Source of the DNA: Clostridia bacterium
Lineage (GTDB): Bacteria > Bacillota > Clostridia > Christensenellales > Aristaeellaceae
Direction: 5' to 3'
Assembly (NCBI GenBank): GCA_017512985.1
Contig: JAFWEJ010000003.1
Location: 186,001 to 250,000, forward strand
Length of the DNA stretch: 64,000 bases
The translations under genes and the position numbers were made by a program. Below the pieces are notes generated by a model. It was not told the origin of the DNA. It was given only the letters and a program-made list of their open reading frames with translations, and did not search any database. Shown here piece by piece: positions 1 through 64,000 of this stretch; position 1 is the stretch's first letter, and each line of letters starts with the position of its first letter.

Positions 1-723
1 TCATGCTTTTTCCATGCCTGCGGCCTCCCGCAGGGCTTTTTCTTCTTCCGCCGTCAGTTCCCGCCACTGCCCTTCCGCCAGCGACGGATCCAGTTCCAGC
101 GGGCCGAAGGCGCTGCGGTGCAGTTCCAGCACTTCCTTGCCGACGGCTTCAAACATCCGCTTCACCTGGTGGAATTTTCCTTCCGCGATGATCACTTCCG
201 CCAGCGACGGCCCCAGGATTGTAAGCTTTGCCGGCTGCGCGGTAAAGTCCCCCAGGTCCATGCCCGCCGCAAAGGCTTCCGCGTCCTCCTGCGTCAGCGT
301 CCCGTCCGTCAGCGCCCGGTACCGCTTCTCAACATGCCGTCCGGGGCTCAGCAGCCGGTGGTTCAGTTCTCCGTCGCAGGTCAGCAGCAGCAGGCCCGTG
401 GTGTCCTTGTCGAGCCGTCCCACCGGCATGCACCCGATACTCCGGTATACCGGCGGCAGGAGATCCATCACCGTCGGCTGTTTTGCGTCCCGCGCCGCGG
501 TCAGGATCCCGGCAGGCTTGTGTAGCATCACATGCCGCGTCACCCGCCCGTCCAGCGCCTTGCCGTTCAGCGCCAGGCTGTCCTTTTCCGTTTCAAAAGA
601 AAGGGCGGGATCCAGGATGACCCGCCCGTTTACCGCAGCCTGTCCGCCGCGGATCCATTGTTTGACCTCGCTGCGGCTGCCGGCAGAAACCGTTGCCAGC
701 CAGCGGTCCAGCCTCATCTTCAT
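1..723 (-). CDS. RsuA/RluE-family rRNA pseudouridine synthase
   Basis: Makes pseudouridine in ribosomal RNA, probably 16S rRNA. The 240-residue protein starts with an S4-type RNA-binding domain (about residues 3-45, RLDRWLATVSAGSRSEVKQW) and continues into the RsuA catalytic domain with GRLDKDTTGLLLLT, whose Asp is the family's catalytic residue. Length matches RsuA. The stop codon is the first three bases of the window, so the gene is complete. It follows the membrane-protein gene at 734-1552 by 10 bp and is probably cotranscribed. The exact target uridine cannot be read from sequence; an RluB/E/F-type substrate is the alternative. Confidence 0.9.
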   Translation of the reverse strand: MKMRLDRWLATVSAGSRSEVKQWIRGGQAAVNGRVILDPALSFETEKDSLALNGKALDGRVTRHVMLHKPAGILTAARDAKQPTVMDLLPPVYRSIGCMPVGRLDKDTTGLLLLTCDGELNHRLLSPGRHVEKRYRALTDGTLTQEDAEAFAAGMDLGDFTAQPAKLTILGPSLAEVIIAEGKFHQVKRMFEAVGKEVLELHRSAFGPLELDPSLAEGQWRELTAEEEKALREAAGMEKA

Positions 724-733
724 CGGATCTGCC

Positions 734-1552
734 TTACTCCTTTTCCAGTCCGTTCACAAACGCCGCGATAATCAGGGAACGAAGCGGCAGCAGGGGCAGC
801 GGCAGCGCCGCGCCGGCCGCAAGGATGCCCAGGACGAGCTTCATGGACGGCAGGCCTTCCTTTGACATGATCGCGTTCTGGTCTCCCAGCACCGGTATGA
901 AGAGGATCACGACCGCAATCACCGCAATGATCGCCGGCAGCACCGTAATCTGCGAGCACAGCCAGCACAGGACGAGCTTCCCGTGATGGCCCCTGAGCAG
1001 TTTGGGATTGCCCCTGACAAAAGCATGCCGGTCCCCGCTGTGGAAAGCGCAGCCGAACGCCAGCAGGAGCAGTGTTGCCAGGAAGATCAGCCCCATGCGC
1101 AGGAAGCCTGTCAGCAGCTCTCCCCCGCCCAGGCTCTTGACTGCCCGCAGCTGGGTGAGTACGTCCGTGGTCCCGTAGTAATAGCTCAGCACAAAAGCGA
1201 TGGCGGCGATCATCGGCGCGGCCCAGAACAGCAGCATCAGGCAGCGCTTCATTCCGTAAAGGAACTTTTTCCGGTAGTTATCGGGTTCGATGAGCCTGTA
1301 GCTGAGCAGTCTTCCCTCCCCCAAAGCATCCCGCATGGCCGCGGCCGCGTTGACGCGCGCCCATGGCATCAGCAGCAGGTAAAAGGGAATCACAAGCAGC
1401 ACGAGCCACTTCAGCCCGTTGTTTGTCAGGAAAAGCAGCGGAGTGAATACGGCCAGCGTCATACAGGCCTCAACCAGCAAAAATGCCAGGGTCGCGCCAA
1501 AGTGCTTGCCATAGGTTCTGAACGCGTCCTTAAACGCCGCCGAGATTTTCAT
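734..1552 (-). CDS. Polytopic membrane protein of unknown function
   Basis: Not recognised beyond being an integral membrane protein. The 272 residues contain about six hydrophobic segments (roughly 20-42, 48-66, 104-126, 150-170, 195-222 and 238-262) separated by short basic or polar loops. The N-terminus MKISAAFKDAFRTYGKHFGA looks like the amphipathic start of DUF975- or GPI-like membrane proteins, but I see no decisive motif. It lies 10 bp upstream of the pseudouridine synthase gene. The start is preceded by a GGAGGAAA-like ribosome site around 1557-1564. Confidence 0.6.
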   Translation of the reverse strand: MKISAAFKDAFRTYGKHFGATLAFLLVEACMTLAVFTPLLFLTNNGLKWLVLLVIPFYLLLMPWARVNAAAAMRDALGEGRLLSYRLIEPDNYRKKFLYGMKRCLMLLFWAAPMIAAIAFVLSYYYGTTDVLTQLRAVKSLGGGELLTGFLRMGLIFLATLLLLAFGCAFHSGDRHAFVRGNPKLLRGHHGKLVLCWLCSQITVLPAIIAVIAVVILFIPVLGDQNAIMSKEGLPSMKLVLGILAAGAALPLPLLPLRSLIIAAFVNGLEKE

Positions 1553-1612
1553 TCGTTTTCCTCCAGTCCGTTCAATACGGCCATATTATACCGGTTTTAT
1601 CCCTTCAATGCA

Positions 1613-1640
1613 AATGGACAGAGCTAAAGCCCTGTCCATT
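1613..1640. terminator. Hairpin between membrane-protein and aconitase genes
   Basis: A perfect 9-bp inverted repeat, AATGGACAG (1613-1621) and CTGTCCATT (1632-1640), with a 10-nt loop. It lies downstream of aconitase (read leftwards). The following T-tract is weak on both strands, so termination is plausible but not certain. Confidence 0.4.
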
Positions 1641-1695
1641 ACAATATTATTTTACCAAAGGAGCAGCCTCGTTTTTCCCATTTTTGCGTTTTCGA

Positions 1696-1731
1696 GCCGA
1701 AGGAGCTTGGGGGCGATCGGAAAGCCCCCAA
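1696..1731. repeat. Hairpin with GATCGGAAA loop, copy 1
   Basis: TTGGGGGC (1707-1714) and GCCCCCAA (1724-1731) form a perfect 8-bp stem around the loop GATCGGAAA, preceded by CCGAAGG (1697-1703). The same loop with a different stem, also preceded by CCGAAGG, occurs at 13520-13550. Both copies lie just downstream of leftward genes. Confidence 0.55.
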
Positions 1732-1737
1732 ATCTGT

Positions 1738-3666
1738 TTACGCGTTCTTGCGGATGAAATTAATCAGTCCGCCCGCCAGGATCATTCCCCGCTGGCGGTC
1801 CGTCAGCGGCAGCTTCACCTCATAGCTCTCCTGCTTCGTCTCATTCTTCAGCACGAGGATTTCTTCCCCGGCCTCAATCTTCGTCCGTACGCCCGGCAGG
1901 CTCAGTTCATCCGCCTGGTCAATCCGGTCGTAGTCCTTTTCGTTCACAAAGGTCAGCGGCAGGATCCCGTTGTTGATCAGGTTTGCCTGGTGAATGCGGG
2001 CAAAGCTCTTCGCCGCCACCGCGCGGATCCCCAGGTACAGGGGCACCAGCGCCGCGTGCTCCCGGCTGGAACCCTGGCCGTAATTGGCTCCGGCGACCAG
2101 GATGCCGCCCTTTTCCTCTTTTGCCCGGGCCGGGAAGGTTTCGTCCACCGGCGTCAGGCAGAAGTCAGCCAGGTGCGGGATATTGCTGCGGAAGGGCAGC
2201 AGCTTCGCGTTGCTCGGCATGATATGGTCGGTGGTGATGTTGTCCTCCATCTTCAGCAGGACCTTGCCGCGCACCTCTTCCTCCAGGTCGTGTCCCAGCG
2301 GGAAGGGCTTGATGTTCGGTCCGCGGACCACTTCAACGGTATCCTCCTGTCCCTCCGCCGCCGGCGGGATCACGAGGTTGTCGTTCACCTCAAACTGCGC
2401 GGGCTGCTCCACCGTCAGGTCAATGTCCAGCGTCCGCGGGTCGGTCAGCACGCCGGTCAGCGCCGTCACCGCCGCCGTCTCGCAGCTGGTCAGGTAAATC
2501 CCGGCGGAAGCGGTCCCGCTGCGGGCGTAGAAATTCCGGTTGTTGGTGCGCACGGAAACCGCGTTGGTCTTCGGGCTCTGGCCCATGCCGATGCAGGGAC
2601 CGCAGGCGCTCTCCAGGATCCGGGCGCCGGCGCCGAGCATATCCGCCAGCGCGCCGTTACGCGCCAGCATTGTCAGCACCTGCTTCGATCCGGGACCGAT
2701 GACCAGGCTCACGTCCGGATGCACGGTCTTCCCCTTCAGGATCCGGGCGACCCGCATCATATCCTGGTAGCTGGAATTGGTGCAGCTGCCGATAAACACC
2801 TGGTCCACCTTGATCGGCCCGATGTTTTTCACTGTGTCCACATTGTCCGGCATATGCGGCTGGGCGACCAGCGGCTCCAGTTGATCCAGGTCGATATCCA
2901 CAATTTCGTCATATTCAGCGTCCGCGTCCGCCTTCAGTTCCCGGAAATCAGCCTCACGGCCCTGGGCCTTCAGGAAAGCGCGGGTGACTTCGTCGCTCGG
3001 GAACACGGACGTCGTCGCGCCGAGCTCCGCGCCCATGTTCGCGATCGTCGCGCGTTCCGGCACGGTCAGCGTCTTTACGCCTTCGCCGATGTATTCCATC
3101 ACCTTGCCCACGCCGCCCTTGACCGTCAGCCGGCGGAGTATCTCCAGGATAATATCCTTCGCGGCCACGCCGTAGGGCAGTTTTCCGCTCAGGCGGATAC
3201 CGACCACCTTCGGATAGGTCAGGTAGTAGGCGCCGCCGCCCATGGCCACCGCGACATCCAGGCCGCCGGCGCCGATGGCCAGCATACCGATGCCGCCGCC
3301 GGTCGGTGTATGGCTGTCGCTGCCCAGCAGGGTCAGGCCGGGCACGCCGAAGCGTTCCAGCTGCACCTGGTGGCAGATGCCGTTTCCGGGCTTGGAGCAG
3401 AAGATGCCGTGCTTCTTCGTCACGCTCTGGATATACTGGTGGTCGTCCGCGTTCTCAAAGCCGGTCTGCAGGGTGTTGTGGTCAATATAGGCAACGCTCT
3501 TCATGGTCCGGACCCGGCCGATGCCCATCGCCTCAAACTGCAGGTAGGCCATCGTGCCCGTGGAATCCTGCGTCAGGGTCTGGTCGATCCGGATGGAGAC
3601 CTCCTCCCCGGCCACGGGATTCCCGCTGACCAGGTGGGCGTTCAGGATCTTTTGTGTCAGGTTCAT
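1738..3666 (-). CDS. acnA: Aconitate hydratase
   Basis: Interconverts citrate and isocitrate with a [4Fe-4S] cluster. The 642-residue protein has the aconitase core with three cluster cysteines visible: Cys295 in GSCTNS and Cys355/Cys358 in CGPCIGMG. The substrate-site stretch GSDSHTPTGGGIGMLAIGAG is present, and the C-terminal swivel domain follows (NYGQGSSREHAAL). The length is that of the shorter bacterial/mitochondrial-like aconitases rather than the ~900-residue AcnA, so the symbol is approximate. The start is backed by GGAGGAAT 5-12 bases upstream. Homoaconitase/3-isopropylmalate dehydratase are relatives but are usually split or shorter. Confidence 0.9.
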   Translation of the reverse strand: MNLTQKILNAHLVSGNPVAGEEVSIRIDQTLTQDSTGTMAYLQFEAMGIGRVRTMKSVAYIDHNTLQTGFENADDHQYIQSVTKKHGIFCSKPGNGICHQVQLERFGVPGLTLLGSDSHTPTGGGIGMLAIGAGGLDVAVAMGGGAYYLTYPKVVGIRLSGKLPYGVAAKDIILEILRRLTVKGGVGKVMEYIGEGVKTLTVPERATIANMGAELGATTSVFPSDEVTRAFLKAQGREADFRELKADADAEYDEIVDIDLDQLEPLVAQPHMPDNVDTVKNIGPIKVDQVFIGSCTNSSYQDMMRVARILKGKTVHPDVSLVIGPGSKQVLTMLARNGALADMLGAGARILESACGPCIGMGQSPKTNAVSVRTNNRNFYARSGTASAGIYLTSCETAAVTALTGVLTDPRTLDIDLTVEQPAQFEVNDNLVIPPAAEGQEDTVEVVRGPNIKPFPLGHDLEEEVRGKVLLKMEDNITTDHIMPSNAKLLPFRSNIPHLADFCLTPVDETFPARAKEEKGGILVAGANYGQGSSREHAALVPLYLGIRAVAAKSFARIHQANLINNGILPLTFVNEKDYDRIDQADELSLPGVRTKIEAGEEILVLKNETKQESYEVKLPLTDRQRGMILAGGLINFIRKNA

Positions 3667-3688
3667 GTTATTCCTCCGATACTGTCGT

Positions 3689-3698
3689 CTGTATACAG
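3689..3698. promoter_or_regulatory. Perfect palindrome CTGTATACAG in aconitase 5' leader
   Basis: A 10-bp perfect palindrome about 20-30 bases downstream of the predicted aconitase start point and upstream of its ribosome site. It could be a repressor operator; the cognate regulator is unknown. Confidence 0.3.
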
Positions 3699-3724
3699 GA
3701 TACGATCAGTCCGCCGTCCCTTCC

Positions 3725-3752
3725 ATTATCTGCCATAAGCCCTGAAAGTCAA
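3725..3752 (-). promoter_or_regulatory. Promoter of aconitase gene
   Basis: On the minus strand, TTGACT (3747-3752) and GATAAT (3725-3730) are separated by 16 bp, a good sigma-A type promoter about 60 bp upstream of the start codon. Confidence 0.6.
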
Positions 3753-3787
3753 CGCATCGGGCGTAAAAGAACACAGGAAAAGCAGCC

Positions 3788-3816
3788 TTGCCAACCCTTT
3801 CCCTCTTTGATATAAT
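3788..3816 (+). promoter_or_regulatory. Promoter of alaS-nudix-helicase genes
   Basis: TTGCCA (3788-3793), 17-bp spacer, TATAAT (3811-3816). The predicted transcript start near 3823 leaves a leader of under 40 nt, too short for a T-box. Confidence 0.75.
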
Positions 3817-3859
3817 ATTTGGGTTATCGCGTATTATTATCCCAAAGGAGTTAAGGTTT

Positions 3860-5695
3860 ATGAACAAGATCTCTTCCAAGGAACTGAGGAATGCCTGGAT
3901 CCGCTTCTATGAGGAGCGGGGACATATCAATATCGGCGCGGTCTCGCTGATCGGCGACGGAACCACCGGCGTCATGTTCAACGTGGCCGGCATGCAGCCG
4001 CTGATGCCCTATCTGCTGGGCAAGGACCATCCCTCCGGAAAGAAGCGCCTGTGCAACGTGCAGGGCTGCGTCCGTACGGTGGACATCGAGAGCGTCGGCG
4101 ACCCGACCCACTTCACCTTCTTTGAGATGATGGGCAACTGGTCCCTGGGAGACTATTTCAAGCAGGAAAAGACCCGCTGGAGCTACGACCTGCTGACCAA
4201 GGTTTTCGGCCTGGACGGAAAAGAGATCTGCTCCACCGTCTTTGAAGGCAACGACGCCGCCCCCAGGGACGACGAAACCGCAAATCTCCTGAAGGAAGTC
4301 GGCATCCTGCCGGAGCATATCTTCTACCTACCCAAGTCCGACAACTGGTGGGAACTCGAAGGAACCACCGGCACGCCCTGCGGCCCGGACAACGAATGGT
4401 TCTATCCCCGCCACAACAGGCCCTGCGGCCCGGACTGCGGACCCGCCTGCGGCTGCGGACGGTATGTTGAGATCGGCAACGACGTATACATGCAGTACGT
4501 CAAGAACGCCGACGGCTATGCGCCCCTGGCGAACAAGAACGTGGACACCGGTTTCGGCCTGGACCGGATGCTGGCCTTCCTGAACGGCCTGACCGACGGC
4601 TACAAGACCGACCTGTTCCTCCCCGTCATTCAGCACCTGGAAGAAAAGTCCGGCCTCAGCTATGACAACGACCCCGAAGCGCAGAAGGCGATGCGGATCG
4701 TTGCGGACCACATCCGCACCTCCACCATGCTGATCGGCGACGTCAACGGCATCCTGCCCTCCAACGTGGGCGCCGGCTATATCCTGCGCCGCCTGCTCCG
4801 CCGCGCTATCCGCTACACCCGGAAGCTGGGCCTCGAGTCCTCCGTCCTGGCTGAAGTCAGCCGCATCTTCATCGAGCAGATCTACGACGAAGCCTATCCG
4901 CTGCTGGTGGAAAAGAAATACTACATCCTGGACGAAATCATGAAGGAAGCCGCCCGCTTCGAAGCCACGCTGGTGACCGGCATGAAGGAGTTCACCAAGT
5001 GCATCACCGGCATTCGCCGCAAGAATGAGTTCATGGCCCAGAAGGATCCGTCCTACGTACCCGAAACCGAGATCACCGGCAAGCAGGCCTTCCGCCTCTA
5101 CGATACTTACGGCTTCCCGCTGGAACTGACGGAAGAGCTGGCTGCCGAAGAAGGCCTCACCGTGGACGCCAGCGGCTTCGCCGAAGCGTTCAAAGAGCAC
5201 CAGGCGATCAGCAAGCAGGAAGGCGCCGCCAAGGGCGGCCTGACGGAACGGAACGAGGAGACCGCCAAGCTGCACACCGCGACCCACCTGCTCCAGGCCG
5301 CCCTGCGGAAAGTCCTGGGCGACGAAGTGGCCCAGAAGGGTTCCAACATCACCACCGAGCGCCTGCGCTTCGACTTCTCCTTCGGCCGGAAGATGACCCC
5401 CGAAGAAATCGCCGAGGTGGAGCGCCTGGTGAACGTGGCCATCGACGCGAAGGTCCCCGTCGTCATGGAGGAGATGACCGTGCAGGAAGCCAAGGACAAG
5501 GGTGCTATCGGCCTGTTCGAGAGCAAGTACGGCGAAAAGGTCCGCACCTACAGGATGGGCGAATATTCCTTCGAGATCTGCGGCGGCCCCCATGCAGCCA
5601 ACACCGGCGACCTGGGCTCCTTCAAGATCAGCAAGGAAGAATCCTCCTCCGCCGGTGTCCGCCGCATCAAGGCCACGATCGCTCCCAAAGCGTAA
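3860..5695 (+). CDS. alaS: Short-form alanyl-tRNA synthetase lacking the C-terminal domain
   Basis: Charges tRNA-Ala with alanine. The 611-residue protein has the class II catalytic core (NVAGMQPLMPYLLG, THFTFFEMMGNWSLGDYF), the tRNA-recognition region and the editing domain with its zinc motifs HTATH (near residue 475) and CGGPH (near residue 577; the usual form is CGGTH). It ends there, without the DHHA1/C-Ala domain that takes most bacterial AlaRS to about 870 residues. ATG at 3860 is chosen over an upstream in-frame ATG at 3788 because AAAGGAG (3844-3850) sits 9 nt before it and 3788 falls on the -35 box. The compact form and wording of the core motifs resemble Patescibacteria-type AlaRS from memory. 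A second, full-length AlaRS elsewhere in the genome is possible. Confidence 0.85.
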   Translation: MNKISSKELRNAWIRFYEERGHINIGAVSLIGDGTTGVMFNVAGMQPLMPYLLGKDHPSGKKRLCNVQGCVRTVDIESVGDPTHFTFFEMMGNWSLGDYFKQEKTRWSYDLLTKVFGLDGKEICSTVFEGNDAAPRDDETANLLKEVGILPEHIFYLPKSDNWWELEGTTGTPCGPDNEWFYPRHNRPCGPDCGPACGCGRYVEIGNDVYMQYVKNADGYAPLANKNVDTGFGLDRMLAFLNGLTDGYKTDLFLPVIQHLEEKSGLSYDNDPEAQKAMRIVADHIRTSTMLIGDVNGILPSNVGAGYILRRLLRRAIRYTRKLGLESSVLAEVSRIFIEQIYDEAYPLLVEKKYYILDEIMKEAARFEATLVTGMKEFTKCITGIRRKNEFMAQKDPSYVPETEITGKQAFRLYDTYGFPLELTEELAAEEGLTVDASGFAEAFKEHQAISKQEGAAKGGLTERNEETAKLHTATHLLQAALRKVLGDEVAQKGSNITTERLRFDFSFGRKMTPEEIAEVERLVNVAIDAKVPVVMEEMTVQEAKDKGAIGLFESKYGEKVRTYRMGEYSFEICGGPHAANTGDLGSFKISKEESSSAGVRRIKATIAPKA

Positions 5696-5725
5696 AACCC
5701 GTTACTGCTGATATATAACGATGAT

Positions 5726-5746
5726 TTCACAATATATCATTGTGAA
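5726..5746. repeat. AT-rich inverted repeat TTCACAAT/ATTGTGAA, copy 1
   Basis: TTCACAAT (5726-5733) and ATTGTGAA (5739-5746) with a 5-bp loop, followed by a tandem-like run of GTGAATTATGA. It lies between alaS and the NUDIX gene. The same arms recur at 38411-38435 between rpsB and tsf. Confidence 0.6.
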
Positions 5747-5762
5747 TTATGATTTGTGAATT

Positions 5763-6329
5763 ATGAATTTTAATGAATCTTCCGAACTCGCCCGCCTCGG
5801 GGAAAAACAGACATCCTCCGAAGATATTTTTGACGGCGTCATCCTCCATGTGAAACGGGATCAGGTGGAACTGTCCAACGGCAGCGTCACCGTGCGCGAA
5901 GTCATCCGCCACATCGGGGCGGTCTGCGTAGTCCCCGTCACGGATGACAGCAAAGTCATCATGGAGCGGCAGTTCCGTTACCCGCTGAACAAAGTCATCC
6001 TGGAAATTCCCGCCGGCAAACTGGACGCCCCGGACGAAGACCGCCTTTCCGCCATCAAACGGGAACTGCGGGAAGAGACCGGCTATACGGCGGACGAATG
6101 GACGGAGCTCGGCGATTTCCATCCCGCCCCCGCCTATTCCGACGAATACATCACCATGTATCTCGCCCGCGGCCTGCGCAAGGGTGAGCGCCAGCTGGAT
6201 GAAGACGAATTCCTGGATGTGTACGCCATCCCCCTGGCCGACCTGGTGCAGGATGTGATGGAAGGCCGCATCTCCGACGCGAAGACGCAGGTCTGCATCC
6301 TCAAAGCCGCCAGGATCCTTGGCATTTAA
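5763..6329 (+). CDS. NUDIX hydrolase, ADP-ribose pyrophosphatase type
   Basis: Probably hydrolyses ADP-ribose or a related nucleoside diphosphate sugar. The 188-residue protein carries the NUDIX box starting at GKLDAPDEDRLSAIKRELRE and ending EETGY (about residues 85-110), with the REL.EE metal-binding core intact. An upstream strand pattern (VPVTDDSKVIMERQFRYPL, then EIPAGK) is typical of ADP-ribose pyrophosphatases. It lies between alaS and the DEAD-box helicase, 32 bp before the latter. No clear ribosome site precedes the ATG, which is embedded in an AT-rich repeat; the start is therefore less certain than the family. Confidence 0.85.
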   Translation: MNFNESSELARLGEKQTSSEDIFDGVILHVKRDQVELSNGSVTVREVIRHIGAVCVVPVTDDSKVIMERQFRYPLNKVILEIPAGKLDAPDEDRLSAIKRELREETGYTADEWTELGDFHPAPAYSDEYITMYLARGLRKGERQLDEDEFLDVYAIPLADLVQDVMEGRISDAKTQVCILKAARILGI

Positions 6330-6361
6330 ACTGAAGAAATAACAGGAACCTTTATATATTT

Positions 6362-7720
6362 ATGGAATTTAAAGACCTCGGACTGACTCCTTCCCTTCTC
6401 CGTAACATCCGGAATACCGGCTATGAAATCCCGACCCCCATCCAGCAGGCAACCATCCCGCTGGTCCTGGAGGGAAAGGATGTATTGGGCTGCGCCCAGA
6501 CAGGCACCGGAAAAACGGCCGCCTTTGCCCTGCCCATCCTGCAGCGGCTGAAGGCGCTGCCCCCGAAACGGAACGCGAAAGTAATCCGTTCCCTGATCCT
6601 TTCCCCGACCCGGGAACTTGCCCTGCAGACCTGGGAGAATTTCCAGCTCTACGGCAAAGGAGAGGGGCTGGACAGCACCGTCATTTTCGGCGGCGTCGGC
6701 CAGGGCGGCCAGGTGGAAGCCCTGCACCGCGGCGCGGATATCGTCATCGCCTGCCCCGGCCGCCTGCTGGACCTGATGGGCCAGGGGCTTGTCCGGCTGG
6801 ACTGGGTGGAAATCTTCGTGCTGGACGAAGCCGACCGGATGCTGGATATGGGCTTCATCCACGATGTGCGGAAGATCGTACGCAGCCTGCCGGAGGAACG
6901 CCAGACCCTGCTGTTCTCCGCCACCATGCCGCCGGAAGTGGAAAAACTGGCGCTGGACCTGCTCACCGAGCCGGAGAACGTCAAGGTGGATCCGGTCACT
7001 TCCACCGTGGAAGCGATCGACCAATGCCTGTATTATGTGGACAAGGCAAACAAAAAGCACCTGCTCGCGCAGCTGCTGGAAGACCCGGATGTGGAGAGCG
7101 CCCTCGTCTTTTCCCGCACAAAGCACGGCGTGGACCGGATCGTCCGGGACCTGAAACGAAAGAACATCGAAGCGGCTGGCATCCACGGGGACAAGAGCCA
7201 GAATGCCCGCCAGACCGCGCTGAACCGCTTCCGCACCGGCGAATGCCGGGTCCTGGTCGCCACGGACATAGCCGCCCGCGGCATCGACGTGGCCGGACTC
7301 AGTCATGTAATCAATTACGACATGCCCATGGAGCCGGAAGCCTATATCCACCGCATCGGCCGCACAGGCCGTGCCGGCAGGACCGGCAAAGCCATCTCCT
7401 TCTGCTGTATCGATGAAGTCAAACAGCTGAACCAGGTGGAGAAGCTGATCGGCAAACGCCTGCACGAGGAAAAAAGCGACTGGCCCATGGAGATCACCAC
7501 ACCGACGCCGCCCAAAGTCCGCGAACCGCGGCCCGCGAAATTGGACGCCCGGGGAAACGCCGTACCGGAGCGCCGGAAGGCTGCTGTTCCCGCCGCCCGA
7601 CCCGCGCATGCCCGGCCGAAGGCGTCTTCTGAACGGATTGTCATAGGCCGCGACGGAAAAGTGCGTCCCGGCACCGGGCGCCCCGTCCGCCGCATCAACC
7701 GGAACAAAAAACGCAGCTGA
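6362..7720 (+). CDS. DEAD-box ATP-dependent RNA helicase
   Basis: Unwinds RNA duplexes, probably in ribosome assembly or mRNA decay. The 452-residue protein has the ordered DEAD-box motifs: Q motif (GYEIPTPIQ), Walker A AQTGTGKT, PTRELA, GG, VLDEADRMLDMG, SAT, then the second RecA domain with ARGIDV and HRIGRTGRAG. A basic, proline-rich tail (about residues 375-452, ending RRINRNKKRS) probably contacts RNA, as in RhlE/CshA-type enzymes. Only a weak ribosome site precedes the ATG. The stop codon lies in the loop of the downstream terminator. Confidence 0.93.
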   Translation: MEFKDLGLTPSLLRNIRNTGYEIPTPIQQATIPLVLEGKDVLGCAQTGTGKTAAFALPILQRLKALPPKRNAKVIRSLILSPTRELALQTWENFQLYGKGEGLDSTVIFGGVGQGGQVEALHRGADIVIACPGRLLDLMGQGLVRLDWVEIFVLDEADRMLDMGFIHDVRKIVRSLPEERQTLLFSATMPPEVEKLALDLLTEPENVKVDPVTSTVEAIDQCLYYVDKANKKHLLAQLLEDPDVESALVFSRTKHGVDRIVRDLKRKNIEAAGIHGDKSQNARQTALNRFRTGECRVLVATDIAARGIDVAGLSHVINYDMPMEPEAYIHRIGRTGRAGRTGKAISFCCIDEVKQLNQVEKLIGKRLHEEKSDWPMEITTPTPPKVREPRPAKLDARGNAVPERRKAAVPAARPAHARPKASSERIVIGRDGKVRPGTGRPVRRINRNKKRS

Positions 7721-7735
7721 TCCGCTGCGTTTTCT
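7710..7735. terminator. Bidirectional rho-independent terminator
   Basis: AACGCAGC (7710-7717) and GCTGCGTT (7724-7731) pair perfectly; T-runs follow on the plus strand (TTTTCTTATTT) and on the minus strand (TTTTTTG). It serves the helicase and the convergent glycosidase gene and contains the helicase stop codon. Confidence 0.8.
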
Positions 7736-7738
7736 TAT

Positions 7739-8614
7739 TTACTCAATAAACACCATCATATCAACAATGTTCGCTTTGCCTTTATGCAGCATAGCCATAA
7801 CCTTTTTATCCCGTTTCCGGCTCATCAGCATGGAAGACTCGCCTCCGTCCAGGTTGTAGACCCATTCCGTATTGAAGTTTTCCCGGAAAAAGGCTGCCGC
7901 GCGCCGCAGCGTGATTCCCTTGCCATGGTTTTTCGTCGCCGTCAGGATGATGTAGTTGTTCCGGTCTATCCTGCCGATCACGGTCCGGCATGCGTGCCTG
8001 TCCGCAAACGGCCATTCTTCCGGAAGGATGTCCTCATTGTTCCGCAGCACCGGGCACTCAATATAAAACGACCAGGTCTGGACGGGACCGGTTTCCAGCA
8101 CTTTTTCGTTGTCCTCGTCCACATACATCTGCAGTCCGTCTTCATCCAGCGCCAGCCCGTAATAGGATACGCCCTCCAGGTTGCGGAACACTTCGCCGTC
8201 CGTCACCGTCAGGGAACCGAGCGGAGTAAAGTAATAATCCTCGCTCGTGCCCGGATAGTTGTCCGGAATCTCCGGATACAGCGGGCTGACAAAGCCGCTT
8301 CCGTTGATCGCCAGCGCCGCTCCTTCGATCTGCGCGGCGAGCTTCTGCGGCTTTTTCACATTCTTTTTCCAGTCTGACGTGGCCTTCCGGATCTGCCGGG
8401 CCGGATCCTGCACCCAGATCCGGGTCAGGTAGCAGATCTCCCGGTCGTACAGGAACTTTTCCACCGTATACTTCAGGGTCGGGGAATCATAGGTCCGGGT
8501 GATCCTCCCCTGCTTCTGCGCTTCCGCGTCCTCAAAGAAGGATGCCGGTTCCTCAGCCAGCGCCGCCGGCACGATCAGCATCAGGCAAATCAGAAGCGCG
8601 ATCAGTCTTTTCAT
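7739..8614 (-). CDS. Secreted phosphodiester glycosidase family (NAGPA-domain) protein
   Basis: Predicted exported protein whose C-terminal half matches the NAGPA domain, named after the mammalian enzyme that removes N-acetylglucosamine from phosphodiesters. The signature YNLDGGESSMLM is near the C-terminus and AINGSGFVSPLY in the middle. The chosen start (8614) gives a signal peptide MKRLIALLICLMLIVPAALA with an Ala-x-Ala cleavage site and has AAGGAGA upstream; the longer reading would overlap metH. It follows metH by 13 bp, so it is probably the last gene of the metF operon. Paralogues lie at 32678-33757 and 50261-51349. Substrate unknown; cell-wall teichoic or exopolysaccharide linkages are inference. 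Confidence 0.8.
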   Translation of the reverse strand: MKRLIALLICLMLIVPAALAEEPASFFEDAEAQKQGRITRTYDSPTLKYTVEKFLYDREICYLTRIWVQDPARQIRKATSDWKKNVKKPQKLAAQIEGAALAINGSGFVSPLYPEIPDNYPGTSEDYYFTPLGSLTVTDGEVFRNLEGVSYYGLALDEDGLQMYVDEDNEKVLETGPVQTWSFYIECPVLRNNEDILPEEWPFADRHACRTVIGRIDRNNYIILTATKNHGKGITLRRAAAFFRENFNTEWVYNLDGGESSMLMSRKRDKKVMAMLHKGKANIVDMMVFIE

Positions 8615-8627
8615 ATCCGGTCTCTCC

Positions 8628-11039
8628 TTATTGCTGAACAAACTGTTCGGCTAAACGAACAGCCGCCATCGCGTCGCGGCCGTAACCGTCCGCATGGATC
8701 TCCTTCGCGTATTCTTCCGTCAGCACCGCTCCGCCCACCATGACGCGGCACCAGGGCGCCCTTTCATGCAGCAGCGCCACGGTCTCCGCCATTGCGGGTA
8801 CGGTCGTGGTCATCAGGGCGCTCAGGCCGCAGACCGGCGCGTGCAGCCGTTCAACCGCCTCCAGCACCGTCTCCGGTGCCACGTCCTTCCCCAGGTCCGT
8901 TACTTCAAACCCGTAGTTCTCCAGCAGAAGCCGCACAATATTCTTGCCGATATCGTGGATATCGCCCTTCACCGTGGCGATCACGACCCTGCCCTTCGAA
9001 GGCTGGCCCTCCGCCTGTCCGGCGGTCTTCTCCTTGATCTCCCGGAATGCGGCCTCCGCCGCTTCCGCGCTCATCATCAGCTGGGGCAGGAAAAGCTTCT
9101 TTGCCTCAAATCCCTGGCCCACTTCGTCCAGCGCCGGAATAATCTCGTTCTTCACCAGCTCCAGCCCATCCTGGCCGGCAGTCAGCGCTTCCCGGGCGAG
9201 GCTTCCCGCTTCCCGGCACAGTCCCTTGACCACCGCGCGCCGCAGCCCCTTCGCGCCGGTCTCCTTTGCACCGGCTGCCGCCGGCGCAGCCGGGGAAACC
9301 GCCTGCATCGCCGGCAGCTCACCGGCAAAGCGGATATACGCGCCGCAGTTCTCATCCCGTCCGGTCAGCGTCCGGAAGCTGATCATCGCGCCCATCATCC
9401 GGTCGTTCAGCGGGTTCATGATCGCCGCGGACAGCCCGCGCTCCAGCGCCATCGTCAGGAAAGCGCTGCCCAGCACTTCCCTCTCCGGCAGGCCGAAGGA
9501 AACGTTGCTGACGCCCAGCACCGTGCCGCAGCCCGTCTTTTCCCGGATCATCCGCAGGGCGTCCAGGGTCACCTGCGCCGCCGTCCCGTCCGCGCTGACA
9601 GTCATCGTCAGCGTGTCGAACAGGATATCTTTGCTTTCGATCCCGTATTTTCCCGCTTCCTTCAGGATGCGTTCGGCGATTGCCAGCCGGCCTTCCGCCG
9701 TAGCCGGAATGCCCTCCTCATCCAGCGTCAGGGCAACCAGCACACCGCCGTATTTCTTCACCAGCGGGAAAACCGCGTCCATGACCTCCTGCTTGCCGTT
9801 CACGGAGTTGATCATGGCCTTGCCGTTATATACCCGCAGGGCGCGTTCCATCGCGGCCGCGTCCGCCGTGTCCAGCTGCAGGGGCAGGTCTGTCACCGCC
9901 TGCAGTTCCTGCACCGCCTGGGCCAGCAGCGCCGGCTCGTCCACGCCCGGCGTTCCCACGTTCACGTCCAGCACTTCCGCGCCGCGCTCCTCCTGGGAGA
10001 TGGCCTCGTTCAGCACATAAGCCATGTCGCCTTCCTCAAGCGCCTTCCGGAGCCGCTTTTTGCCCGTCGGATTGATCCGCTCCCCGATGATCATGGGATC
10101 CTTTCCCAGTTCCAGCGCGCATCCGCGGGACGCGATCACGGTCCGTTCCTTTTTCACCAGTGCCGGCGGGACCTGTCCGCCCACCGCCTGCTTCAGCGCG
10201 GCAATATAATCCGGCGTAGTGCCGCAGCAGCCGCCCATGATCCGCAGCCCCTTCGGGACCAGCGCCGCGATCTGCGCGGAAAACTCCTCCGGACCGACGT
10301 TGTAATAGGTCTTCCCGTCCTTCTCCTGCGGCAGTCCGGCGTTCGGCTTCATCAGCACCGGCACCGAAGCAACCGCCAGGTACCGTTCCACGATCGGCGC
10401 AAGGGCGTCCGGCCCCAGTGAGCAGTTGACGCCCACCGCGTCCGCGCCCAGGCCTTCCAGCATCGCCACGACAGACTCCGGCGATCCGCCGGTCATCAGT
10501 TTGCCGTCCGCACCGTAGGCATTGGAAACCAGCACCGGCAGGTCGCAGTTTTCCTTTGCTGCCAGCAATGCCGCCCGGGTCTCCGCCCCGTCGTTCATCG
10601 TCTCCAGGAAAATACAGTCCACGCCGTAGGACGCGCCGATGCGGACGACCTCCGTGAACCCCTTCACCGCGTCCTCAAAATCCAGCGGCCCCAGCGGTTT
10701 CAGCAGTTTTCCGCAGGGACCCACGTCCAGCGCGATAAAACGCTCCTGCGAGGCATAGGCTTCCGCGCGCGCCTGTTCCGCGCAGATCACCGCCGCCCGG
10801 ATCATCTCTTCGCATTCCTTAAGGCTGTACCGCTCCGGATGCACACCGAACGTGTTGCACGCCACCATATTGCTTCCGGCTTCAAAATAGGCGCGGTGGA
10901 TCTTCGTAACCTCGTCCGGATGGGTCAGGTTCCAGCTCTCCGGTGCCTCGCCGGGTTTCAGGCCCGCCTTCTGCACCAGTGTGCCGAAACCGCCGTCCAG
11001 GAAGAACGGTCCTTTCTTCAGCAATTCCATGAAGGTCAT
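8628..11039 (-). CDS. metH: Cobalamin-dependent methionine synthase without reactivation domain
   Basis: Transfers a methyl group from methyltetrahydrofolate to homocysteine. The 803 residues hold, in order, the homocysteine-binding domain (zinc ligands Cys271-Cys272 in MGGCCGTTPDY and a Cys in GVNCS), the pterin-binding domain (GERINPTGKKRLRKAL), the helical cap, and the B12-binding domain with DIHDIGKN. The usual fourth, AdoMet-binding reactivation domain is absent and is encoded separately by the preceding gene, whose stop overlaps this start as ATGA. GAAGGAG precedes the ATG. The split arrangement is common in Clostridia. Confidence 0.93.
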   Translation of the reverse strand: MTFMELLKKGPFFLDGGFGTLVQKAGLKPGEAPESWNLTHPDEVTKIHRAYFEAGSNMVACNTFGVHPERYSLKECEEMIRAAVICAEQARAEAYASQERFIALDVGPCGKLLKPLGPLDFEDAVKGFTEVVRIGASYGVDCIFLETMNDGAETRAALLAAKENCDLPVLVSNAYGADGKLMTGGSPESVVAMLEGLGADAVGVNCSLGPDALAPIVERYLAVASVPVLMKPNAGLPQEKDGKTYYNVGPEEFSAQIAALVPKGLRIMGGCCGTTPDYIAALKQAVGGQVPPALVKKERTVIASRGCALELGKDPMIIGERINPTGKKRLRKALEEGDMAYVLNEAISQEERGAEVLDVNVGTPGVDEPALLAQAVQELQAVTDLPLQLDTADAAAMERALRVYNGKAMINSVNGKQEVMDAVFPLVKKYGGVLVALTLDEEGIPATAEGRLAIAERILKEAGKYGIESKDILFDTLTMTVSADGTAAQVTLDALRMIREKTGCGTVLGVSNVSFGLPEREVLGSAFLTMALERGLSAAIMNPLNDRMMGAMISFRTLTGRDENCGAYIRFAGELPAMQAVSPAAPAAAGAKETGAKGLRRAVVKGLCREAGSLAREALTAGQDGLELVKNEIIPALDEVGQGFEAKKLFLPQLMMSAEAAEAAFREIKEKTAGQAEGQPSKGRVVIATVKGDIHDIGKNIVRLLLENYGFEVTDLGKDVAPETVLEAVERLHAPVCGLSALMTTTVPAMAETVALLHERAPWCRVMVGGAVLTEEYAKEIHADGYGRDAMAAVRLAEQFVQQ

Positions 11040-11644
11040 ATGTTTTTCTCCTTCATCCCGATGATCGCCGTGACGCTTTTGCTCGGCGTCATCAGCAGGC
11101 TTTCGGACAGGGTGATCCCGACAGTCCGTCCGCAGTCCAGCGCCTTCATCACGTCGCGCTGCATCTCCAGCGGCAAATCCCCGTATCCCGGGGAATAACG
11201 GTCCGTCAGCTGCCGGTCCGGAAACTGTTCCGCCAGACCTTCACAGAGCCGGTCACAGCCGCCTTCCACCTGCTGCGCGCCGATCGCGTGCATCAGCAGC
11301 CCCTTCGCCGCGGACTGCAGTTTCGCCCGGGCGATCCGGCGGTCTGTTTCCGCGCCGGCCGTACAGGCAAACAGCAGGATCTCCCCGCAGCCTTCCAGGT
11401 GCCGCTTCAGGTCCTTTGAATCCGTCCGGGCAAAGCCCAGGTCCAGGCCTTCCCCGTCCGCTTTCAGGGGATACCGCCGCCAGACCGCGCGGCACTGTGC
11501 GGCGCCCTTCACCGCCTTCAGGCATTCCTGCAGCGGCAGCTCTTCAGGCGCCGGCGCGAAGGAAGGCAGCATCGCGTATCTCAGGATCTCCTTTTCGTCA
11601 AAGGGGATCTCTCCCAGTTCCTCCAGGTGAAGCCCTTCCTGCAT
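11036..11644 (-). CDS. Stand-alone MetH reactivation (AdoMet-binding) domain protein
   Basis: Likely reactivates oxidised cobalamin in the adjacent methionine synthase by reductive methylation from S-adenosylmethionine. The 202 residues match the MetH activation domain: DRYSPGYGDLPLEMQ corresponds to the AdoMet-binding RxxxGY signature, followed by the conserved TPSKSVTAIIG. It overlaps metF upstream by one base and metH downstream by four, so the three are translationally coupled. An electron donor such as a flavodoxin is not encoded nearby. Confidence 0.88.
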   Translation of the reverse strand: MQEGLHLEELGEIPFDEKEILRYAMLPSFAPAPEELPLQECLKAVKGAAQCRAVWRRYPLKADGEGLDLGFARTDSKDLKRHLEGCGEILLFACTAGAETDRRIARAKLQSAAKGLLMHAIGAQQVEGGCDRLCEGLAEQFPDRQLTDRYSPGYGDLPLEMQRDVMKALDCGRTVGITLSESLLMTPSKSVTAIIGMKEKNI

Positions 11645-12525
11645 CAGAAGGACCTCCCCAGCATGCCGGACAGGTGGCTCTGGATCGCTTCCGCCACGTC
11701 CGGCTTGTTCATCGTATAGACGTGTACGTGGCGGATGCCGTTGGCAAACAGGTCAATGATCTGGTCGCAGGCGTAAATGATTCCCGCCCGCTTCATCGCT
11801 TCCGGCGAACTGCCGAACTTGTCCACCAGGCTCGTGAACCGCCGGGGCATAAAACTGCCGGACAGTTTCAGCGCGCGCTTCACCTGGTTCGCGGCGGTGA
11901 TCGGCATGATGCCCGGCACCACAGGCACCGTCACACCCTTTTCCCGCAGCTTGTACAGGAAGTTATACAGAAGATTGTTGTCAAAGAACATCTGCGTGGT
12001 CAGGAAATCCGCGCCGGCCTCCACCTTTTCCTTCAGGTACTGCAGGTCCTCCGCCTGCACCGCGCTTTCGGGATGCACTTCCGGATAGCATGCCGCGCCG
12101 ATGCAGAAGCCGCCGAACGCCTTGATTTCCCGGATCAGGTCGCACGCGTGCGGATAGGGGCTGCTCTTCATATCCTCCGGGGCCATGCCTTCCGGCAGGT
12201 CGCCCCGCAGCGCCATGATGTTCCGGATCCCCGCGTCCTTCATGGACTGCAGGTATATGCGCACATCTTCCTTTTTCGCGCCCACGCAGGTCAGGTGGGC
12301 CAGCGTTTCCACCCCGTCCGCGTTCTGCAGCCGCCGGGCGATCTCCATGGTATACTTTCCGCCTTTCCCGCCGGCGCCGTAGGTCACGGAAATAAAGGAA
12401 GGCTTCAGCGCGGCGATCGCTTCGGTCGCCTGCAGCACTTCCTCAAACGCCGCGTCGGTCTTCGGCGGGAACACCTCAAAGGACATGCTCAGCCGCTCGT
12501 CCCGGATCTCATCAAGTATTCTCAT
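11644..12525 (-). CDS. metF: 5,10-methylenetetrahydrofolate reductase
   Basis: Reduces methylene-THF to methyl-THF, the methyl donor for MetH encoded just downstream. The 293-residue flavoprotein shows the MetF barrel: MSFEVFPPK at the N-terminus, SVTYGAGG, HLTCVG, MALRGD, GAACYPEVHPES and TQMFFDN. Length equals typical bacterial MetF. It is the first gene of the methionine operon and shares one base with the next gene. Many anaerobes use a two-subunit MetF/MetV complex; no MetV-like zinc protein is present beside it. Confidence 0.93.
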   Translation of the reverse strand: MRILDEIRDERLSMSFEVFPPKTDAAFEEVLQATEAIAALKPSFISVTYGAGGKGGKYTMEIARRLQNADGVETLAHLTCVGAKKEDVRIYLQSMKDAGIRNIMALRGDLPEGMAPEDMKSSPYPHACDLIREIKAFGGFCIGAACYPEVHPESAVQAEDLQYLKEKVEAGADFLTTQMFFDNNLLYNFLYKLREKGVTVPVVPGIMPITAANQVKRALKLSGSFMPRRFTSLVDKFGSSPEAMKRAGIIYACDQIIDLFANGIRHVHVYTMNKPDVAEAIQSHLSGMLGRSF

Positions 12526-12569
12526 GCTTCCGTATCCCTTCTGCAGATCGTTCGTTTCTTTTCGCTGTC

Positions 12570-12598
12570 AGTATACCCCATGCCTGTCGAACATTCAA
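12570..12598 (-). promoter_or_regulatory. Promoter of metF operon
   Basis: Minus strand TTGAAT (12593-12598), 17-bp spacer, TATACT (12570-12575). The leader to metF is only about 40 nt, leaving no room for a SAM riboswitch. Confidence 0.7.
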
Positions 12599-12607
12599 AT
12601 TTATTCA

Positions 12608-12637
12608 TTGTATTTTCCGGTTTCTGCATGATATGAT
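12608..12637 (+). promoter_or_regulatory. Promoter of esterase gene
   Basis: TTGTAT (12608-12613), 18-bp spacer, TATGAT (12632-12637), divergent from and nearly overlapping the metF promoter. Confidence 0.5.
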
Positions 12638-12676
12638 GTTTTCGCAGAAAACTCATCTCATGGAGGATAGACCTGT

Positions 12677-13447
12677 ATGGCTTATTTCAGAATCGAATAC
12701 TATTCCCGGGCGCTTCACCGTGAAACTACTTTTGAGGTCCTGATCCCCAATGATCCCCGGGAAGGCATGCCGGAACCCGCGCAGCCCATGCGGACCCTCT
12801 TCCTGCTCCATGGCTATACCGGAAAAGCAGGCAATTATGTTCCGTTCGAAATGCCCGGCAAATACAACTTTGCCATCGTCATGCCCTCCGCGGAAAACTC
12901 CTTCTACCTCAACGGCCTGTGCACCGGCCACGCTTACCAGACCCTGGTCGGCGAGGAACTGGTGGACTATGTCCGCAAGACGTTCCGCCTTGCAATGCGG
13001 CCGGAAGACACCTGCATCGCCGGCCTCTCCATGGGCGGCTTCGGCGCCCTGCATACCGGCCTGGCCTATCCGCACACCTTCGGCAAAATCGGCGCCATGT
13101 CCTCGGCCTTCATCCATCATGAAGTCGCAAAGATGCAGCCCGGAGGCGGAAACAGCGTCGCCAATTACGACTATTACCGGGAATGCTTCGGCGAACCTTC
13201 CCTGCTGGAGGAAAGCGACAACAATCCGGAAGTCCTGGTCAGAAAACTCAGGGCCGCCGGGGAAAAGATCCCGGAGATCTATCTGGCCTGCGGCACTGAA
13301 GACTTCCTGATCGAACCCAACCGCGCAATGCACCGTTTCCTGGAAGAAGAGGGCGTTCCGCATGAATACCGCGAAGGCCCCGGAATCCACGATATGGTCT
13401 TCTGGACCGAGTACATCCAAAAGATCGTCCGCTGGATGTTTGAATAA
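12677..13447 (+). CDS. Alpha/beta-hydrolase esterase (esterase D / feruloyl-esterase-like)
   Basis: Cytoplasmic serine esterase of the putative-esterase family. The 256-residue protein has HGYTG (oxyanion region), the nucleophile elbow GLSMGG with Ser118, a likely Asp in CGTEDFLIEPN and the His in GIHDMVFW, completing a catalytic triad. No signal peptide. The ATG follows TGGAGG at about 10 nt. Substrate is not evident; acetyl- or feruloyl-esters of plant sugars, or S-formylglutathione-like thioesters, are the usual options for this fold. Confidence 0.82.
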   Translation: MAYFRIEYYSRALHRETTFEVLIPNDPREGMPEPAQPMRTLFLLHGYTGKAGNYVPFEMPGKYNFAIVMPSAENSFYLNGLCTGHAYQTLVGEELVDYVRKTFRLAMRPEDTCIAGLSMGGFGALHTGLAYPHTFGKIGAMSSAFIHHEVAKMQPGGGNSVANYDYYRECFGEPSLLEESDNNPEVLVRKLRAAGEKIPEIYLACGTEDFLIEPNRAMHRFLEEEGVPHEYREGPGIHDMVFWTEYIQKIVRWMFE

Positions 13448-13461
13448 TCCTCCGCATAAAA

Positions 13462-13496
13462 AGCACCGCCTGCAACAAACAGACGGTGCTTTTTTC
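13462..13496. terminator. Rho-independent terminator after the esterase gene
   Basis: AGCACCGCCTG (13462-13472) pairs with CAGACGGTGCT (13480-13490) with one mismatch, followed by TTTTTTC; A-rich on the left side, so it may act in both directions. Confidence 0.8.
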
Positions 13497-13519
13497 ATCC
13501 GACCATTTTACTCATGTAT

Positions 13520-13568
13520 CCGAAGGTCCAGGACGATCGGAAAGCCCTGGTCGCACCCGCAGGTGCGA
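13520..13568. repeat. Hairpin with GATCGGAAA loop, copy 2, plus a second hairpin
   Basis: CCGAAGG (13520-13526) is followed by CCAGGAC (13528-13534), loop GATCGGAAA, GCCCTGG (13544-13550), the same plan as 1696-1731 with a different stem sequence. Directly after it TCGCACC (13551-13557) and GGTGCGA (13562-13568) form a second perfect 7-bp hairpin. It lies just downstream of the leftward DUF6465 gene and may act in its 3' end. Confidence 0.5.
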
Positions 13569-13601
13569 AACTCTCACTGTTCGGAACACAAGCCGTTGAT
13601 C

Positions 13602-14042
13602 TTAGTCCCAAAGATCGACGCTGCCGATCTCATCGCCCTTGACCCAGTGAGCCTTGTTCTGGTCCACGCGGACGTACACGCGGTCAACCTTGCCAACCTT
13701 CTTCAGGATCTCGGCAGGGGTGATGACTCCGCCCAGGGGGGACTGGATGATCACTTCAGCCTGCTTGGCAGCCTTCTTGGCGGGAGCAGCCATCACGGCC
13801 TTGGCGGCGGGCTTCGCAGCAGCCTTCTTGGCGGGAGCGGCCTTCTTCGCGGGGGCAGCAGCCTTCTTGGCAGGAACAGCCTTCTTCGCGGGAGCAGCCT
13901 TCTTCGCGGGAGCAGCAGCCTTCACGGCCTTAGCGGCGGGCTTCGCAGCCTTCTCGGCAACCTTCGCAACGGCCTTTTCAGCGGCCTTCTTCACAGTCTT
14001 CTTTTCGGTTTCTTTCTTTGCAGCAGCTTTCTTTTCAGCCAT
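13602..14042 (-). CDS. DUF6465-family protein with histone-H1-like Lys/Ala tail
   Basis: The 146-residue protein has two parts. Residues 1-90 are a low-complexity run of Ala, Lys and Pro (AEKKAAAKKE, then PAKKAAPAKK repeats) like the tails of bacterial histone H1-like proteins, implying disorder and nucleic-acid binding. Residues 92-146 form a compact domain (EVIIQSPLGGVITPAEILKK ... VYVRVDQNKAHWV) that I recognise as DUF6465. ATG at 14042 is preferred because AAGGAAGG lies 9 nt upstream. Role unknown; nucleoid or RNA association is inference from composition. Confidence 0.75.
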   Translation of the reverse strand: MAEKKAAAKKETEKKTVKKAAEKAVAKVAEKAAKPAAKAVKAAAPAKKAAPAKKAVPAKKAAAPAKKAAPAKKAAAKPAAKAVMAAPAKKAAKQAEVIIQSPLGGVITPAEILKKVGKVDRVYVRVDQNKAHWVKGDEIGSVDLWD

Positions 14043-14075
14043 GGTTTGAATCCTTCCTTTCTGTAAGGTCGACAT

Positions 14076-14104
14076 ATCTTATCACAATTCCCTTTATTGT
14101 TCAA
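14076..14104 (-). promoter_or_regulatory. Promoter of DUF6465 gene
   Basis: Minus strand TTGAAC (14099-14104), 17-bp spacer, TAAGAT (14076-14081). Confidence 0.6.
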
Positions 14105-14114
14105 CCTCTGCCCC

Positions 14115-14143
14115 TTGTGCGGCAAGGTTCACTGCGATATAAT
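14115..14143 (+). promoter_or_regulatory. Promoter of cysteine synthase gene
   Basis: TTGTGC (14115-14120), 17-bp spacer, TATAAT (14138-14143), divergent from the DUF6465 promoter. Confidence 0.65.
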
Positions 14144-14186
14144 ACCCTCCGTATCATGCAAAAATGATCCCGAAGGAGCAATACCT

Positions 14187-15116
14187 ATGGTTTACAAGAC
14201 CATCCTCGACGCCGTGGGCAATACCCCGATGGTCCGGCTGAACCGGATGCCGGAAGAAGGCAGTGCAGAGATCCTGGTCAAGGTGGAAGCGCTGAACGTC
14301 GGCGGTTCGATCAAAACCCGCACCGCGCTGAACATGATCGAGCAGGCGGAAAAGGAAGGCCTGATCTCACCGGACACAATCATCGTGGAACCCACCAGCG
14401 GCAACCAGGGAATCGGCCTGGCGCTGGTTGGCGCCGTCAAAGGCTACCGGACGATCATCATCATGCCGGACTCCGTCAGTGAGGAGCGCCGGAAGCTGAT
14501 CCGCCACTACGGTGCGGAAGTCAAGCTGATCCACGATGCGGGGGATATCGGCAAGTGCATGGAGGAATGCCTTCAGTGCGCCATGGATATGAAGGCCCGG
14601 AACCCGAAGGTCTTTGTTCCCCAGCAGTTTGAAAACCCGAACAACACCCTGGCCCATAAAAAGCATACCGCCCTGGAGATCATGGCCCAGGTGTCCGGAC
14701 CGATCCACGGTTACTGCAGCGGCATCGGCACCGGCGGCACCCTGACCGGCATCGGCGAAGTGCTCAAGGCCCAGTATCCGGACCTGGTAATCTGGGCAGT
14801 CGAACCGGAAAACGCCGCGATCCTCGCCGGCGGCACCATCGGCACGCATATCCAGATGGGTATCGGCGACGGCATCATCCCGGCCATCCTGAACCGGGAA
14901 ATCTACGACGATATCTATGTCGTCACGGATTCCGAAGCCCTGGAAACCGCCCGCCGCCTTGCGAAGGAAGAAGGCCTTGTCTGCGGCATCTCCAGCGGCA
15001 CCAATGTGGCAGCCGCCCTGAAGCTCGCGAAAAAGCTCGGTCCGGGCAAAACTGTGGTCACTGTCCTTCCCGACACCGCCGAGCGTTACTACTCTACCCC
15101 GCTTTTCGGTGTATGA
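14187..15116 (+). CDS. cysK: Cysteine synthase family PLP enzyme (O-acetylserine sulfhydrylase-like)
   Basis: Fold-type II PLP enzyme expected to make cysteine from O-acetylserine and sulfide. The 309 residues include GNTPMVRLN, the PLP lysine K43 in GGSIKTR, the phosphate/substrate loop EPTSGNQGIG, GTGGTLTGIGEVLK and CGISSGTN. Two positions differ from the common motifs: NPGGSVKDR is NVGGSIKTR here, and TSGNTG is TSGNQG. Those loops contact substrate, so a related activity (another beta-replacement) cannot be excluded. ATG at 14187 has AAGGAG 8 nt upstream; the longer reading would start inside the promoter. No serine acetyltransferase is adjacent. Confidence 0.8.
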   Translation: MVYKTILDAVGNTPMVRLNRMPEEGSAEILVKVEALNVGGSIKTRTALNMIEQAEKEGLISPDTIIVEPTSGNQGIGLALVGAVKGYRTIIIMPDSVSEERRKLIRHYGAEVKLIHDAGDIGKCMEECLQCAMDMKARNPKVFVPQQFENPNNTLAHKKHTALEIMAQVSGPIHGYCSGIGTGGTLTGIGEVLKAQYPDLVIWAVEPENAAILAGGTIGTHIQMGIGDGIIPAILNREIYDDIYVVTDSEALETARRLAKEEGLVCGISSGTNVAAALKLAKKLGPGKTVVTVLPDTAERYYSTPLFGV

Positions 15117-15134
15117 TAACGAAGAAAACTATTC

Positions 15135-15209
15135 TTGATTAAAACATTTCTGATCATTCTGGCGTTTGTGCTGGCACTTTGTACCGACTTTGCATCTGCA
15201 GAAGGGTAA
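15135..15209 (+). pseudogene. Possible remnant: isolated signal-peptide coding stretch
   Basis: A 25-codon open frame from TTG reads LIKTFLIILAFVLALCTDFA then SAEG and stop: a basic start, hydrophobic core and Ala-rich end, like a signal peptide with no mature protein behind it. It lies in AT-rich DNA after cysK without a clear ribosome site. It may be the decayed 5' end of a secreted protein gene, or chance. Confidence 0.25.
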
Positions 15210-15299
15210 TTGTTCTTTTGTAATATGTTTGCAGTACCAAACTAATCATCAAGTTTGGCATTTTCAGTTTATATAAATATACATTGATCATATACACGC

Positions 15300-15328
15300 T
15301 TGCTTAATTCAAAAACATGCACTATAAT
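15300..15328 (+). promoter_or_regulatory. Promoter of DUF5684 gene
   Basis: TTGCTT (15300-15305), 17-bp spacer, TATAAT (15323-15328), about 50 bp before the ATG at 15378. Confidence 0.65.
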
Positions 15329-15377
15329 TTTCTCAGAAAAAAGAGCGATCTATACTTAAAAATAGGAGGATTCTTTT

Positions 15378-15812
15378 ATGTCATCAGGAATTGTAATTAA
15401 TTCGCTGCTTCTATTATGGTTGGGTGGCATATTGGCGGGCGCAACTGCTATATTAGTCCTTATTTCACAAGGAATCATTCTTTCTTCAACAGGGGAAAAC
15501 GGATGGAAAATCCTGATTCCTTTTTATGGACAATATTTGTTTTTCAAACGAACCAGTGATACTGGTGGTTTGTATTTAGCTCTTTTCCTGTTTATTGGTT
15601 TTTCTGCGTTCCTTTATCTTGCTTCTCCTTTGCTTAGTTATATTTATCTGTTAATGCCTCTCTTATGCGATTTTTTGCTTTGCATCATTTTGGCTGGTTC
15701 ATATAACAAATCGGCTGCTTTCGGCTTGGGTCTGTTCTTCCTCCCATTCGTTTTCTATTGCTTATTAGCATTCGGCAAAAGAGAATCTACCTATACGGGC
15801 ATAGACGAATAA
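15378..15812 (+). CDS. Small DUF5684-like membrane protein, AT-rich gene
   Basis: A 144-residue integral membrane protein with four hydrophobic segments (about 10-34, 65-85, 86-112 and 116-132) and a short loop GWKILIPFYGQYLFFKRTSD between the first two. That loop (GWK..IPFY..Y..F) is the hallmark I associate with DUF5684. Function unknown. AGGAGG precedes the ATG. The gene is clearly richer in A and T than its neighbours and sits between cysK and the 3' end of tRNA-Leu, a usual place for acquired DNA. Confidence 0.7.
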   Translation: MSSGIVINSLLLLWLGGILAGATAILVLISQGIILSSTGENGWKILIPFYGQYLFFKRTSDTGGLYLALFLFIGFSAFLYLASPLLSYIYLLMPLLCDFLLCIILAGSYNKSAAFGLGLFFLPFVFYCLLAFGKRESTYTGIDE

Positions 15813-15905
15813 TGAAGAAATGATGCGAACATGATCCTTTTCTTTCCCTTTTTCTGTTCACATCTATGTTATTGATGAAGGGCAATCCGCATATATCATA
15901 GCTGC

Positions 15906-15939
15906 AAAAAACCTGTGGAGATTAATCCACAGGATTTTT
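15906..15939. terminator. Bidirectional terminator between DUF5684 gene and tRNA-Leu
   Basis: CCTGTGG (15912-15918) and CCACAGG (15927-15933) form the stem; ATTTTTG follows on the plus strand and TTTTTTG on the minus strand. Confidence 0.8.
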
Positions 15940-15942
15940 GAG

Positions 15943-16025
15943 TGCCGAAGGCGGGACTTGAACCCGCACGCTTTTAAGGGCACCGGATTTTGAGTCCGTC
16001 GCGTCTGCCATTCCGCCACTTCGGC
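15943..16025 (-). tRNA. tRNA-Leu (anticodon CAA)
   Basis: An 83-nt class II tRNA. On the minus strand it begins GCCGAAG and ends CTTCGGC plus discriminator A (7-bp acceptor stem). The anticodon loop is CTCAAAA, giving CAA for UUG codons; a long variable arm (around TGCCCTTAAAAGCGTG) and the T-arm GCGGGTTCAAGTCCCGC are present. CCA is not encoded. Confidence 0.95.
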
Positions 16026-16034
16026 ATCGGGGGG

Positions 16035-16063
16035 ATTATAGCATAATCCCCTTTTGTTTGCAA
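16035..16063 (-). promoter_or_regulatory. Promoter of tRNA-Leu
   Basis: Minus strand TTGCAA (16058-16063), 17-bp spacer, TATAAT (16035-16040), 9 bp before the tRNA. The -10 lies in a 9-bp inverted repeat GGGGATTAT/ATAATCCCC. Confidence 0.8.
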
Positions 16064-16070
16064 TGAATGC

Positions 16071-18239
16071 CTATGCTTTGAGCGTGAAGCGATGTGTGAG
16101 CAGCAGGTGATCGGCACAGCCGACGGACAGCTCGAAGTCTCCGGGTTCGGAGATTTCCTTGCAGTTGAAATCCCAGAACCGCAGCTGCTTCTCTGTAACG
16201 GTGAAAACGACGTCCTTCTTTTCACCGGGTTCCAGGCTGATCTTTTTGTAGTCGATCAGCTGCTGGACCGGCCGGACCACAGACGCCACCAGGTCGCGCA
16301 TATACAGCTGGACGGCTTCCTTTCCGGGGCGGTCACCGGTATTGCGGACTGTAACGGTCACTGTCAGACTGCCGTTTTTTGTGATGGATTGTTTGTCCAG
16401 GGTCAGCTTCTCATAGCTGAAGCTGGTATAGCTCAGTCCGTAACCGAAGGAATACAGCGGCAGGTTCGGCGAATCCAGATAGGAGCTGCTGAAGGGGAAC
16501 ACGCCGGTGTCCGGCTGAGGCTTCGGCCGGCCGGTGTTCGTGCGGTTATAGGGCATCGGATACTGCCCGGTTGTCCGCGGCAGGCCCGCCGAAAGCTTTC
16601 CGCAGGGATTGGCGTCTCCCCAGAGCAGCCGTGCCAGGGCATGCCCGGCTTCCGTGCCCGGATACCACATCTCCAGTATCGCAGGAGCGATCTTCTCCAG
16701 TTCCGTCAGGACCAGGGGCCTGCCGTTGAACAGCACGACCGCCGTATTCGGGTTCGCCCGGATGACCGCTTCCGCCAGGGCCAGCTGGGGTCCGGGAAGC
16801 GTCACTTCCGTCCGGCTGCGGCCTTCCCCGCTGTCATTCTCCGGTTCTCCCAGGCAGAGCACCACCGCCTCCGCGCTGCGCGCAGCTTTCGCGGCCGCGG
16901 CAATTCCGTCGGTATCCGTATCTCCCAGTTCCGCGCCGCAGCCCCGGGCAATGACCAGCTCCAGGTCCGGCATCCGGTCCCGGATTCCTTCCGGCAGCGT
17001 AACGGTATATGCTTCCGCGCCCGGCCGGCTCCAGAAGCCGTTCAGGCGTTTCTCCTCCGCGAAGGGGCCGATCAGGGCCAGATTGCGAATATTTTGCTTC
17101 AGCGGCAGGATCCCTTCGTTCTTCAGCAGGACGGCGGATTCCTCCTCGGCCCGCCGGGCGATCTCCCGGTGCGCCGGGCAGAGGTTCAGGCGTTTTTCCG
17201 CTTCCTCGTCCGCTCCGTGATAGGGGTTTTCAAACAGGCCCAGGTCGTTCTTCAGCTCCAGCACCCGCATCACGGCGTCGTCCAGCGCTTTTTCAGGGAT
17301 CCGGCCCTCGCGGACCAGGTCCGCCAGGTGCTGGTAATAAACGCCTTTCACCATATCGATATCGCAGCTGGCTTCCATCGCCAGGCATGCGGCTTCCTTC
17401 ATGTCCGCCGCCACGCCGTGGGTCACCAGTTCGCCGACCGCGTCGTAATCGCTGATCACCACGCCGTCGAAGCCCCATTCATCCCGGAGCACGGTATTCA
17501 TCAGCCACTTGTTGGCAACGGAGGGGATGCCGTTCAGCGCGTTGAACGACGGCATGACCAGCCGGGCGCCCGCGTCAACGCATGCCTTGTACGCGGGCAG
17601 GTAGCTTTCCCGAAGCGCCCGTTCCGAGATCTCAACCGCGTTGTAATCCCGGCCCGCTTCCCCAGCGCCGTAGGCGGCGTAGTGCTTGACGCAGCAGGCG
17701 ATGTTATCCGGGTCGGAAAGATCGTCTCCCTGGGTAGCCCGCACCAGCGCCGCGCCCATCCGGCCGTTGATCAGCGGCTCTTCCGAACTGGTTTCCAGGA
17801 TCCGGCCCCATCGAGCGTCCCGGGCGGTATCGACCATCGGGTTGAACGTCACATGCACGCCGGCGGCGGCCGCTTCCCGGCGCGCCATCCCGGCGCATTC
17901 CGCCAGCAGGTCATCGTCAAAACTGCAGCCCATCGCCAGCGGGATCGGATAGGTGGTTTTCATGCCGTGGATCACGTCCACCATCAGCAGCAGCGGAATC
18001 CGGTTCCGGTCCGCCGCCAGGTGCATGTCCTGCAGCTGCCTGGCCTGCTTTGCGTTCTCAAAGGTAAGCACGCTGCCCATCACCCGGTTCAGCGCGTCCG
18101 CGGGCAGGGGCTGTCCTTCCGGTCCGGTAATCTCCGCGTCCACACGGATAAACTGCCCGGCATTGCACTGGGTGAGCTGGCCGGCCTTTTCCTCCAGGGT
18201 CATTCCGTCCAGCAGGGCCTTCAACGCTTCTTTTGTCAT
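16071..18239 (-). CDS. Glycoside hydrolase family 3 beta-glucosidase, cytoplasmic
   Basis: Likely cleaves terminal beta-linked glucose (or xylose) from imported oligosaccharides. The 722 residues comprise the GH3 N-terminal barrel (KHYAAYGAGEAGRDYN substrate site; nucleophile Asp264 in VISDYD), the alpha/beta sandwich (LIGPFA near residue 390, GRPLVLTE) and a C-terminal fibronectin-III-like domain (VRNTGDRPGKEAVQLY). There is no signal peptide, so it acts inside the cell. It is the last gene of the ylbF-mltG-U32-vanW operon, 17 bp after vanW, an unusual place for a sugar-degrading enzyme. Exact glycan not predictable. Confidence 0.9.
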   Translation of the reverse strand: MTKEALKALLDGMTLEEKAGQLTQCNAGQFIRVDAEITGPEGQPLPADALNRVMGSVLTFENAKQARQLQDMHLAADRNRIPLLLMVDVIHGMKTTYPIPLAMGCSFDDDLLAECAGMARREAAAAGVHVTFNPMVDTARDARWGRILETSSEEPLINGRMGAALVRATQGDDLSDPDNIACCVKHYAAYGAGEAGRDYNAVEISERALRESYLPAYKACVDAGARLVMPSFNALNGIPSVANKWLMNTVLRDEWGFDGVVISDYDAVGELVTHGVAADMKEAACLAMEASCDIDMVKGVYYQHLADLVREGRIPEKALDDAVMRVLELKNDLGLFENPYHGADEEAEKRLNLCPAHREIARRAEEESAVLLKNEGILPLKQNIRNLALIGPFAEEKRLNGFWSRPGAEAYTVTLPEGIRDRMPDLELVIARGCGAELGDTDTDGIAAAAKAARSAEAVVLCLGEPENDSGEGRSRTEVTLPGPQLALAEAVIRANPNTAVVLFNGRPLVLTELEKIAPAILEMWYPGTEAGHALARLLWGDANPCGKLSAGLPRTTGQYPMPYNRTNTGRPKPQPDTGVFPFSSSYLDSPNLPLYSFGYGLSYTSFSYEKLTLDKQSITKNGSLTVTVTVRNTGDRPGKEAVQLYMRDLVASVVRPVQQLIDYKKISLEPGEKKDVVFTVTEKQLRFWDFNCKEISEPGDFELSVGCADHLLLTHRFTLKA

Positions 18240-18256
18240 AACTGCATATTCCCTTT

Positions 18257-20023
18257 TCAGTTCGGGTTGTATTCGACGGTCTCCTGGTAGGCTTTGTAGG
18301 TGGTTGTAAACAGCAGCTCCCGTTTCGTCACCCGGTTGCCGTTGTACCAGACCTTCCAGGTATTCACGACATAGCCCTTCCGGCCGGACACGGTCTTCTT
18401 TGTCTCGCCGGGGGCAAGGTCCGTGTTGACCACATAATTGATACCTTCCGGCTGGGGAATCGTCCGGACCAGTTCGCTCTCCAGGTCGATCTTCACGCCC
18501 GGTCCCAGGCTCATGCCGTAGATGTTCACCGTCACCTGGCGGTTTTTGTAGCCTGCGACGATAAAGACCGGCTGGTTCGTGTTGTTCCTGAACTTCATGT
18601 CCAGCCCCGGCCAGTTGACGGTGGCGTCAAAGCCTTTCTCAATGTAGCTGGACGGCCAGGCATGCGGATTGCGCTCCAGGATTTCCAGGTCCGCCCGCAC
18701 CGCGGCGTTGAACAGCGTGGAACTGGTCTGGCAGACGCCGCCGCCGACCTCGTCCCTGCTCTGTCCGCCGGCAATCGCGGGTGCTTCCTTATATCCCTTG
18801 GCGGTTGTCCGCTCTCCCGTCGTGCCGTTGAAGGAAAAAATTTCACCGGGCAGCACCGTCTTGCCGTTGATTGCTTTTGCACTGAGCTCAATATTGGCGT
18901 TGCGGTTCTTGTTGTTTGTGGTCTGGGTCGTGTAGGCGGAGATCAGGCCGAAGCTGTTCATCAGCTCGGCTTTGGTAATCTCGGCGATGATCTTTTCCGG
19001 AACGACCCATATTTCCTTCTGCGTCACCCCGCTGTCTAGGACTTCCGTCAGCTGGCTGTACAGCATATCCGGATCGATCCGCGCGCCCGGCCTGTCCTCG
19101 GTGAAGGTGAAGGTTTTCGTGTTGAAATTAAAGGACTGCACCATGCTGTTGACCGGATCGCGGTCCACATAGTTCACAATGCCGTCTGTCAGGTTTCGCA
19201 GCGCTTCGTGGTCGTAATCCTGTACCGTGGCATAGGTCAGCGGATGCGGATCGCTGCCGCTGACCCTTTCCGACAGGACGCGGACGCGTTCCTGGAACGG
19301 TGTCAGGTCGCCGGCGCCGAGGCTGGCGGTATTGCTCCGGCCGGCTGCCCAGGCACGTTCCACGATTTCCTCTGTGTTCCGGGACACCGGTACGCGTTCG
19401 CTGTTCACATGCCAGCTTTCGTTGCCGACGGTCACGATGATGTCAAACGCCCGGTCCTGGTCCTGGTGGATCGCCGAAACCGCGCGCACGGCTTCCTCCC
19501 GGGTCATGCCGTCCACCTGAACGTTGTCGATAAAGGTGCCCGGATAAATCCGGTCCGTGAACATCGCCCGGCGTTCCAGGCCGAAGTTCTCCGCCCGCTG
19601 GCTGTCAAAGCTGATCAGGTTGCCGTTCACCAGGGCCAGGTTTGGCAGGAACTTGTAGCGGAGCCCCGTCAGCTGCGGAATCACGGCGATCCCCATCGCC
19701 GCGAGCAGCAGCAGGCAGACCGCGATGACCGCCGCCCAGGCGCCGCGGTTATAGGTTTTCTTTTTATACTTCGGCCGGGCGTTCCTGGCCGGAGCCGGGG
19801 ATTCAAAACGGTCAAAATCGTCAAAAAGCGAGGAGGGCGCGCCGAGTCCGTCGTCCTTCTCATTGGAGGCGAAATAACGTTTTTTCTTTGCTTCCTCCGC
19901 TGTCCGGCGGTCATACTCGTCCCGCGCCTTCAGGCCCTTATCCCGTCCCAGCGGCTGTTTCCCCGGCAGCGAGATCAGGTCGTCTTCGCCTTCGTACAGG
20001 TCATACCGTTTCAGTTTCGCCAT
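18257..20023 (-). CDS. VanW family membrane-anchored protein
   Basis: Belongs to the VanW/YoaR group; the function is unknown although one member occurs in vancomycin-resistance clusters. The 588 residues begin with a charged cytoplasmic stretch (1-100), one transmembrane helix (about 105-128, WAAVIAVCLLLLAAMGIAVI), then an extracytoplasmic region with a putative peptidoglycan-binding/YkuD-like section and the VanW core (PGEIFSFNGTTGERT, GGGVCQTSSTLFNAA) and a G5-like C-terminal part. Located one base after the U32 peptidase gene and near mltG, which supports a cell-envelope role. It should not be read as a resistance gene. Confidence 0.87.
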   Translation of the reverse strand: MAKLKRYDLYEGEDDLISLPGKQPLGRDKGLKARDEYDRRTAEEAKKKRYFASNEKDDGLGAPSSLFDDFDRFESPAPARNARPKYKKKTYNRGAWAAVIAVCLLLLAAMGIAVIPQLTGLRYKFLPNLALVNGNLISFDSQRAENFGLERRAMFTDRIYPGTFIDNVQVDGMTREEAVRAVSAIHQDQDRAFDIIVTVGNESWHVNSERVPVSRNTEEIVERAWAAGRSNTASLGAGDLTPFQERVRVLSERVSGSDPHPLTYATVQDYDHEALRNLTDGIVNYVDRDPVNSMVQSFNFNTKTFTFTEDRPGARIDPDMLYSQLTEVLDSGVTQKEIWVVPEKIIAEITKAELMNSFGLISAYTTQTTNNKNRNANIELSAKAINGKTVLPGEIFSFNGTTGERTTAKGYKEAPAIAGGQSRDEVGGGVCQTSSTLFNAAVRADLEILERNPHAWPSSYIEKGFDATVNWPGLDMKFRNNTNQPVFIVAGYKNRQVTVNIYGMSLGPGVKIDLESELVRTIPQPEGINYVVNTDLAPGETKKTVSGRKGYVVNTWKVWYNGNRVTKRELLFTTTYKAYQETVEYNPN

Positions 20024-20024
20024 C

Positions 20025-21275
20025 TCAGCCTTCCTTGTCCTTTTGCTCTGTCCGGTGGTTGCGCACCGGTCCGCGCAGCATATCCCCGCGGCGGCTGCCC
20101 GGCAGTTCCATCCGGATGGTCTCCCCGGCGATGCCGAGGGTGTCCAGCGTCTCTCCCGTCTTCTCCCGGATGAAAGGCTTTGCCGTAATCTTCCGCACGC
20201 CTTCCGGGGTCATCAGCTCCAGCTCGTCCCCGGCAAAGAAACGGTTTTTCAGGAGCAGCCGGGCATATCCGTCCCGGCCGGAGTCTTCCAGCACGCGGGC
20301 GGTGTATTCCCGGCTCTGCCAGAAGCCTTCCGCCTCCCCGGGCGTTTCCGGATCTCCCTGCAGGAAACCCGTGTCGCTCAGCCGGTGGCTGGCGCACTGC
20401 AGTTCCTCCGCCAGCTCCGGCAGTTTCTCCTCAAACTGTTCCCGCCCCTGTGCCAGCAGGCCGAGCGCCCGGCGGTAGGCGCCGGTCACCACGGCGACGT
20501 AATACTCCGTCTTCATCCGGCCTTCGATTTTCAGGCTGGATACGCCCGCTTCGCACAGGTCCGCCAGCAGCGGCATCAGGCACAGGTCCCGGGCGGAAAA
20601 AAGATAGGTCCCCCGCCCGTCCTCCGCGACCGGCATATACTCGCCCGGCCGTTTTTCTTCCATCACGGCATACTGCCAGCGGCAGGGCTGCGCGCATTCT
20701 CCCCGGTTTCCGCTGCGTCCCGTCAGGTAAGCCGAAAGCATGCACCGGCCCGAATAGGCCATGCAGCTCGCGCCGTGCACAAATGTCTCCAGCTGGATCC
20801 CGTCCCCGATCGCTTTCCGCAGCGCGCGGATCCGGTCCAGGCTCATCTCCCGCGCCAGGATCACCCGCTCGCACCCGAGCTGTTTATACAATTCCACGGC
20901 GGCCGCGTTCACGGTATTCGCCTGCGTACTGACATGGATGTTCAGCTGCGGCACCTTCCTGCGCAGCGTCACGATCGCGCCGGGGTCTGCCACAATCGCC
21001 GCGTCCGCGCCCAGCTCCGCAGCCAGCCCGGCGGCCGCGGCAAAATCATCCAGTTCGTCGTCGAAGGGATAGCTGTTCATGGTCACATAGAACTTCTTCC
21101 CGGCGCTGTGGGCAAGCGCAACCGCCTCCTGCAGCTCATCCGGGCCGAAGTTCCCCGCAAAGGCCCGCAGGCCGAAGCGCTTCATCCCTCCGTAGACCGC
21201 GTCCGCTCCGAAATGCAGCGCGGCGCGGAGCGCGTCCATGTTTCCGGCAGGTGAAAGCAGTTCGGGGATCCTCAT
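20025..21275 (-). CDS. Peptidase U32 family protein (TrhP/RlhA-like)
   Basis: U32 proteins are annotated as peptidases, but characterised members (TrhP, RlhA) are needed for RNA hydroxylation. The 416-residue protein opens with ELLSPAGNMDALRAALHFGA and carries the signature ETFVHGASCMAYSGRCMLSA followed by CAQPCRW, which supplies conserved cysteines probably binding an Fe-S cluster. Length fits the TrhP/YhbU range. Start overlaps the mltG stop by one base. Substrate assignment (tRNA U34) is inference from family. Confidence 0.88.
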   Translation of the reverse strand: MRIPELLSPAGNMDALRAALHFGADAVYGGMKRFGLRAFAGNFGPDELQEAVALAHSAGKKFYVTMNSYPFDDELDDFAAAAGLAAELGADAAIVADPGAIVTLRRKVPQLNIHVSTQANTVNAAAVELYKQLGCERVILAREMSLDRIRALRKAIGDGIQLETFVHGASCMAYSGRCMLSAYLTGRSGNRGECAQPCRWQYAVMEEKRPGEYMPVAEDGRGTYLFSARDLCLMPLLADLCEAGVSSLKIEGRMKTEYYVAVVTGAYRRALGLLAQGREQFEEKLPELAEELQCASHRLSDTGFLQGDPETPGEAEGFWQSREYTARVLEDSGRDGYARLLLKNRFFAGDELELMTPEGVRKITAKPFIREKTGETLDTLGIAGETIRMELPGSRRGDMLRGPVRNHRTEQKDKEG

Positions 21276-22456
21276 CAGCGGATCCCCCTGTCTTCGTCAT
21301 ACTTCTGCCAGTAAGGCGCATAGCTTTCCACCGCGCGCCGGTGCTGGTCCAGCGTCTTGGAGAAATACAGCTCCCCGCTCTCCGGTTCCTTGGCGCAGAA
21401 GTACAGGTATTTTTCCCTGAGATATGTATCGTCCGGATACAGCGCGGCGTTGATCGCCGCCTGGGAGGGATTGCAGATCGGCCCCAGCGGCAGGCCTGTC
21501 ACCTGGTAAGTGTTGTAGGGGCTGCTGACCGAAAGGTCTTTGTCGGCCAGCGCCATCTTCCGGACTCCGGTGACATAGTGGACCGTCACGTCGCTTTCCA
21601 GCTTCATGCCTTCCTTCAGTCGGTTGTGGAACACGGCGCTCACGCGGGCGAAATCGCTTTCCTTTGCTTCCTTCTCAATCATGCTGGCCAGGGTCAGCAC
21701 CTGGTCCATGGTCATGCCGAGTTCCTCCGCCCGCTCCTGGTTCTCCACCGTGAAGACCGTCTCCGTCTGGCTCAGCAGCTTCCGGATGATGTCGTCTTCT
21801 GTCGCGGTCACGTATACCTCATAGGTGTTCGGGGACAGGTAGCCTTCCAGCACGTATTTCCGTTCTCCCGCCCTTCCGGAGGCCAGCACGTCTTCGATAT
21901 AGTAGTACTCCCGGTACGACTTCCCGTCGCGGCAGGCCGCCAGGAATTTGTCCGCGCTTTCCCAGACGCCGTTCTTGACCATCCGCGCCGCGAAATCCTC
22001 CACTGTCTCGCCCGGAATCAGGGTGATGTTCCGGACCAGCGGGTTGCCGTCGCCGGTGGTCAGCAGATCCGCGATCTGCGTCATGGTCATGTCTTTGCGG
22101 ATCGTGTAGGAACCGACCTGGATCTTCTGGCTCATGCCCGCGAAGTCGCAGTAGTATTTGAACACGCTCCGGCTCCGGATCAGCCCGGCGTTCTCCAGGT
22201 TCGTCGCAACCCGGTTCAGGCTCTCCCCGCTGTTGATCTCAAAGGAATATTCCTGCGCGTCCTCCTGGTCCACAGGCGCAAGGAAACGGCCGTACAGTTT
22301 CCCCCATACGGTCATTCCGATGCCGATCACCAGCACAAGCACGGTCAGTCCCACCAGGATCGGACGGAGGATGTGCCACAATCCGCTGTACCAGTAGAAT
22401 CCGTACTCGCGCTCGTCCCGCATGCTGCGGTAGGTATATCTCTTTTCTTTGCTCAA
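21275..22456 (-). CDS. mltG: Endolytic murein transglycosylase MltG
   Basis: Cuts nascent peptidoglycan glycan strands at the membrane. The 393 residues have a short cytoplasmic part, one transmembrane helix (about 28-52, PILVGLTVLVLVIGIGMTVW), a LysM-like region (ESLNRVATNLENAGLI) and the YceG catalytic domain with the predicted catalytic Glu in LEGYLSPNTYEV, then SMIEKEAK and PYNTYQVTGLPLGPICNP. It lies 3 bp after ylbF and overlaps the U32 gene by one base, matching the frequent mltG-U32 pairing in Clostridia. Confidence 0.93.
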   Translation of the reverse strand: MSKEKRYTYRSMRDEREYGFYWYSGLWHILRPILVGLTVLVLVIGIGMTVWGKLYGRFLAPVDQEDAQEYSFEINSGESLNRVATNLENAGLIRSRSVFKYYCDFAGMSQKIQVGSYTIRKDMTMTQIADLLTTGDGNPLVRNITLIPGETVEDFAARMVKNGVWESADKFLAACRDGKSYREYYYIEDVLASGRAGERKYVLEGYLSPNTYEVYVTATEDDIIRKLLSQTETVFTVENQERAEELGMTMDQVLTLASMIEKEAKESDFARVSAVFHNRLKEGMKLESDVTVHYVTGVRKMALADKDLSVSSPYNTYQVTGLPLGPICNPSQAAINAALYPDDTYLREKYLYFCAKEPESGELYFSKTLDQHRRAVESYAPYWQKYDEDRGIR

Positions 22457-22459
22457 TGC

Positions 22460-22810
22460 TTAACCCTCGATCCTCGGCATGGCGATATCGAGATCCGCCG
22501 CTTCAGTCACGATTTTGAAGATATCGGACAGGGCCTGCTGAAGCTGCATCTCGGAGAGCAGGAACTGGCTGACTTCCGGCTTGGAAAACAGCAGGGTCGA
22601 AATGCCGGAGAAACGCTGCATATCTTCATCTTCTGCCGTCCTTCCGCTCATGGCGGACATCTGGATCGTCATCTGCAGCTTCCGGTATTCGCGGATCAGC
22701 GCGGCGGTGGTCTCATCCGACATGACGGTTTCCTTGAGCTCGTGGTATCTCCGGTATTCATCGCTGTCGCGGATGTCCTGCGCCAGACGGTAAGTGGATG
22801 AGTAATCCAT
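22460..22810 (-). CDS. YlbF family regulator
   Basis: A 116-residue helical protein of the YlbF/YmcA group. In Bacillus subtilis these form a complex with YaaT that modulates RNase Y processing. The protein is rich in predicted amphipathic helices (RLAQDIRDSDEYRRYHELKE, LIREYRKLQM) and ends in the typical ISTLLFSKPEVSQFLLSE stretch. It is the first gene of the operon leading to mltG and is divergently unrelated to but next to RNase J, suggestive of a link to RNA turnover. GGAGGAAA precedes the ATG. Confidence 0.82.
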   Translation of the reverse strand: MDYSSTYRLAQDIRDSDEYRRYHELKETVMSDETTAALIREYRKLQMTIQMSAMSGRTAEDEDMQRFSGISTLLFSKPEVSQFLLSEMQLQQALSDIFKIVTEAADLDIAMPRIEG

Positions 22811-22836
22811 CGCTTTTCCTCCTCTGCAGATATTAA

Positions 22837-22873
22837 ACGGCCAGGAGAATCATCTGCTTCCTCTCCTGACCGT
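22837..22873. terminator. Strong hairpin downstream of RNase J gene
   Basis: ACGGCCAGGAGA (22837-22848) and TCTCCTGACCGT (22862-22873) form a 12-bp stem with one G-T type mismatch, followed on the minus strand by TTTAATAT. It probably ends rnj transcription, but it also begins right at the predicted start point of the ylbF operon, so that mRNA may carry a 5' stem-loop. Confidence 0.6.
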
Positions 22874-22874
22874 T

Positions 22875-22903
22875 ATTATATCCAATTCTGCCGCAAAGCG
22901 CAA
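22875..22903 (-). promoter_or_regulatory. Promoter of ylbF-mltG-U32-vanW-GH3 operon
   Basis: Minus strand TTGCGC (22898-22903), 17-bp spacer, TATAAT (22875-22880), in the gap after rnj. Confidence 0.65.
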
Positions 22904-22924
22904 TGAAGCGCCCCGGCGCGGTGA

Positions 22925-24601
22925 TCAGACGTCCAGGATGATCGGGAGGATCATCGGGTTCCGTTTGATCTTGTCAAAGATGAAGCGGTGCACTTCATCC
23001 TTGATCGTGTTCTTCAGCTCAGGCCAGTTTTCGCCGTCCAGGCTGTTGTTTGCGAGGATTTCCCGCACCAGCTCCTGGGTGCTGTCGATGATGTCCTCAT
23101 TCTCCTTCACATAGATGAAGCCGCGGGAAACGATGTCCGGCCCGGAGACCAGCTTCTGCTCGTCCCGGTCGATCGCCAGCACGACGATCAGCAGGCCGTC
23201 CTGGCTCAGGTGTTTCCGGTCCCTCAGGACCACGTTCCCGACATCGCCGACGCCCAGGCCGTCCACCAGCACGCCGCCCACCGGCACCTGCTCGCCCAGC
23301 GCAAGCACGTCCTGGTTCATCTCGATCACCTGGCCCAGCTCGGGAATCACAATATTCTGGCTGGGAATGCCCATGGATTCCGCCAGGATGGCGTGCTGCC
23401 ACATCATGCGGTATTCGCCGTGCACGGGGATGAAATACTTCGGCCGGACCAGCGCATGCATGAGTTTGATTTCCTCCTGGCAGGCATGGCCGGAAACGTG
23501 CACTTCCGCCATGGCGCTGTAGATCACCTGTGCGCCGAGGCGGTACAGCTGGTTGATCACGCGGGAGATAAACTTCTCATTGCCCGGGATCGGCGTGGAG
23601 GAGATGATCACCATGTCGCTCTGGCGGATCTGCATCTTGCGGTGCTCCGCGTAGGCCATGCGGGTCAGGCCGGCCATCGGCTCGCCCTGGCTGCCGGTGG
23701 TCAGGACCAGCACTTCGTTGTCCGGATAATCGTCCAGCACGTCCATGTCGATCAGCCAGCCTTCGGGGATCCGCAGCTCGCCGATGCTCATCGCCACGCG
23801 GCTGACGTTCACCATGCTCCGGCCGATGAAGCAGATCCGGCGTCCGTACCGGATCGCATTGTCAATGATCATCTGCATCCGGTGGATGTTGCTGGCGAAC
23901 ATTGCCACAATTACGCGGCCCGCCGCCTGGGCAAACAGGTTCTCAAAGGTCTCGCCGACCTTCAGCTCGCTCATGGTATAGCCGGGGCGTTCCACGTTGG
24001 TGGATTCGCACAGCATCGCCAGCACGCCCTGTTCGCCGTAACGGGCAAAAGTCTGCAGGTCCGTGACCTGTCCATCGATCGGCGTATAGTCCACCTTGAA
24101 GTCGCCGCTGCAGATCACCGTGCCGGCCGGGCAGGTGATCGCGATGGCGCACGCGCCGGCGATGGAATGGCTCACATGGATGAACTGGCAGGTGAACTGT
24201 CCCAGCTGGACCGTGTCCCTGGGCTGGATCACATGCATGGGAATGCCTTCCACCCGGTATTCTTTCAGCTTCAGGTCCACCAGCGCCAGCGTCAGCTTGG
24301 TGCCGTAGATATGTGCAGGCGCCTGCTTCAGGATATAAGGCGTGGCGCCGATATGGTCTTCATGTCCGTGGGTAAAGAGATAACCGCGGATGTGATCCTT
24401 CTTTCCGAGCAGGTAGGTAATGTCCGGGATCACAAGGTCCACTCCCAGCATGTCTTCCTTCGGGAAAACGCTGCCGCAGTCCACCACGATGATGTCGTCT
24501 TCGTATTCAAAAACATACATGTTCTTGCCGATCTCATCCACACCGCCGAGGGACACGATCCGCAGCCTGCTGGCTTTCGTTTCTTTGCTCTTCGCGCTCA
24601 C
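22925..24601 (-). CDS. rnj: Ribonuclease J
   Basis: Metallo-beta-lactamase/beta-CASP nuclease with 5'-3' exonuclease and endonuclease activity in mRNA decay and rRNA maturation. The 558-residue product has the zinc motif HGHEDH (H78, H80, D82, H83), the beta-CASP stretch (VIVAMFASNIHRMQ), SGHACQEEIK and HGEYRM, then the C-terminal domain. GTG at 24601 is chosen because AAAGGAGG lies 7 nt upstream and it gives the usual ~555 residues; the longer reading adds an unrelated N-terminus overlapping the promoter. Confidence 0.93.
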   Translation of the reverse strand: MSAKSKETKASRLRIVSLGGVDEIGKNMYVFEYEDDIIVVDCGSVFPKEDMLGVDLVIPDITYLLGKKDHIRGYLFTHGHEDHIGATPYILKQAPAHIYGTKLTLALVDLKLKEYRVEGIPMHVIQPRDTVQLGQFTCQFIHVSHSIAGACAIAITCPAGTVICSGDFKVDYTPIDGQVTDLQTFARYGEQGVLAMLCESTNVERPGYTMSELKVGETFENLFAQAAGRVIVAMFASNIHRMQMIIDNAIRYGRRICFIGRSMVNVSRVAMSIGELRIPEGWLIDMDVLDDYPDNEVLVLTTGSQGEPMAGLTRMAYAEHRKMQIRQSDMVIISSTPIPGNEKFISRVINQLYRLGAQVIYSAMAEVHVSGHACQEEIKLMHALVRPKYFIPVHGEYRMMWQHAILAESMGIPSQNIVIPELGQVIEMNQDVLALGEQVPVGGVLVDGLGVGDVGNVVLRDRKHLSQDGLLIVVLAIDRDEQKLVSGPDIVSRGFIYVKENEDIIDSTQELVREILANNSLDGENWPELKNTIKDEVHRFIFDKIKRNPMILPIILDV

Positions 24602-24712
24602 AGTGAACCTCCTTTCGTACGTACAAATATTCGATATTTTCACAAGAACACAACGGGCATACGATGGCCCTGTGTTTTGCGGGGGCGCTGTATGAAACTC
24701 ATACTTGAGTAC

Positions 24713-24721
24713 AGTATAACA
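24713..24721 (-). promoter_or_regulatory. Extended -10 promoter of RNase J gene
   Basis: Minus strand TGTTATACT (24713-24721) is an extended -10; no good -35 is visible. It leaves a leader of about 105 nt before the GTG. Confidence 0.45.
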
Positions 24722-24816
24722 CAAATTTTGGAAATTCGCTACCCCTTATCGATCAAAATGTCCAGCGATTTTGTTTTTCTTTTGGATCATCGTATACAAT
24801 CCGTCCGGGCACAGGA

Positions 24817-24840
24817 AAAGGCTGCCGTTTCCCGGCAGCC
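24817..24840 (-). terminator. Terminator after glyA
   Basis: On the minus strand GGCTGCCG, loop GGAAA, CGGCAGCC, then TTTTCC. Stem positions are 24820-24827 and 24833-24840. Confidence 0.7.
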
Positions 24841-24877
24841 TGAACGCTTGACACTGCTCAATAATTGCTTTCGCGGA

Positions 24878-26113
24878 TCACTGATACAGCGGATATCCTG
24901 CCATCATGGCTTCCACCTGTGCCCTGATCGACGGCACGGCGGCTTCGCCTTCCCGGAGCACCCGGGCGATCCAGCCGGCGACCTTCTTCATCTCCGGCTC
25001 CTTAAGGCCGCGGGATGTCGCGGCGGGAGTGCCGACGCGGATGCCGCTGGTCACGAAGGGGCTGCGGGTCTCGTTGGGAACTGTGTTCTTGTTCACGGTG
25101 ATGTTCGCGTCTTCCAGCAGGGCTTCCATCTGCTTTCCGGTCATTTCAGTGCCGGTGAAGTCCAGCAGCAGCAGGTGGTTGTCCGTTCCGCCGGACACCA
25201 TGCGGACGCCTTCCTCCCGGAAAGTGCGCTCCATCATCTTCGCGTTGAGGATGATCTGGTGCTGGTAGGTCCGGAACTCTTCCTTCAGCGCTTCCCCGAA
25301 GCATACGGCCTTGCCGGCGATCACATGCTCCAGCGGTCCGCCCTGGGTGCCCGGGAAGATCGCCTTGTCGATCGCCTTCGCGTATTCCTCACGGCACAGG
25401 ATCATGCCGCCGCGGGGTCCGCGCAGGGTCTTGTGGGTCGTTGTGGTCACAAAGTCGGCAAAGGGAACGGGGCTCGGATGCTCGCCCGCCGCCACCAGGC
25501 CGGCAATGTGCGCCATGTCCACCATCAGCAGGGCGCCGACCTCGTCCGCGATGTCCCGCAGGGTTTTGAAGTCGATCACACGGGGATAGGCGGAAGCGCC
25601 GGCAACAATCATCTTCGGATGGTTTTCCTTTGCCAGGCGGCGCACTTCGTCATAGTCGATCATCTCCGTCTCGGAGGAGACGCCGTAGGGCACGAAATTG
25701 AAATAGGAACCGGACAGGTTCACGGGGCTTCCGTGGGTCAGGTGGCCGCCGTTGGACAGGCTCATGCCCATAACGGTATCGCCGGGTTTCAGCATGGCAA
25801 AGTAAACGGCTGTGTTCGCCTGGGCGCCGCTGTGGGGCTGGACGTTGGCGTGGTCCGCGCCGAACAGCTTGCAGGCGCGCTGCCGGGCCAGGTCTTCAAT
25901 GATGTCCACAAACTCGCAGCCGCCGTAATAGCGCTTGCCCGGATAGCCTTCCGCGTATTTGTTCGTCAGGCAGGTCCCCATCGCCGCCATGACCGCCGGG
26001 GAAACAAAGTTCTCGCTCGCGATCAGCTCAACGTGGGTACGCTGGCGGTTCAGTTCCAGGTCGATGGCGTCGGCCACCTCGGGATCAGTCTGGCGGATCA
26101 GTTCCAGTTCCAT
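24878..26113 (-). CDS. glyA: Serine hydroxymethyltransferase
   Basis: PLP enzyme converting serine and THF to glycine and methylene-THF, the substrate of MetF. The 411 residues match SHMT throughout: [45 protein letters not shown], and the PLP lysine K228 in [14 protein letters not shown]. Length is standard. The ATG is at 26113 with a GGAAGGA site upstream. It stands alone between its own promoter and terminator. Confidence 0.97.
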
Positions 26114-26151
26114 TATAAATCATCCTTCCATGCTTAAATACACCGGAATGC

Positions 26152-26160
26152 AGTATAGCA
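26152..26160 (-). promoter_or_regulatory. Extended -10 promoter of glyA
   Basis: Minus strand TGCTATACT (26152-26160); the -35 is weak. It lies about 40 bp before the glyA start. Confidence 0.45.
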
Positions 26161-26200
26161 TATTTCCTTTCATTCCACATGCCGGGAACAGAAAAAAAAC

Positions 26201-26325
26201 CGCCTGCGCTCAGACCGGGAAGCCCTGCAGCACATCCTCGCGAGCGCTTACTGCTGCTTCCGTCAGGACCTGACAGGGTTCACACCGGAAGATCGCACAG
26301 GACCCGGACTTCATCGCGCAAACGG
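26201..26325 (-). ncRNA. ffs: Signal recognition particle RNA (4.5S-type)
   Basis: The minus strand holds the conserved SRP domain IV core: CAGGTCCTGACGGAAGCAGC, with the flanking helix CCCTG...CAGGG and an outer stem pairing CCGGGTCCTG with CAGGGCTTCCCGG. Such a core binds Ffh to target membrane and secreted proteins. The RNA is about 105-125 nt, followed by GGCGGTTTTTTTT on the minus strand (26193-26204), which serves as terminator. The Alu-type extension of the Bacillus form is absent. Ends are estimated from the outer stem and promoter. Confidence 0.9.
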
Positions 26326-26333
26326 CAAAACAC

Positions 26334-26362
26334 AGTATACCGTTTTCGCGCCTGAAAAGCAA
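26334..26362 (-). promoter_or_regulatory. Promoter of SRP RNA gene
   Basis: Minus strand TTGCTT (26357-26362), 17-bp spacer, TATACT (26334-26339), placing the start near 26326. The plus-strand gap from 26363 to 26503 shows nothing else clear. Confidence 0.75.
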
Positions 26363-26503
26363 GCCTGCAGTACGGCTTTCCGCCCTTGTTTTTTGTTTTG
26401 GTTTTTTTAGTTTTCCGTAACTGTTCCGCCTTGACCCGGAACCTTCCGGAAGCGTAAAATATCCTTTGTTGTTTGATCGTTCTGTACGGGGGGGATACGG
26501 TGG

Positions 26504-27985
26504 ATGAAACTCGGTTTTGATCATGACAAATACACAAAGATGCAGTCGGAACGCATTATCCAGCGGATCGACGAATTCGGCGGGAAGCTGTATCTGGAAC
26601 TGGGCGGGAAGCTGTTTGACGACTTCCATGCCAGCCGGGTGCTCCCCGGTTTCCAGCCGGACAGCAAGGTCCAGATGCTGCTGAAGATGAAGGACAAGGA
26701 AGAGATCCTCATCGCGGTCAACGCCAACGACATCGAGACCAGCAAGGTCCGCGGCGACCTGGGCATCACCTACGACCTGGATACCCTCCGCCTGATCGAC
26801 GCCTTCCGCGGCATCGGGCTGTATGTCGGCTCCGTGGTCCTGACCCGCTGGGCCGGCCAGCCGGCCGCCGTCGCCTTTGAACAGCGGCTGAACGCACAGG
26901 GCATCAAAACTTACCGCCACTACCCCATTGAAGGATACCCCACCAATATCGAGCACATCGTCAGCGACGACGGATTCGGCCGGAACGACTACGTGGAGAC
27001 CACCCGCCCCCTGGTGCTGGTCACCGCCCCGGGCCCCGGCAGCGGCAAGATGGCCACCTGCCTCAGCCAGCTGTACCAGGAAAACCGCCGCGGGATCAAG
27101 GCCGGATACGCCAAGTTCGAAACCTTCCCCATCTGGAACCTTCCGCTCAAGCACCCGGTCAACGTAGCCTATGAAGCCGCCACCGCGGACCTGAGCGACG
27201 TGAACATGATTGACCCCTTCCACCTGGAAGCCTACGGCCAGACCACCGTCAACTACAACCGGGATATTGAGATCTTCCCGGTCCTCAACGCGCTCTTCGA
27301 GCATGTCTGGGGCAAGTCCCCCTACAAGAGCCCGACAGACATGGGCGTCAACATGGTCGGCTACTGCATCACCGATGACGAAACCTGCCGCGAAGCCGCC
27401 GAGAAAGAGATCGTCCGCCGGTATTACGCCGCCCGCTGCTCCTTCCTCCAGGGCCACGCCGCGAGGGAGGAAGCCGAAAAGATCCTGCTCCTGATGAAGC
27501 AGCTGAACCTCGACGACAACGTCCGTCCCGTGATGGCCGCCGCCCGCGACCGCGCCGAGAAAACCGGCAACCCCGCCCTGGCCATCGAACTGCCGAACGG
27601 AGAGATCGTCACCGGCAAGACCACAGACCTGCTGGGGCCCTCCGCCGCGGTGATCCTGAACGCGCTGAAGAAGCTCGCGCGCATCCCGAAGAAAGCCCAC
27701 CTGATCTCACCGGAGGTCGTCGAGCCCGTCCAGGAGCTGAAGTGCAAATACCTGGGCAACCACAACCCCCGCCTGCATTCGGACGAAGTGCTCGTCGCCC
27801 TTTCCGTTTCCGCGGCCACGAACTACAACGCCGCCCGGGCGCTGAGCAAACTCCCGAAGCTGAAGAACTGCGAGGTGCATTCCACGGTCATCCTTCCCGC
27901 AGTGGACGACAACACCTTCCGCCGCCTGGGCGTGAACCTGACCTGCGATCCCAGCTACCAGAGCCATAAGCTGTATCATAAATGA
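26504..27985 (+). CDS. DUF1846 domain-containing protein
   Basis: A 493-residue protein matching DUF1846, a conserved Gram-positive family of unknown role. It opens with KLGFDHDKYTKMQSERI and continues through LYLELGGKLFDD, GPGSGKMATCLSQLY (a P-loop-like glycine stretch near residue 180) and PTDMGVNMVGYCI to a C-terminal domain. The family has a structure with a nucleotide-binding-like fold, but no confirmed reaction. The ribosome site is weak (a run of G at 26488-26494). It stands alone before a strong terminator. Confidence 0.88.
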   Translation: MKLGFDHDKYTKMQSERIIQRIDEFGGKLYLELGGKLFDDFHASRVLPGFQPDSKVQMLLKMKDKEEILIAVNANDIETSKVRGDLGITYDLDTLRLIDAFRGIGLYVGSVVLTRWAGQPAAVAFEQRLNAQGIKTYRHYPIEGYPTNIEHIVSDDGFGRNDYVETTRPLVLVTAPGPGSGKMATCLSQLYQENRRGIKAGYAKFETFPIWNLPLKHPVNVAYEAATADLSDVNMIDPFHLEAYGQTTVNYNRDIEIFPVLNALFEHVWGKSPYKSPTDMGVNMVGYCITDDETCREAAEKEIVRRYYAARCSFLQGHAAREEAEKILLLMKQLNLDDNVRPVMAAARDRAEKTGNPALAIELPNGEIVTGKTTDLLGPSAAVILNALKKLARIPKKAHLISPEVVEPVQELKCKYLGNHNPRLHSDEVLVALSVSAATNYNAARALSKLPKLKNCEVHSTVILPAVDDNTFRRLGVNLTCDPSYQSHKLYHK

Positions 27986-27996
27986 TGCGGAATGAA

Positions 27997-28035
27997 AAAC
28001 CGTCTTCCCGATCGAGACCTCGGGAAGACGGTTTT
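27997..28035. terminator. Bidirectional terminator between DUF1846 and queT
   Basis: CCGTCTTCCCGA (28000-28011) and TCGGGAAGACGG (28020-28031) pair perfectly over 12 bp, followed by TTTTG and preceded by AAAA. Confidence 0.85.
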
Positions 28036-28048
28036 GTTTGTGTGATTT

Positions 28049-28540
28049 TCACTTCATTCCGCAGATCTGCGGCACGTTCTTCAGCGCTTTCCAGAGCAGC
28101 AGGCCCAGCACGCCGCAGGAGATGACTTCCCCCGCGCCGACCGTCAGCACCAGGAACCACCAGGCGTCCGTCACATCGGGATAGAAATTGATAAGCACAA
28201 TGGGCACAATAATCGCGTTGCTGATCACCGGGGGAATCCAGGCCAGCAGCGGCCTGTCCTTCAGCAACCGCGTCCCAACAGCGCCAATCAGCGTGGCCAG
28301 GCTTCCGAGCACCACATCCCACACAGGACTGGCAATCAGGATATTTGCCAGCACGCATCCCACCGTCAACCCAGGAACCGCGGCTGCAGTAAACACCGGC
28401 AGAATCGTCAGCGTTTCAGAAAAGCGGACCTGGATCGCGCCGTTGGCCAGGTTGAACTGCGCGGCAAGCACCGTCAGCACCACATACAAGGCGGCTATCA
28501 TGCCGCCGTTTACCAGTTTCAGTGTCTTGTTTCTGTTCAT
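28049..28540 (-). CDS. queT: QueT-family transporter, queuosine-precursor ECF S component
   Basis: Likely the substrate-binding membrane subunit of an energy-coupling-factor importer for preQ0/preQ1. The 163 residues are mostly membrane helices (about 8-30, 45-62, 67-85, 95-112, 125-150). The conserved family stretch IQVRFSETLTILPVF follows the first helix. A probable preQ1-I riboswitch in the leader supports the substrate. The shared ATPase and EcfT subunits would be encoded elsewhere. Confidence 0.85.
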   Translation of the reverse strand: MNRNKTLKLVNGGMIAALYVVLTVLAAQFNLANGAIQVRFSETLTILPVFTAAAVPGLTVGCVLANILIASPVWDVVLGSLATLIGAVGTRLLKDRPLLAWIPPVISNAIIVPIVLINFYPDVTDAWWFLVLTVGAGEVISCGVLGLLLWKALKNVPQICGMK

Positions 28541-28550
28541 TTCGGTTTAC

Positions 28551-28594
28551 CATCCTTTAGTTTTGTTTTAGGTGAGGAAGGTCTCGAACTCACC
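28551..28594 (-). promoter_or_regulatory. Probable preQ1-I riboswitch upstream of queT
   Basis: On the minus strand GGTGAG (28589-28594) and CTCACC (28571-28576) form P1 around the loop TTCGAGACCTTC; an A-rich tail CTAAAACAAAACTAAAGG follows, whose AAGG (28554-28557) can pair with CCTT of the loop (28578-28581) to make the H-type pseudoknot. The tail AAGG is also the ribosome-binding site of queT, so preQ1 binding would block translation. The size, A-rich tail and gene context all match the class. Confidence 0.8.
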
Positions 28595-28612
28595 GCGCGG
28601 ACGCGCTATCGG

Positions 28613-28641
28613 AATATACCATAATTCCCCTGCCGGTTCAA
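28613..28641 (-). promoter_or_regulatory. Promoter of queT
   Basis: Minus strand TTGAAC (28636-28641), 17-bp spacer, TATATT (28613-28618), giving a leader of about 65 nt that contains the riboswitch. Confidence 0.65.
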
Positions 28642-28662
28642 GTGGAACTTCTTAATCATTCT

Positions 28663-28690
28663 TTGCTTTTTCGCTTTTTTATGATATACT
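28663..28690 (+). promoter_or_regulatory. Promoter of the LacI-GGDEF-EAL gene
   Basis: TTGCTT (28663-28668), 16-bp spacer, TATACT (28685-28690); divergent from the queT promoter. Confidence 0.6.
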
Positions 28691-28747
28691 CTGCCTGAGT
28701 ATAGTACAATCGTTTACAGATATCATCTCCACAGGAGGGCCATCAGC

Positions 28748-31700
28748 ATGGCTGACAGGCAAAAGCTTATCGCCGTCTGCCTTTCTCAGGTACATAATTT
28801 TCTGAATACAGGATTCCTGAATGAACTGAGCCGTATTTCCGCTGCCGACGGATACGGCGTGGTGGTTTTTAACACTTCGCTGGATTTCTACTGGTACCAG
28901 AACGAAAACAAGGCCCCGCGCGCCGTGTACCGCGCCATCAATTACGAACTGTTCGACGCGCTGTTCATCATCTGCCACAGTTTCCATGACGACGCGCTGA
29001 TTAAGGAAATCGTGGACGGCGCCCAGGCCCACGACATTCCGGTCTTCCTGGCGGGCATGGACCTGCCCGGCTGCTGGTCCGTTGTCAACGACTATGAGGA
29101 AGGCTACAAGGACCTCATCCGCCATGTCATCCGCGAGCACGGCGCCAAAGACACATTCTTCATTGCCGGGCGAAAGGATGAACCCAACTCAGAAGGCCGG
29201 ATCCGGTGCTGGAAGGAAGTCCTGGAGGAATGCAGCCTGCCCTTCAGTGAGAATATGCTCGCCTACGGCGAATACTGGGTAAAACCTGCCGCTGAGATCA
29301 CCCGGATGCTCGTTCATTCCCGGGAAAAGATGCCGGATGCCGTCTTCTGTGCCAACGACGTGATGGCAATCGCTGTCTGCGACACACTGCGGGAAAGCGG
29401 CCTGCGGGTGCCGCAGGATGTGATCGTCACCGGTTTTGACGGCATACCGGCCTCCTACCTGGTCCGTCCCCGCCTGACCACCTGCAGCGACGTTCCGCGT
29501 TCCCTGGCTGAACAGGTCATGTCGCTGATCCGGAAACTGAAGGCCGGGGAATATCCGGAGTATATTATCCATCATTCATTCCGTCCGGTCTTCTCGGAAT
29601 CCTGCGGCTGTCCGTCCCAGACAAACGCCCGTTTTGACGCGTTGAGCGTCTACCGCCGGAGCGAAGCGATGAACACTCATGAGAACGATCTGTATCATAC
29701 GGTCGCCCGCCTGCTCGTCCAGAAGGATCCGGACGCATTCCTGAAGATGGTCTCTTCCTCCATCCTGCCCGGTTCCTACATCTGCCTGAACAAGCGGTTC
29801 CTGGGCATCTATTCCGGCGTGGACTATTATGCGGACAGCATTGAGGAAGAACTCCTGTATATTCCCTTCCACAGCAATGAAGAAGATATGAACATCACGG
29901 AATGCCGGCTCAGCGAACTCCGCCCCCGGGCGGAGGAGAAAACGGGCATAACCCTGTTCAACACGCTTCATACGGGAACGGTCGTCTGCGGTTTCTATGC
30001 CGCCCATACCAATGACCTGGACAACGACGCCCAGCTGGTCAAGCGCCTGGTAGACGTGCTGAACCTGGTCTTTACAATCCACCTGGGCAATGCACGGCAG
30101 CAGCAGCTGATCCACCATCTGGACAGCACCCTGTACCTGGATTCCGTTACAGGACTGAACAACCTGAAAGGCCTTACCCGCTGGTTTGAGGACTACTCCG
30201 CTGAAGACAGCAGCCATTCCCGGCCGCTGGCGCTTTCCGTCTACAGCATCTACCGGTATAACTATATCTATGAAAACTACGGCATGAACGAGACCGAGGA
30301 GATCGTCCGCCTGGTTGCCAACCGCCTGGCTTCCTCCAACCCGAAGGCGCTGACCATCGCGCGGATCAGCGGAGACCAGTTTGTCGTCGTGGATACCGGA
30401 GAGAACCTGGAATCCGTCGGCCGGACAATCAAACGAAGCACGGAGGACTTCTTCACGCAGATCGAGTCCTATAACGCCATCAGCTCCAGGCAGTATTACG
30501 TGGAAGTCAACTGCGGGTGCACCACCGTGGACAGCGGCTGGAAGGACACCACGCTGGAAAACCTGATCAAGCTGGCGCTGGGTGAACTGTACCTGAACCG
30601 GCTGCGCAGCAACAGCCATGCCGTGTCCAAGCCTTCCTCCTCCACGTCCGAGCTTTACAGCGCCTTCAACCTGCTGATGGAAAAGAACCTCTTCAAGTTC
30701 CATTTCCAGCCGATTGTGTACGCAAAGAACGGCCAGATCTATGCCTACGAGGCGCTGATGCGCACGGATAACCTGATCAACCTTTCCCCGCTTGAGGTGC
30801 TCTCCATTGCCCGCGAATACAACCGCCTGTACGACGTGGAACGGGCAACGCTTTTCGGGATTATGGACCGCTTTGTCCAGGATTACAGCAGCTTTTTCGG
30901 CAGCAAGGTCTTTATCAACACGATCCCCGGCCACTTCCTCAACGAAGAGGACTGCGCCGCCATCAGGGAAGAGTTTGAAAGCTACCTGGACTGCTTTGTC
31001 TTTGAACTGACGGAGCAGGATACCACCTCGGAAGAAGAACTGCAGCGGCTCAAAAGCCTCTGCAAGCCCGGAAGCACAGCCCAGATTGCCATCGACGACT
31101 ATGGCGCCGGCCACAGCAACATCGTAAACGTCCTGCGCTACGCGCCCCAGATCATCAAGATCGACCGCGCGCTGATTTCCGGAATCCAGAACGACCGGAA
31201 CAAACAGCTCTTTGTCCGCAACACCATCGATTTCGCGCACCAGAACGGGATCCGGGCCCTGGCCGAGGGCGTGGAGACCTCCGATGAGCTCCGGACCCTG
31301 ATCGATTACGGCATTGATCTGGTCCAGGGCTATTATACCGGCCGTCCTTCGGAAGCACCGGCGCGCGCCATCCATGAATCCATCCGGCAGGAGATCCTTG
31401 CCGAGAACCTGCTGCTGACCCGTTACAACCGTGACGCCAAAGTCTTCATTGCCTCCGACGGAGATTCCCTGGATCTGGTAAATCTGGCGATGGAGCATTA
31501 TTCGGTCATCCAGGTTTCCGGCGGCCATATCACCCTGACCGGGCAGAAAGGCCAGAGTGTGGATATACTCATCCGGGTCGCCGAAGATGCCGAGGCAACG
31601 CTGACCCTGAACAATATCAACCTCAAAGGAGTCAACGAAACCCCGGTCCAGCTCGGCAACCGCAGCCGCCTGACCATACAGGCGGAAGGAAGCAATATCC

Positions 31701-32611
31701 TGAACAAGGAAGGCATCCGCGTGCCCGCCTCTGCCTGCCTGACGCTCCGGGGCAGCGGCGAGCTGAAAATCCTGAACAACCGCAATTACTCCGTCGGCAT
31801 CGGGTCAAACTACAATGATCCGTATGGAACAATCGTGATTGATATGGACGGCCGGCTGATCATACAGTCCTCCGGGGACAAGGTGGTCTGCATCGGTGGT
31901 GGACGCAGCGCCGGCGAAGGCATCTCTGTCGTCAAAGGCACATGCACCCTGTCCGCCAACGGCATCAGCGTAATAGGCCTGGGCAGCTCCACCGGGGATG
32001 CGCAGATCACAATCGGAAACGCGTCCATCACCATTGCCATCGACGGCAACGACGCAGTGGGCGTCGGGTCGCTCTCGGGGCAGGTGCTTCTCCGTTCATC
32101 CGGCGCCCTGAGCATCACGGCCAACTGTGAACGCGCGACCGGCATCGGCTCCATGAGCGGCACCGGCGATATCCGGCTGGAAGGCGGCTTCGTCTCTTCA
32201 ACTGTCCGCTGCGACGTCGGCGCGTGCATCGGTTCTTTCAGCGGCGAGATCGAAACCCGTATCATCGGCGCCAGCGTGCACGTTCACGGCGAAGGAAACC
32301 GGGTAGCCGGCTTTGGCAGCACGGACGGCGCCTGCGATACCCGGATCGAAAGCGGCAACGTCTCGGGCGAGCTCCTCGCTGGAGACCGCCTGCTGCTCGG
32401 AAACGAACACTCCCGGGTCATTATCACCGGCGGAAACGTCCGTCTTTCCCCGGAAAACGGCCAGGCGCCCGTCTCCCCGGAAGGCCTGCCCCTGCGCTGT
32501 GAAACGCCGGCCGGCGACCATTATGAAGTGTCTTTCAAAGACCGCCGCGGCTCCTGGACATACAGGGCGGACCGGAATGAAGACGGCCAGCTCTTCGTCT
32601 GGGTTCCGTAA
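28748..32611 (+). CDS. LacI-type sensor + GGDEF + EAL + beta-helix repeat signalling protein
   Basis: A 1287-residue cytoplasmic protein (no signal peptide or membrane helix seen). Residues ~5-290 are a LacI/GalR-type ligand-binding domain without the helix-turn-helix (PDAVFCANDVMAIAV, IVTGFDGIPAS). A linker domain (~290-455) follows, then a GGDEF domain (~460-625) whose signature is degenerate, SGDQF at 541-545, so cyclase activity is unlikely. The EAL domain (~640-885) looks active: EALMR at 668-672, ELTEQD, IDDYGAG at 782-788, EGVET at 840. From ~905 to 1240 runs a series of about seven 27-32-residue repeats of the pattern VGIGS...G.I.I..G.L.I, typical of a right-handed beta-helix as in Cthe_2159-like carbohydrate-binding domains. 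Prediction: a sugar-sensing c-di-GMP phosphodiesterase. AGGAGG lies 8 nt before the ATG. Confidence 0.87.
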   Translation: MADRQKLIAVCLSQVHNFLNTGFLNELSRISAADGYGVVVFNTSLDFYWYQNENKAPRAVYRAINYELFDALFIICHSFHDDALIKEIVDGAQAHDIPVFLAGMDLPGCWSVVNDYEEGYKDLIRHVIREHGAKDTFFIAGRKDEPNSEGRIRCWKEVLEECSLPFSENMLAYGEYWVKPAAEITRMLVHSREKMPDAVFCANDVMAIAVCDTLRESGLRVPQDVIVTGFDGIPASYLVRPRLTTCSDVPRSLAEQVMSLIRKLKAGEYPEYIIHHSFRPVFSESCGCPSQTNARFDALSVYRRSEAMNTHENDLYHTVARLLVQKDPDAFLKMVSSSILPGSYICLNKRFLGIYSGVDYYADSIEEELLYIPFHSNEEDMNITECRLSELRPRAEEKTGITLFNTLHTGTVVCGFYAAHTNDLDNDAQLVKRLVDVLNLVFTIHLGNARQQQLIHHLDSTLYLDSVTGLNNLKGLTRWFEDYSAEDSSHSRPLALSVYSIYRYNYIYENYGMNETEEIVRLVANRLASSNPKALTIARISGDQFVVVDTGENLESVGRTIKRSTEDFFTQIESYNAISSRQYYVEVNCGCTTVDSGWKDTTLENLIKLALGELYLNRLRSNSHAVSKPSSSTSELYSAFNLLMEKNLFKFHFQPIVYAKNGQIYAYEALMRTDNLINLSPLEVLSIAREYNRLYDVERATLFGIMDRFVQDYSSFFGSKVFINTIPGHFLNEEDCAAIREEFESYLDCFVFELTEQDTTSEEELQRLKSLCKPGSTAQIAIDDYGAGHSNIVNVLRYAPQIIKIDRALISGIQNDRNKQLFVRNTIDFAHQNGIRALAEGVETSDELRTLIDYGIDLVQGYYTGRPSEAPARAIHESIRQEILAENLLLTRYNRDAKVFIASDGDSLDLVNLAMEHYSVIQVSGGHITLTGQKGQSVDILIRVAEDAEATLTLNNINLKGVNETPVQLGNRSRLTIQAEGSNILNKEGIRVPASACLTLRGSGELKILNNRNYSVGIGSNYNDPYGTIVIDMDGRLIIQSSGDKVVCIGGGRSAGEGISVVKGTCTLSANGISVIGLGSSTGDAQITIGNASITIAIDGNDAVGVGSLSGQVLLRSSGALSITANCERATGIGSMSGTGDIRLEGGFVSSTVRCDVGACIGSFSGEIETRIIGASVHVHGEGNRVAGFGSTDGACDTRIESGNVSGELLAGDRLLLGNEHSRVIITGGNVRLSPENGQAPVSPEGLPLRCETPAGDHYEVSFKDRRGSWTYRADRNEDGQLFVWVP

Positions 32612-32624
32612 CACCGGGATGAAG

Positions 32625-32656
32625 CAAAAAAACGGCAGCGTTGCTGCCGTTTTTGT
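32625..32656. terminator. Bidirectional terminator after the LacI-GGDEF-EAL gene
   Basis: AAAAAACGGCAGC, loop GTT, GCTGCCGTTTTT; A- and T-runs flank the stem on both sides. Confidence 0.85.
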
Positions 32657-32677
32657 TGCATTGTTCCGCTTATTGTT

Positions 32678-33757
32678 TTATTCCCCTTTTGACCCGAACG
32701 CAATCATGCTGCCCAGCGGCCTGGGATCATCCTTATAGCCCTGCAGAATTGTTTTTCCGTTAAACAGCATCGCTACGGTTCCGCCGCCGTCCAGATTTCC
32801 CGCTTCCGTGCAGCCGTACTCCTTCATCTTGTCTGCCAGCCAGTCCAGCTTGACTCCGATGTATTTGCTGGTTGGCCGGCCCTGGACAGCAATCAGGATA
32901 TAATGGAACGGTTCCACCATGCCCACGGCCACCCGGGGTTCGCTGTACTGGGCGTCGTTATACATGTAGCTCTTGCTGCTGTCGACTCCTTTGACGTTGA
33001 TCTCACCCTCGTGGATCAGCCAGGGGCCGAACGAGAATACCTGTGTCGCTTTTTCCGCCACAAAATCCTCCGCGGTTTTTGATGCAACAGGCTCAGCTTT
33101 CATGCTGCCGTCCTCAAAGACGGCCAGCGTGTCAAGTGAGGGCCACTGTGGCTTTTTCCCGTCGCGAGTCTTGCTGTTCAGCAGCTCGCCGTTCCGGATG
33201 ATTACGCCAATCGGCCAGGAGGCTTTTTTATCTACCACCTTCTGCATCCGGCCGCCGTAGAAATCATCTGAAACCGCCAGGATTACCGGATTGTTTTTGA
33301 CCAGGACTTCCGGATTGCTGATCCTGTATCCGGGCAGCCCGGCATATTTTTTTACATTTTCCTTCGTACGCGGCGATGTGACCGTAAACAGCGGAGATTC
33401 CGGCGTGCAGTAGACTTCCGCCACGCAGTAGACCCGGCTTCGTTTTCCGGACTTGACTTTGACCTTTTCTTCATATCGGGTCACGGTAATGGACAAGTCT
33501 TTCGTCGCGTAGCGCCAGACGCCGTTCTCTTCGTCTTCCTTCAGATACTCTTCCCCGGGATTGCTGTCTCCGGCCAGGAAGCCTTTGGCGTCAAAGTACC
33601 AGCCGTCCTTTTCCGTGACGGTTTCTTCTTCTCCGGTTTCCTCTTCGGTGATGTCTTCCTCTGTGGTTTCCTCTTCCGCCGCGGCAAAGCAGGGCAGCAG
33701 GAGCATCAGGGCCAGGATCACCGCCAGGAACCGTTTGATCATGTTCTTCATCTTCAT
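32678..33757 (-). CDS. Secreted phosphodiester glycosidase family (NAGPA-domain) protein
   Basis: Second of three such exported proteins in the window. The 359 residues start with a signal peptide (about 1-27, RFLAVILALMLLLPCFAAAE), then a strongly acidic linker of Glu/Thr repeats (28-50), then the NAGPA domain with VSDDFYGGRMQ, FSFGPWLIHEGE, the phosphate-site-like stretch EPRVAVGM and GNLDGGGTVAM. The acidic linker suggests a tether through the wall. Its start overlaps the stop of the SDR gene by one base. Substrate unknown. Confidence 0.82.
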   Translation of the reverse strand: MKMKNMIKRFLAVILALMLLLPCFAAAEEETTEEDITEEETGEEETVTEKDGWYFDAKGFLAGDSNPGEEYLKEDEENGVWRYATKDLSITVTRYEEKVKVKSGKRSRVYCVAEVYCTPESPLFTVTSPRTKENVKKYAGLPGYRISNPEVLVKNNPVILAVSDDFYGGRMQKVVDKKASWPIGVIIRNGELLNSKTRDGKKPQWPSLDTLAVFEDGSMKAEPVASKTAEDFVAEKATQVFSFGPWLIHEGEINVKGVDSSKSYMYNDAQYSEPRVAVGMVEPFHYILIAVQGRPTSKYIGVKLDWLADKMKEYGCTEAGNLDGGGTVAMLFNGKTILQGYKDDPRPLGSMIAFGSKGE

Positions 33758-34572
33758 TACTTCTTTCGGGTGTAGTACTGCCGGAGGATCGCGGCGTTCA
33801 GTTTCGCGGGCAGCAGCCGGTGGATGTACACCGCCAGGTGCTGATCCGGGCTGGCAATCCGTTTCCGGAAGGGGATCCTCTTTCTGTCCAGTGTCCGGGC
33901 GATCTTCCGTCCCAGCACGTCCGGATCGGAACCGTTATGCTCGTCATGGGCGATCCGCGCGACGGAACGTTCATATTCCGCAGCGTATGGCGATGTTTCG
34001 CTCATCGCGGCCGCGTGGGGGCGGTATTTGTCGCTCCCGCTCCGGTGATCCCCCGGCTCCACCAACATCACCTGGATTCCAAAGGGTTTTACTTCCATAG
34101 CCAGGCATTCCGCGTATCCTTCAATCGCGTGTTTGCTGGCAGTATAGGCGCTCTGGAAAGGGATGCCCAGCAGGCCGTTGATGGAGGAGAACAGGACGAT
34201 CTTCCCCCTGCCCCGGGCCCGCATCAGCGGCAGGACGGCGCGGTTCACCCGCACCATGCCCAGGTAGTTGGTGTCGATCACCCGGCGGAATTCTTCTGTT
34301 CCGGTCTCCTCGCAGGAGCCGAGCACCAGCATGCCGGCGCACTGCACCAGCGCGTCCGGGAGCGCGATCTCCTGCGCCTTTTCACAGAACCGCCGGATGC
34401 TCTCTTCATCCGTCACGTCCAGCTTCAGCCGGTGGATGCCGTCAGCTTCCCCGTCTTCAAAACTCCGGGCGCCGGCAATCACGCGCCAGCCGTCTTCCTT
34501 CAGGGCCGCCGCGGTATGCAGGCCCAGCCCGCTTGAAGCCCCCGTCACCCAGACCGTTTTCTGCTCGCTCAT
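33757..34572 (-). CDS. Short-chain dehydrogenase/reductase
   Basis: NAD(P)-dependent oxidoreductase of the classical SDR type. The 271 residues have the cofactor loop TGASSGLG (residues 10-17), NYLGM near the NNAG position (the usual NNAG is CAG here), a catalytic Ser in SSINGLLG and the YTASK motif with Tyr and Lys. Substrate cannot be predicted. The downstream glycosidase gene overlaps it by one base. GGAGAAAG precedes the ATG. Confidence 0.88.
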   Translation of the reverse strand: MSEQKTVWVTGASSGLGLHTAAALKEDGWRVIAGARSFEDGEADGIHRLKLDVTDEESIRRFCEKAQEIALPDALVQCAGMLVLGSCEETGTEEFRRVIDTNYLGMVRVNRAVLPLMRARGRGKIVLFSSINGLLGIPFQSAYTASKHAIEGYAECLAMEVKPFGIQVMLVEPGDHRSGSDKYRPHAAAMSETSPYAAEYERSVARIAHDEHNGSDPDVLGRKIARTLDRKRIPFRKRIASPDQHLAVYIHRLLPAKLNAAILRQYYTRKK

Positions 34573-34611
34573 GCTTTCTCCTCTTATAGTCCTGCGAGTA
34601 TACTAAAAGAT

Positions 34612-34640
34612 ATTTTAATATACACTCTTTCTTTTCGCAA
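34612..34640 (-). promoter_or_regulatory. Promoter of SDR-glycosidase pair
   Basis: Minus strand TTGCGA (34635-34640), 17-bp spacer, TAAAAT (34612-34617). A second TATACT at 34597-34602 without a good -35 is an alternative. Confidence 0.45.
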
Positions 34641-34805
34641 GCACGATCCATCTGCTCACGTTCTGCCTGGTGGGGTGTGGGGGGGCGAAGCCCCCACCGC
34701 TGAATAATCCCCGTCCCCGCGCGGTACAATCTGCAGTTCCCGTTTTGTTAATGCGCGGGGAAGGGGGCAGGGGGAAAGGGTTGGATATTAATCGTGTTAA
34801 CTGCA
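34641..34805. other. Gene-free intergenic segment with GC-rich inverted repeats
   Basis: No open frame or promoter is convincing. It contains GGGGGC-GAA-GCCCCC (34681-34695) and CCCCGCGC (34715-34722) with GCGCGGGG (34753-34760) 30 bp apart, then a purine-rich run of G and A (34757-34780). Role unknown. Confidence 0.4.
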
Positions 34806-34838
34806 AAAGAAAAAAGCCCCGAAGGGCTTTTTTCTTTT
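34806..34838. terminator. Terminator after GGGtGRT gene
   Basis: GAAAAAAGCCC, loop CGAA, GGGCTTTTTTC; symmetrical, so it works in both directions. Confidence 0.85.
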
Positions 34839-34842
34839 GAAA

Positions 34843-35862
34843 TTACTTGTTCATCGCTTCCTGCACAGCCACCGCGACCGCAACGGTCATACCGACCATC
34901 GGGTTGTTGCCGGCGCCCAGGAAACCCATCATCTCCACGTGGGCGGGGACAGAGGAGGATCCTGCGAACTGCGCGTCGGAATGCATCCGGCCCATGGTAT
35001 CCGTCATGCCGTAGGAAGCAGGGCCGGCAGCCATGTTGTCGGGATGCAGGGTACGGCCGGTGCCGCCGCCGGACGCCACGGAGAAGTACTTCTTGCCGGC
35101 TTCCCAGCGTTCCTTCTTGTAGGTGCCCGCAACGGGATGCTGGAACCGGGTGGGGTTGGTGCTGTTGCCGGTGATGGAGATGTCAGCGCCTTCGTGCCAC
35201 ATGATGGCAACGCCTTCACGCACATCGTCCGCGCCGTAGCAGTTGACCTTGGCCCGGTCGCCGTTGGAGTAAGCGGTCTTCTTGACTACGGTCAGCGCGT
35301 GGTCTTCCTTCACGTCGGCAGACAGGTAGTCATACTTGGTCTGCACATAGGTGAAGCCGTTGATCCGGGAAATGATCATGGCGGCGTCCTTGCCCAGGCC
35401 GTTCAGGATAACCCGCAGGGGCTTTTTACGCACTTTGTTGGCGTTCAGGGCGATCTTGATGGCGCCCTCGGCAGCGGCGAAGGACTCGTGGCCGGCCAGG
35501 AAGGCGAAGCACTCGGTCTCTTCATCCAGCAGCATCGCGCCCAGGTTGCCGTGGCCGATACCGACCTGGCGCTGGTCCGCGACGGAACCGGGGATGCAGA
35601 ACGCCTGCAGGGCGGTGCCGATCCACTTGGCGGCTTCTGCGGCGTTCTTCGCGCCTTCCTTGATGGCGATGGCAGCGCCCAGTTCATATGCCCACTTCAC
35701 GTTCTCGAAGCAGATGGGCTGTGTGCTCTCCACGATCGTGTAGGCGTCGACGCCCTTGCTGTTGGTGAACGCTTTCACTTCGTCGAAGTTTTTGAATCCG
35801 TACTTGTCCAGAACAGGCTGCAGCTGAGGCATACGGCCTTCATAATTCTCAAACAGTGCCAT
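34843..35862 (-). CDS. GGGtGRT protein
   Basis: A 339-residue soluble protein of the GGGtGRT family, named for the motif present here as GGGTGRT (residues 265-271). Other striking stretches are GSVADQRQVGIGHGNLGAML, LAGHESFAAAEGA, NCYGADDVREGVAIMWHEGA and the glycine-rich end MMGFLGAGNNPMVGMTVAVA. The function is unknown. ATG at 35862 is chosen for the GGGGAGGG site upstream; the longer reading runs into the preceding gene. The NifU-like gene lies 16 bp upstream, and this pairing recurs in Clostridia from memory, suggesting one system. Confidence 0.88.
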   Translation of the reverse strand: MALFENYEGRMPQLQPVLDKYGFKNFDEVKAFTNSKGVDAYTIVESTQPICFENVKWAYELGAAIAIKEGAKNAAEAAKWIGTALQAFCIPGSVADQRQVGIGHGNLGAMLLDEETECFAFLAGHESFAAAEGAIKIALNANKVRKKPLRVILNGLGKDAAMIISRINGFTYVQTKYDYLSADVKEDHALTVVKKTAYSNGDRAKVNCYGADDVREGVAIMWHEGADISITGNSTNPTRFQHPVAGTYKKERWEAGKKYFSVASGGGTGRTLHPDNMAAGPASYGMTDTMGRMHSDAQFAGSSSVPAHVEMMGFLGAGNNPMVGMTVAVAVAVQEAMNK

Positions 35863-35878
35863 TTGTCTCACCCTCCCC

Positions 35879-36580
35879 TTATTCTTTCCGCGGGTCAATC
35901 CACTTGACCGCGCCGTCTTCAGCCTTGAACCGGCCGTAGGTGCCCAGGTTCTTCTCGTACGCTTCATTGGGGCTCATGCCCTTCTTGATGGCGTCCATCA
36001 TCTTGCCCAGGCTCAGGAACTGGTAACCGCAGACCTGATCGTCCTTGTCCAGGGCCATCTTGACCACATAGCCCTCGGTCATTTCCAGGTAACGGGTGCC
36101 CTTTTCACGGGTGCCGTACATGGTACCGACCATGGAACGCAGGCCCTTGCCCAGGTCTTCCAGGCCGGCGCCGATGCGCAGGCCGTCATCGGAGAAGGCG
36201 CTCTGGGTCCGGCCGTACACGATCTGCAGGAACAGCTCGCGCATGGCGGTGTTGATAGCGTCGCACACCAGGTCGGTGTTCAGCGCTTCCAGGATCGTCT
36301 TACCGGGCAGGATCTCGCTCGCCATGGCGGCGGAATGGGTCATACCGGAGCAACCGATGGTCTCCACCAGCGCTTCCTCGATCACGCCGTTCTTGACATT
36401 CAGGCTCAGCTTGCAGGTACCCTGCTGCGGGGCGCACCAGCCGATGCCGTGGGTATAACCGGAAATGTCCTTGATCTCTTTGGCCTGGATCCACTTTCCT
36501 TCTTCAGGAATAGGTGCGGGACCGTGATTCGGGCCCTTCGCAACACAGACCATTTCTTCCACTTCTTTGGTGTATTGCAT
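35879..36580 (-). CDS. NifU-like iron-sulfur scaffold paired with GGGtGRT protein
   Basis: A 233-residue protein whose first 140 residues match NifU/IscU scaffolds: cysteine-bearing stretches GWCAPQQGTC, TIGCSGMTHSAAMASE and DLVCDAINTAMRELF. It is longer than IscU (about 130) and has a distinct C-terminal half (MTEGYVVKMALDKDDQVCGY) with further cysteines. No sulfur donor NifS/IscS or SufBCD gene is near, so it is probably not the housekeeping scaffold but part of a two-gene unit with the GGGtGRT protein downstream. What it builds or carries is unknown. Confidence 0.83.
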   Translation of the reverse strand: MQYTKEVEEMVCVAKGPNHGPAPIPEEGKWIQAKEIKDISGYTHGIGWCAPQQGTCKLSLNVKNGVIEEALVETIGCSGMTHSAAMASEILPGKTILEALNTDLVCDAINTAMRELFLQIVYGRTQSAFSDDGLRIGAGLEDLGKGLRSMVGTMYGTREKGTRYLEMTEGYVVKMALDKDDQVCGYQFLSLGKMMDAIKKGMSPNEAYEKNLGTYGRFKAEDGAVKWIDPRKE

Positions 36581-36618
36581 GTGACTCGGTTCCTCCTGTC
36601 TCAGGTTAATAGTGTATG

Positions 36619-36662
36619 TTGGTAACCAATTAAGTATAGCACATCAAACGATTACTGTACAA
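36619..36662 (-). promoter_or_regulatory. Promoter and palindromic operator of NifU-like/GGGtGRT pair
   Basis: Minus strand TTGTAC (36657-36662), 18-bp spacer, TATACT (36633-36638). The palindrome TTGGTAACCAA (36619-36629) covers the predicted start point, a good position for a repressor site. Confidence 0.55.
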
Positions 36663-36681
36663 CATTTTATTGTTCATTTGT

Positions 36682-37359
36682 TTACAGCGCCTTCATCACT
36701 TCGCGGATCGCCCGGAAGGCTTTTTCCGCACTGCTCTTCACATTCTTTTCGAAGTCCGCGCCGGTTCCGTCAAACGCGTCGCTGATGCATTTGATGCTCA
36801 GGCATCTTACGCCGCTGCGCTCGCATACCCGCGCGATCGCGGCCAGTTCCATCTCACAGATTCCGCAGCCGGCAGCCCGCAGCCGCAGTTTTTCCGCGCG
36901 GTCCTCCACAAATTTGTCTCCGCTGGCCACGGCAACTTTCCTGATCCCGGGAATCCGCTCCGTGACCAGTTTTACAAGTTCCGCGTCAATCGGGATAAAT
37001 TCATCCGGATATTCCTCATACTGGCCTTTTTTCACTGCCGGGGAAAAGGGCGTGACATCAAAATCATAATGCCACACTTTCTCCGCCACAAACAGGTCTT
37101 CAACCCTCAGGCCTTCCTCCAGCGCGCCGGTCACGCCGAAATTCAGGATGGCCTCACAGCCGTACTTCACAATCAGCAGCATAGTCGCGGCCGCCGCGTC
37201 GATCTCGCCGCAGCCGGACTGGACAGCATAGATCTCATGCCCTTCCATCCGGGTTTTATAGACGGTCTTCCCCGCCACGGTCTCCTCCATCCGCTCCTCC
37301 CCGCTCTGCAGGAAAGCAGCCAGTTCCCGTTCAATCGCAATCAGCAATCCGATCTTCAT
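36682..37359 (-). CDS. 5'-methylthioadenosine/S-adenosylhomocysteine nucleosidase family protein
   Basis: Cleaves adenine from MTA or SAH, clearing by-products of AdoMet use and linking to the methionine genes at 8628-12525. The 225 residues have the purine nucleosidase fold: LIAIERELAAF at the start, NFGVTGALEEGLRVEDLF, CEMELAAIARVCERSG and ISDAFDG, where the Asp is the usual catalytic acid. Length equals MtnN/Pfs. The MEMEGAA substrate motif is EMELAA here, so a phosphorylase-like or other nucleosidase activity remains possible. Confidence 0.83.
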   Translation of the reverse strand: MKIGLLIAIERELAAFLQSGEERMEETVAGKTVYKTRMEGHEIYAVQSGCGEIDAAAATMLLIVKYGCEAILNFGVTGALEEGLRVEDLFVAEKVWHYDFDVTPFSPAVKKGQYEEYPDEFIPIDAELVKLVTERIPGIRKVAVASGDKFVEDRAEKLRLRAAGCGICEMELAAIARVCERSGVRCLSIKCISDAFDGTGADFEKNVKSSAEKAFRAIREVMKAL

Positions 37360-37371
37360 TGATGATTCCTC

Positions 37372-37400
37372 TCACAAATTAATTATGAATTACGAATTGT
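37372..37400. repeat. Degenerate AT-rich repeat related to TTCACAAT/ATTGTGAA
   Basis: CTCACAAATTAATTATGAATTACGAATTG resembles the copies at 5726 and 38411 with mismatches in both arms. It lies between mtnN and tsf. Confidence 0.35.
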
Positions 37401-37438
37401 TGAAAAAAGGACTGTCCGCAGACAGTCCCTTTTTTCAA
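37399..37438. terminator. Terminator after tsf
   Basis: TTGAAAAAAGGACTGTC (37400-37416), loop CGCA, GACAGTCCCTTTTTTCAA; a long, nearly symmetrical bidirectional terminator. Confidence 0.88.
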
Positions 37439-37444
37439 CGTTTT

Positions 37445-38371
37445 TTACTTCTGCATCGCAGCGATCTCAGCGGCCAGGTCGTCCTTCCGCTTTTCGATGC
37501 CTTCACCGCGCTCGAAGCGGCTGAACTTCACAATGTCCAGCTCCGCGCCGGCAGCCTTGGCGATCTCGCCCATCAGGTTCTTGATGTTCTTGTCAGGATC
37601 CTTGACGAAGGGCTGCTCCAGCAGGCACACTTCCTTGTAGTACTTCTCGATCCGGCCTTCGACCATCCGGTCGACGATCTTCTCGGGCTTGCCTTCGTTC
37701 AGCGCCTGGGCACGAAGGATTTCCTTTTCCTTCTCCAGCTTGCTGGCGTCCACTTCTTCGCGGCGGACAGCTTCGGGCTTGGCGGCGGCGATCTGCAGCG
37801 CCAGGTCGTGGGCGAAGGTCTTCACTTCTTCGTTGCCGCGGCCGGCAGCGTCAGCGGCGACTTCGACCATAACGCCGACCTTGCCGCCCAGGTGGATGTA
37901 GGTGGAAACCACACCGGTGGTCTCATAGCGGCTGAAGCGGCGGATGGAGATCTTTTCTCCGATCGCCACGGTCGCGTCGCTGACCAGGTCGGAAATGGTC
38001 TTGCTGTTGTCGTCAACAAAAGCCTGGGCCATCAGGGCGTCCACGTCGGCGGGGTTCGCCAGGGCAACCTGCTTGGCAACCTTGTTGGCGAAGCCGATGA
38101 AGTTGTCGGTCTTAGCGACAAAGTCGGTTTCGCAGTTGACTTCCACGATCGCGCCGATCGTTCCGTCTTCGTTCGTATACTGGGCAACCACGCCTTCAGC
38201 GGCGATGCGGCTGGCCTTCTTGGCGGCCTGGCTCAGTCCCTTTTCACGCAGCCATTCAATGGCCTTGTCCATATCCCCGTCGCTCTCGACCAGGGCCTTT
38301 TTGCAGTCCATCATGCCGGCGCTGGTACGCTCGCGCAGCTCTTTAACCATAGCGGAAGTAATTGCTGCCAT
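37445..38371 (-). CDS. tsf: Translation elongation factor Ts
   Basis: Guanine-nucleotide exchange factor for EF-Tu. The 308-residue protein starts [20 protein letters not shown] and has the EF-Ts core [10 protein letters not shown] (phosphate-displacing loop), then two dimerisation-type subdomains. Length is normal for Bacillota. ATG at 38371 is the only start consistent with the family and follows GAGAGGA. It lies 70 bp after rpsB in the standard rpsB-tsf order. Confidence 0.97.
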
Positions 38372-38410
38372 ATCAATCAATCCTCTCTTATTCTTATAGT
38401 TGTGGAAGCA

Positions 38411-38435
38411 TTCACAATGAATTATGAATTGTGAA
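38411..38435. repeat. AT-rich inverted repeat TTCACAAT/ATTGTGAA, copy 2
   Basis: TTCACAAT (38411-38418) and ATTGTGAA (38428-38435) with a 9-bp loop GAATTATGA, in the rpsB-tsf gap. Same arms as 5726-5746. Confidence 0.6.
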
Positions 38436-38441
38436 TTATCA

Positions 38442-39212
38442 TTAAGCTTCGGGCGCTTCATCGACAGCGGGCTTCTCATCGGCTTCCGCTTCGGCGGCGG
38501 GGGCTTCTTCAGCTTCCGCTTCGTTCTGCTCGCCCTGCTTGCCTTCCAGCACAGCGTCGGCCAGCTTGCCGGCGATCAGCTTGACAGCGCGGATGGCGTC
38601 GTCGTTGCCGGGGATGACGTAGTCGATTTCGTCAGGATCGCAGTTGGTATCGACGATACCCACGATCGGGATGCCCAGGATGCGGGCTTCGGTCACGGCG
38701 ATGTGCTCTTTGCGGGGGTCCACAACGAACAGGGCGCCGGGGAGCTTCTTCATCTCGCGGATGCCGCCCAGGTTGGTCTCCAGCTTTTCCCGCTCGTGGA
38801 TCAGCTTGATGACTTCCTTCTTGGGGAGCACGTCGAACTGCCCGTTCTGTTCCATCTTGTCGATCTGGTTCAGGCGTTCGATCCGGGTGCGGATGGTCTT
38901 GAAGTTGGTCAGCATGCCGCCCAGCCAACGGTTGTTGACATAGAACATGTTGCAGCGCTTGGCTTCGGATTCGATGGATTCCTGGGCCTGCTTCTTGGTG
39001 CCGACGAACAGGATGCTTTTGCCTTCCATCGCGATGTCGCGGACGAAAGCATAGGCCTCATCAACCTTGCGGACGGTCTTCTGCAGGTCGATGATGTAGA
39101 TTCCGTTGCGTTCGGTGAAGATGTACTGCGCCATCTTCGGGTTCCACCGGCGGGTCTGGTGACCAAAGTGCACGCCGGCTTCCAGGAGCTGTTTCATGGA
39201 AATGACTGCCAT
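38442..39212 (-). CDS. rpsB: 30S ribosomal protein S2
   Basis: Structural protein of the small ribosomal subunit. The 256 residues begin [20 protein letters not shown] and contain [34 protein letters not shown] and [14 protein letters not shown], all typical S2. The last 35 residues are a Glu/Ala-rich acidic tail ([20 protein letters not shown]), longer than in most S2. ATG at 39212 follows AGGAGG. A structured leader may mediate autoregulation. Confidence 0.97.
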
Positions 39213-39236
39213 AGGGGTTACCTCCTCGTTATTTTC

Positions 39237-39301
39237 CACCCCTTTCCCTTTTGCGGCCGGCCACCGCGGTACGCGGCACAAGCAGTCGCAGGGAAAAGGT
39301 G
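39237..39301 (-). promoter_or_regulatory. Structured rpsB leader, possible ribosomal-protein autoregulatory element
   Basis: In the rpsB mRNA leader (minus strand) CACCTTTTCCCT (39290-39301) pairs with AAGGGAAAGGGGTG (39237-39250) with a G-U, closing a segment that contains the hairpin CCGCG-TAC-CGCGG (39264-39276). The structure ends about 25 nt before the start codon. Confidence 0.4.
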
Positions 39302-39314
39302 CGTAATCGGATGG

Positions 39315-39343
39315 ATTCTAACATACCTTTCCGCCAAAATCAA
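39315..39343 (-). promoter_or_regulatory. Promoter of rpsB-tsf
   Basis: Minus strand TTGATT (39338-39343), 17-bp spacer, TAGAAT (39315-39320). Confidence 0.7.
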
Positions 39344-39391
39344 GTTTTTCCCTTATATTTCTTTGGATACAGCGCCTTTTGTTTTTCTTTC

Positions 39392-39421
39392 TTTACTTTC
39401 TTCCGTTTCCAATGTTATAAT
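39392..39421 (+). promoter_or_regulatory. Promoter of rubrerythrin gene
   Basis: TTTACT (39392-39397), 18-bp spacer and TATAAT (39416-39421) with an extended -10 TG (TGTTATAAT). Confidence 0.65.
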
Positions 39422-39471
39422 CGTCGCAGGCAAGAGCCAGAAAAGAAAAAAAAATATTGGAGGTAAACATT

Positions 39472-40011
39472 ATGAAGTGGGTATGCCCCGTATGCGGATA
39501 CGTACATGAAGGACCCGAACCGCCGGAAAAGTGCCCGGTCTGCAAGGTTCCCGGTTCCAAGTTCATCAAACAGGACGGCGAAATGTCCTGGGCCGCCGAG
39601 CATGTGATCGGTATCGCCAAGGATGTTCCGGAAGAGATCAAGGCCGGCCTGCGCGCCAACTTTGAAGGTGAATGCACCGAAGTCGGCATGTACCTGGCCA
39701 TGGGCCGTGCCGCCGCCCGTGAAGGCTATCCGGAGATCGCGGAATACTGGAAGACCGCCGCTTTCGAGGAAGCTGAGCACGCCGCGAAGTTCGCGGAACT
39801 CCTGGGCGAAGTCGTCTCCCCCAGCACCAAGGAAAACCTGCGCGTCCGCGTGGAAGCCGAGAACGGCGCTACCCAGGGCAAGACCGACCTGGCCAAGAAG
39901 GCCAAGGAACTCGGCCTGGACGCCATCCATGACACCGTCCATGAAATGGCAAGGGACGAAGCCCGTCACGGCAAAGCCTTCAAGGGTCTGCTGGAGAGGT
40001 ATTTCAAGTAA
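39472..40011 (+). CDS. Reverse rubrerythrin
   Basis: Non-heme di-iron peroxidase protecting anaerobes from hydrogen peroxide. The 179 residues have the rubredoxin domain first ([10 protein letters not shown]...CPVCK, residues 4-25) and the ferritin-like di-iron domain second, with ligands in [18 protein letters not shown] and DEARHGKAF. Putting rubredoxin at the N-terminus is the defining feature of reverse rubrerythrins. ATG at 39472 is 8 nt after GGAGG (39459-39463); an upstream TTG would place that site inside the gene. Confidence 0.93.
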
Positions 40012-40116
40012 GCCGAAAAGCTATAGTAATTCAACGGTTTCAGAGGAATGGATATCTGCTTACAGCAAAGTCTTGAAAAGCCTGCAGAATCGGTGCCTCA
40101 GGCAACTGAACCTGTT

Positions 40117-40146
40117 GGGGAAAGGAAGAATCCTTTCCCCCGTTTT
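40117..40146 (+). terminator. Hairpin after rubrerythrin gene
   Basis: GGGGAAAGGA (40117-40126) and TCCTTTCCCC (40131-40140) pair perfectly with loop AGAA, followed by CGTTTTA. A modest terminator. Confidence 0.6.
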
Positions 40147-40160
40147 ATAAGGAGATAAAC

Positions 40161-40745
40161 ATGAAAAAAGCCATCCTGATTCTGCTCGTGTTCTGCCTGC
40201 TGCTGCCCTGCTCGGCGATATGCGAAGCCGCCGGAGACACAGAAGCAGAACAGTCCGCTCCAACACTGCATGATATCCGGTATTATTTTGAACACAAGCT
40301 GATCCCGCATGAGTTCTATACAAATGCCGGACAGTTCGTTCCTTTCATCCGGGAAAACGGAATCTTCGGTCTGTGGTGGAATTTCACACAGGGCAATGGA
40401 TTGGATCTTTACTATACGGAAACCCAGTTCTCAGCTCAGGAATTTCCCAGGGAGGACGGCCTCTTCCTGATGCTTCTGACATTCCCGAAGCCGGAATCCA
40501 ACCTGCTTTGCAGCCGGATTTGGCTCTGCCGTGATCCGGAAACAGACAAGGCCGGTGTTTTCACAGTTGAAATCGACCTGTTTATGGGCGAAGCCTGGTT
40601 CCTGTGCGGCTGGGATCCGAACGGCACCCACCTGAACTTTGGCGGTGCCTCCCCGCTGCCTGATCCGTCTGAAGCAGGGTACCGGGAAGCCCTGGACGCT
40701 GAAGCCGGGCAGGTCGTTGAACTGTTCAGGTCCGGCAGTTTTTGA
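40161..40745 (+). CDS. Small secreted protein of unknown function
   Basis: Not recognised. The 194 residues begin with a signal peptide MKKAILILLVFCLLLPCSAI and a likely cleavage near residue 24. A Cys at 22 does not sit in a clear lipobox. The mature part is rich in Trp, Phe and Tyr (GLWWNFTQGNGLDLYYTETQ, LFMGEAWFLCGWDPNGTHLN) and has a pair of cysteines (LLCSRIWLC), suggesting a small beta-sandwich outside the cell. AAGGAG lies upstream. The rubrerythrin terminator precedes it, so it may depend on read-through. Confidence 0.65.
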   Translation: MKKAILILLVFCLLLPCSAICEAAGDTEAEQSAPTLHDIRYYFEHKLIPHEFYTNAGQFVPFIRENGIFGLWWNFTQGNGLDLYYTETQFSAQEFPREDGLFLMLLTFPKPESNLLCSRIWLCRDPETDKAGVFTVEIDLFMGEAWFLCGWDPNGTHLNFGGASPLPDPSEAGYREALDAEAGQVVELFRSGSF

Positions 40746-40750
40746 TAAAC

Positions 40751-40935
40751 CGGCTGAACAGCTGCAAGCGAAAAATGCTTCCATCAGCCGGCAGCAGCAT
40801 TGCTGCCGGCGCAGCCTTATCTGCCCTGGCGCATTGACAAACTGCGCCCGGTCCGGGGATCATTTCGCCTTACATTTCACGAGGAAAAACAGCCCGGACC
40901 GGTTCGCAGCTGTATTGCGCCCTGCCGGGCAGATA
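40751..40935. repeat. Nested and competing inverted repeats (structured intergenic element)
   Basis: CGGCTGA (40751-40757) can pair with TCAGCCG (40784-40790), but GCCGGCAGCA (40787-40796) pairs perfectly with TGCTGCCGGC (40801-40810), so the two helices exclude each other. Then 40818-40935 folds into one long hairpin: TATCTGCCC with GGGCAGATA at the ends, GGCGCA with TGCGCC and CTGCG with CGCAG inside, and CCGGTCCGGG with CCCGGACCGG at the core, around a 37-nt AT-richer loop. No open frame here is credible. It could be a structured RNA, an attenuator for the next gene, or a small MITE-like element. Confidence 0.6.
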
Positions 40936-40983
40936 TGATACAACTGAACAGGGAAGAGCATATGAGCAAAGGAGGAGCAGGCA

Positions 40984-41922
40984 ATGGATCATACAGAGAA
41001 GCCGCGTCTTCGCGTATCCCGTTCCCTGGTAACGCTCCTCAGGAACCTGTTCTTTTACGCGCTTGTCCCGGGTTTGCTGCTGTGGCTCCTCGCCCGGCCG
41101 ATCGGAAACGCCGTCCGCGGGTCAGGCGCGGCTGCCTTCCTGATCCTGTCGGCCGCTTTGATTGCTGTAGTCCTGAACTGGCTTGTGTATAAACTGATCC
41201 GCCGGAAGCTTCCGTCGCTCCTGGTCTTCTCCCACGGCGTCCTCTGCCTGCTGGCTGTTGTGTTCGTCGAACACGACTCGCTCCCGGGCTCCTCTGCCCT
41301 GACGTCCGCCCTGGCGCTCATCGCCGGTTTTCTGGCGCTGCTGTGCCTGCTTCTGTCCAGTTTCTGGTTTGCCCGGCACAATACCCGGCTCACCCGTGTG
41401 ATCGCGGTCGGCCTGCGGATCGTTGTCGGCATGATCCTCTTCTTCATGGCTTATCAGATTATCCGGGATATTGAGGGTGAAAACGTGACCCGGGACACCT
41501 GGATCACACTGGCGATCATGGTTGTGACCGTCCTGGTCCGTTTTGCTCCCCGGATCCTGTCCGCTTTACGCCGCAAAGGGGCCGAGAACCGTGCGACCGG
41601 CCTGGCGGAAGGCCGGATCGTGCAGATCCTCGGGGAAACGCATCTGGACCTTGACAATGATCCCGTCACGCTCCAGCATGTCCGTGTACAATATACGGTA
41701 GACGGCGTTCCCTACGAAACACGGGGCGGAATCACCCGTTACGCAATCCTGAAGTTCGGCAAGGCCGCGCTGGTCGGCAGGATAATCCCCGTTTCCTATG
41801 ACCCTGCCAATCCGTCCGACGCGCATGTAAAACAGATCGACAGGCACTTTTTTGACGACAACCCCCAGCCGCCTCCGGAAGAAGCGTCCGGGGAAGAACC
41901 GGCGGATCCGGCGGATTCCTGA
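40984..41922 (+). CDS. DUF3592-like membrane protein
   Basis: A 312-residue protein with about six hydrophobic helices in residues 18-205 (for example LLRNLFFYALVPGLLLWLLA and RVIAVGLRIVVGMILFFMAY), followed by a soluble beta-rich domain. The latter (EGRIVQILG, VQYTVDGVPYE, GRIIPVSYDPANPSDAHV) resembles DUF3592 domains, where a protein-sequence pattern VxYDPxNP recurs. A Pro/Glu tail ends the protein. Function unknown. GGAGGAG precedes the ATG. A large inverted-repeat element lies directly upstream. Confidence 0.65.
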   Translation: MDHTEKPRLRVSRSLVTLLRNLFFYALVPGLLLWLLARPIGNAVRGSGAAAFLILSAALIAVVLNWLVYKLIRRKLPSLLVFSHGVLCLLAVVFVEHDSLPGSSALTSALALIAGFLALLCLLLSSFWFARHNTRLTRVIAVGLRIVVGMILFFMAYQIIRDIEGENVTRDTWITLAIMVVTVLVRFAPRILSALRRKGAENRATGLAEGRIVQILGETHLDLDNDPVTLQHVRVQYTVDGVPYETRGGITRYAILKFGKAALVGRIIPVSYDPANPSDAHVKQIDRHFFDDNPQPPPEEASGEEPADPADS

Positions 41923-41938
41923 CAGCCGCTGCCGGAAA

Positions 41939-44566
41939 CTATTCTTCCGGATTCCTTGCCTTTTTCCAGGCGTCCTTGTATAACCGCTCCAGTGAACGTT
42001 CTGTTCCGGGGCGGTAGTTTTTTGCCAGGTATTCCGCGATGCTGCCCTGTACGCCGGCGACCTCCCGGCGGAACTCCCGGGCGGAGGTCCTCAGTGCCTC
42101 ATTCCCCAAGGCGATCAGCTGCTCCGGCCGGTCGGACGTCACGACCCTGACCCGGGCGCGGCCGCGCGCCAGCAGGGTGGTTTTTTCAATATACGCGTCA
42201 GCCGTCTGGGCCTCTTTTGTATAGATCACATAGATGTTCCTGTATTTCTCCGCGGAACCGGGATTGCCTTTGACCTTGTAGGCGTCAAAGACCAGGATGA
42301 TCTCCCGGCCGGTCATGCCCGCATAATCGCACAGCAGGTCCGTCAGCTGCGTCCGGGCAGTTTCAAAGTTTTCCTGGAGCAGGTCCTTCCATTCTTCCCA
42401 GGCATAGAGCACATTATACCCGTCCACCAGCAGGATCTCCCTGTCCGGCGCCGGTCCGGACGTGTCTGCCTGTACGGGCTCCGCGGGCGCTTCCTTCGGC
42501 GCAGGCGCCATGATCCGGCGGGCTTTTGCAGGGCCGTATGTCTTTTCAAAGATAATCCGAAGCGTTTCCTCTTCTTCCGCTGTTCCGCGCGCCGCCGGCG
42601 TGCGGACGCGTGCAACCGGCTCCGCCGCCTGCTGCTTCATCTCTTTCAGCGGCAGGTGCATATACTGTTCCACCTGGTCCCAGGGGATTACGGTGCCCGC
42701 TCCGTGCGAGCAGAAAACGGAATCCGGCGGGTTCATCACATCCCGCAGCGGATCGTATCCCTTCTCCCGGATCACTTTCTCAGCTTCCGCGCAAGGCAGA
42801 TACGCGGAAAACGCGGCGGTCATCCGGCCGAGCCCTTTGGTCTGGGCGCTCATTTCCCGGGCGTATTCCCGGCAGGCGGAAGCGGGCACGGTAGCCCGGA
42901 TCCGCCGGAACCCGTCCTCCGCTTCCTCCGGTCCTTCCGGTTTTCCGCCCATCAGCGACAGGTCGTTCATGATCCGCCCGAGGTTTTCCTGCGGCGCGGT
43001 GATCTCCAGGGCCAGGTACGGCTCCAGCAGTACGCTCCGGGCTTTCATCAGTCCCTGGCGGACCGCCCGGTAGGTTGCCTGGCGGAAATCCCCGCCTTCG
43101 GTGTGCTTCAGGTGGGCGCGCCCGGCAATCAGCGTGATCCGCATGTCCGTGAGCGGCGCGCCTGTCAGGACGCCGCGGTGCACTTTTTCTTTCAGATGGG
43201 TCAGGATCAGGCGCTGCCAGTTCAGCGCCAGGTCGTCTGTGGACACGTCCGTGTCAAACACCATGCCGCTGCCGGGCGGGAGCGGCTCCATCCACAGGTG
43301 GACCTCCGCGTAATGGCGCAGCGGTTCATAATGGCCCACGCCTTCCACCGCCTCCGCAATGGTTTCCCGGTACAGCACGCTCGTCTCCCCGAATGAAATC
43401 CCAAGGCTGAAGCGGTCTTTCATCTGCCTGCGGAGAACTTCCAGGTAAACGTCCCCCATGGAATGAACCCGTATCTCCCGGCGCGCTTCAATAAACTCCG
43501 CCTGGATCAGCGGCTCCTCTTCCGTCAGCGCCTGCAGGCAGTCCAGCACCCTGTGCAGGTCCTCTCCCGGTCCGGGAATCACCCTGCAGGCATAGCATGG
43601 ACGCAGGGTCTGCCCGCTCCTGCGGCGCTCCGTGCCCAGGCCGTCCCCGGGCATCGCTTTGGTCAGGCCGGTCACGCAGCACAGTTCCCCGGCAGCCGCC
43701 CGGGGCACGGACGTATACCGCGCGCCGGAATACTGCCGGATCTCCGCGATCTTTTCTGTCCAGGCTCCGTCGCCTTCGCCGCCGCCCATCTGGTCCCGGG
43801 CCTTCAGTTCGCCGCCCGTCACCTTCAGGAAGGTCAGCCGGTTTCCCTGCGGATCCCGCGCGATCTTGTACACCCGCGCGCCGAACTCCTTCGGCCATGT
43901 CCGCTCCTGCGCAAAGCCCGCAAGAAAATCCAGCAGCGGTTCGATTCCTTCGTTCCGCAGCGCCGCGCCGAAGAAACAGGGAAACAGTTTCCGGTCCCGC
44001 ACCAGCGTGCGGATCCTCTTTTCCGGGATGCTCCCTTCCCGCAGGTACAGGTCCAGGCAGGCTTCGTCGCACATCGCGGCTGCCTCTGCCGGGTCTTCCG
44101 TAAAATCGGCAATCCGGTCTGACAGCGCGTTGAGCGCGGAAATCATTTCTTTCCTGGTCCCCTCATACCTGTCTGTTTTGTTTACAAACAGGACCACCGG
44201 CACGCCGCTGCGCTCCAGCAGCTTCCACAGCGTGCGCGTATGGGGCTGGGCGCCTTCCGTCGCGCTGATCACCAGCACCGCGGCGTCCATCACGCTGATC
44301 GCCCGCTCCGTCTCTCCGGCAAAATCCGTATGCCCGGGCGTATCCACCAGCGTGATCGCCGTTTTGTTCCAGACCAGCCGCGCCTCTTTGGAAAAAATGG
44401 TAATGCCGCGTTCCTTCTCCATCTGCTCCGTATCCAGGAACGCGTCCCCGTGATCCACGCGGCCCTGTTTCCGCACGGCTCCGCTGAGAAACAGCATGGC
44501 TTCGGACAGGGTGGTCTTGCCCGCGTCCACATGGGCGGCCAGGCCGACCGTCAGGCTCTCCGCCAT
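41939..44566 (-). CDS. TetM-like ribosome-binding GTPase fused to a Rae1/YacP-type NYN ribonuclease
   Basis: Residues 1-640 match the EF-G-like ribosomal protection family: G1 AAHVDAGKTT, switch RGITIFSK, VDTPGHTDF, NKTDR, the EF-G domains II-V and the closing FCSHGAGTVIPWDQVEQYM. A linker (~650-705) with ETLRIIFEKTYGPAKARR leads to residues 707-850, a NYN-type nuclease close to Bacillus Rae1 (YacP): LLVDGYNVLYAW, ILVFDAYKVKG, YTKEAQTADAYIEK, VVTSDRPEQ, GNEALRTSAREFRREV. Acidic residues for metal binding are all in place. Rae1 is known to cut mRNA in the ribosomal A site, so the fusion suggests GTPase-driven delivery of a nuclease to ribosomes. A tetracycline-resistance role should not be assumed. 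Confidence 0.88.
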   Translation of the reverse strand: MAESLTVGLAAHVDAGKTTLSEAMLFLSGAVRKQGRVDHGDAFLDTEQMEKERGITIFSKEARLVWNKTAITLVDTPGHTDFAGETERAISVMDAAVLVISATEGAQPHTRTLWKLLERSGVPVVLFVNKTDRYEGTRKEMISALNALSDRIADFTEDPAEAAAMCDEACLDLYLREGSIPEKRIRTLVRDRKLFPCFFGAALRNEGIEPLLDFLAGFAQERTWPKEFGARVYKIARDPQGNRLTFLKVTGGELKARDQMGGGEGDGAWTEKIAEIRQYSGARYTSVPRAAAGELCCVTGLTKAMPGDGLGTERRRSGQTLRPCYACRVIPGPGEDLHRVLDCLQALTEEEPLIQAEFIEARREIRVHSMGDVYLEVLRRQMKDRFSLGISFGETSVLYRETIAEAVEGVGHYEPLRHYAEVHLWMEPLPPGSGMVFDTDVSTDDLALNWQRLILTHLKEKVHRGVLTGAPLTDMRITLIAGRAHLKHTEGGDFRQATYRAVRQGLMKARSVLLEPYLALEITAPQENLGRIMNDLSLMGGKPEGPEEAEDGFRRIRATVPASACREYAREMSAQTKGLGRMTAAFSAYLPCAEAEKVIREKGYDPLRDVMNPPDSVFCSHGAGTVIPWDQVEQYMHLPLKEMKQQAAEPVARVRTPAARGTAEEEETLRIIFEKTYGPAKARRIMAPAPKEAPAEPVQADTSGPAPDREILLVDGYNVLYAWEEWKDLLQENFETARTQLTDLLCDYAGMTGREIILVFDAYKVKGNPGSAEKYRNIYVIYTKEAQTADAYIEKTTLLARGRARVRVVTSDRPEQLIALGNEALRTSAREFRREVAGVQGSIAEYLAKNYRPGTERSLERLYKDAWKKARNPEE

Positions 44567-44606
44567 TCTGTTTCCCCCTTCCTTTTCTGCTTTTCAGATG
44601 TCAGAA

Positions 44607-44635
44607 AGTATAACAGTATTCCCGTCCTTTGTCCA
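44607..44635 (-). promoter_or_regulatory. Promoter of TetM-like/Rae1 gene
   Basis: Minus strand TGGACA (44630-44635), 17-bp spacer, TATACT (44607-44612). No leader peptide or attenuator like that of tetM is apparent in the 40-nt leader. Confidence 0.5.
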
Positions 44636-44644
44636 TTTGAACGC

Positions 44645-44673
44645 TTGACGAATCCCGCCGCATTGCTTATGAT
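44645..44673 (+). promoter_or_regulatory. Promoter of rubredoxin-thrH
   Basis: TTGACG (44645-44650), 17-bp spacer, TATGAT (44668-44673). Confidence 0.7.
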
Positions 44674-44736
44674 GAAGACAGCGGAGGAACCGCGTCTGCC
44701 GGTTCTTCAGATAAAAACAGAAAGGATGTATGAATC

Positions 44737-44889
44737 ATGAAGTACGAATGTCCCTGCGGCTATATCTATGATCCTGAAGTCGGCGATCCCGAAGGCGGTA
44801 TCGAACCCGGCACGGCCTGGGAAGATATCCCGGAAGACTGGGTTTGCCCCGTCTGCGGCCTGGGCAAGGACGCATTCACTCCCGTCTGA
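44737..44889 (+). CDS. Rubredoxin with a shortened N-terminal CxCG knuckle
   Basis: A 50-residue iron-binding electron carrier, likely donating to rubrerythrin or other peroxide/oxygen reductases. Everything after residue 8 is classical rubredoxin ([38 protein letters not shown]). The first knuckle, however, reads C5-P-C7-G instead of the usual CxxCG, so one residue is missing between the two iron ligands. AAAGGA lies about 10 nt upstream. thrH follows 14 bp later. Confidence 0.9.
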
Positions 44890-44903
44890 GGCAGGTATAA
44901 AGT

Positions 44904-45503
44904 ATGAACATTGTATGTCTGGACCTGGAAGGCGTCCTGGTTCCTGAAATCTGGATCGCCTTTTCCCAGGCGAGCGGTATCCCCGAGCTGAAACGCACGA
45001 CCCGGGACGAGCCTGATTATGACAAGCTGATGAAATGGCGGCTGGGCATCCTGCGGGAGCACGGCCTGGGACTGAAGGATATCCAGGCGACAATCGCCGC
45101 CATCGATCCCATGCCCGGCGCGAAAGAGTTCCTGGACACCCTGCGCAGCGAGACCCAGGCGATCATCCTGTCCGATACCTTTACCCAGTTCGCTTCTCCC
45201 CTGATGAAGAAGCTGGGCTGGCCCACGATCTTCTGCAACGAGCTGGAAGTCGGGGAAGACGGCATGATCACCGGTTACCGCATCCGGGTGGAAAAGAGCA
45301 AGCTGTCCACCGTCAGGGCGCTGCAGAGCATCGGTTTTGAAACCATCTCCGCCGGCGACAGCTTCAATGATCTGGGCATGATCCAGGCCAGCAAGGCCGG
45401 TTTCCTGTTCCGCTCCACGGAGCAGATCAAGAAGGATTATCCGCAGTATCCTGCCTGTGATACCTATGACGAACTGCTCGCGCTGATCCGCAGCGCGCTG
45501 TAA
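44904..45503 (+). CDS. thrH: ThrH-type phosphoserine phosphatase / homoserine phosphotransferase
   Basis: HAD-family enzyme that dephosphorylates phosphoserine and can move the phosphate to homoserine. The 199 residues match ThrH closely: nucleophile Asp7 in CLDLEGVLVPEIWIAF (DxE rather than DxD, as in ThrH), KRTTRDEPDYDKLMKWRL, Ser/Thr motif LSDTF, Lys in EKSKLSTV, and the acidic motif AGDSFNDLGM. It probably supplies serine or threonine synthesis. Cotranscribed with the rubredoxin gene, with no obvious functional link. Confidence 0.92.
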   Translation: MNIVCLDLEGVLVPEIWIAFSQASGIPELKRTTRDEPDYDKLMKWRLGILREHGLGLKDIQATIAAIDPMPGAKEFLDTLRSETQAIILSDTFTQFASPLMKKLGWPTIFCNELEVGEDGMITGYRIRVEKSKLSTVRALQSIGFETISAGDSFNDLGMIQASKAGFLFRSTEQIKKDYPQYPACDTYDELLALIRSAL

Positions 45504-45519
45504 ATCCCAAAAACACGGC

Positions 45520-45546
45520 CGGGAGAGCTCACGCTCTCCCGGCTTT
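45520..45546. terminator. Bidirectional terminator between thrH and the 605-residue gene
   Basis: GCCGGGAGAG, loop CTCACG, CTCTCCCGGC, followed by TTTTC on the plus strand and CGTGTTTTT on the minus strand. Confidence 0.8.
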
Positions 45547-45551
45547 TCATA

Positions 45552-47369
45552 TCACATTCTTGGTTTCGGCTGCCCGGATTCATCCTGCGCTTTCCGCAGG
45601 CCCGCGATCCGGTACAGGTCATACCGGCCCGGTACGGTCCGGACTTCAAACACCGTCTCCCCGTTTTTCCTGTACAGCGGTTCGATGCGGATTGCTTTAC
45701 CGGTAAGGAAATTCTTCCCGAGCGGCATCTCCAGCGCTTCCGCCTCCCCGGCCACATGAACCAGGATGGAAGCCGGCTGTGCCTGGCTGGTGGAATAGGG
45801 ATAGACGATAAAGGTGCCGTTGTCATAGGGAAAAAGGCTGACGCCCGCGCGGCTTTCCAGGTACACGCCGCCCGCGGGGAATTCCCTGCGGATCCGGGTC
45901 AGCGCTTTGCCGGGCAGTTTATACAGGTCCGGGAAACTGTCCGGCACAGCCAGCGTCCACATCCGGCCCTTTCCGTATGTATCCCGCAGCAGGATGCCGA
46001 AACTCTCCTCCGACTCCGCCACCTTGACCAGCGCCCAGGTCGCGTTGTTCCGGAACTCGCACACCGGGATCCCGATCTCCTCCGTGCCCTTCGGATACTC
46101 CACGACAGGCCTTTCGCCGGCAGTTTCCACCCGGTAGTTCCGTCCGCGGATCCTCCGGCCGGTGAAACGGATTGACGTCATGCGCTGGATCCCGCGGTCC
46201 ATCGTCGCTTCCAGGAAACCGCTGGTCACCAGCGCCTTGCCGCCTGCCGCCACATATCTCTCCAGTTTTTCCACCACGTCCGGATCGCAGGCGGAAGAGC
46301 GGGTCAGCAGGATTGAATCCACCTGGTCCGGCCAGTAAGGCGTCAGCATCACCGGCAGGCCGCACATGCCCAGGAAGTCCTGGATATTGTCTTCTCCCTG
46401 GCAGTTGTCCGGCAGGTAGCACATCATGCCCACAGGGTTCCCGCAGTGGTCCAGCGCCTCGTCCAGCCTGTCCAGGTGCCAGCCCAGCGGCGGTATGAAG
46501 GGATTGTCCTCCAGCGCCTGGAAGCAGAACATCATCATCTCCTTCGGTTTGGAGAACGCCGTCAGGAAAGCCTGTTCCAGGTACTGCTCCGTAATGTGGA
46601 TATCAAAGGGATCGAACCAGCCGCCGCCGTTATGGCCCGGCCACATGTTCTCAAAATAAGTCATCAGGGAATAACTCAGGTACCGGGGCAGGTGCTGGTC
46701 CGTAGTCACGGTATCCCGGGCTTCCGTACCGGTATAGATCCGGTCAAACAGCTTCCGCTGGCCGGCGGGATTGTATCCGGTTTCCTGGTAGCTCTCCGCC
46801 CAGTTGGGATATTTGATCGTGATGCGGCATTCCGGATTGGACGCCTTTGCCGGGGCGATCACATCCTCCCGGCTGACCTTCTCCATCAGGTGCAGGCGGT
46901 ACGCCTTCCAGCTGCCGTCCGTGATCCCGTGTTCCCGGTTATAATCATCCCGGCCCCGGCGGCAGGCGTCACAGGTGCAGTTGGTAAAAAAGAAATCGTC
47001 GATGATGAACTCGTTAAAATGGCTGCCGATGAACGCGCTGGCATTCCGGAGTTCCGCCAGCATCTTTTCGTCGTTATAGCAGCAGGTGCCCATCAGCCGC
47101 TGTTTCGGTTCGTCTCCTGCCGGCGTCCGGACCGTGGTGGTCAACCCGCCGGCCACCTCCACCCCGTGCTTTTCAAACAGCTCTTTGCACAGCGCCACAT
47201 GCTCCTCATCTGCCAGGACGCTGTCGCGGTATGGCTCCAGATACACCTTGTCCGGGCGCATATAACGCTCAAAGAAACGGATCCCGTTCTCCAGCTTCTC
47301 CCTTTCCGCGCGTGCTGTCCCCTGGGCCACAAAGTAATACACCAGTTTGAAATTCCGATAGTTGCCCAT
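45552..47369 (-). CDS. Large cytoplasmic protein, possibly a glycoside-hydrolase-like TIM barrel
   Basis: Not recognised with confidence. The 605 residues have no signal peptide. The N-terminal 330 alternate predicted strands and helices (FKLVYYFVAQG, KVYLEPYRDS, HGVEVAGGLTTT, HFNEFIIDDFFFTNCTCDAC, ITIKYPNWAESY, MMMFCFQALE), like a TIM barrel; the acidic IIDDFFF and a CxCxxC cluster are notable. Residues ~335-450 (VMLTPYWPDQ, LERYVAAGGKALVTSG) resemble the trimerisation domain of GH42-type beta-galactosidases, and a beta-rich C-terminus follows. A cre-like site in its promoter region supports a carbohydrate role. GGAGGA precedes the ATG. Confidence 0.55.
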   Translation of the reverse strand: MGNYRNFKLVYYFVAQGTARAEREKLENGIRFFERYMRPDKVYLEPYRDSVLADEEHVALCKELFEKHGVEVAGGLTTTVRTPAGDEPKQRLMGTCCYNDEKMLAELRNASAFIGSHFNEFIIDDFFFTNCTCDACRRGRDDYNREHGITDGSWKAYRLHLMEKVSREDVIAPAKASNPECRITIKYPNWAESYQETGYNPAGQRKLFDRIYTGTEARDTVTTDQHLPRYLSYSLMTYFENMWPGHNGGGWFDPFDIHITEQYLEQAFLTAFSKPKEMMMFCFQALEDNPFIPPLGWHLDRLDEALDHCGNPVGMMCYLPDNCQGEDNIQDFLGMCGLPVMLTPYWPDQVDSILLTRSSACDPDVVEKLERYVAAGGKALVTSGFLEATMDRGIQRMTSIRFTGRRIRGRNYRVETAGERPVVEYPKGTEEIGIPVCEFRNNATWALVKVAESEESFGILLRDTYGKGRMWTLAVPDSFPDLYKLPGKALTRIRREFPAGGVYLESRAGVSLFPYDNGTFIVYPYSTSQAQPASILVHVAGEAEALEMPLGKNFLTGKAIRIEPLYRKNGETVFEVRTVPGRYDLYRIAGLRKAQDESGQPKPRM

Positions 47370-47417
47370 CTGCCAGGTCCTCCGTCAGTCCTTTGATTTG
47401 CCTGTTTTTCATGCGAT

Positions 47418-47433
47418 TTTGCAAACGATTACG
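47418..47433. promoter_or_regulatory. cre-like catabolite-repression site
   Basis: TTTGCAAACGATTACG matches the Bacillus cre consensus WWTGNAARCGNWWWCA at 15 of 16 positions. It lies just downstream of the predicted start of the 605-residue gene, where bound CcpA (or another LacI-type regulator) would block elongation. Confidence 0.6.
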
Positions 47434-47446
47434 CTGTTGTGGGGAT

Positions 47447-47475
47447 ATTATATCTGTTTTTTCATGAATGCGCAA
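47447..47475 (-). promoter_or_regulatory. Promoter of the 605-residue gene
   Basis: Minus strand TTGCGC (47470-47475), 17-bp spacer, TATAAT (47447-47452). Confidence 0.65.
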
Positions 47476-47505
47476 GTTTTCCTGATTACATGAAGAAAAG
47501 CAGCC

Positions 47506-47534
47506 TTGTGTTTTACGGGCGGATAGTGTATGAT
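47506..47534 (+). promoter_or_regulatory. Promoter of DUF1858 gene
   Basis: TTGTGT (47506-47511), 17-bp spacer, TATGAT (47529-47534). Confidence 0.6.
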
Positions 47535-47566
47535 GTGCCCGTAAATGAACGAAGGAGGTCTTTCCC

Positions 47567-47779
47567 ATGGCTGAACAGTATGTTACCGGTGAAACGCTGG
47601 TTGGTGAAATCGTGACCAAATATCCCGAGACGGTGGAGATCCTGCTGTCCATCGGCATGCACTGCCTGGGCTGCCCGGCTTCCCGCGCCGAATCCCTGCA
47701 GGACGCCTGCGCTGTCCACGGCATCCCCGCTGAACAGGTGATCGAAGCCATCAACGAAAAAATCGCCGAAAACAAATAA
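47567..47779 (+). CDS. DUF1858 domain-containing small protein
   Basis: A 70-residue protein of the DUF1858 family, frequent in anaerobes. The body TLVGEIVTKYPETVEILLSIGMHCLGCPASRAESL includes the conserved MHCLGCPAS motif; its two cysteines (CxxC) could bind metal or take part in redox chemistry. In other genomes the domain is often attached to hybrid-cluster or nitrite-responsive proteins, from memory. AAGGAGG lies 8 nt upstream. It stands alone with its own promoter and terminator, so it is expressed independently. Confidence 0.88.
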   Translation: MAEQYVTGETLVGEIVTKYPETVEILLSIGMHCLGCPASRAESLQDACAVHGIPAEQVIEAINEKIAENK

Positions 47780-47797
47780 CCCGGTTCGGGTTCAAAG

Positions 47798-47826
47798 GCC
47801 GGAGGGAGAATTCCCTCCGGCTTTTT
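47798..47826. terminator. Terminator after DUF1858 gene
   Basis: GCCGGAGGGA (47798-47807), loop GAAT... then TCCCTCCGGC (47812-47821) and TTTTTC. Confidence 0.85.
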
Positions 47827-47837
47827 CGTTCTTTTGT

Positions 47838-49559
47838 TCAGGTTCCCGGCTGCATCGCCGTCAGGCTTTCATAGGTCACGCCGTATTTCTCGGCGATATC
47901 CCGGGCAAAGGACTGTCCCTCCGGCGGGGCGATGACCATCCGGAAGGAATGCTCCTTCCCCTTTGTCTCCGCCACAAGGGAAACCGCCTTCCCCTGCGTC
48001 CCCTCCGTGTTGATCACCGTGTCCAGGTCCTGCGCCAGCTTGTGCATGTGCGTGTTATAGATCGTGCGGCATCCCCGGCCGAGGATCGCCCGCACGGCGT
48101 CCGCCGCGATAAAGTACCCTTCCTCAAACGAGGTGGTGGAGAAGGTTTCGTTCAGCAGCAGCAGGCTGTCCGCCGTGCACCGGAGGAACAGTTCCCGGAA
48201 CCGCCTGCATTCCTCGCCCAGCCGGCCCAGGTCCAGCGTCTTGTCCTCGTCCGCGGGAAAATGCGTCAGCACGCTGTCTACCGGATCGTAAACGAAACGG
48301 TCCGCCGGAACCCGGATCCCGCTCTGGGCGAGGATAAAGAGCTGCCCGGCTGCCTGGGTCACCGTGGTCTTGCCGCCGCGGTTGGCGCCGGTCAGGATAT
48401 AAACCCGCTTTTCCGCGTCAAACGCCAGGTCGTTCGGCACGGTCGTCTCCGGCCGGCCGTTATCGATCAGTTTCAGGTTATAGAACCCTTCCGCTTCCAT
48501 GCCTGCTGCTGCGTCCCGCTGCGTCCTGGCCTGCGGTTTGCAGAAGTGCCATCCGTCCTGCTGTTTTTTCTCAATATACTCTGCCCAGCGGGTATAGAAC
48601 ACCAGTTCCGGGATCAGGTCCGCCATCTCCCGGACGCTGGTATTCATGTACTGCCCCAGGGTTTCCTTCAGCCTCCTGGAAATCCGGGAAGTCAGCATTG
48701 TCGCGGCGCTGTCCATCTGGCGCGGTACGTTGGCCAGGCCGTCCGCTTCAGGAATCCGTGCCAGCGACATCGCCGCCAGCGGGTTCCGCAGGACCACAGC
48801 TGATTCGGCCAGCTGGCTCACGGCCCCCAGCAGGCCCACATCCGTATTGGCCGGATAGAACGTGCTGCTTCCGTTCCAGTCCGCTTCCTTCCGGATCTCG
48901 TCCCTGGGCGTTACGGAGGACAGGAAATTTTTCAGCAGGCCGGATTTTGTAAAAGGCTTCGCGTTCACGGTAACCAGGCCCATGCTGACGGCTTCAAAGC
49001 GGCTGTTCAGGTTTACGCCGACCGTCAGGCTGCGGATTTCCGACGCGGATACCCGCATCTCCTCCACATCCTTTTTCAGCGCCGCAAAACCCTGGTCCCG
49101 GTAGATCCGGTCCACCGTATCCCGAAGGGTTGTCAGCCCTTCCGAAACCAGGTCTTTTTCCGAAAGGCACTCCCGGATGGCTTCCACCGTCAGGATATAA
49201 TCGTGGTATTCCTCCAGCCGGTGCATCAGATCCCAGATGCCTGCTTCGTCTCCTTCATGCCGGTTCACCACGCCGTAATCATAGAACATCTTGATCCTGT
49301 CCAGCAGTTTTGCCATCCGCTCCCGGATCTCCGGATGGCGCAGCATGTCCTCAAAAACGTCGCTGCGGAAAGCGGCCACCTGTGGGTCCGACGTCAGGCT
49401 CGCCATCACCCGGCGCAGCAGCGGAACCTCCTGGGGCTGCGACGCCACTTTTTCCGTCAGCGCGTCCAGTCCGAGATCGTGCCAGCTTTCCTCCGGAATT
49501 TCGTGGTATACAACCTCATCCTGCCGGGGAAAAAGAATGCTCAGTTTGGATTGTTTCAT
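47838..49559 (-). CDS. MutS-family ATPase, divergent
   Basis: The 573 residues hold a helical lever/core region (residues 30-330) and a C-terminal MutS ATPase domain. Walker A reads TGANRGGKTT (MutS: GPNMGGKST), Walker B LLLLNETFSTTS (MutS: LLDEIGRGT), and the His loop YNTHMHKLA. The DNA mismatch-binding and connector domains of MutS and the Smr nuclease of MutS2 are missing. The change of Walker B Asp to Asn is unusual while the catalytic Glu is kept. Probable role in DNA- or ribosome-structure recognition is unknown. ATG at 49559 follows AGAGGA. Confidence 0.83.
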   Translation of the reverse strand: MKQSKLSILFPRQDEVVYHEIPEESWHDLGLDALTEKVASQPQEVPLLRRVMASLTSDPQVAAFRSDVFEDMLRHPEIRERMAKLLDRIKMFYDYGVVNRHEGDEAGIWDLMHRLEEYHDYILTVEAIRECLSEKDLVSEGLTTLRDTVDRIYRDQGFAALKKDVEEMRVSASEIRSLTVGVNLNSRFEAVSMGLVTVNAKPFTKSGLLKNFLSSVTPRDEIRKEADWNGSSTFYPANTDVGLLGAVSQLAESAVVLRNPLAAMSLARIPEADGLANVPRQMDSAATMLTSRISRRLKETLGQYMNTSVREMADLIPELVFYTRWAEYIEKKQQDGWHFCKPQARTQRDAAAGMEAEGFYNLKLIDNGRPETTVPNDLAFDAEKRVYILTGANRGGKTTVTQAAGQLFILAQSGIRVPADRFVYDPVDSVLTHFPADEDKTLDLGRLGEECRRFRELFLRCTADSLLLLNETFSTTSFEEGYFIAADAVRAILGRGCRTIYNTHMHKLAQDLDTVINTEGTQGKAVSLVAETKGKEHSFRMVIAPPEGQSFARDIAEKYGVTYESLTAMQPGT

Positions 49560-49596
49560 GGTGTTTTCCTCTTTGCTGAAGGTATATTCGGCTTTG

Positions 49597-49625
49597 ATTA
49601 TATCCGATCGTCCCTTCCGCGTAAA
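49597..49625 (-). promoter_or_regulatory. Promoter of MutS-like gene
   Basis: Minus strand TTTACG (49620-49625), 17-bp spacer, TATAAT (49597-49602). Confidence 0.55.
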
Positions 49626-49697
49626 GCCCGCTGTCCTCCCGGATGACAGGGCGTTCCGCCTGTGATACAATATCCCCTGCCGGAAGGAGGGACGCCC

Positions 49698-50171
49698 GTG
49701 GGAAAACAGGATAAAACCAACTGCATGCGTGTGCTGGAGAGCAAAAAAATCGCCTATACGCCGCACCTGTACGAAGCGGATCCTTCCCTGTCCGGGGAAG
49801 ATATCGCCCGTATCCTCCGGGAGGAGCCCGCCCAGGTTTTCAAAACCCTTGTCACCGTCGGCAAGCCCCAGAGGTACTATGTGTTTGTGATCCCCGTCAA
49901 TGAAGAGCTGAACCTGAAAAAAGCCGCGTCCGCCGTCGGTGAAAAATCAGTCTGCATGATTCCCCAGCGGGATCTTCTCCCCCTGACCGGCTACGTCCAC
50001 GGCGGCTGCTCCCCGATCGGAATGAAAAAGCGCTTCCCTTCGTATATTCATCAAAGCGCTGGAAACCTCTCCCGGATCTTTGTCAGCGCCGGCCGCGTCG
50101 GCTGCCAGGTGGAACTGTCCCCGGCCGATCTGATCCGCGTGGCGGAACTGGTCCCGGCAGACCTTGTCTGA
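49698..50171 (+). CDS. ybaK: Cys-tRNA(Pro) deacylase, YbaK/EbsC type
   Basis: Hydrolyses mischarged Cys-tRNA(Pro), a proofreading step in translation. The 157 residues match YbaK: KIAYTPHLYEAD, VFKTLVTVGKPQRYYVFVIP with the substrate Lys, LNLKKAASAVGEKSV and GYVHGGCSPIGMKKRFP. GTG at 49698 is chosen because AAGGAGG lies 7 nt before it; an upstream in-frame start lacks a site. Monocistronic as far as can be seen. Confidence 0.92.
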   Translation: MGKQDKTNCMRVLESKKIAYTPHLYEADPSLSGEDIARILREEPAQVFKTLVTVGKPQRYYVFVIPVNEELNLKKAASAVGEKSVCMIPQRDLLPLTGYVHGGCSPIGMKKRFPSYIHQSAGNLSRIFVSAGRVGCQVELSPADLIRVAELVPADLV

Positions 50172-50260
50172 TTGACATCCGGGCCCGCTCCGTGATAAAT
50201 TAAAATGTATGGTTTTTCCAATTCCCTGCCGGTTCCGGCGTCAGATTTCGGAGGTCGTTC

Positions 50261-51349
50261 ATGAAAAGCAAAAACCCGCTGCTGTGGCTGATTCCGTTGA
50301 TCCTGCTCCTGCTCCTGGTACCTTTTCTTGTACCCTCCGCGCTGACATATGCCGGAGCGGAAGAAGCGGATCTTCCGGTTTATTCCCCCGTGGAGCTGGA
50401 CAACCCGCATCCGGAACCCCTGCTTCCCCTTCCCGGCGCGAAAACCCCTAACCCGACTCCTTACAAAGCCAATCCGGCCGGGTTTGCCAGGGATGATGCA
50501 ACCGGCGCCGTCAAAGAATACAGGGACGGCACAATCTACGTCAAAATCGAATCCCGTGTCGTTAACAATACAAAAGTACTCTTTACCTGGATCCAGATCG
50601 CCGATCCCAGCCAGCTGAGAACCTTTGTCACCGGGGAAACCAATCCCGTCAGGCTGGCCGATAAAATCGACGCGATTGTCGCGATCAACGGGGACTGGTA
50701 TTCCGGCCGTCCTGAAGGAACGGTCTACCGGAATGCCGTCCTGATGCGTCCCCCGAAGTCTGTCCAGGCAAGATATGATCAGCTGATCATCGACGATGAA
50801 GGCAATTTCCACATCCTCCGCCGGCCGGAAAACGACGCCGAGGCGTTTGCTCCCTATGAAGGCTTTATCATGCACAGCTTCATCTTCGGGCCGGGACTGG
50901 TCATTGACGGAAAACTGATGACCGATGATACAGAAACGTTCGAAAAGAACAGATACGGCTCCGGCGCAGGCATGGGCCTCGACAAAAAAGCCCAGCGCCA
51001 GGCGATTTGCCAGATGGGCAGCCTGAGCTACCTGATCATCACCACCGAAGGCCCGAACGAATCCAAGGGCGGCGGCTTCACCGCGACAGAGCTGGCTGAA
51101 CTGGCCTATAACATGGGCGCGGTCAACGCCTACAACCTGGACGGCGGCAATTCCACCTGCCTGGTTGTTGACGGCGTCAAGATGAACCGGTTCGGAAAAG
51201 GCGGCGTCCGCAACGCGACAGACCTGATCTACTTTATTACAGCAGAGGAACCGCCGGTCGTCACGGAAGCCCCTACGGAAGCCCCCACGGAAAGCCCCGC
51301 TGTTCCCGCCGCGCCCGAAACTGAAACTGAAGGAAGCATACAGCCATGA
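50261..51349 (+). CDS. Secreted phosphodiester glycosidase family (NAGPA-domain) protein
   Basis: Third exported NAGPA-domain protein in the window. The 362 residues begin with a long hydrophobic segment (7-30, LLWLIPLILLLLLVPFLVPS) that is either a signal peptide or an anchor, then the domain with AINGDWYSGRPEG, IDGKLMTDDTETFEK, GMGLDKKAQRQAIC and YNLDGGNSTCLVV, and end in a Pro/Thr/Glu tail (TEAPTEAPTESPAVPAAPET). The stop overlaps the start of the Lgt-like gene as ATGA, implying that the two act together at the cell surface. Substrate unknown. Confidence 0.83.
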   Translation: MKSKNPLLWLIPLILLLLLVPFLVPSALTYAGAEEADLPVYSPVELDNPHPEPLLPLPGAKTPNPTPYKANPAGFARDDATGAVKEYRDGTIYVKIESRVVNNTKVLFTWIQIADPSQLRTFVTGETNPVRLADKIDAIVAINGDWYSGRPEGTVYRNAVLMRPPKSVQARYDQLIIDDEGNFHILRRPENDAEAFAPYEGFIMHSFIFGPGLVIDGKLMTDDTETFEKNRYGSGAGMGLDKKAQRQAICQMGSLSYLIITTEGPNESKGGGFTATELAELAYNMGAVNAYNLDGGNSTCLVVDGVKMNRFGKGGVRNATDLIYFITAEEPPVVTEAPTEAPTESPAVPAAPETETEGSIQP

Positions 51350-52470
51350 CGCCGCTCTGGACGATCGGGCCCCTGAATGTAACCCCCTACAGCCTGATGA
51401 TTCTGCTCGGCGCCCTTGCGGGCGCTGCGCTTTCTTTGCGTAAAAAAGCAATCCGCCCCCTGCTGCCCGCCGTGATCCTCGGCGCGCTCGTTTTCGGGCA
51501 CCTTATCTGGGTCCTGTTCTGCCCCTATGACCTGGAAGCGGCCGAAGGCAAGGGCTACATGATCCTTCATATCTGGGAGGGGGGCTATACCCTCTACGGC
51601 GCGCTGCTGGGCGGCGCGCTTGGCGCGCTGGCTGCCGCGAAGGTATCCCGTGTCCGCTGGCTGGACGCCCTGGATGCGCTTGCGCCGGGCGCCTGCGCGG
51701 TCATCTTCTTCGCCCGCCTCGGCGAGTACTTCACCGGCGAGGGCATCGGCCGGGAGACCGAAGTGGCCTGGACCCATTTCTTCCCTGTTTCCGTCTGCAC
51801 CTATCATGACGAGTTCGATCCGCTGTATGATGAATGGCGCTATGCCGTCTGGTTCTGGGAAGCGCTCGCCGCACTGATCCTGCTGTTCATCCTGCTGAAG
51901 CGGGAAAAGAAAGCCCTGCCCGGCCACCAGGCCGCCGTGTTCCTCACGGTTCTCGGAACCACCCAGATCCTGCTGGAACAAATGCGGCGGGACAATTACC
52001 TCCGGCTCATCGTATTCGTCCGGCTCAACCAGCTGGCCGCCCTGGCCACCCTGATCATTGTGCTGGCCGTCCTGCTTGTAAAGAACAGGCCGGGCGCCCT
52101 GAAGGTCGTCTGCAGCCTGGCCGTACTGGTGCTTGCCTCCCTGGCGGACATGGCGTCGGAGTTTGTGTTCGATAAATACGAATACGCCCCCTGGATGTAC
52201 CTGGGCATGTCCCTGGCCGCCGCCGCGTGCGCGGTCATGCTGTTCGTCTGGAAAAAGAAAAAAGCGCTGCTGCCCACCCTGCTGGTCTGCGGCGCAACTG
52301 CCGTCCTGCTCGTCGGCTATGCGTCCAGGAGCTGGGACGAGTTCGAGCTTTCGCCTGTCGAAGACATGATCCGCTACGGGATCCTTTACGCCACCATGGC
52401 TGTGGATCTCCTCTGCATCGGCCTGGCAGTCCGGCTGAACCTGAAAGCCGGAGAACAGCCGCCCCGGTAA
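51346..52470 (+). CDS. Lgt-like polytopic membrane protein with altered active-site residues
   Basis: Resembles prolipoprotein diacylglyceryl transferase in layout: first helix after TIGPLNVTPYSLMILLGALA, GGYTLYGALLGG in place of the Lgt stretch GG.(F/H)GG, and ARLGEYFTGEGIGRET in place of GRxGNFxNGExxGRxT. The Lgt signature Arg and both Gly are kept, but the essential Asn is Glu and the loop His is absent. The 374 residues exceed Lgt by about 100, with three extra C-terminal helices. It may be a diverged acyl or glycerol transferase, not the housekeeping Lgt. Overlaps the glycosidase gene by four bases. Confidence 0.7.
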   Translation: MTPLWTIGPLNVTPYSLMILLGALAGAALSLRKKAIRPLLPAVILGALVFGHLIWVLFCPYDLEAAEGKGYMILHIWEGGYTLYGALLGGALGALAAAKVSRVRWLDALDALAPGACAVIFFARLGEYFTGEGIGRETEVAWTHFFPVSVCTYHDEFDPLYDEWRYAVWFWEALAALILLFILLKREKKALPGHQAAVFLTVLGTTQILLEQMRRDNYLRLIVFVRLNQLAALATLIIVLAVLLVKNRPGALKVVCSLAVLVLASLADMASEFVFDKYEYAPWMYLGMSLAAAACAVMLFVWKKKKALLPTLLVCGATAVLLVGYASRSWDEFELSPVEDMIRYGILYATMAVDLLCIGLAVRLNLKAGEQPPR

Positions 52471-52488
52471 TCTTCCCGGCAGTATCAT

Positions 52489-52519
52489 AACCGTCCGTCC
52501 GGACGGTTTTTTATTTTTT
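52489..52519 (+). terminator. Terminator after Lgt-like gene
   Basis: AACCGTCCG, loop TC, CGGACGGTT followed by TTTTTATTTTTTC. Confidence 0.85.
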
Positions 52520-52530
52520 CAAAAAAGGGA

Positions 52531-52576
52531 TTGACAGTCATATCGTTTTAGTGTACTATTCCACTCGTACACTAAA
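52531..52576 (+). promoter_or_regulatory. Promoter and GntR operator of the exporter operon
   Basis: TTGACA (52531-52536), 17-bp spacer, TACTAT (52554-52559). A perfect 10-bp inverted repeat TTTAGTGTAC (52547-52556) / GTACACTAAA (52567-52576) with a 10-bp gap covers the -10 and start point, the expected place for autorepression by the GntR protein encoded next. Confidence 0.8.
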
Positions 52577-52596
52577 TCACTGTGAAGGAGTACGCC

Positions 52597-52962
52597 ATGG
52601 AATACGATCCCATGAGCCCCATCTGGCTTCAGGTTGTCAACCGGATCAAAGGCTCCATTGCGACCGGTCAGCTCTCTCCCGGGGAAAAAATGCCCGGGGG
52701 GCGGGACCTGGCCGTCCGGTATTCAATCAATCCCAACACAGCGGCCAGGGTGTACCAGGAGCTGGAACGTGCCGGCCTGTGTGAGACGCGGCGCGGCATG
52801 GGCACCTATGTCACAGGGGATACGGAACGGATCGCGCTTCTGCGGACGAAGATGGCCGCGGACGCGGCCGGCCGGTATCTCCGGGATCTGAAAATCCTGG
52901 GGCTTACCCGCGATGACGCGGTCCGGCTTTTGAACGAAAAGGAGGATACCTGGAATGCTTGA
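52597..52962 (+). CDS. GntR-family regulator, YtrA type
   Basis: Transcriptional repressor of the short YtrA subfamily. The 121 residues have the winged helix at the N-terminus (PIWLQVVNRIKGSIATGQLS, PGEKMPGGRDLAVRYSINPNTAARVYQELE) and only a short helical C-terminus for dimerisation, with no large effector domain. ATG at 52597 follows GAAGGAG at 6 nt. It overlaps the ABC ATPase gene by eight bases and sits behind an inverted repeat it probably binds. In relatives it responds to cell-wall antibiotics; the inducer here is unknown. Confidence 0.9.
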   Translation: MEYDPMSPIWLQVVNRIKGSIATGQLSPGEKMPGGRDLAVRYSINPNTAARVYQELERAGLCETRRGMGTYVTGDTERIALLRTKMAADAAGRYLRDLKILGLTRDDAVRLLNEKEDTWNA

Positions 52963-53659
52963 AAGCAAGGAACTGACAAAAAAATTCGGGGCGAAGACTG
53001 CAGTTGACCACGTCTCCGTCACCATGGAATCCGGCCATATCTACGCCATGCTGGGGCCGAACGGCAGCGGCAAGACAACCTGGATGAAAATGGCCGCCGG
53101 CCTCATCAAACCGACCTCCGGGGAAGTGCTCTTCGCCGGGAAACCCGTTGGGGTGGAAAGCCGGAAGGAAGTCGCCTACATGTCCACCGAGCCGTATTTC
53201 TATGGCTGGATGACCATTGAGGACGCGGGAAAATACTACGCGGATTTCTTTGAAGACTTCTCCATGGAGCGCTACCTGAATATGCTGCATGCCATGGACC
53301 TGGATGAGAAGGAGAAAATCCGTGCCCTGTCCAGCGGTATGGTTGCAAAAATGAAAATCGCCGTCACGCTGGCCCGGGACGCCAAAGTATACATGCTGGA
53401 CGAACCGTTCAACGGCATCGACCTGATGGCCCGGGACGAAATCCGCGCCGCCATCCTGAAAGCCGCGGTTCCGGAAAAACTTCTCCTTCTGTCCAGCCAC
53501 CTGGTGGAGGAGATGGAAGCCATCGCCGACCGCGCGGTCTTCATCCGCAAGGGGCAGCTGGTCGAGGTCCGGGATCTGGAGGAAATGCGGGAATCTGACG
53601 GGGTTTCCATGGCGGACCGTTACCGTGAGATTTTCAGTCACAGGGAGGTGCAGGCATAA
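52955..53659 (+). CDS. ABC transporter ATP-binding protein (GntR-linked exporter)
   Basis: Energises an exporter with the permease encoded next. The 234 residues show Walker A GPNGSGKTT (residues 35-43), signature LSSGM near residue 127 (in place of LSGGQ), Walker B VYMLDEPFNGID, and the H-loop LLLSSHLVEEME. The single-ATPase plus permease arrangement under a YtrA-type regulator is like the Bacillus YtrB/YtrE exporters. Its stop overlaps the permease start. Confidence 0.92.
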   Translation: MLESKELTKKFGAKTAVDHVSVTMESGHIYAMLGPNGSGKTTWMKMAAGLIKPTSGEVLFAGKPVGVESRKEVAYMSTEPYFYGWMTIEDAGKYYADFFEDFSMERYLNMLHAMDLDEKEKIRALSSGMVAKMKIAVTLARDAKVYMLDEPFNGIDLMARDEIRAAILKAAVPEKLLLLSSHLVEEMEAIADRAVFIRKGQLVEVRDLEEMRESDGVSMADRYREIFSHREVQA

Positions 53660-54399
53660 TGCTTCGTCTGTTAAAATATGAACTGAGGAAAACCATGCTG
53701 GCCAAGCTGATTCTGCTGGCAGTCACCCTGACCGCCCAGGCAGTCTTCCTGGTCGGCCTGTGGGGCAAACGTGATATTCCTCTCGCAATCGGCGCTTTCC
53801 TGCTCTTCGTCATCGCCACCAACGGCATTGTCCTGATGGGCATCCTGAGCGTAATTACGCTGCACCGTGATACAAACACCAAGTTGGGCTATATGCTGTT
53901 CATGACGCCCAACAGCTGCTACCGGATTCTGGGCGCCAAGGTGATTGAGTGCGCGGTCTCCATCCTGCTTGCCGGAGCTTTCTTCTTTGCGCTGGGCTGG
54001 CTTGATTTCTCCCTGCTCCTCGGACAGGGCGCCAACGAGGAAATCTGGAATATGTTCACAGAGATGGTCAAAGCCATCAACAGTAAAATTGTTCTGGACG
54101 TCCCTCACATTTCCGCCCTGGTGTTCAGTATGCTGGCCTTCTGGCTGTGCACCATCACCACAGCGTATCTTGCCGATGTGCTTTCCTCGTCCCTGCTGTA
54201 CGGGAAGAAAGCCAACTGGCTGGTCACAATTCCGTTGTTCATTCTGCTGAACTGGGGAATCAGCAAACTGCTGACCCTGATTCCCTCCTCCATCGGCACG
54301 ATTCCGTGCATGGTGTGGCAGGGTGTCGCGGCGCTGGTCCTGGCCGGCGCGATGTACGTGGTCACCGCCCGCCTGATGGAAAAATACCTGAGCGTCTGA
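53659..54399 (+). CDS. ABC transporter permease (GntR-linked exporter)
   Basis: Membrane subunit of the exporter. The 246 residues have six hydrophobic segments (about 15-35, 42-65, 95-120, 155-180, 190-208, 218-240), with polar loops such as RDTNTKLGYMLFMTPNSCYR between helices 2 and 3. It belongs broadly to the ABC-2 type permeases. Starts within the stop codon of the ATPase gene. Substrate unknown; antimicrobial peptides are an inference from the regulator type. Confidence 0.85.
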   Translation: MLRLLKYELRKTMLAKLILLAVTLTAQAVFLVGLWGKRDIPLAIGAFLLFVIATNGIVLMGILSVITLHRDTNTKLGYMLFMTPNSCYRILGAKVIECAVSILLAGAFFFALGWLDFSLLLGQGANEEIWNMFTEMVKAINSKIVLDVPHISALVFSMLAFWLCTITTAYLADVLSSSLLYGKKANWLVTIPLFILLNWGISKLLTLIPSSIGTIPCMVWQGVAALVLAGAMYVVTARLMEKYLSV

Positions 54400-54456
54400 T
54401 CCGCGGTTTCAAAATACTTCGAATTTCATTAAATATATCAGAAATATCGAGTTTAT

Positions 54457-54497
54457 AAGAGCTTTCTGCTGATAATCGGCAGGAAGCTCTTCTTTTT
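54457..54497 (+). terminator. Terminator after ABC exporter operon
   Basis: AAGAGCTTTCTGC pairs with GCAGGAAGCTCTT (one mismatch), then CTTTTTG. Confidence 0.8.
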
Positions 54498-54511
54498 GAT
54501 CGTTTAATACT

Positions 54512-54539
54512 TTGACTATCTTTGACTTTTGAGTATACT
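54512..54539 (+). promoter_or_regulatory. Promoter of hsp20 gene
   Basis: TTGACT (54512-54517), 16-bp spacer, TATACT (54534-54539), giving a leader of about 95 nt. No CIRCE element is present. Confidence 0.65.
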
Positions 54540-54592
54540 ATAATCAGCGCTTGGGAGAGCGGGGTGGCCAGTGACCACAGAAAGTGATTCCC

Positions 54593-54622
54593 CGGAACCG
54601 GATCAGAAACGGAACCGGATCA
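54593..54622 (+). repeat. Direct repeat in hsp20 leader
   Basis: CGGAACCGGATCA occurs twice, at 54593-54605 and 54610-54622 (period 17), immediately before the ribosome site GGAGGG at 54630-54635. A small hairpin GTGG/CCAC lies at 54564-54578. Possibly a translation-control structure. Confidence 0.45.
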
Positions 54623-54641
54623 AAAGAATGGAGGGTTTTAT

Positions 54642-55097
54642 ATGAGTACTTTCCTGCCTGCTGTTTTCGGTGAAAATATGATGGACCTGTTTGATGATTT
54701 CGACCATGATTTCTTCCGCGGCTTCGGCCGGCCGGAGCGGATGCTCTACGGCAAGAACGCGCCCAGGATGATGAAGACGGACGTCAAGGAAACCGATGAA
54801 GGTTACGAACTGGCCGTCGACCTGCCCGGCATGAAGAAGGAAGAAATCCACCTGGATCTGCAGAACGGCTGCCTGACCATCTCCACGGAGAAGAACCTGG
54901 AGAACAAGGAAGAGAAGCACGGCAAGATCCTGCGCCAGGAGCGTTACACCGGTACCATGCAGCGCAGCTTCTACGTCGGTGAAAACCTGACGGAAGAGGA
55001 TGTGCAGGCCAAATACGAGGACGGCGTCCTGACAATCACCCTGCCGAAGAAGGAAGCCAAAAAGGTTCCCGAGAAGAAGCAGATCCTGATCGCATAA
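54642..55097 (+). CDS. Hsp20 / alpha-crystallin family small heat-shock protein
   Basis: Holdase chaperone that binds unfolding proteins. The 151 residues have a short N-terminal arm with the FDDFDHDFF motif, the alpha-crystallin domain (MKTDVKETDEGYELAVDLPG to YEDGVLTITLPKKEAK, about residues 45-140) and the C-terminal IxI-type anchor (QILIA). AATGGAGGG precedes the ATG. Stands alone between its promoter and terminator. Confidence 0.95.
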   Translation: MSTFLPAVFGENMMDLFDDFDHDFFRGFGRPERMLYGKNAPRMMKTDVKETDEGYELAVDLPGMKKEEIHLDLQNGCLTISTEKNLENKEEKHGKILRQERYTGTMQRSFYVGENLTEEDVQAKYEDGVLTITLPKKEAKKVPEKKQILIA

Positions 55098-55119
55098 TCC
55101 ATTATCCCGGAAACTCAAC

Positions 55120-55152
55120 GGAGCGGCTCAACCGAGCCGCTCCTGTTTTTTT
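55120..55152. terminator. Terminator between hsp20 and trxB
   Basis: GGAGCGGCTC (55120-55129), loop AACC, GAGCCGCTCC (55134-55143), then TGTTTTTTTCC. Confidence 0.85.
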
Positions 55153-55154
55153 CC

Positions 55155-56069
55155 TCACAGTGAATCAATGTATCTGCATGCTGCCAGCGCAGCCGTCGCT
55201 CCGTCCGCGGCAGCGGTCGTCAGCTGCCGTATCGTCTTGCTGCGGCAGTCCCCCGCCGCGAAGATCCCGGGCGTCTTTGTCTCGCACCGTTCGTCGCTGT
55301 CAAAATATCCCCATTTGTTCAGGTCCGCCAGGTGTGCGAAAGCGTCGTTCTCCGGAATCAGGCCGATCGCAACAAACAGGCCGTCACAGGCGATCCGCTG
55401 TTCCTCTCCGCCTGCCTGCGGCTGCACGCTCACACTGCGGAGGATCCCCTCCTCCGTGTTCAGCGCGGTAATCTTCACGCCGGTCCTCTTCTCCACGTTC
55501 GGACGGGAGAAGAGGATCTCCTGCAGCTTCTTTTCCCCGGTAAATTCCGGCAGGTCCTGCAGCATGATCACCTTTTCGCATTTACCCGAAAGCAGGATCG
55601 CCTCCTGCAGGGCGGAATTCCCGCCGCCGGCGACACAGACGGTCTTTCCGGTGTAGAAATCCCCGTCGCATACCGCGCAGAAACTGATCCCTTCGCCCAC
55701 CAGCTCGTTTTCCCCGGGCAGGCCGAGCATCCGGTGTTTCACGCCGGCGGCGATAATCACCGCTTTCGCGTCCCGCTCCAGCCCATCGTCCGTGAATACC
55801 CGCTTGAAGCTTCCGTGGTCCTCAATGCGGACGACCTCCGCCAGGTCCACTTCCGCGCCCTGGTTCATAATCTGGTCCAGCAGCGCTTCCGCGTATTCAT
55901 TTCCGCTCATCTGGGCGGTTCCGGGCCAGTTCTCCACCTTGGGACTGTAGGTAATCTGTCCGCCGAAGCCATGCTTCTCCAGCACCAGCGCGTTCTTGCC
56001 GTTCCGCTGGGCATACAGTGCCGCCGTCATGCCCGCCGGGCCGCCGCCGATCACAATGATATCTGTCAT
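55155..56069 (-). CDS. trxB: Thioredoxin reductase
   Basis: FAD-dependent enzyme reducing thioredoxin-like proteins. The 304 residues have the FAD loop GGGPAGMTAALYA, the redox pair CAVC (ISFCAVCDGDFY), the NAD(P)H loop VAGGGNSALQEA and the second FAD motif TPGIFAAGDC. The NAD(P)H loop is GGGNSA, where classical TrxB has GGGDSA followed by HRR; the HRR is not obvious here (LQDLPEF), so the electron donor could be NADH or ferredoxin rather than NADPH. It follows nrdD; a strong terminator hairpin ends right before its GGAGGAAGG ribosome site. Confidence 0.92.
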   Translation of the reverse strand: MTDIIVIGGGPAGMTAALYAQRNGKNALVLEKHGFGGQITYSPKVENWPGTAQMSGNEYAEALLDQIMNQGAEVDLAEVVRIEDHGSFKRVFTDDGLERDAKAVIIAAGVKHRMLGLPGENELVGEGISFCAVCDGDFYTGKTVCVAGGGNSALQEAILLSGKCEKVIMLQDLPEFTGEKKLQEILFSRPNVEKRTGVKITALNTEEGILRSVSVQPQAGGEEQRIACDGLFVAIGLIPENDAFAHLADLNKWGYFDSDERCETKTPGIFAAGDCRSKTIRQLTTAAADGATAALAACRYIDSL

Positions 56070-56081
56070 ATCCTTCCTCCG

Positions 56082-56106
56082 AAAAAAAGGGACGCCGGAG
56101 CGTCCC
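56082..56106 (-). terminator. Terminator hairpin between nrdD and trxB
   Basis: Minus strand GGGACGC, loop TCCG, GCGTCCC followed by TTTTTTT (56082-56088). It sits within 12 bp of the trxB start codon, so trxB mRNA must come by read-through or from a promoter inside nrdD. Confidence 0.85.
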
Positions 56107-56122
56107 CGTTTTTTGATCGCCG

Positions 56123-58531
56123 TTAACCCACCTGCTTTGCGGTCAGCATGCCCTTGATCTCAGATACGCCCTTGTACTTGGTGAACTCTCCGTCCTGTCC
56201 GAGCACCACCAGGGTGGGCGCCTGTTTCACGCCGTACTGGTTGGTCAGTTCCGGATTGTCCGTCGCCAGCACCTTCTTGAACAGGAATCCGGCCTTCTCC
56301 AGCATGCTGATCGCCAGCTTGCAGTTGGGGCAGGTCGCGCTGACGAACAGGATCGCGCGGCTGGTGCAGGCTTTGCATTCCTTCCCGGCCTGCGCTTCAG
56401 GCTGCTCCGCGGGGGCTTCCGCCTGCGCGCTCACCATCACCGGGCCGGAATGGGTCAGCCGGCTGTGGCCGATGTCGTAAACCTTTCTGTCCTTGAATTC
56501 CTGCGCCTTGCCGTCGTTCCAGTTCTGGACCGGGCGGTAGTAACCGGTGATCCGGCTGTAGACTTCCGTCTTCTGGCCGCAGTGGGGGCAGGTGTACTGC
56601 TCGCCGTTCAGGTAGCCGTGGTCCTTGCACACGGAATAGGTGGGACTCATCGTGTAGTAGGGCAGCTTGTAGTTTTCCGCAATCTTGCGGACCAGGTTCG
56701 CGGCCGCTTTCCAGTCCGGCAGCTTCTCGCCCAGGAAGGCATGGAACACGGTACCGGAGGTGTAGAGCGTCTGCAGCTCGTCCTGCACGTCCAGCGCGGA
56801 GAAGATATCCTCGCTGTAGCCGACCGGCAGGTGGCTGGAGTTGGTGTAGTAGGGCGTTCCGTTCATGTTCGCGGTGATGATGTCCGGATACTGCTCCTTG
56901 TCGTGCTTGGCAAAGCGGTAGGTCGTGGATTCCGCGGGCGTCGCTTCCAGGTTGTACAGGTCGCCGTACTGCTCCTGGTAGTCGCTCAGGCGCTCGCGCA
57001 TATGGTTCAGCACGTCCTTCGCGAACTTCTGCGCTTCCGGATGGGTCAGGTCCTTCCGCAGCCACTTGGCGTTCAGCGCCGCTTCGTTCATGCCCACCAG
57101 GCCGATGGTGCTGAAGTGGTTGCTGAAGGTGCCCAGGTAACGCTTGGTATAGGGATACAGCCCGCCCTCAAGGAGCTTGGTGATGACCGTGCGCTTGGTC
57201 TTCAGGCTCCTGGCGGAGATGTCCATCAGGCGGTCCAGCTGGCGGTAGAAGTCCTTCTCGTCCGCGGCTTCATAGGCCAGGCGGGGCATATTGATGGTCA
57301 CGACGCCGACGGAACCGGTGGATTCGCCGCTGCCGAAGAAGCCGCCGCTCTTTTTGCGCAGCTCCCGCAGGTCCAGGCGCAGGCGGCAGCACATGCTGCG
57401 CACGTCGCTGGGCTCCATGTCGGAGTTGATATAGTTGCTGAAGTAGGGGGTGCCGTACTTGGCGGTCATTTCGAACAGCAGGCGGTTGTTCTCCGTCTCG
57501 GACCAGTCGAAGTCCCTCGTAATGGAATAGGTGGGAATCGGATACTGGAAGCCCCGGCCGTTGGCGTCGCCCTCAATCATGATCTCGATGAACGCCTTGT
57601 TGACCATGTCCATTTCCTTCTGGCACTCACCGTAGGTGAAGTCCATCTCCTTGCCGCCGATGATCGCCGGCAGGTTCTCCAGGTCCTTCGGGCAGGTCCA
57701 GTCCAGCGTGATGTTGGAGAAGGGCGCCTGGGTGCCCCAGCGGCTGGGCGTGTTCACGCCGTAGATGAAGCTCTGGATGCACTGCTTGACCTCTTTCTGG
57801 CTCAGGTTGTCAATGCGGACAAAAGGAGCCAGATAGGTGTCAAAGCTGGAGAACGCCTGGGCGCCGGCCCACTCGTTCTGCATGATGCCCAGGAAGTTCA
57901 CCATCTGGTTGCACAGCGTGGACAGATGGCTCGCCGGGGAACTGGTGATCTTTCCGGGAACGCCGCCGAGGCCTTCCTGGATCAGCTGCTTCAGGCTCCA
58001 GCCTGCGCAGTAGCCGGTCAGCATGCTCAGGTCGTGAATATGGATCGCGGCGCTTCGGTGCGCCTCAGCGATCTCGTTGTCATAGATCTCGCTCAGCCAG
58101 TAGTTCGCTGTGATGGCGCCGGAGTTGGACAGGATCAGTCCGCCCACGGAATAGGTCACCGTGGAGTTTTCCTTCACCCGCCAGTCGTTGATGCGCAGAT
58201 AATTGTCCACCAGGTCTTTATAATTCAGGAGCGCGGAATTGACGTTGCGGACTTTCTCACGCTGTTTGCGGTAAAGGATATAAGCCTTGGCCACATCGGA
58301 ATAGCCGGCTTCGGACAGCACCTTTTCGACGCAGTCCTGGATGGTTTCGACGGCGATCTTGTCGTCGCGGATCAGCGGTTCGTATTCAGCCGTAACCCGA
58401 AGTGCGAGCATATCGATCACGCTGGGATGATACTGCTTCTCCAGCGCCTCAAACGCCTTGGTGATGGCTTTTGAGATTTTGCTGATCTCAAACTCGGTGA
58501 TTTTACCGTCTCTTTTGACAACCTGATACAT
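56123..58531 (-). CDS. nrdD: Anaerobic ribonucleoside-triphosphate reductase fused to a C-terminal redoxin domain
   Basis: Makes dNTPs without oxygen, using a glycyl radical. The 802 residues begin with an ATP-cone (about 1-95, VVKRDGKITEFEISKISKAI), continue through the barrel (active-site Cys in MCCRLRLDLREL) and the zinc-binding end (CPHCG), and reach the radical site RITGYYRPVQNWNDG with Gly663. After a Pro/Ala/Glu linker, residues 717-802 form a thioredoxin/glutaredoxin-like domain with CPNC (Cys734-Cys737), QAPTLVVL and a second pair CKAC just before. The formate-using type lacks this; here the redoxin probably supplies electrons, with TrxB next door. The activase NrdG is not in the window. 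Confidence 0.93.
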   Translation of the reverse strand: MYQVVKRDGKITEFEISKISKAITKAFEALEKQYHPSVIDMLALRVTAEYEPLIRDDKIAVETIQDCVEKVLSEAGYSDVAKAYILYRKQREKVRNVNSALLNYKDLVDNYLRINDWRVKENSTVTYSVGGLILSNSGAITANYWLSEIYDNEIAEAHRSAAIHIHDLSMLTGYCAGWSLKQLIQEGLGGVPGKITSSPASHLSTLCNQMVNFLGIMQNEWAGAQAFSSFDTYLAPFVRIDNLSQKEVKQCIQSFIYGVNTPSRWGTQAPFSNITLDWTCPKDLENLPAIIGGKEMDFTYGECQKEMDMVNKAFIEIMIEGDANGRGFQYPIPTYSITRDFDWSETENNRLLFEMTAKYGTPYFSNYINSDMEPSDVRSMCCRLRLDLRELRKKSGGFFGSGESTGSVGVVTINMPRLAYEAADEKDFYRQLDRLMDISARSLKTKRTVITKLLEGGLYPYTKRYLGTFSNHFSTIGLVGMNEAALNAKWLRKDLTHPEAQKFAKDVLNHMRERLSDYQEQYGDLYNLEATPAESTTYRFAKHDKEQYPDIITANMNGTPYYTNSSHLPVGYSEDIFSALDVQDELQTLYTSGTVFHAFLGEKLPDWKAAANLVRKIAENYKLPYYTMSPTYSVCKDHGYLNGEQYTCPHCGQKTEVYSRITGYYRPVQNWNDGKAQEFKDRKVYDIGHSRLTHSGPVMVSAQAEAPAEQPEAQAGKECKACTSRAILFVSATCPNCKLAISMLEKAGFLFKKVLATDNPELTNQYGVKQAPTLVVLGQDGEFTKYKGVSEIKGMLTAKQVG

Positions 58532-58603
58532 ACTCTTTGCGCTCCTGTTTCCGTTTTTTGTAGTTTTTACGGGGCAGAGTCGCCCCTGTCAACGTGCCTT
58601 GAT

Positions 58604-58672
58604 AATATATCATGTCCCCGTACGGAAGTCAATATGTTGTACGGCAAAAACGCAAAGAAAACTATATATTGT
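58604..58672 (-). promoter_or_regulatory. nrdD promoter with two NrdR-like boxes
   Basis: Minus strand TTGACT (58627-58632), 17-bp spacer, TATATT (58604-58609). Box 1 ACAATATATAGT (58661-58672) and box 2 ACAACATATTGA (58629-58640) resemble the NrdR-box; their centres are 32 bp apart, about three helical turns, and box 2 overlaps the -35. Confidence 0.65.
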
Positions 58673-58794
58673 GCTTTATCCTGTTTTTCCCCTGTATCCC
58701 GCCAATCCGGCTTGCCCGTCATAATCCATATATGTATACTGTATCTGTTATCATGTATCCTGTTTCATATGATTTATGAATTGGAGAGTCGCCC

Positions 58795-59724
58795 ATGATC
58801 AGCTTTACCGTCACCTTCGGAAATGTGTTGCTGATGCTGCTGTATCTGCTGCCCGGTTTCCTCCTGTGCAGATGGAAAAAAGTCAAACCGGAGCACCTGA
58901 GCACCCCGAGTGTGATCCTCCTGTATGTCTGCGGTCCCGGCATGTTCCTCAACGCCCTCATCGACCTGGACGTCACCCCGGAACTGACCGCCAGGATGGG
59001 GCTGTTCATTCTCTTTTCCCTGCTGGGTGAAACGGCGCTCATGCTCCTGATCCTGCTCCTGCTCGGCAGGCGCCGTAAGGAATTCGGCCTGCGCATGCTG
59101 TCCATCGCCTCGGTCATGGGGAACGTCGGCTTTTTCGGAATGCCGGTTGTCCGTGCTCTCTTTCCGGACGCGCCGGAAGCGGCTGTTTACTCCTGCATGT
59201 TCAATGTTTCACTGAATATTGTTGCCTGGACAGTCGGCGTCTTTACCCTGACCGGGGAAAAGAAATACATCTCCCTCAGGGCCGCCCTCATCAATCCTTC
59301 CGTGCTCGCCGCCGCGGCCGGCTTTATTCTGTATCTGCTGAAAAGCAACGCCTGGCTGCCGGACCTGCTCCGGGGCGGATTCCGGACGCTCGGCGCCATG
59401 TCCACCCCGCTGTGCATGCTGATCCTCGGCATACGGCTGGCCTCCATGGATCCGAAAAAACTGTTCACCACGCCCCTCGTCTGGATCATCTCCGCCGGAA
59501 AGCTGATCGTTTTCCCGCTCTTCTGCTGGGCGCTGACCCTGCCTTTTAACCTGGATCCGGTTTTCCGGGGCAGCGTCCTGATCCTGGCCGCCACTCCCTG
59601 TGCCAGCATCCTGCTGAACCTGGCAGAAATCCATCACAACGGGCAGGAACTGGCCGCCAATTGCGCGCTGCTCTCCACCCTGCTCAGCGTGGTCACGATC
59701 CCGCTGCTGAGTCTCCTCACATAA
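58795..59724 (+). CDS. AEC family transporter (auxin efflux carrier-like)
   Basis: Membrane transporter of the AEC/bile-acid-arsenite-like fold, probably for small organic acids. The 309 residues contain about ten hydrophobic helices arranged as two five-helix repeats; the conserved MGNVGFFGMPVVRALF near residue 105 and ATPCASILLNLAEIH near residue 265 are the crossover regions with helix-breaking Gly/Pro. ATG at 58795 follows GGAGAG. Substrate unknown. It diverges from nrdD. Confidence 0.88.
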   Translation: MISFTVTFGNVLLMLLYLLPGFLLCRWKKVKPEHLSTPSVILLYVCGPGMFLNALIDLDVTPELTARMGLFILFSLLGETALMLLILLLLGRRRKEFGLRMLSIASVMGNVGFFGMPVVRALFPDAPEAAVYSCMFNVSLNIVAWTVGVFTLTGEKKYISLRAALINPSVLAAAAGFILYLLKSNAWLPDLLRGGFRTLGAMSTPLCMLILGIRLASMDPKKLFTTPLVWIISAGKLIVFPLFCWALTLPFNLDPVFRGSVLILAATPCASILLNLAEIHHNGQELAANCALLSTLLSVVTIPLLSLLT

Positions 59725-59740
59725 AAACGCGTCATATGCA

Positions 59741-59776
59741 AAAACCCGCGCCGGCTGTTCCGGCGCGGGTTTTGCC
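59741..59776. terminator. Bidirectional terminator
   Basis: AAAACCCGCGCCGG (59741-59754), loop CTGTT, CCGGCGCGGGTTTT (59760-59773); serves the AEC gene and the convergent membrane-protein gene. Confidence 0.88.
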
Positions 59777-59785
59777 TGTCAGGTA

Positions 59786-60346
59786 TTATTTTTTGTTCGG
59801 ATCGTCCAGGTCGCTCTCAAAATTGCTGGAAGAGGCGATCGCCACACCCAGGCCCATTCCCAGGAATCCGAAAATCAGCATCAGGGAGCGGTACGTAACC
59901 GCGAACATGCAGAATTTTTCCCACAGTGTCAGGCTGGTAAGGTTTTTGTAGATCCCGTAACTGGTCATATCCTCAATGAACCGTTTTTCCAGCTCGGCAT
60001 TATATTCCGGCGAAAAGCGTTTCATGCCCTCACCGACCAGCTGGACTTCCTGCGCCTCATATTTCTTCACGAGGCCTTCGATCAGGCGGAGACGTCCGGT
60101 CAGCGAATCGTCGGTCTTCTTCAGCATGATCTGGACAAGGGAATCGGACTTGGGATGGTTTGCGGTCGGCTCAACCGGCGTTTCCGGCAACTCCGGAAAA
60201 GCCATGTCCGAGATTTTGTACACTTCACCCAGCTGGTAAGTTTCAAAAGTCTCGACTTTTCCCTTGTTCGCAACAACGATGCCCAGGATGGAGATCGCTG
60301 TAAAGATCGCGCAGATAATGGTAATGATAACGCCCAGCTTTTTCAC
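59786..60346 (-). CDS. Membrane protein of unknown function with two transmembrane helices
   Basis: Not recognised. The 186 residues have a helix at each end (about 5-26, GVIITIICAIFTAISILGIV, and 150-172, YRSLMLIFGFLGMGLGVAIA) and a 120-residue polar middle that is rich in Glu and Lys (SLVQIMLKKTDDSLTGRLRL, RFSPEYNAELEKRFIED). The middle may be extracytoplasmic. It follows the AraC regulator by 54 bp and may belong to the sugar-transport operon. Confidence 0.6.
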   Translation of the reverse strand: MKKLGVIITIICAIFTAISILGIVVANKGKVETFETYQLGEVYKISDMAFPELPETPVEPTANHPKSDSLVQIMLKKTDDSLTGRLRLIEGLVKKYEAQEVQLVGEGMKRFSPEYNAELEKRFIEDMTSYGIYKNLTSLTLWEKFCMFAVTYRSLMLIFGFLGMGLGVAIASSSNFESDLDDPNKK

Positions 60347-60400
60347 TCTTCTTCGCCTCTTTATGCATATTTCGGTATATCCGGACTGATCCGCTGCCGG

Positions 60401-61306
60401 TCAGTATGTTCCGTAAATGGCCCGGTACTGTGTCGGCGTGCAGCCTTTCTTTTCCCGGAAGACCCGGTTGAATGTCGCCACGCTGCCGAACCCGCTTTCG
60501 ATTGCGACGTCCCGCATGGGGCGGTTCGTCCGGATCAGCAGGTCCATCGCCACCTGCAGCCTTTTCTGGCAAAGGTAATCCTTGAAGGAGTACCCTGTCT
60601 GCCGCTTGAACGACCGGGAAAAATAGTAACGGCTGAAGCCCGCGAACTGTGCCACATCCTCCAGCGACAGCTCTTCCCGGTAATGATTGTTGATATAGGT
60701 CATTACCGCGGTGATCACCTCGGAATCCATGTTCCGCAGGGTATCCTCCGTCCGGGGCCGGATCCCGCTCATATAGCGCTGGCCGAGGGTTGCGTAAATC
60801 CGGAGGATGCTGCTGTAGCACACGGTGTTCCACATCAGGTCCTGTTTCTCATAGGCGTCCCGGACCCGGAGCAGGAGCTCCCGGATCCGGATGTGCGCCT
60901 CGGATCCGTCCCGCAGATGGAACGGCTTGTTGAAATACATGGCCATGGACTTGACGTCCCGCATCGTCATAATCGCATCGGACTCAAACAGGAAAAGATA
61001 CCGGCTGCTTCCTTCTTCCATGGTCAGGGAATGGGGCGTATCGGGCGGGACGATCAGTACTTCTCCCTTCCGCACCTGGTAGGCGATATCGTCGACATAG
61101 TAGGTCACCATGCCCTCCATGGTCAGCACAATCTCCACGGCGGAATGGTCGTGGGTCTCGTACCGCCACGGAACGTCCGAAAACCAGATGCGGATGGAGG
61201 AATTGTCCGGATAGGTGACATATTCCCGTTTGCCCTGCAGCACCCGGAAACCGTCTTCATAGCGCGCAGCCCGGGCGGTTCCTTCCCTGACTCCCAATGT
61301 GGACAC
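60401..61306 (-). CDS. AraC-family transcriptional regulator
   Basis: Probably senses a sugar and activates the neighbouring ABC transporter genes. The 301 residues have an N-terminal cupin (HDHSAVEIVLTMEG, KGEVLIVPPDTPHSL, about residues 45-100), a helical linker and a C-terminal double helix-turn-helix (SLEDVAQFAGFSRYYFSRSF, then DVAIESGFGSVATFNRVFRE). The gene is 82 bp downstream of the permease gene on the same strand. Effector unknown. Confidence 0.92.
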   Translation of the reverse strand: MSTLGVREGTARAARYEDGFRVLQGKREYVTYPDNSSIRIWFSDVPWRYETHDHSAVEIVLTMEGMVTYYVDDIAYQVRKGEVLIVPPDTPHSLTMEEGSSRYLFLFESDAIMTMRDVKSMAMYFNKPFHLRDGSEAHIRIRELLLRVRDAYEKQDLMWNTVCYSSILRIYATLGQRYMSGIRPRTEDTLRNMDSEVITAVMTYINNHYREELSLEDVAQFAGFSRYYFSRSFKRQTGYSFKDYLCQKRLQVAMDLLIRTNRPMRDVAIESGFGSVATFNRVFREKKGCTPTQYRAIYGTY

Positions 61307-61388
61307 CGGGCTGCACCTCCTTCTCTTTTCCGATTCTGTACCGAAACCTTAAACGTCACTTCTTCATTCTTTATTGATAAATCCCGGA

Positions 61389-63419
61389 TTATCCCTTAAC
61401 GCTCCCCAGCGCCATACCGGTTACGAAATACTTCTGCAGCAGCGGATAAACGACCAGGATCGGTACTGTGGAGATCACGGTGATGGCCGCCCGGATCGTG
61501 ATCGGTTCCACCTTGGAGGTGACCATCAGCGAATCAACGGTCGCGTTGGCCTGGTTGGAGTTTGTCCCTGCGGTCAGGATCTTGACCTGCAGCAGGTACT
61601 GCAGCGTCTTGGGGTCTTTCTGTCCGGCGTTGTACAGCCGCGTGTCGAACCAGCTGTTCCAGCTGCCCACCGCGACGAACAGGGCTACCGTTGCCAGCAC
61701 CGGCATACACAGCGGGAAGATGATCTTCCAGTAGATCCGGAAATCACCCGCGCCGTCGATCTTGGCGGATTCCACCAGCGCGTCCGGCAGGCCGAGAATA
61801 TAGGTCCGGATCACGATCATGTTGAAGCAGGAGAACATGGTCGGGATGATGTAGACCCAGTAGGTATGCGCCAGGTTCAGCGTCCGGGAAATCAGCAGGT
61901 ATCCCGGGATCAGGCCGGCATTCACATACATGGTCAGCACCATCAGGGTGGTGATGAATTTCCGCAGCACATATTCCCTGCGGGACAGGGCATAGGACAG
62001 CATACCGGTCCAGAACAGGTTCAGTACTGTGATGATCACCGTCTTGGAAGCAGACACCCAGGCCGCGTCATATATCTCCTGTTTGGACAGGATATTGTCC
62101 ACACTCTTCATGGTGAACTTCCGGGGCAGGACCCCGATGCCGCCGCGCAGGGCGTCTGTTCCGTCGTTGAAGGCGGTGGCCAGTGTATTCAGCACGGGAT
62201 ACAGAGTGATGATCATCAGGATAATCAGGATCGCCGTATTGAAGATCGGGAATCCCATATCCCGTTCATGCCGGTAGAAATACACAGCGCCCAGGATCAG
62301 CAGCCCCATCAGCGCGAGCGCCGCGTACTCGATAATGCGCCAGACGGAAAAACCGGAAACCTTCTGCGGGATGGTGATGCTCTGAGGCTCTCCCTTCTTG
62401 CTCAGGAATTCGAATTTCAGATCGGACGCGACAGTCTCCGGCATATCCTCGTCTTCCGCTGATTTCGCTTCTCCGTCGATCAGCAGGATCTTCGGATTCT
62501 GGCGGTTCAGCTCATCCTGTTTAAGATCCATTTGTGCGGTCAGGAAAACCGTTGCGGCCAGGATAATGACAAACAGGACCGCCAGCACAATCCGCAGGGT
62601 TTTCTGGAAGGATTCCGGTTTTTTCTTGAATTCAACCGATTTCAGCGTGTAAGCGAACACTCCCACCGCCACGGCCAGAAGCAGCAGGCTGATCAGCCGC
62701 AGCGACCGGAAGTTCGTTTTTTCATTTTCAAGGTTCTGGATCTTTACTTCCATTCCGCGGCGCAGGCGCAGGTGGGTATTGCCCAGCCGGTCAAACTGGA
62801 TGAATTCCAGGTTGCCGAAAGCAGCCTCCGCGGCTTTGTTATCTTCGTCAGTACCTTTCTGCAGCCAGGCCGAATCCTTGATGTCATCCAGTGGAACGAT
62901 GGCGCCGCCCGCCGTTTCGTTCACCTTTTTGATCTCGTCTTCGGAGGCCATTACAGTCCAGATGCTGTTGTTTCCTACTTTTTCAACCGGTAAGAAGCGT
63001 CCCTCGCCGAGGATCTTTTCATACTCGGCGATCTCGCTTTCCGGGCTCAGGGTCAGCCAGTACCTCTTTGAGGTTGTGATCCGTTCATGCAGAATAGTCC
63101 GTTTCCCTTCGCCGGACCAGGAATATCCTTCCTGGAACGCGATCTTTTTGCCATCTACGGCCAGGATCCGTTCCGCGTTTACGGCGTCCAGCAGGACGTC
63201 AGCCTCTTCATTAACGAGTACCGTATTGTTTGCCCGGTTCCCGGCAATGGTCATAACCACAAACAGGACCGCAAGCAATACGACGGTCACTGTCATGCAG
63301 AACCGAAGCTGGGGCTGGGTCATCCGGATTCCGGCCCGGATCGTTTCGGGGATCTGCCGGATCCCCCGTTTATTGCCTATAAACAGACTTTTCTGGGTTG
63401 TCTCAGGGTTTGTGCTCAT
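61389..63419 (-). CDS. LplC-type sugar ABC permease with a large extra N-terminal region
   Basis: The last ~290 of 676 residues are a normal carbohydrate ABC permease: NTAILIILMIITLYPVLNTL, the EAA loop with DALVESAKIDGAGDFRIYWK and the ending VTGMALGSVKG. Before it come about 390 residues not normally present: a helix (40-60), an extracytoplasmic segment of ~185 residues with regular strands (TVLVNEEADVLLDAVNAERI, IWTVMASEDEIKKVNETAGG), two helices (~245-265 and ~280-300), a second outside segment (~300-365) and another helix (~367-388). The extra part could sense or bind substrate. Cotranscribed with the upstream LplB-type permease. Confidence 0.88.
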   Translation of the reverse strand: MSTNPETTQKSLFIGNKRGIRQIPETIRAGIRMTQPQLRFCMTVTVVLLAVLFVVMTIAGNRANNTVLVNEEADVLLDAVNAERILAVDGKKIAFQEGYSWSGEGKRTILHERITTSKRYWLTLSPESEIAEYEKILGEGRFLPVEKVGNNSIWTVMASEDEIKKVNETAGGAIVPLDDIKDSAWLQKGTDEDNKAAEAAFGNLEFIQFDRLGNTHLRLRRGMEVKIQNLENEKTNFRSLRLISLLLLAVAVGVFAYTLKSVEFKKKPESFQKTLRIVLAVLFVIILAATVFLTAQMDLKQDELNRQNPKILLIDGEAKSAEDEDMPETVASDLKFEFLSKKGEPQSITIPQKVSGFSVWRIIEYAALALMGLLILGAVYFYRHERDMGFPIFNTAILIILMIITLYPVLNTLATAFNDGTDALRGGIGVLPRKFTMKSVDNILSKQEIYDAAWVSASKTVIITVLNLFWTGMLSYALSRREYVLRKFITTLMVLTMYVNAGLIPGYLLISRTLNLAHTYWVYIIPTMFSCFNMIVIRTYILGLPDALVESAKIDGAGDFRIYWKIIFPLCMPVLATVALFVAVGSWNSWFDTRLYNAGQKDPKTLQYLLQVKILTAGTNSNQANATVDSLMVTSKVEPITIRAAITVISTVPILVVYPLLQKYFVTGMALGSVKG

Positions 63420-63471
63420 ACGTCCACCTTCCTTGTCTTCCGGTTCTTGTCCTGCTGCCGCGGTAGTTCCG

Positions 63472-64000
63472 TCAGATCAGCGTATCCTCATCCAGCGCTT
63501 TGGCAATCAGGTTCGCAACAATCAGCAGTACAATCGCGACTACGCTCTTGAACATACCGGCGGCTGTCGCCAGGCCGATATCAAGCTTTTCGGTGCCGTA
63601 CTTCAGCACAAAGATGTCAATGGTACTGGCCACTTCGTATACCACGCCGCGGCCGAGCAGGTACTGGATCTCGAATCCGGCCTCCAGCAGGTGGCCGATA
63701 TTCATGATCAGGAGAATGACAAAAGTGGATTTGATGCCCGGCAGCGTAACATGCAGGATCCGCTGCAGGCGTCCCGCGCCGTCAATCGCCGCCGCTTCAT
63801 GCAGGCAGGGGTCGATGGAGGTCATGGCGGAAATGTAGATGATCGTGTTCCAGCCGACTTCCTTCCAGACATTGATAATGCCCACCAGCAGCCAGAAATA
63901 ACGTTTGTCGCCCAGCCAGAAAATCTCTTCCTTGATCAGGCCTGTGCTCAGCAGGAAACTGTTGACCACGCCGCTGGAGGCGAAGATGTTCTGTGCCATG
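63472..64000 (-). CDS. LplB-type sugar ABC permease (partial, cut by window edge)
   Basis: C-terminal part of the partner permease; at least 175 residues are visible and the frame is open to the right edge, so the first ATG seen is probably internal. It shows the permease core with the EAA motif HEAAAIDGAGRLQRILHVTLPGI split over a helix end, four hydrophobic segments, and ends KALDEDTLI. The gap to the LplC-type gene is 52 bp. The substrate-binding lipoprotein is expected outside the window. Such pairs import oligosaccharides, often of plant origin. Confidence 0.88.
   Translation of the reverse strand, partial: MAQNIFASSGVVNSFLLSTGLIKEEIFWLGDKRYFWLLVGIINVWKEVGWNTIIYISAMTSIDPCLHEAAAIDGAGRLQRILHVTLPGIKSTFVILLIMNIGHLLEAGFEIQYLLGRGVVYEVASTIDIFVLKYGTEKLDIGLATAAGMFKSVVAIVLLIVANLIAKALDEDTLI

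Follow-up and report, generated by a model that had tools for sequence, protein, structure and literature searches.

A translational GTPase fused to a Rae1-type nuclease in Clostridia as a candidate tethered form of Rae1

Three described groups of proteins come closest to the gene examined here. The Tet proteins TetM and TetO bind the ribosomal A site, and a domain IV loop of TetM comprising Ser508, Pro509, and Val510 dislodges tetracycline, as described in PMC7456112. Both have the EF-G-like domain order found in our gene, carry neither a C-terminal extension nor a nuclease, and are common on plasmids. Rae1 (YacP) of Bacillus subtilis, in contrast to the fused window protein, is a free protein of about 170 to 180 residues that has a homologous NYN domain and no GTPase; according to PMC12320835, it attacks the mRNA located in the A site. 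PMC11780869 names S1025 as a target of Rae1. The free Rae1 of Clostridia adjoins rlmB and/or sigH and carries a conserved C-terminal tail. Finally, Atkinson (2015) described Tet proteins of ten Clostridiales species that harbor a YacP-like NYN domain and suggested tetracycline resistance by way of this RNase (PMC4342817). Those fusions agree with ours in architecture and bacterial group, a match made by description, and the nearest named relatives of our gene are clostridial. The architecture has therefore been known since 2015, and what is added here is a better-supported functional reading: whereas the fusions were filed as Tet in that paper, the present tests favor replacement of Rae1 and oppose membership among the Tet proteins. 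RefSeq names the fusion of Monoglobus pectinilyticus (WP_320690501.1) "translation factor GTPase family protein." Our literature search, with the main Rae1 papers outside its coverage, found no account of the fusion beyond PMC4342817 and no functional test of it.

The present gene lies in a 64,000-nucleotide stretch of the genome of a Clostridia bacterium (contig JAFWEJ010000003.1, positions 186,001 to 250,000), hereafter the window. A preliminary sequence-only reading had proposed that one open frame joins a Tet/EF-G-like GTPase to a Rae1-like nuclease and that the product may deliver a nuclease to stalled ribosomes in a GTP-driven manner, as a possible rescue or stress-response device rather than a tetracycline resistance factor.

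Layout of the fusion gene and its surroundings

The proposed fusion is confirmed. An intact frame of 875 aa with an ATG start occupies positions 41939-44566 of the minus strand, plus-strand frame 1 of the same interval is broken by stops, and the Pfam domain order is the one claimed. The nuclease boundaries needed adjustment: an NYN domain had been placed at residues 707-850, and it is indeed present but reaches to about residue 868 (712-868). The features are as follows.

44607..44635, minus strand: probable promoter of the fusion gene itself, TGGACA-17-TATACT, whose second hexamer is preceded by TG, located 40 bases ahead of the ATG
41939..44566, minus strand: fusion gene, 875 codons plus stop, for a Tet/EF-G-like GTPase, a linker, and an NYN_YacP (Rae1) nuclease
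43913..44554, minus strand: G domain, residues 5-218 (Pfam GTP_EFTU, 1.4e-50), kept in 97 fused relatives
43643..43885, minus strand: domain II, residues 228-308 (Pfam EF-G_D2, 21.8 bits, below the 27-bit cut-off)
43388..43600, minus strand: domain III, residues 323-393 (Pfam EFG_III, 23.1 bits, below the 27-bit cut-off)
43040..43378, minus strand: domain IV, residues 397-509 (Pfam EFG_IV, 1.2e-18)
43100..43114, minus strand: domain IV tip loop H-L-K-H-T, residues 485-489, aligned with TetM Y-S-P-V-S
42782..43033, minus strand: domain V, residues 512-595 (Pfam EFG_C, 1.3e-16)
42656..42757, minus strand: conserved C-terminal extension of the GTPase, residues 604-637 (from the alignment)
42434..42655, minus strand: variable linker, residues 638-711, recognized by length variation in 97 fused proteins
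42533..42571, minus strand: linker island, residues 666-678, consensus D-K-E-L-x-x-I-F-E-R-T-Y-G (alignment of 97 fusions)
41963..42433, minus strand: NYN_YacP/Rae1-type nuclease domain, residues 712-868 (Pfam), with D715, N718, D761, D790, and D812 invariant

The motifs HVDAGKTT (G1), DTPGH (switch II), and NKTD are intact as read from the translation. These G motifs, with domains II to V following in order (II and III below their cut-offs), give the GTPase half the makeup of an EF2-type translational GTPase, the group that includes EF-G, Tet, and RF3, and the PDB sequence matches of the whole protein are EF-G, TetM (3j9y, 5e-68), and TetO. The extension at residues 604-637 is common to fused and unfused members of the subfamily defined below, with the TetM and EF-G rows unaligned there; C592, C619, and H637 possibly form a metal site. 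The linker spans 66 to 145 residues from H637 to DGYN in the 97 fused proteins and holds a conserved island in which I672 is kept in 94/97 and E668 in 90/97, the window protein having a threonine at the latter position. The nuclease domain scores 146.3 bits with the Pfam model NYN_YacP (PF05991) against a gathering cut-off of 24.6. Measured against a close relative (L094), dN/dS is 0.14 for the GTPase, 0.26 for the linker, and 0.12 for the NYN domain; both halves thus look to be under purifying selection.

Three promoter-like sites occur in 3.2 kb on both strands, versus 0.4 expected by shuffling, and the one belonging to the fusion gene is largely preserved in L094. A DUF3592 gene lies downstream and a divergent gene for a HAD-type hydrolase upstream, with no sign of an operon at the locus. 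Conserved operon partners were likewise not found, the biggest cluster of flanking genes covering 13/97 fused loci in mixed orientation. No Rfam match indicative of an RNA leader was obtained at gathering scores across positions 35000-50000.

Kinship of the GTPase and nuclease halves

A tree of GTPase sequences (GTPase tree 1) joins 40 fused and 13 unfused proteins in one subfamily that is separate from the Tet and EF-G rows (SH-aLRT 100). The best NCBIfam model for the window protein is tet_protect (NF012153), with 381.5 bits against a curated cut-off of 775; five fused or unfused relatives from the subfamily score 398-458 bits, as compared with 878 bits for TetM (L091) and 892 bits for the Tet protein of G308 (L188). 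The fusion shares about 29% identity with TetM and TetO over two thirds of the protein and differs from them in the tip loop, although TetM has the H-x-E-P and D-F-R letters of domain IV in common with it. In place of TetM Y-S-P-V-S, the fusions have H-x-K-H-T, with H485 in 94/97, K487 in 95/97, H488 in 97/97, and T489 in 97/97. Of the 14 unfused rows, 13 or all 14 carry the same letters; these rows consist of 13 subfamily members and UNF_L187, a protein that groups with the Tet proteins. The unfused sister GTPases (≈650 aa; L174-L186 and L204-L210, mostly from family f66) belong to the subfamily of the fusion and have its tip loop and C-terminal extension, lack its linker and nuclease, and occur with or without free Rae1. 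Copies covering at least 80% of the protein were found in only 2/1420 matching plasmid records and in 2/115 matching phage records. Judged from these comparisons, the window GTPase appears to belong to a distinct subfamily outside the curated Tet proteins, and tetracycline resistance is an unlikely role for it. The sequence-only reading had also argued against resistance, and this view is backed by the absent TetM loop, the tet_protect score, the plasmid counts, and the empty Rfam search for a leader.

The only PDB matches of the NYN part are the two entries for B. subtilis YacP/Rae1 (5mq8 and 5mq9; E 8e-29 for 5mq8), which bears out the resemblance proposed at the outset. Residues D715, D761, D790, and D812 align with Rae1 D7, D53, D81, and D104 in 5mq8 (numbering counted from the alignment) and are presumably metal ligands; these four residues and N718 are identical in 97/97 fused and 26/26 free proteins aligned. 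The acidic residues are kept relative to Rae1 and, together with the GTPase motifs, are as intact as had been stated. By this alignment the NYN half is genuinely related to Rae1 and retains an intact active site. The C-terminal region is another matter: on a free-Rae1 profile built from 25 of the same 26 free proteins tested against it, at least 20 C-terminal positions are absent in 56/97 fused proteins, versus 0/26 free proteins. The tail of free Rae1 contains a near-invariant leucine (26/26) and arginine (25/26). This tail may aid the binding of free Rae1 and become dispensable once the nuclease is tethered; its absence from over half of the fusions would be anticipated if docking had passed to the tether, but could also have nothing to do with docking.

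Distribution of the fused and free forms

In the window's own genus, an NYN_YacP match is present in 34/37 genomes, in frames of at least 880 aa in 32 cases and of 383 and 662 aa in two, and the three genomes with no match are 57-66% complete. Elsewhere in the order, the fusion was not seen in 24 genomes, five of which carry NYN_YacP, the frames being 143-340 aa long. The class sample of 341 genomes has NYN_YacP in 218 and the subfamily GTPase in 135 (E 1e-190); the latter count was limited to three scored candidates per genome, and G197 and G228 at least escaped it. Among 199 genomes sampled across the phylum, 109 have an NYN match, always exactly one, and 108 of these matches exceed the family cut-off; 12/108 lie in frames of 877-914 aa, and 9/12 come from outside the window's class. 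Named genomes contain at least 590 relatives, of which the best 80, ranked by likeness to the fused query and so not a family sample, are all fusions, 77 of them complete. The record titles of relatives include Lachnospiraceae, Oscillospiraceae, Ruminococcus flavefaciens FD-1, Intestinimonas, Butyrivibrio, Anaerovorax, and many metagenome bins. The fusion is spread over many clostridial families, and its recurrence in independent assemblies excludes the misassembly or frameshift that the sequence-only reading had named as grounds for refutation.

The trees suggest that the fusion likely has a single origin. In GTPase tree 1, the 40 fused rows fall on one side (SH-aLRT 96); in GTPase tree 2, which has more rows, among them a fusion truncated at the edge of its contig (NEWU_L216, from G283), the window's lineage sits in an unresolved fork with other fused and unfused clades. 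In the NYN tree, all 50 fused rows share one clade (95/82, bootstrap not settled), which also encloses a single free gene, that of G302.

Fusion and free Rae1 are ALTERNATIVES in the class sample, a genome carrying at most one of the two forms, G388 excepted; the counts ignore kinship, and some genomes are incomplete. The 118 fusion genomes of the class comprise 117 recognized by a fused-type GTPase and G197, recognized by a 937-aa NYN frame. An NYN match is present in 117/118, the exception, G191, being a fragment from a 65%-complete genome, and the best GTPase frame is shorter than 780 aa in 4/118 (G111, G191, G283, and G386). Free Rae1 stands beside the fusion in 1/117 fusion genomes with an NYN match, namely G388. 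Two NYN matches occur in five class genomes, which are G388; G196, G260, and G301, whose second match falls short of the cut-off; and G193, a 61%-complete genome that carries two fusions. In the genus sample, G007 has the fusion and a partial NYN match.

The chromosomal slot of free rae1 is defined by RlmB and/or SigH, which adjoin 28/29 distinct genes. The sole exception, the free gene of G302, nests in the fused NYN clade, starts exactly where linker and NYN domain meet, and is probably a fission product. SigH was searched in 13 fusion genomes and in G119, and RlmB adjoins it in 8/13 of the former. The RlmB-SigH junction holds no YacP-like piece (E 0.05) in 7/8 of these, G085 having a two-piece remnant; G388, a ninth readable junction that was examined separately, keeps an intact yacP between RlmB and SigH. 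Overall, of the nine fusion genomes whose RlmB-SigH junction could be read, yacP is absent or broken in eight, the window's included. In the window's genome, ≈160 bases separate the RlmB and SigH matches, the slot lacks yacP, and the fusion sits elsewhere. This genome also contains a weak YacP-like piece past sigH and not between the two genes (48 residues, 33%, E 0.008). Genus g55 contains both states: in G119 the slot is occupied by free rae1 and the subfamily GTPase is lacking, and five congeners carry the fusion. We favor the view that this pattern of exclusion and slot occupancy reflects a lineage-specific replacement of free rae1 by a functional equivalent. The stress-response device of the sequence-only reading is not borne out; the gene behaves like part of the chromosomal housekeeping set, taking the place of free rae1.

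An unfused subfamily GTPase is present in 19 class genomes (18 from the GTPase count plus G228), 12 with free Rae1 and 7 without any NYN match, and 82 of the 94 free-Rae1 genomes without the fusion show no subfamily GTPase. Among genomes without the fusion, the association of GTPase and free Rae1 is not significant (12/19 versus 82/199, Fisher p 0.09; before frames were checked, 11/18 versus 91/206, p 0.22). The frame check reclassified G197 as a fusion and G199, G240, G274, G368, and G378 as likely cut fusions, set aside G307 (below cut-off) and G390 (342 aa), and gave G228 an unfused member. Fused and unfused GTPases were found together in 0 genomes, versus 6.6 expected if independent, with kinship ignored and three candidates scored per genome. 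A strict dependence between GTPase and Rae1 is thus unsupported, given this p value and the seven genomes that have the GTPase without Rae1. Because 82/94 free-Rae1 genomes lack the GTPase and 7/19 unfused-GTPase genomes lack Rae1, the halves are separable; the GTPase is therefore useful alone, and the nuclease likewise without the GTPase. GTP-driven delivery, as originally proposed, is treated here as a candidate mechanism.

Candidate mechanism and competing readings

On balance, we consider the fusion to be probably a tethered form of this organism's Rae1, that is, an A-site mRNA endonuclease brought by its own GTPase. The GTPase would dock, like other EF-G paralogues, at the factor-binding site of ribosomes with an empty or blocked A site; upon GTP hydrolysis, domain IV would leave the A site, and the nuclease, kept close by a linker of ≈70-80 residues, would move in and cut the mRNA. 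Exonucleases would remove the truncated message and tmRNA, which is found in the window's genome, would rescue the ribosome. The GTPase, which may itself recognize paused ribosomes and gate the handover with GTP, would assume some of the ribosome binding that free Rae1 performs. Handover after GTP hydrolysis is the simplest scheme because domain IV and Rae1 would share one place. Against a tethered Rae1 stands this same competition for one site, such that handover has to be assumed, as do the retention in G388 of a free Rae1 in its slot alongside the fusion and the separate occurrence of the sister GTPase (no NYN in 7/19) and of most free Rae1. We more tentatively entertain, as a possibility, a GTP-gated A-site endonuclease in which a nonresistance GTPase would inspect or clear a stalled A site and then hand over to the tethered Rae1, this single-polypeptide device having displaced the housekeeping free Rae1 in much of Clostridia.

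It is rather unlikely, but deserves consideration, that the protein combines two functions with no GTP gating, the GTPase protecting or freeing ribosomes from an endogenous stall (a peptide, a drug-like molecule, or an EF4-like role) and the NYN domain contributing an independent Rae1 activity, joined to it for dosage or localization only. The independent occurrence of each half and the long, variable linker speak for such an arrangement; the fused state, however, recurs over many families with both halves conserved, the linker contains a conserved island, and fused and unfused GTPases never share a genome, in a count that ignores kinship. A tetracycline resistance factor that gains a new resistance mechanism from its RNase domain, as put forward in PMC4342817, would accord with the overall EF-G/Tet domain order and with tet_protect as the top NCBIfam model. 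We regard this as very improbable in view of the scores of the window protein and its relatives relative to the 775-bit cut-off, TetM, and L188; the H-x-K-H-T loop of fused and unfused rows; the scarcity of copies in plasmid and phage records; the gene's own promoter-like site with no leader match in Rfam; and the NYN match in nearly all own-genus genomes. Also very improbable, finally, is a role in rRNA or tRNA maturation for a nuclease guided by a ribosome-bound GTPase, which would follow the older YacP prediction cited in PMC4342817; the characterized relative, Rae1, instead attacks A-site mRNA according to PMC12320835.

Our findings speak against listing these chromosomal genes among the tetracycline resistance proteins, and the RefSeq name is already neutral in this respect. 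To our knowledge, the recognition by Rae1 of ribosomes whose mRNA gets cut is poorly defined. A tethered Rae1, fused to a GTPase expected at the same site and occurring in many Clostridia of gut and rumen, would constitute a ready-made probe of this recognition, and GTPase-dead and nuclease-dead versions of the fusion would tell recognition from cutting.

Conserved residues of the extension and linker

Two conserved stretches of the fusion fall within the window:

42656-42757, minus strand: C-terminal extension of the GTPase, with C619 and H637 (considered together with residue C592; alignment)
42533-42571, minus strand: linker island E-L-x-x-I-F-E-R-T-Y-G (conservation among fusions)

In the alignment, C592, C619, and H637 hardly vary, whether or not the GTPase is fused, and these three residues are a candidate metal site. 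The linker island lies past the point where the unfused sister GTPases stop, and the rest of the fusion linker is variable around it.

Other frames in the window

47838-49766, minus strand: MutS-type ATPase (MutS_V match)

This ATPase is encoded ≈3 kb away from the fusion. Many long antisense frames overlie other long frames in positions 1-36000; such frames are common in GC-rich DNA and are no evidence for genes.

Fusion copies and free nuclease genes in relatives

Four loci in the sampled genomes harbor an interrupted fusion, a yacP remnant, or a free NYN gene:

L079 6041-8755: interrupted fusion copy, genome G280
G111:C2:126183-128758: interrupted fusion copy, genome G111
L223 1040-1400: broken yacP remnant between rlmB and sigH, genome G085
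L194 5287-5808: free NYN gene outside the usual rlmB-yacP-sigH slot, genome G302

The G280 and G111 copies are each broken into two frames on a single contig, and are either pseudogenes or sequencing errors. A search of phage records retrieved MT835563.1 (locus L093) and MT835514.1, which cover 97% and 95% of the fusion, respectively; both are unannotated faecal "Bacteriophage sp." records, and the matches represent either bacterial contamination or real phage cargo. G085 carries the fusion and retains the broken remnant of free yacP in its rlmB-sigH interval. The free NYN gene of G302, which also encodes an unfused sister GTPase elsewhere in the genome, is probably a fission product descended from the fusion. 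Finally, two clearly different fusion versions are found inside the window's genus, with the NYN regions of loci L002, L003, and L009 scoring ≈134-147 bits to that of the window vs ≈323 bits for L015 and L016, which suggests transfer or a genus drawn over-wide.
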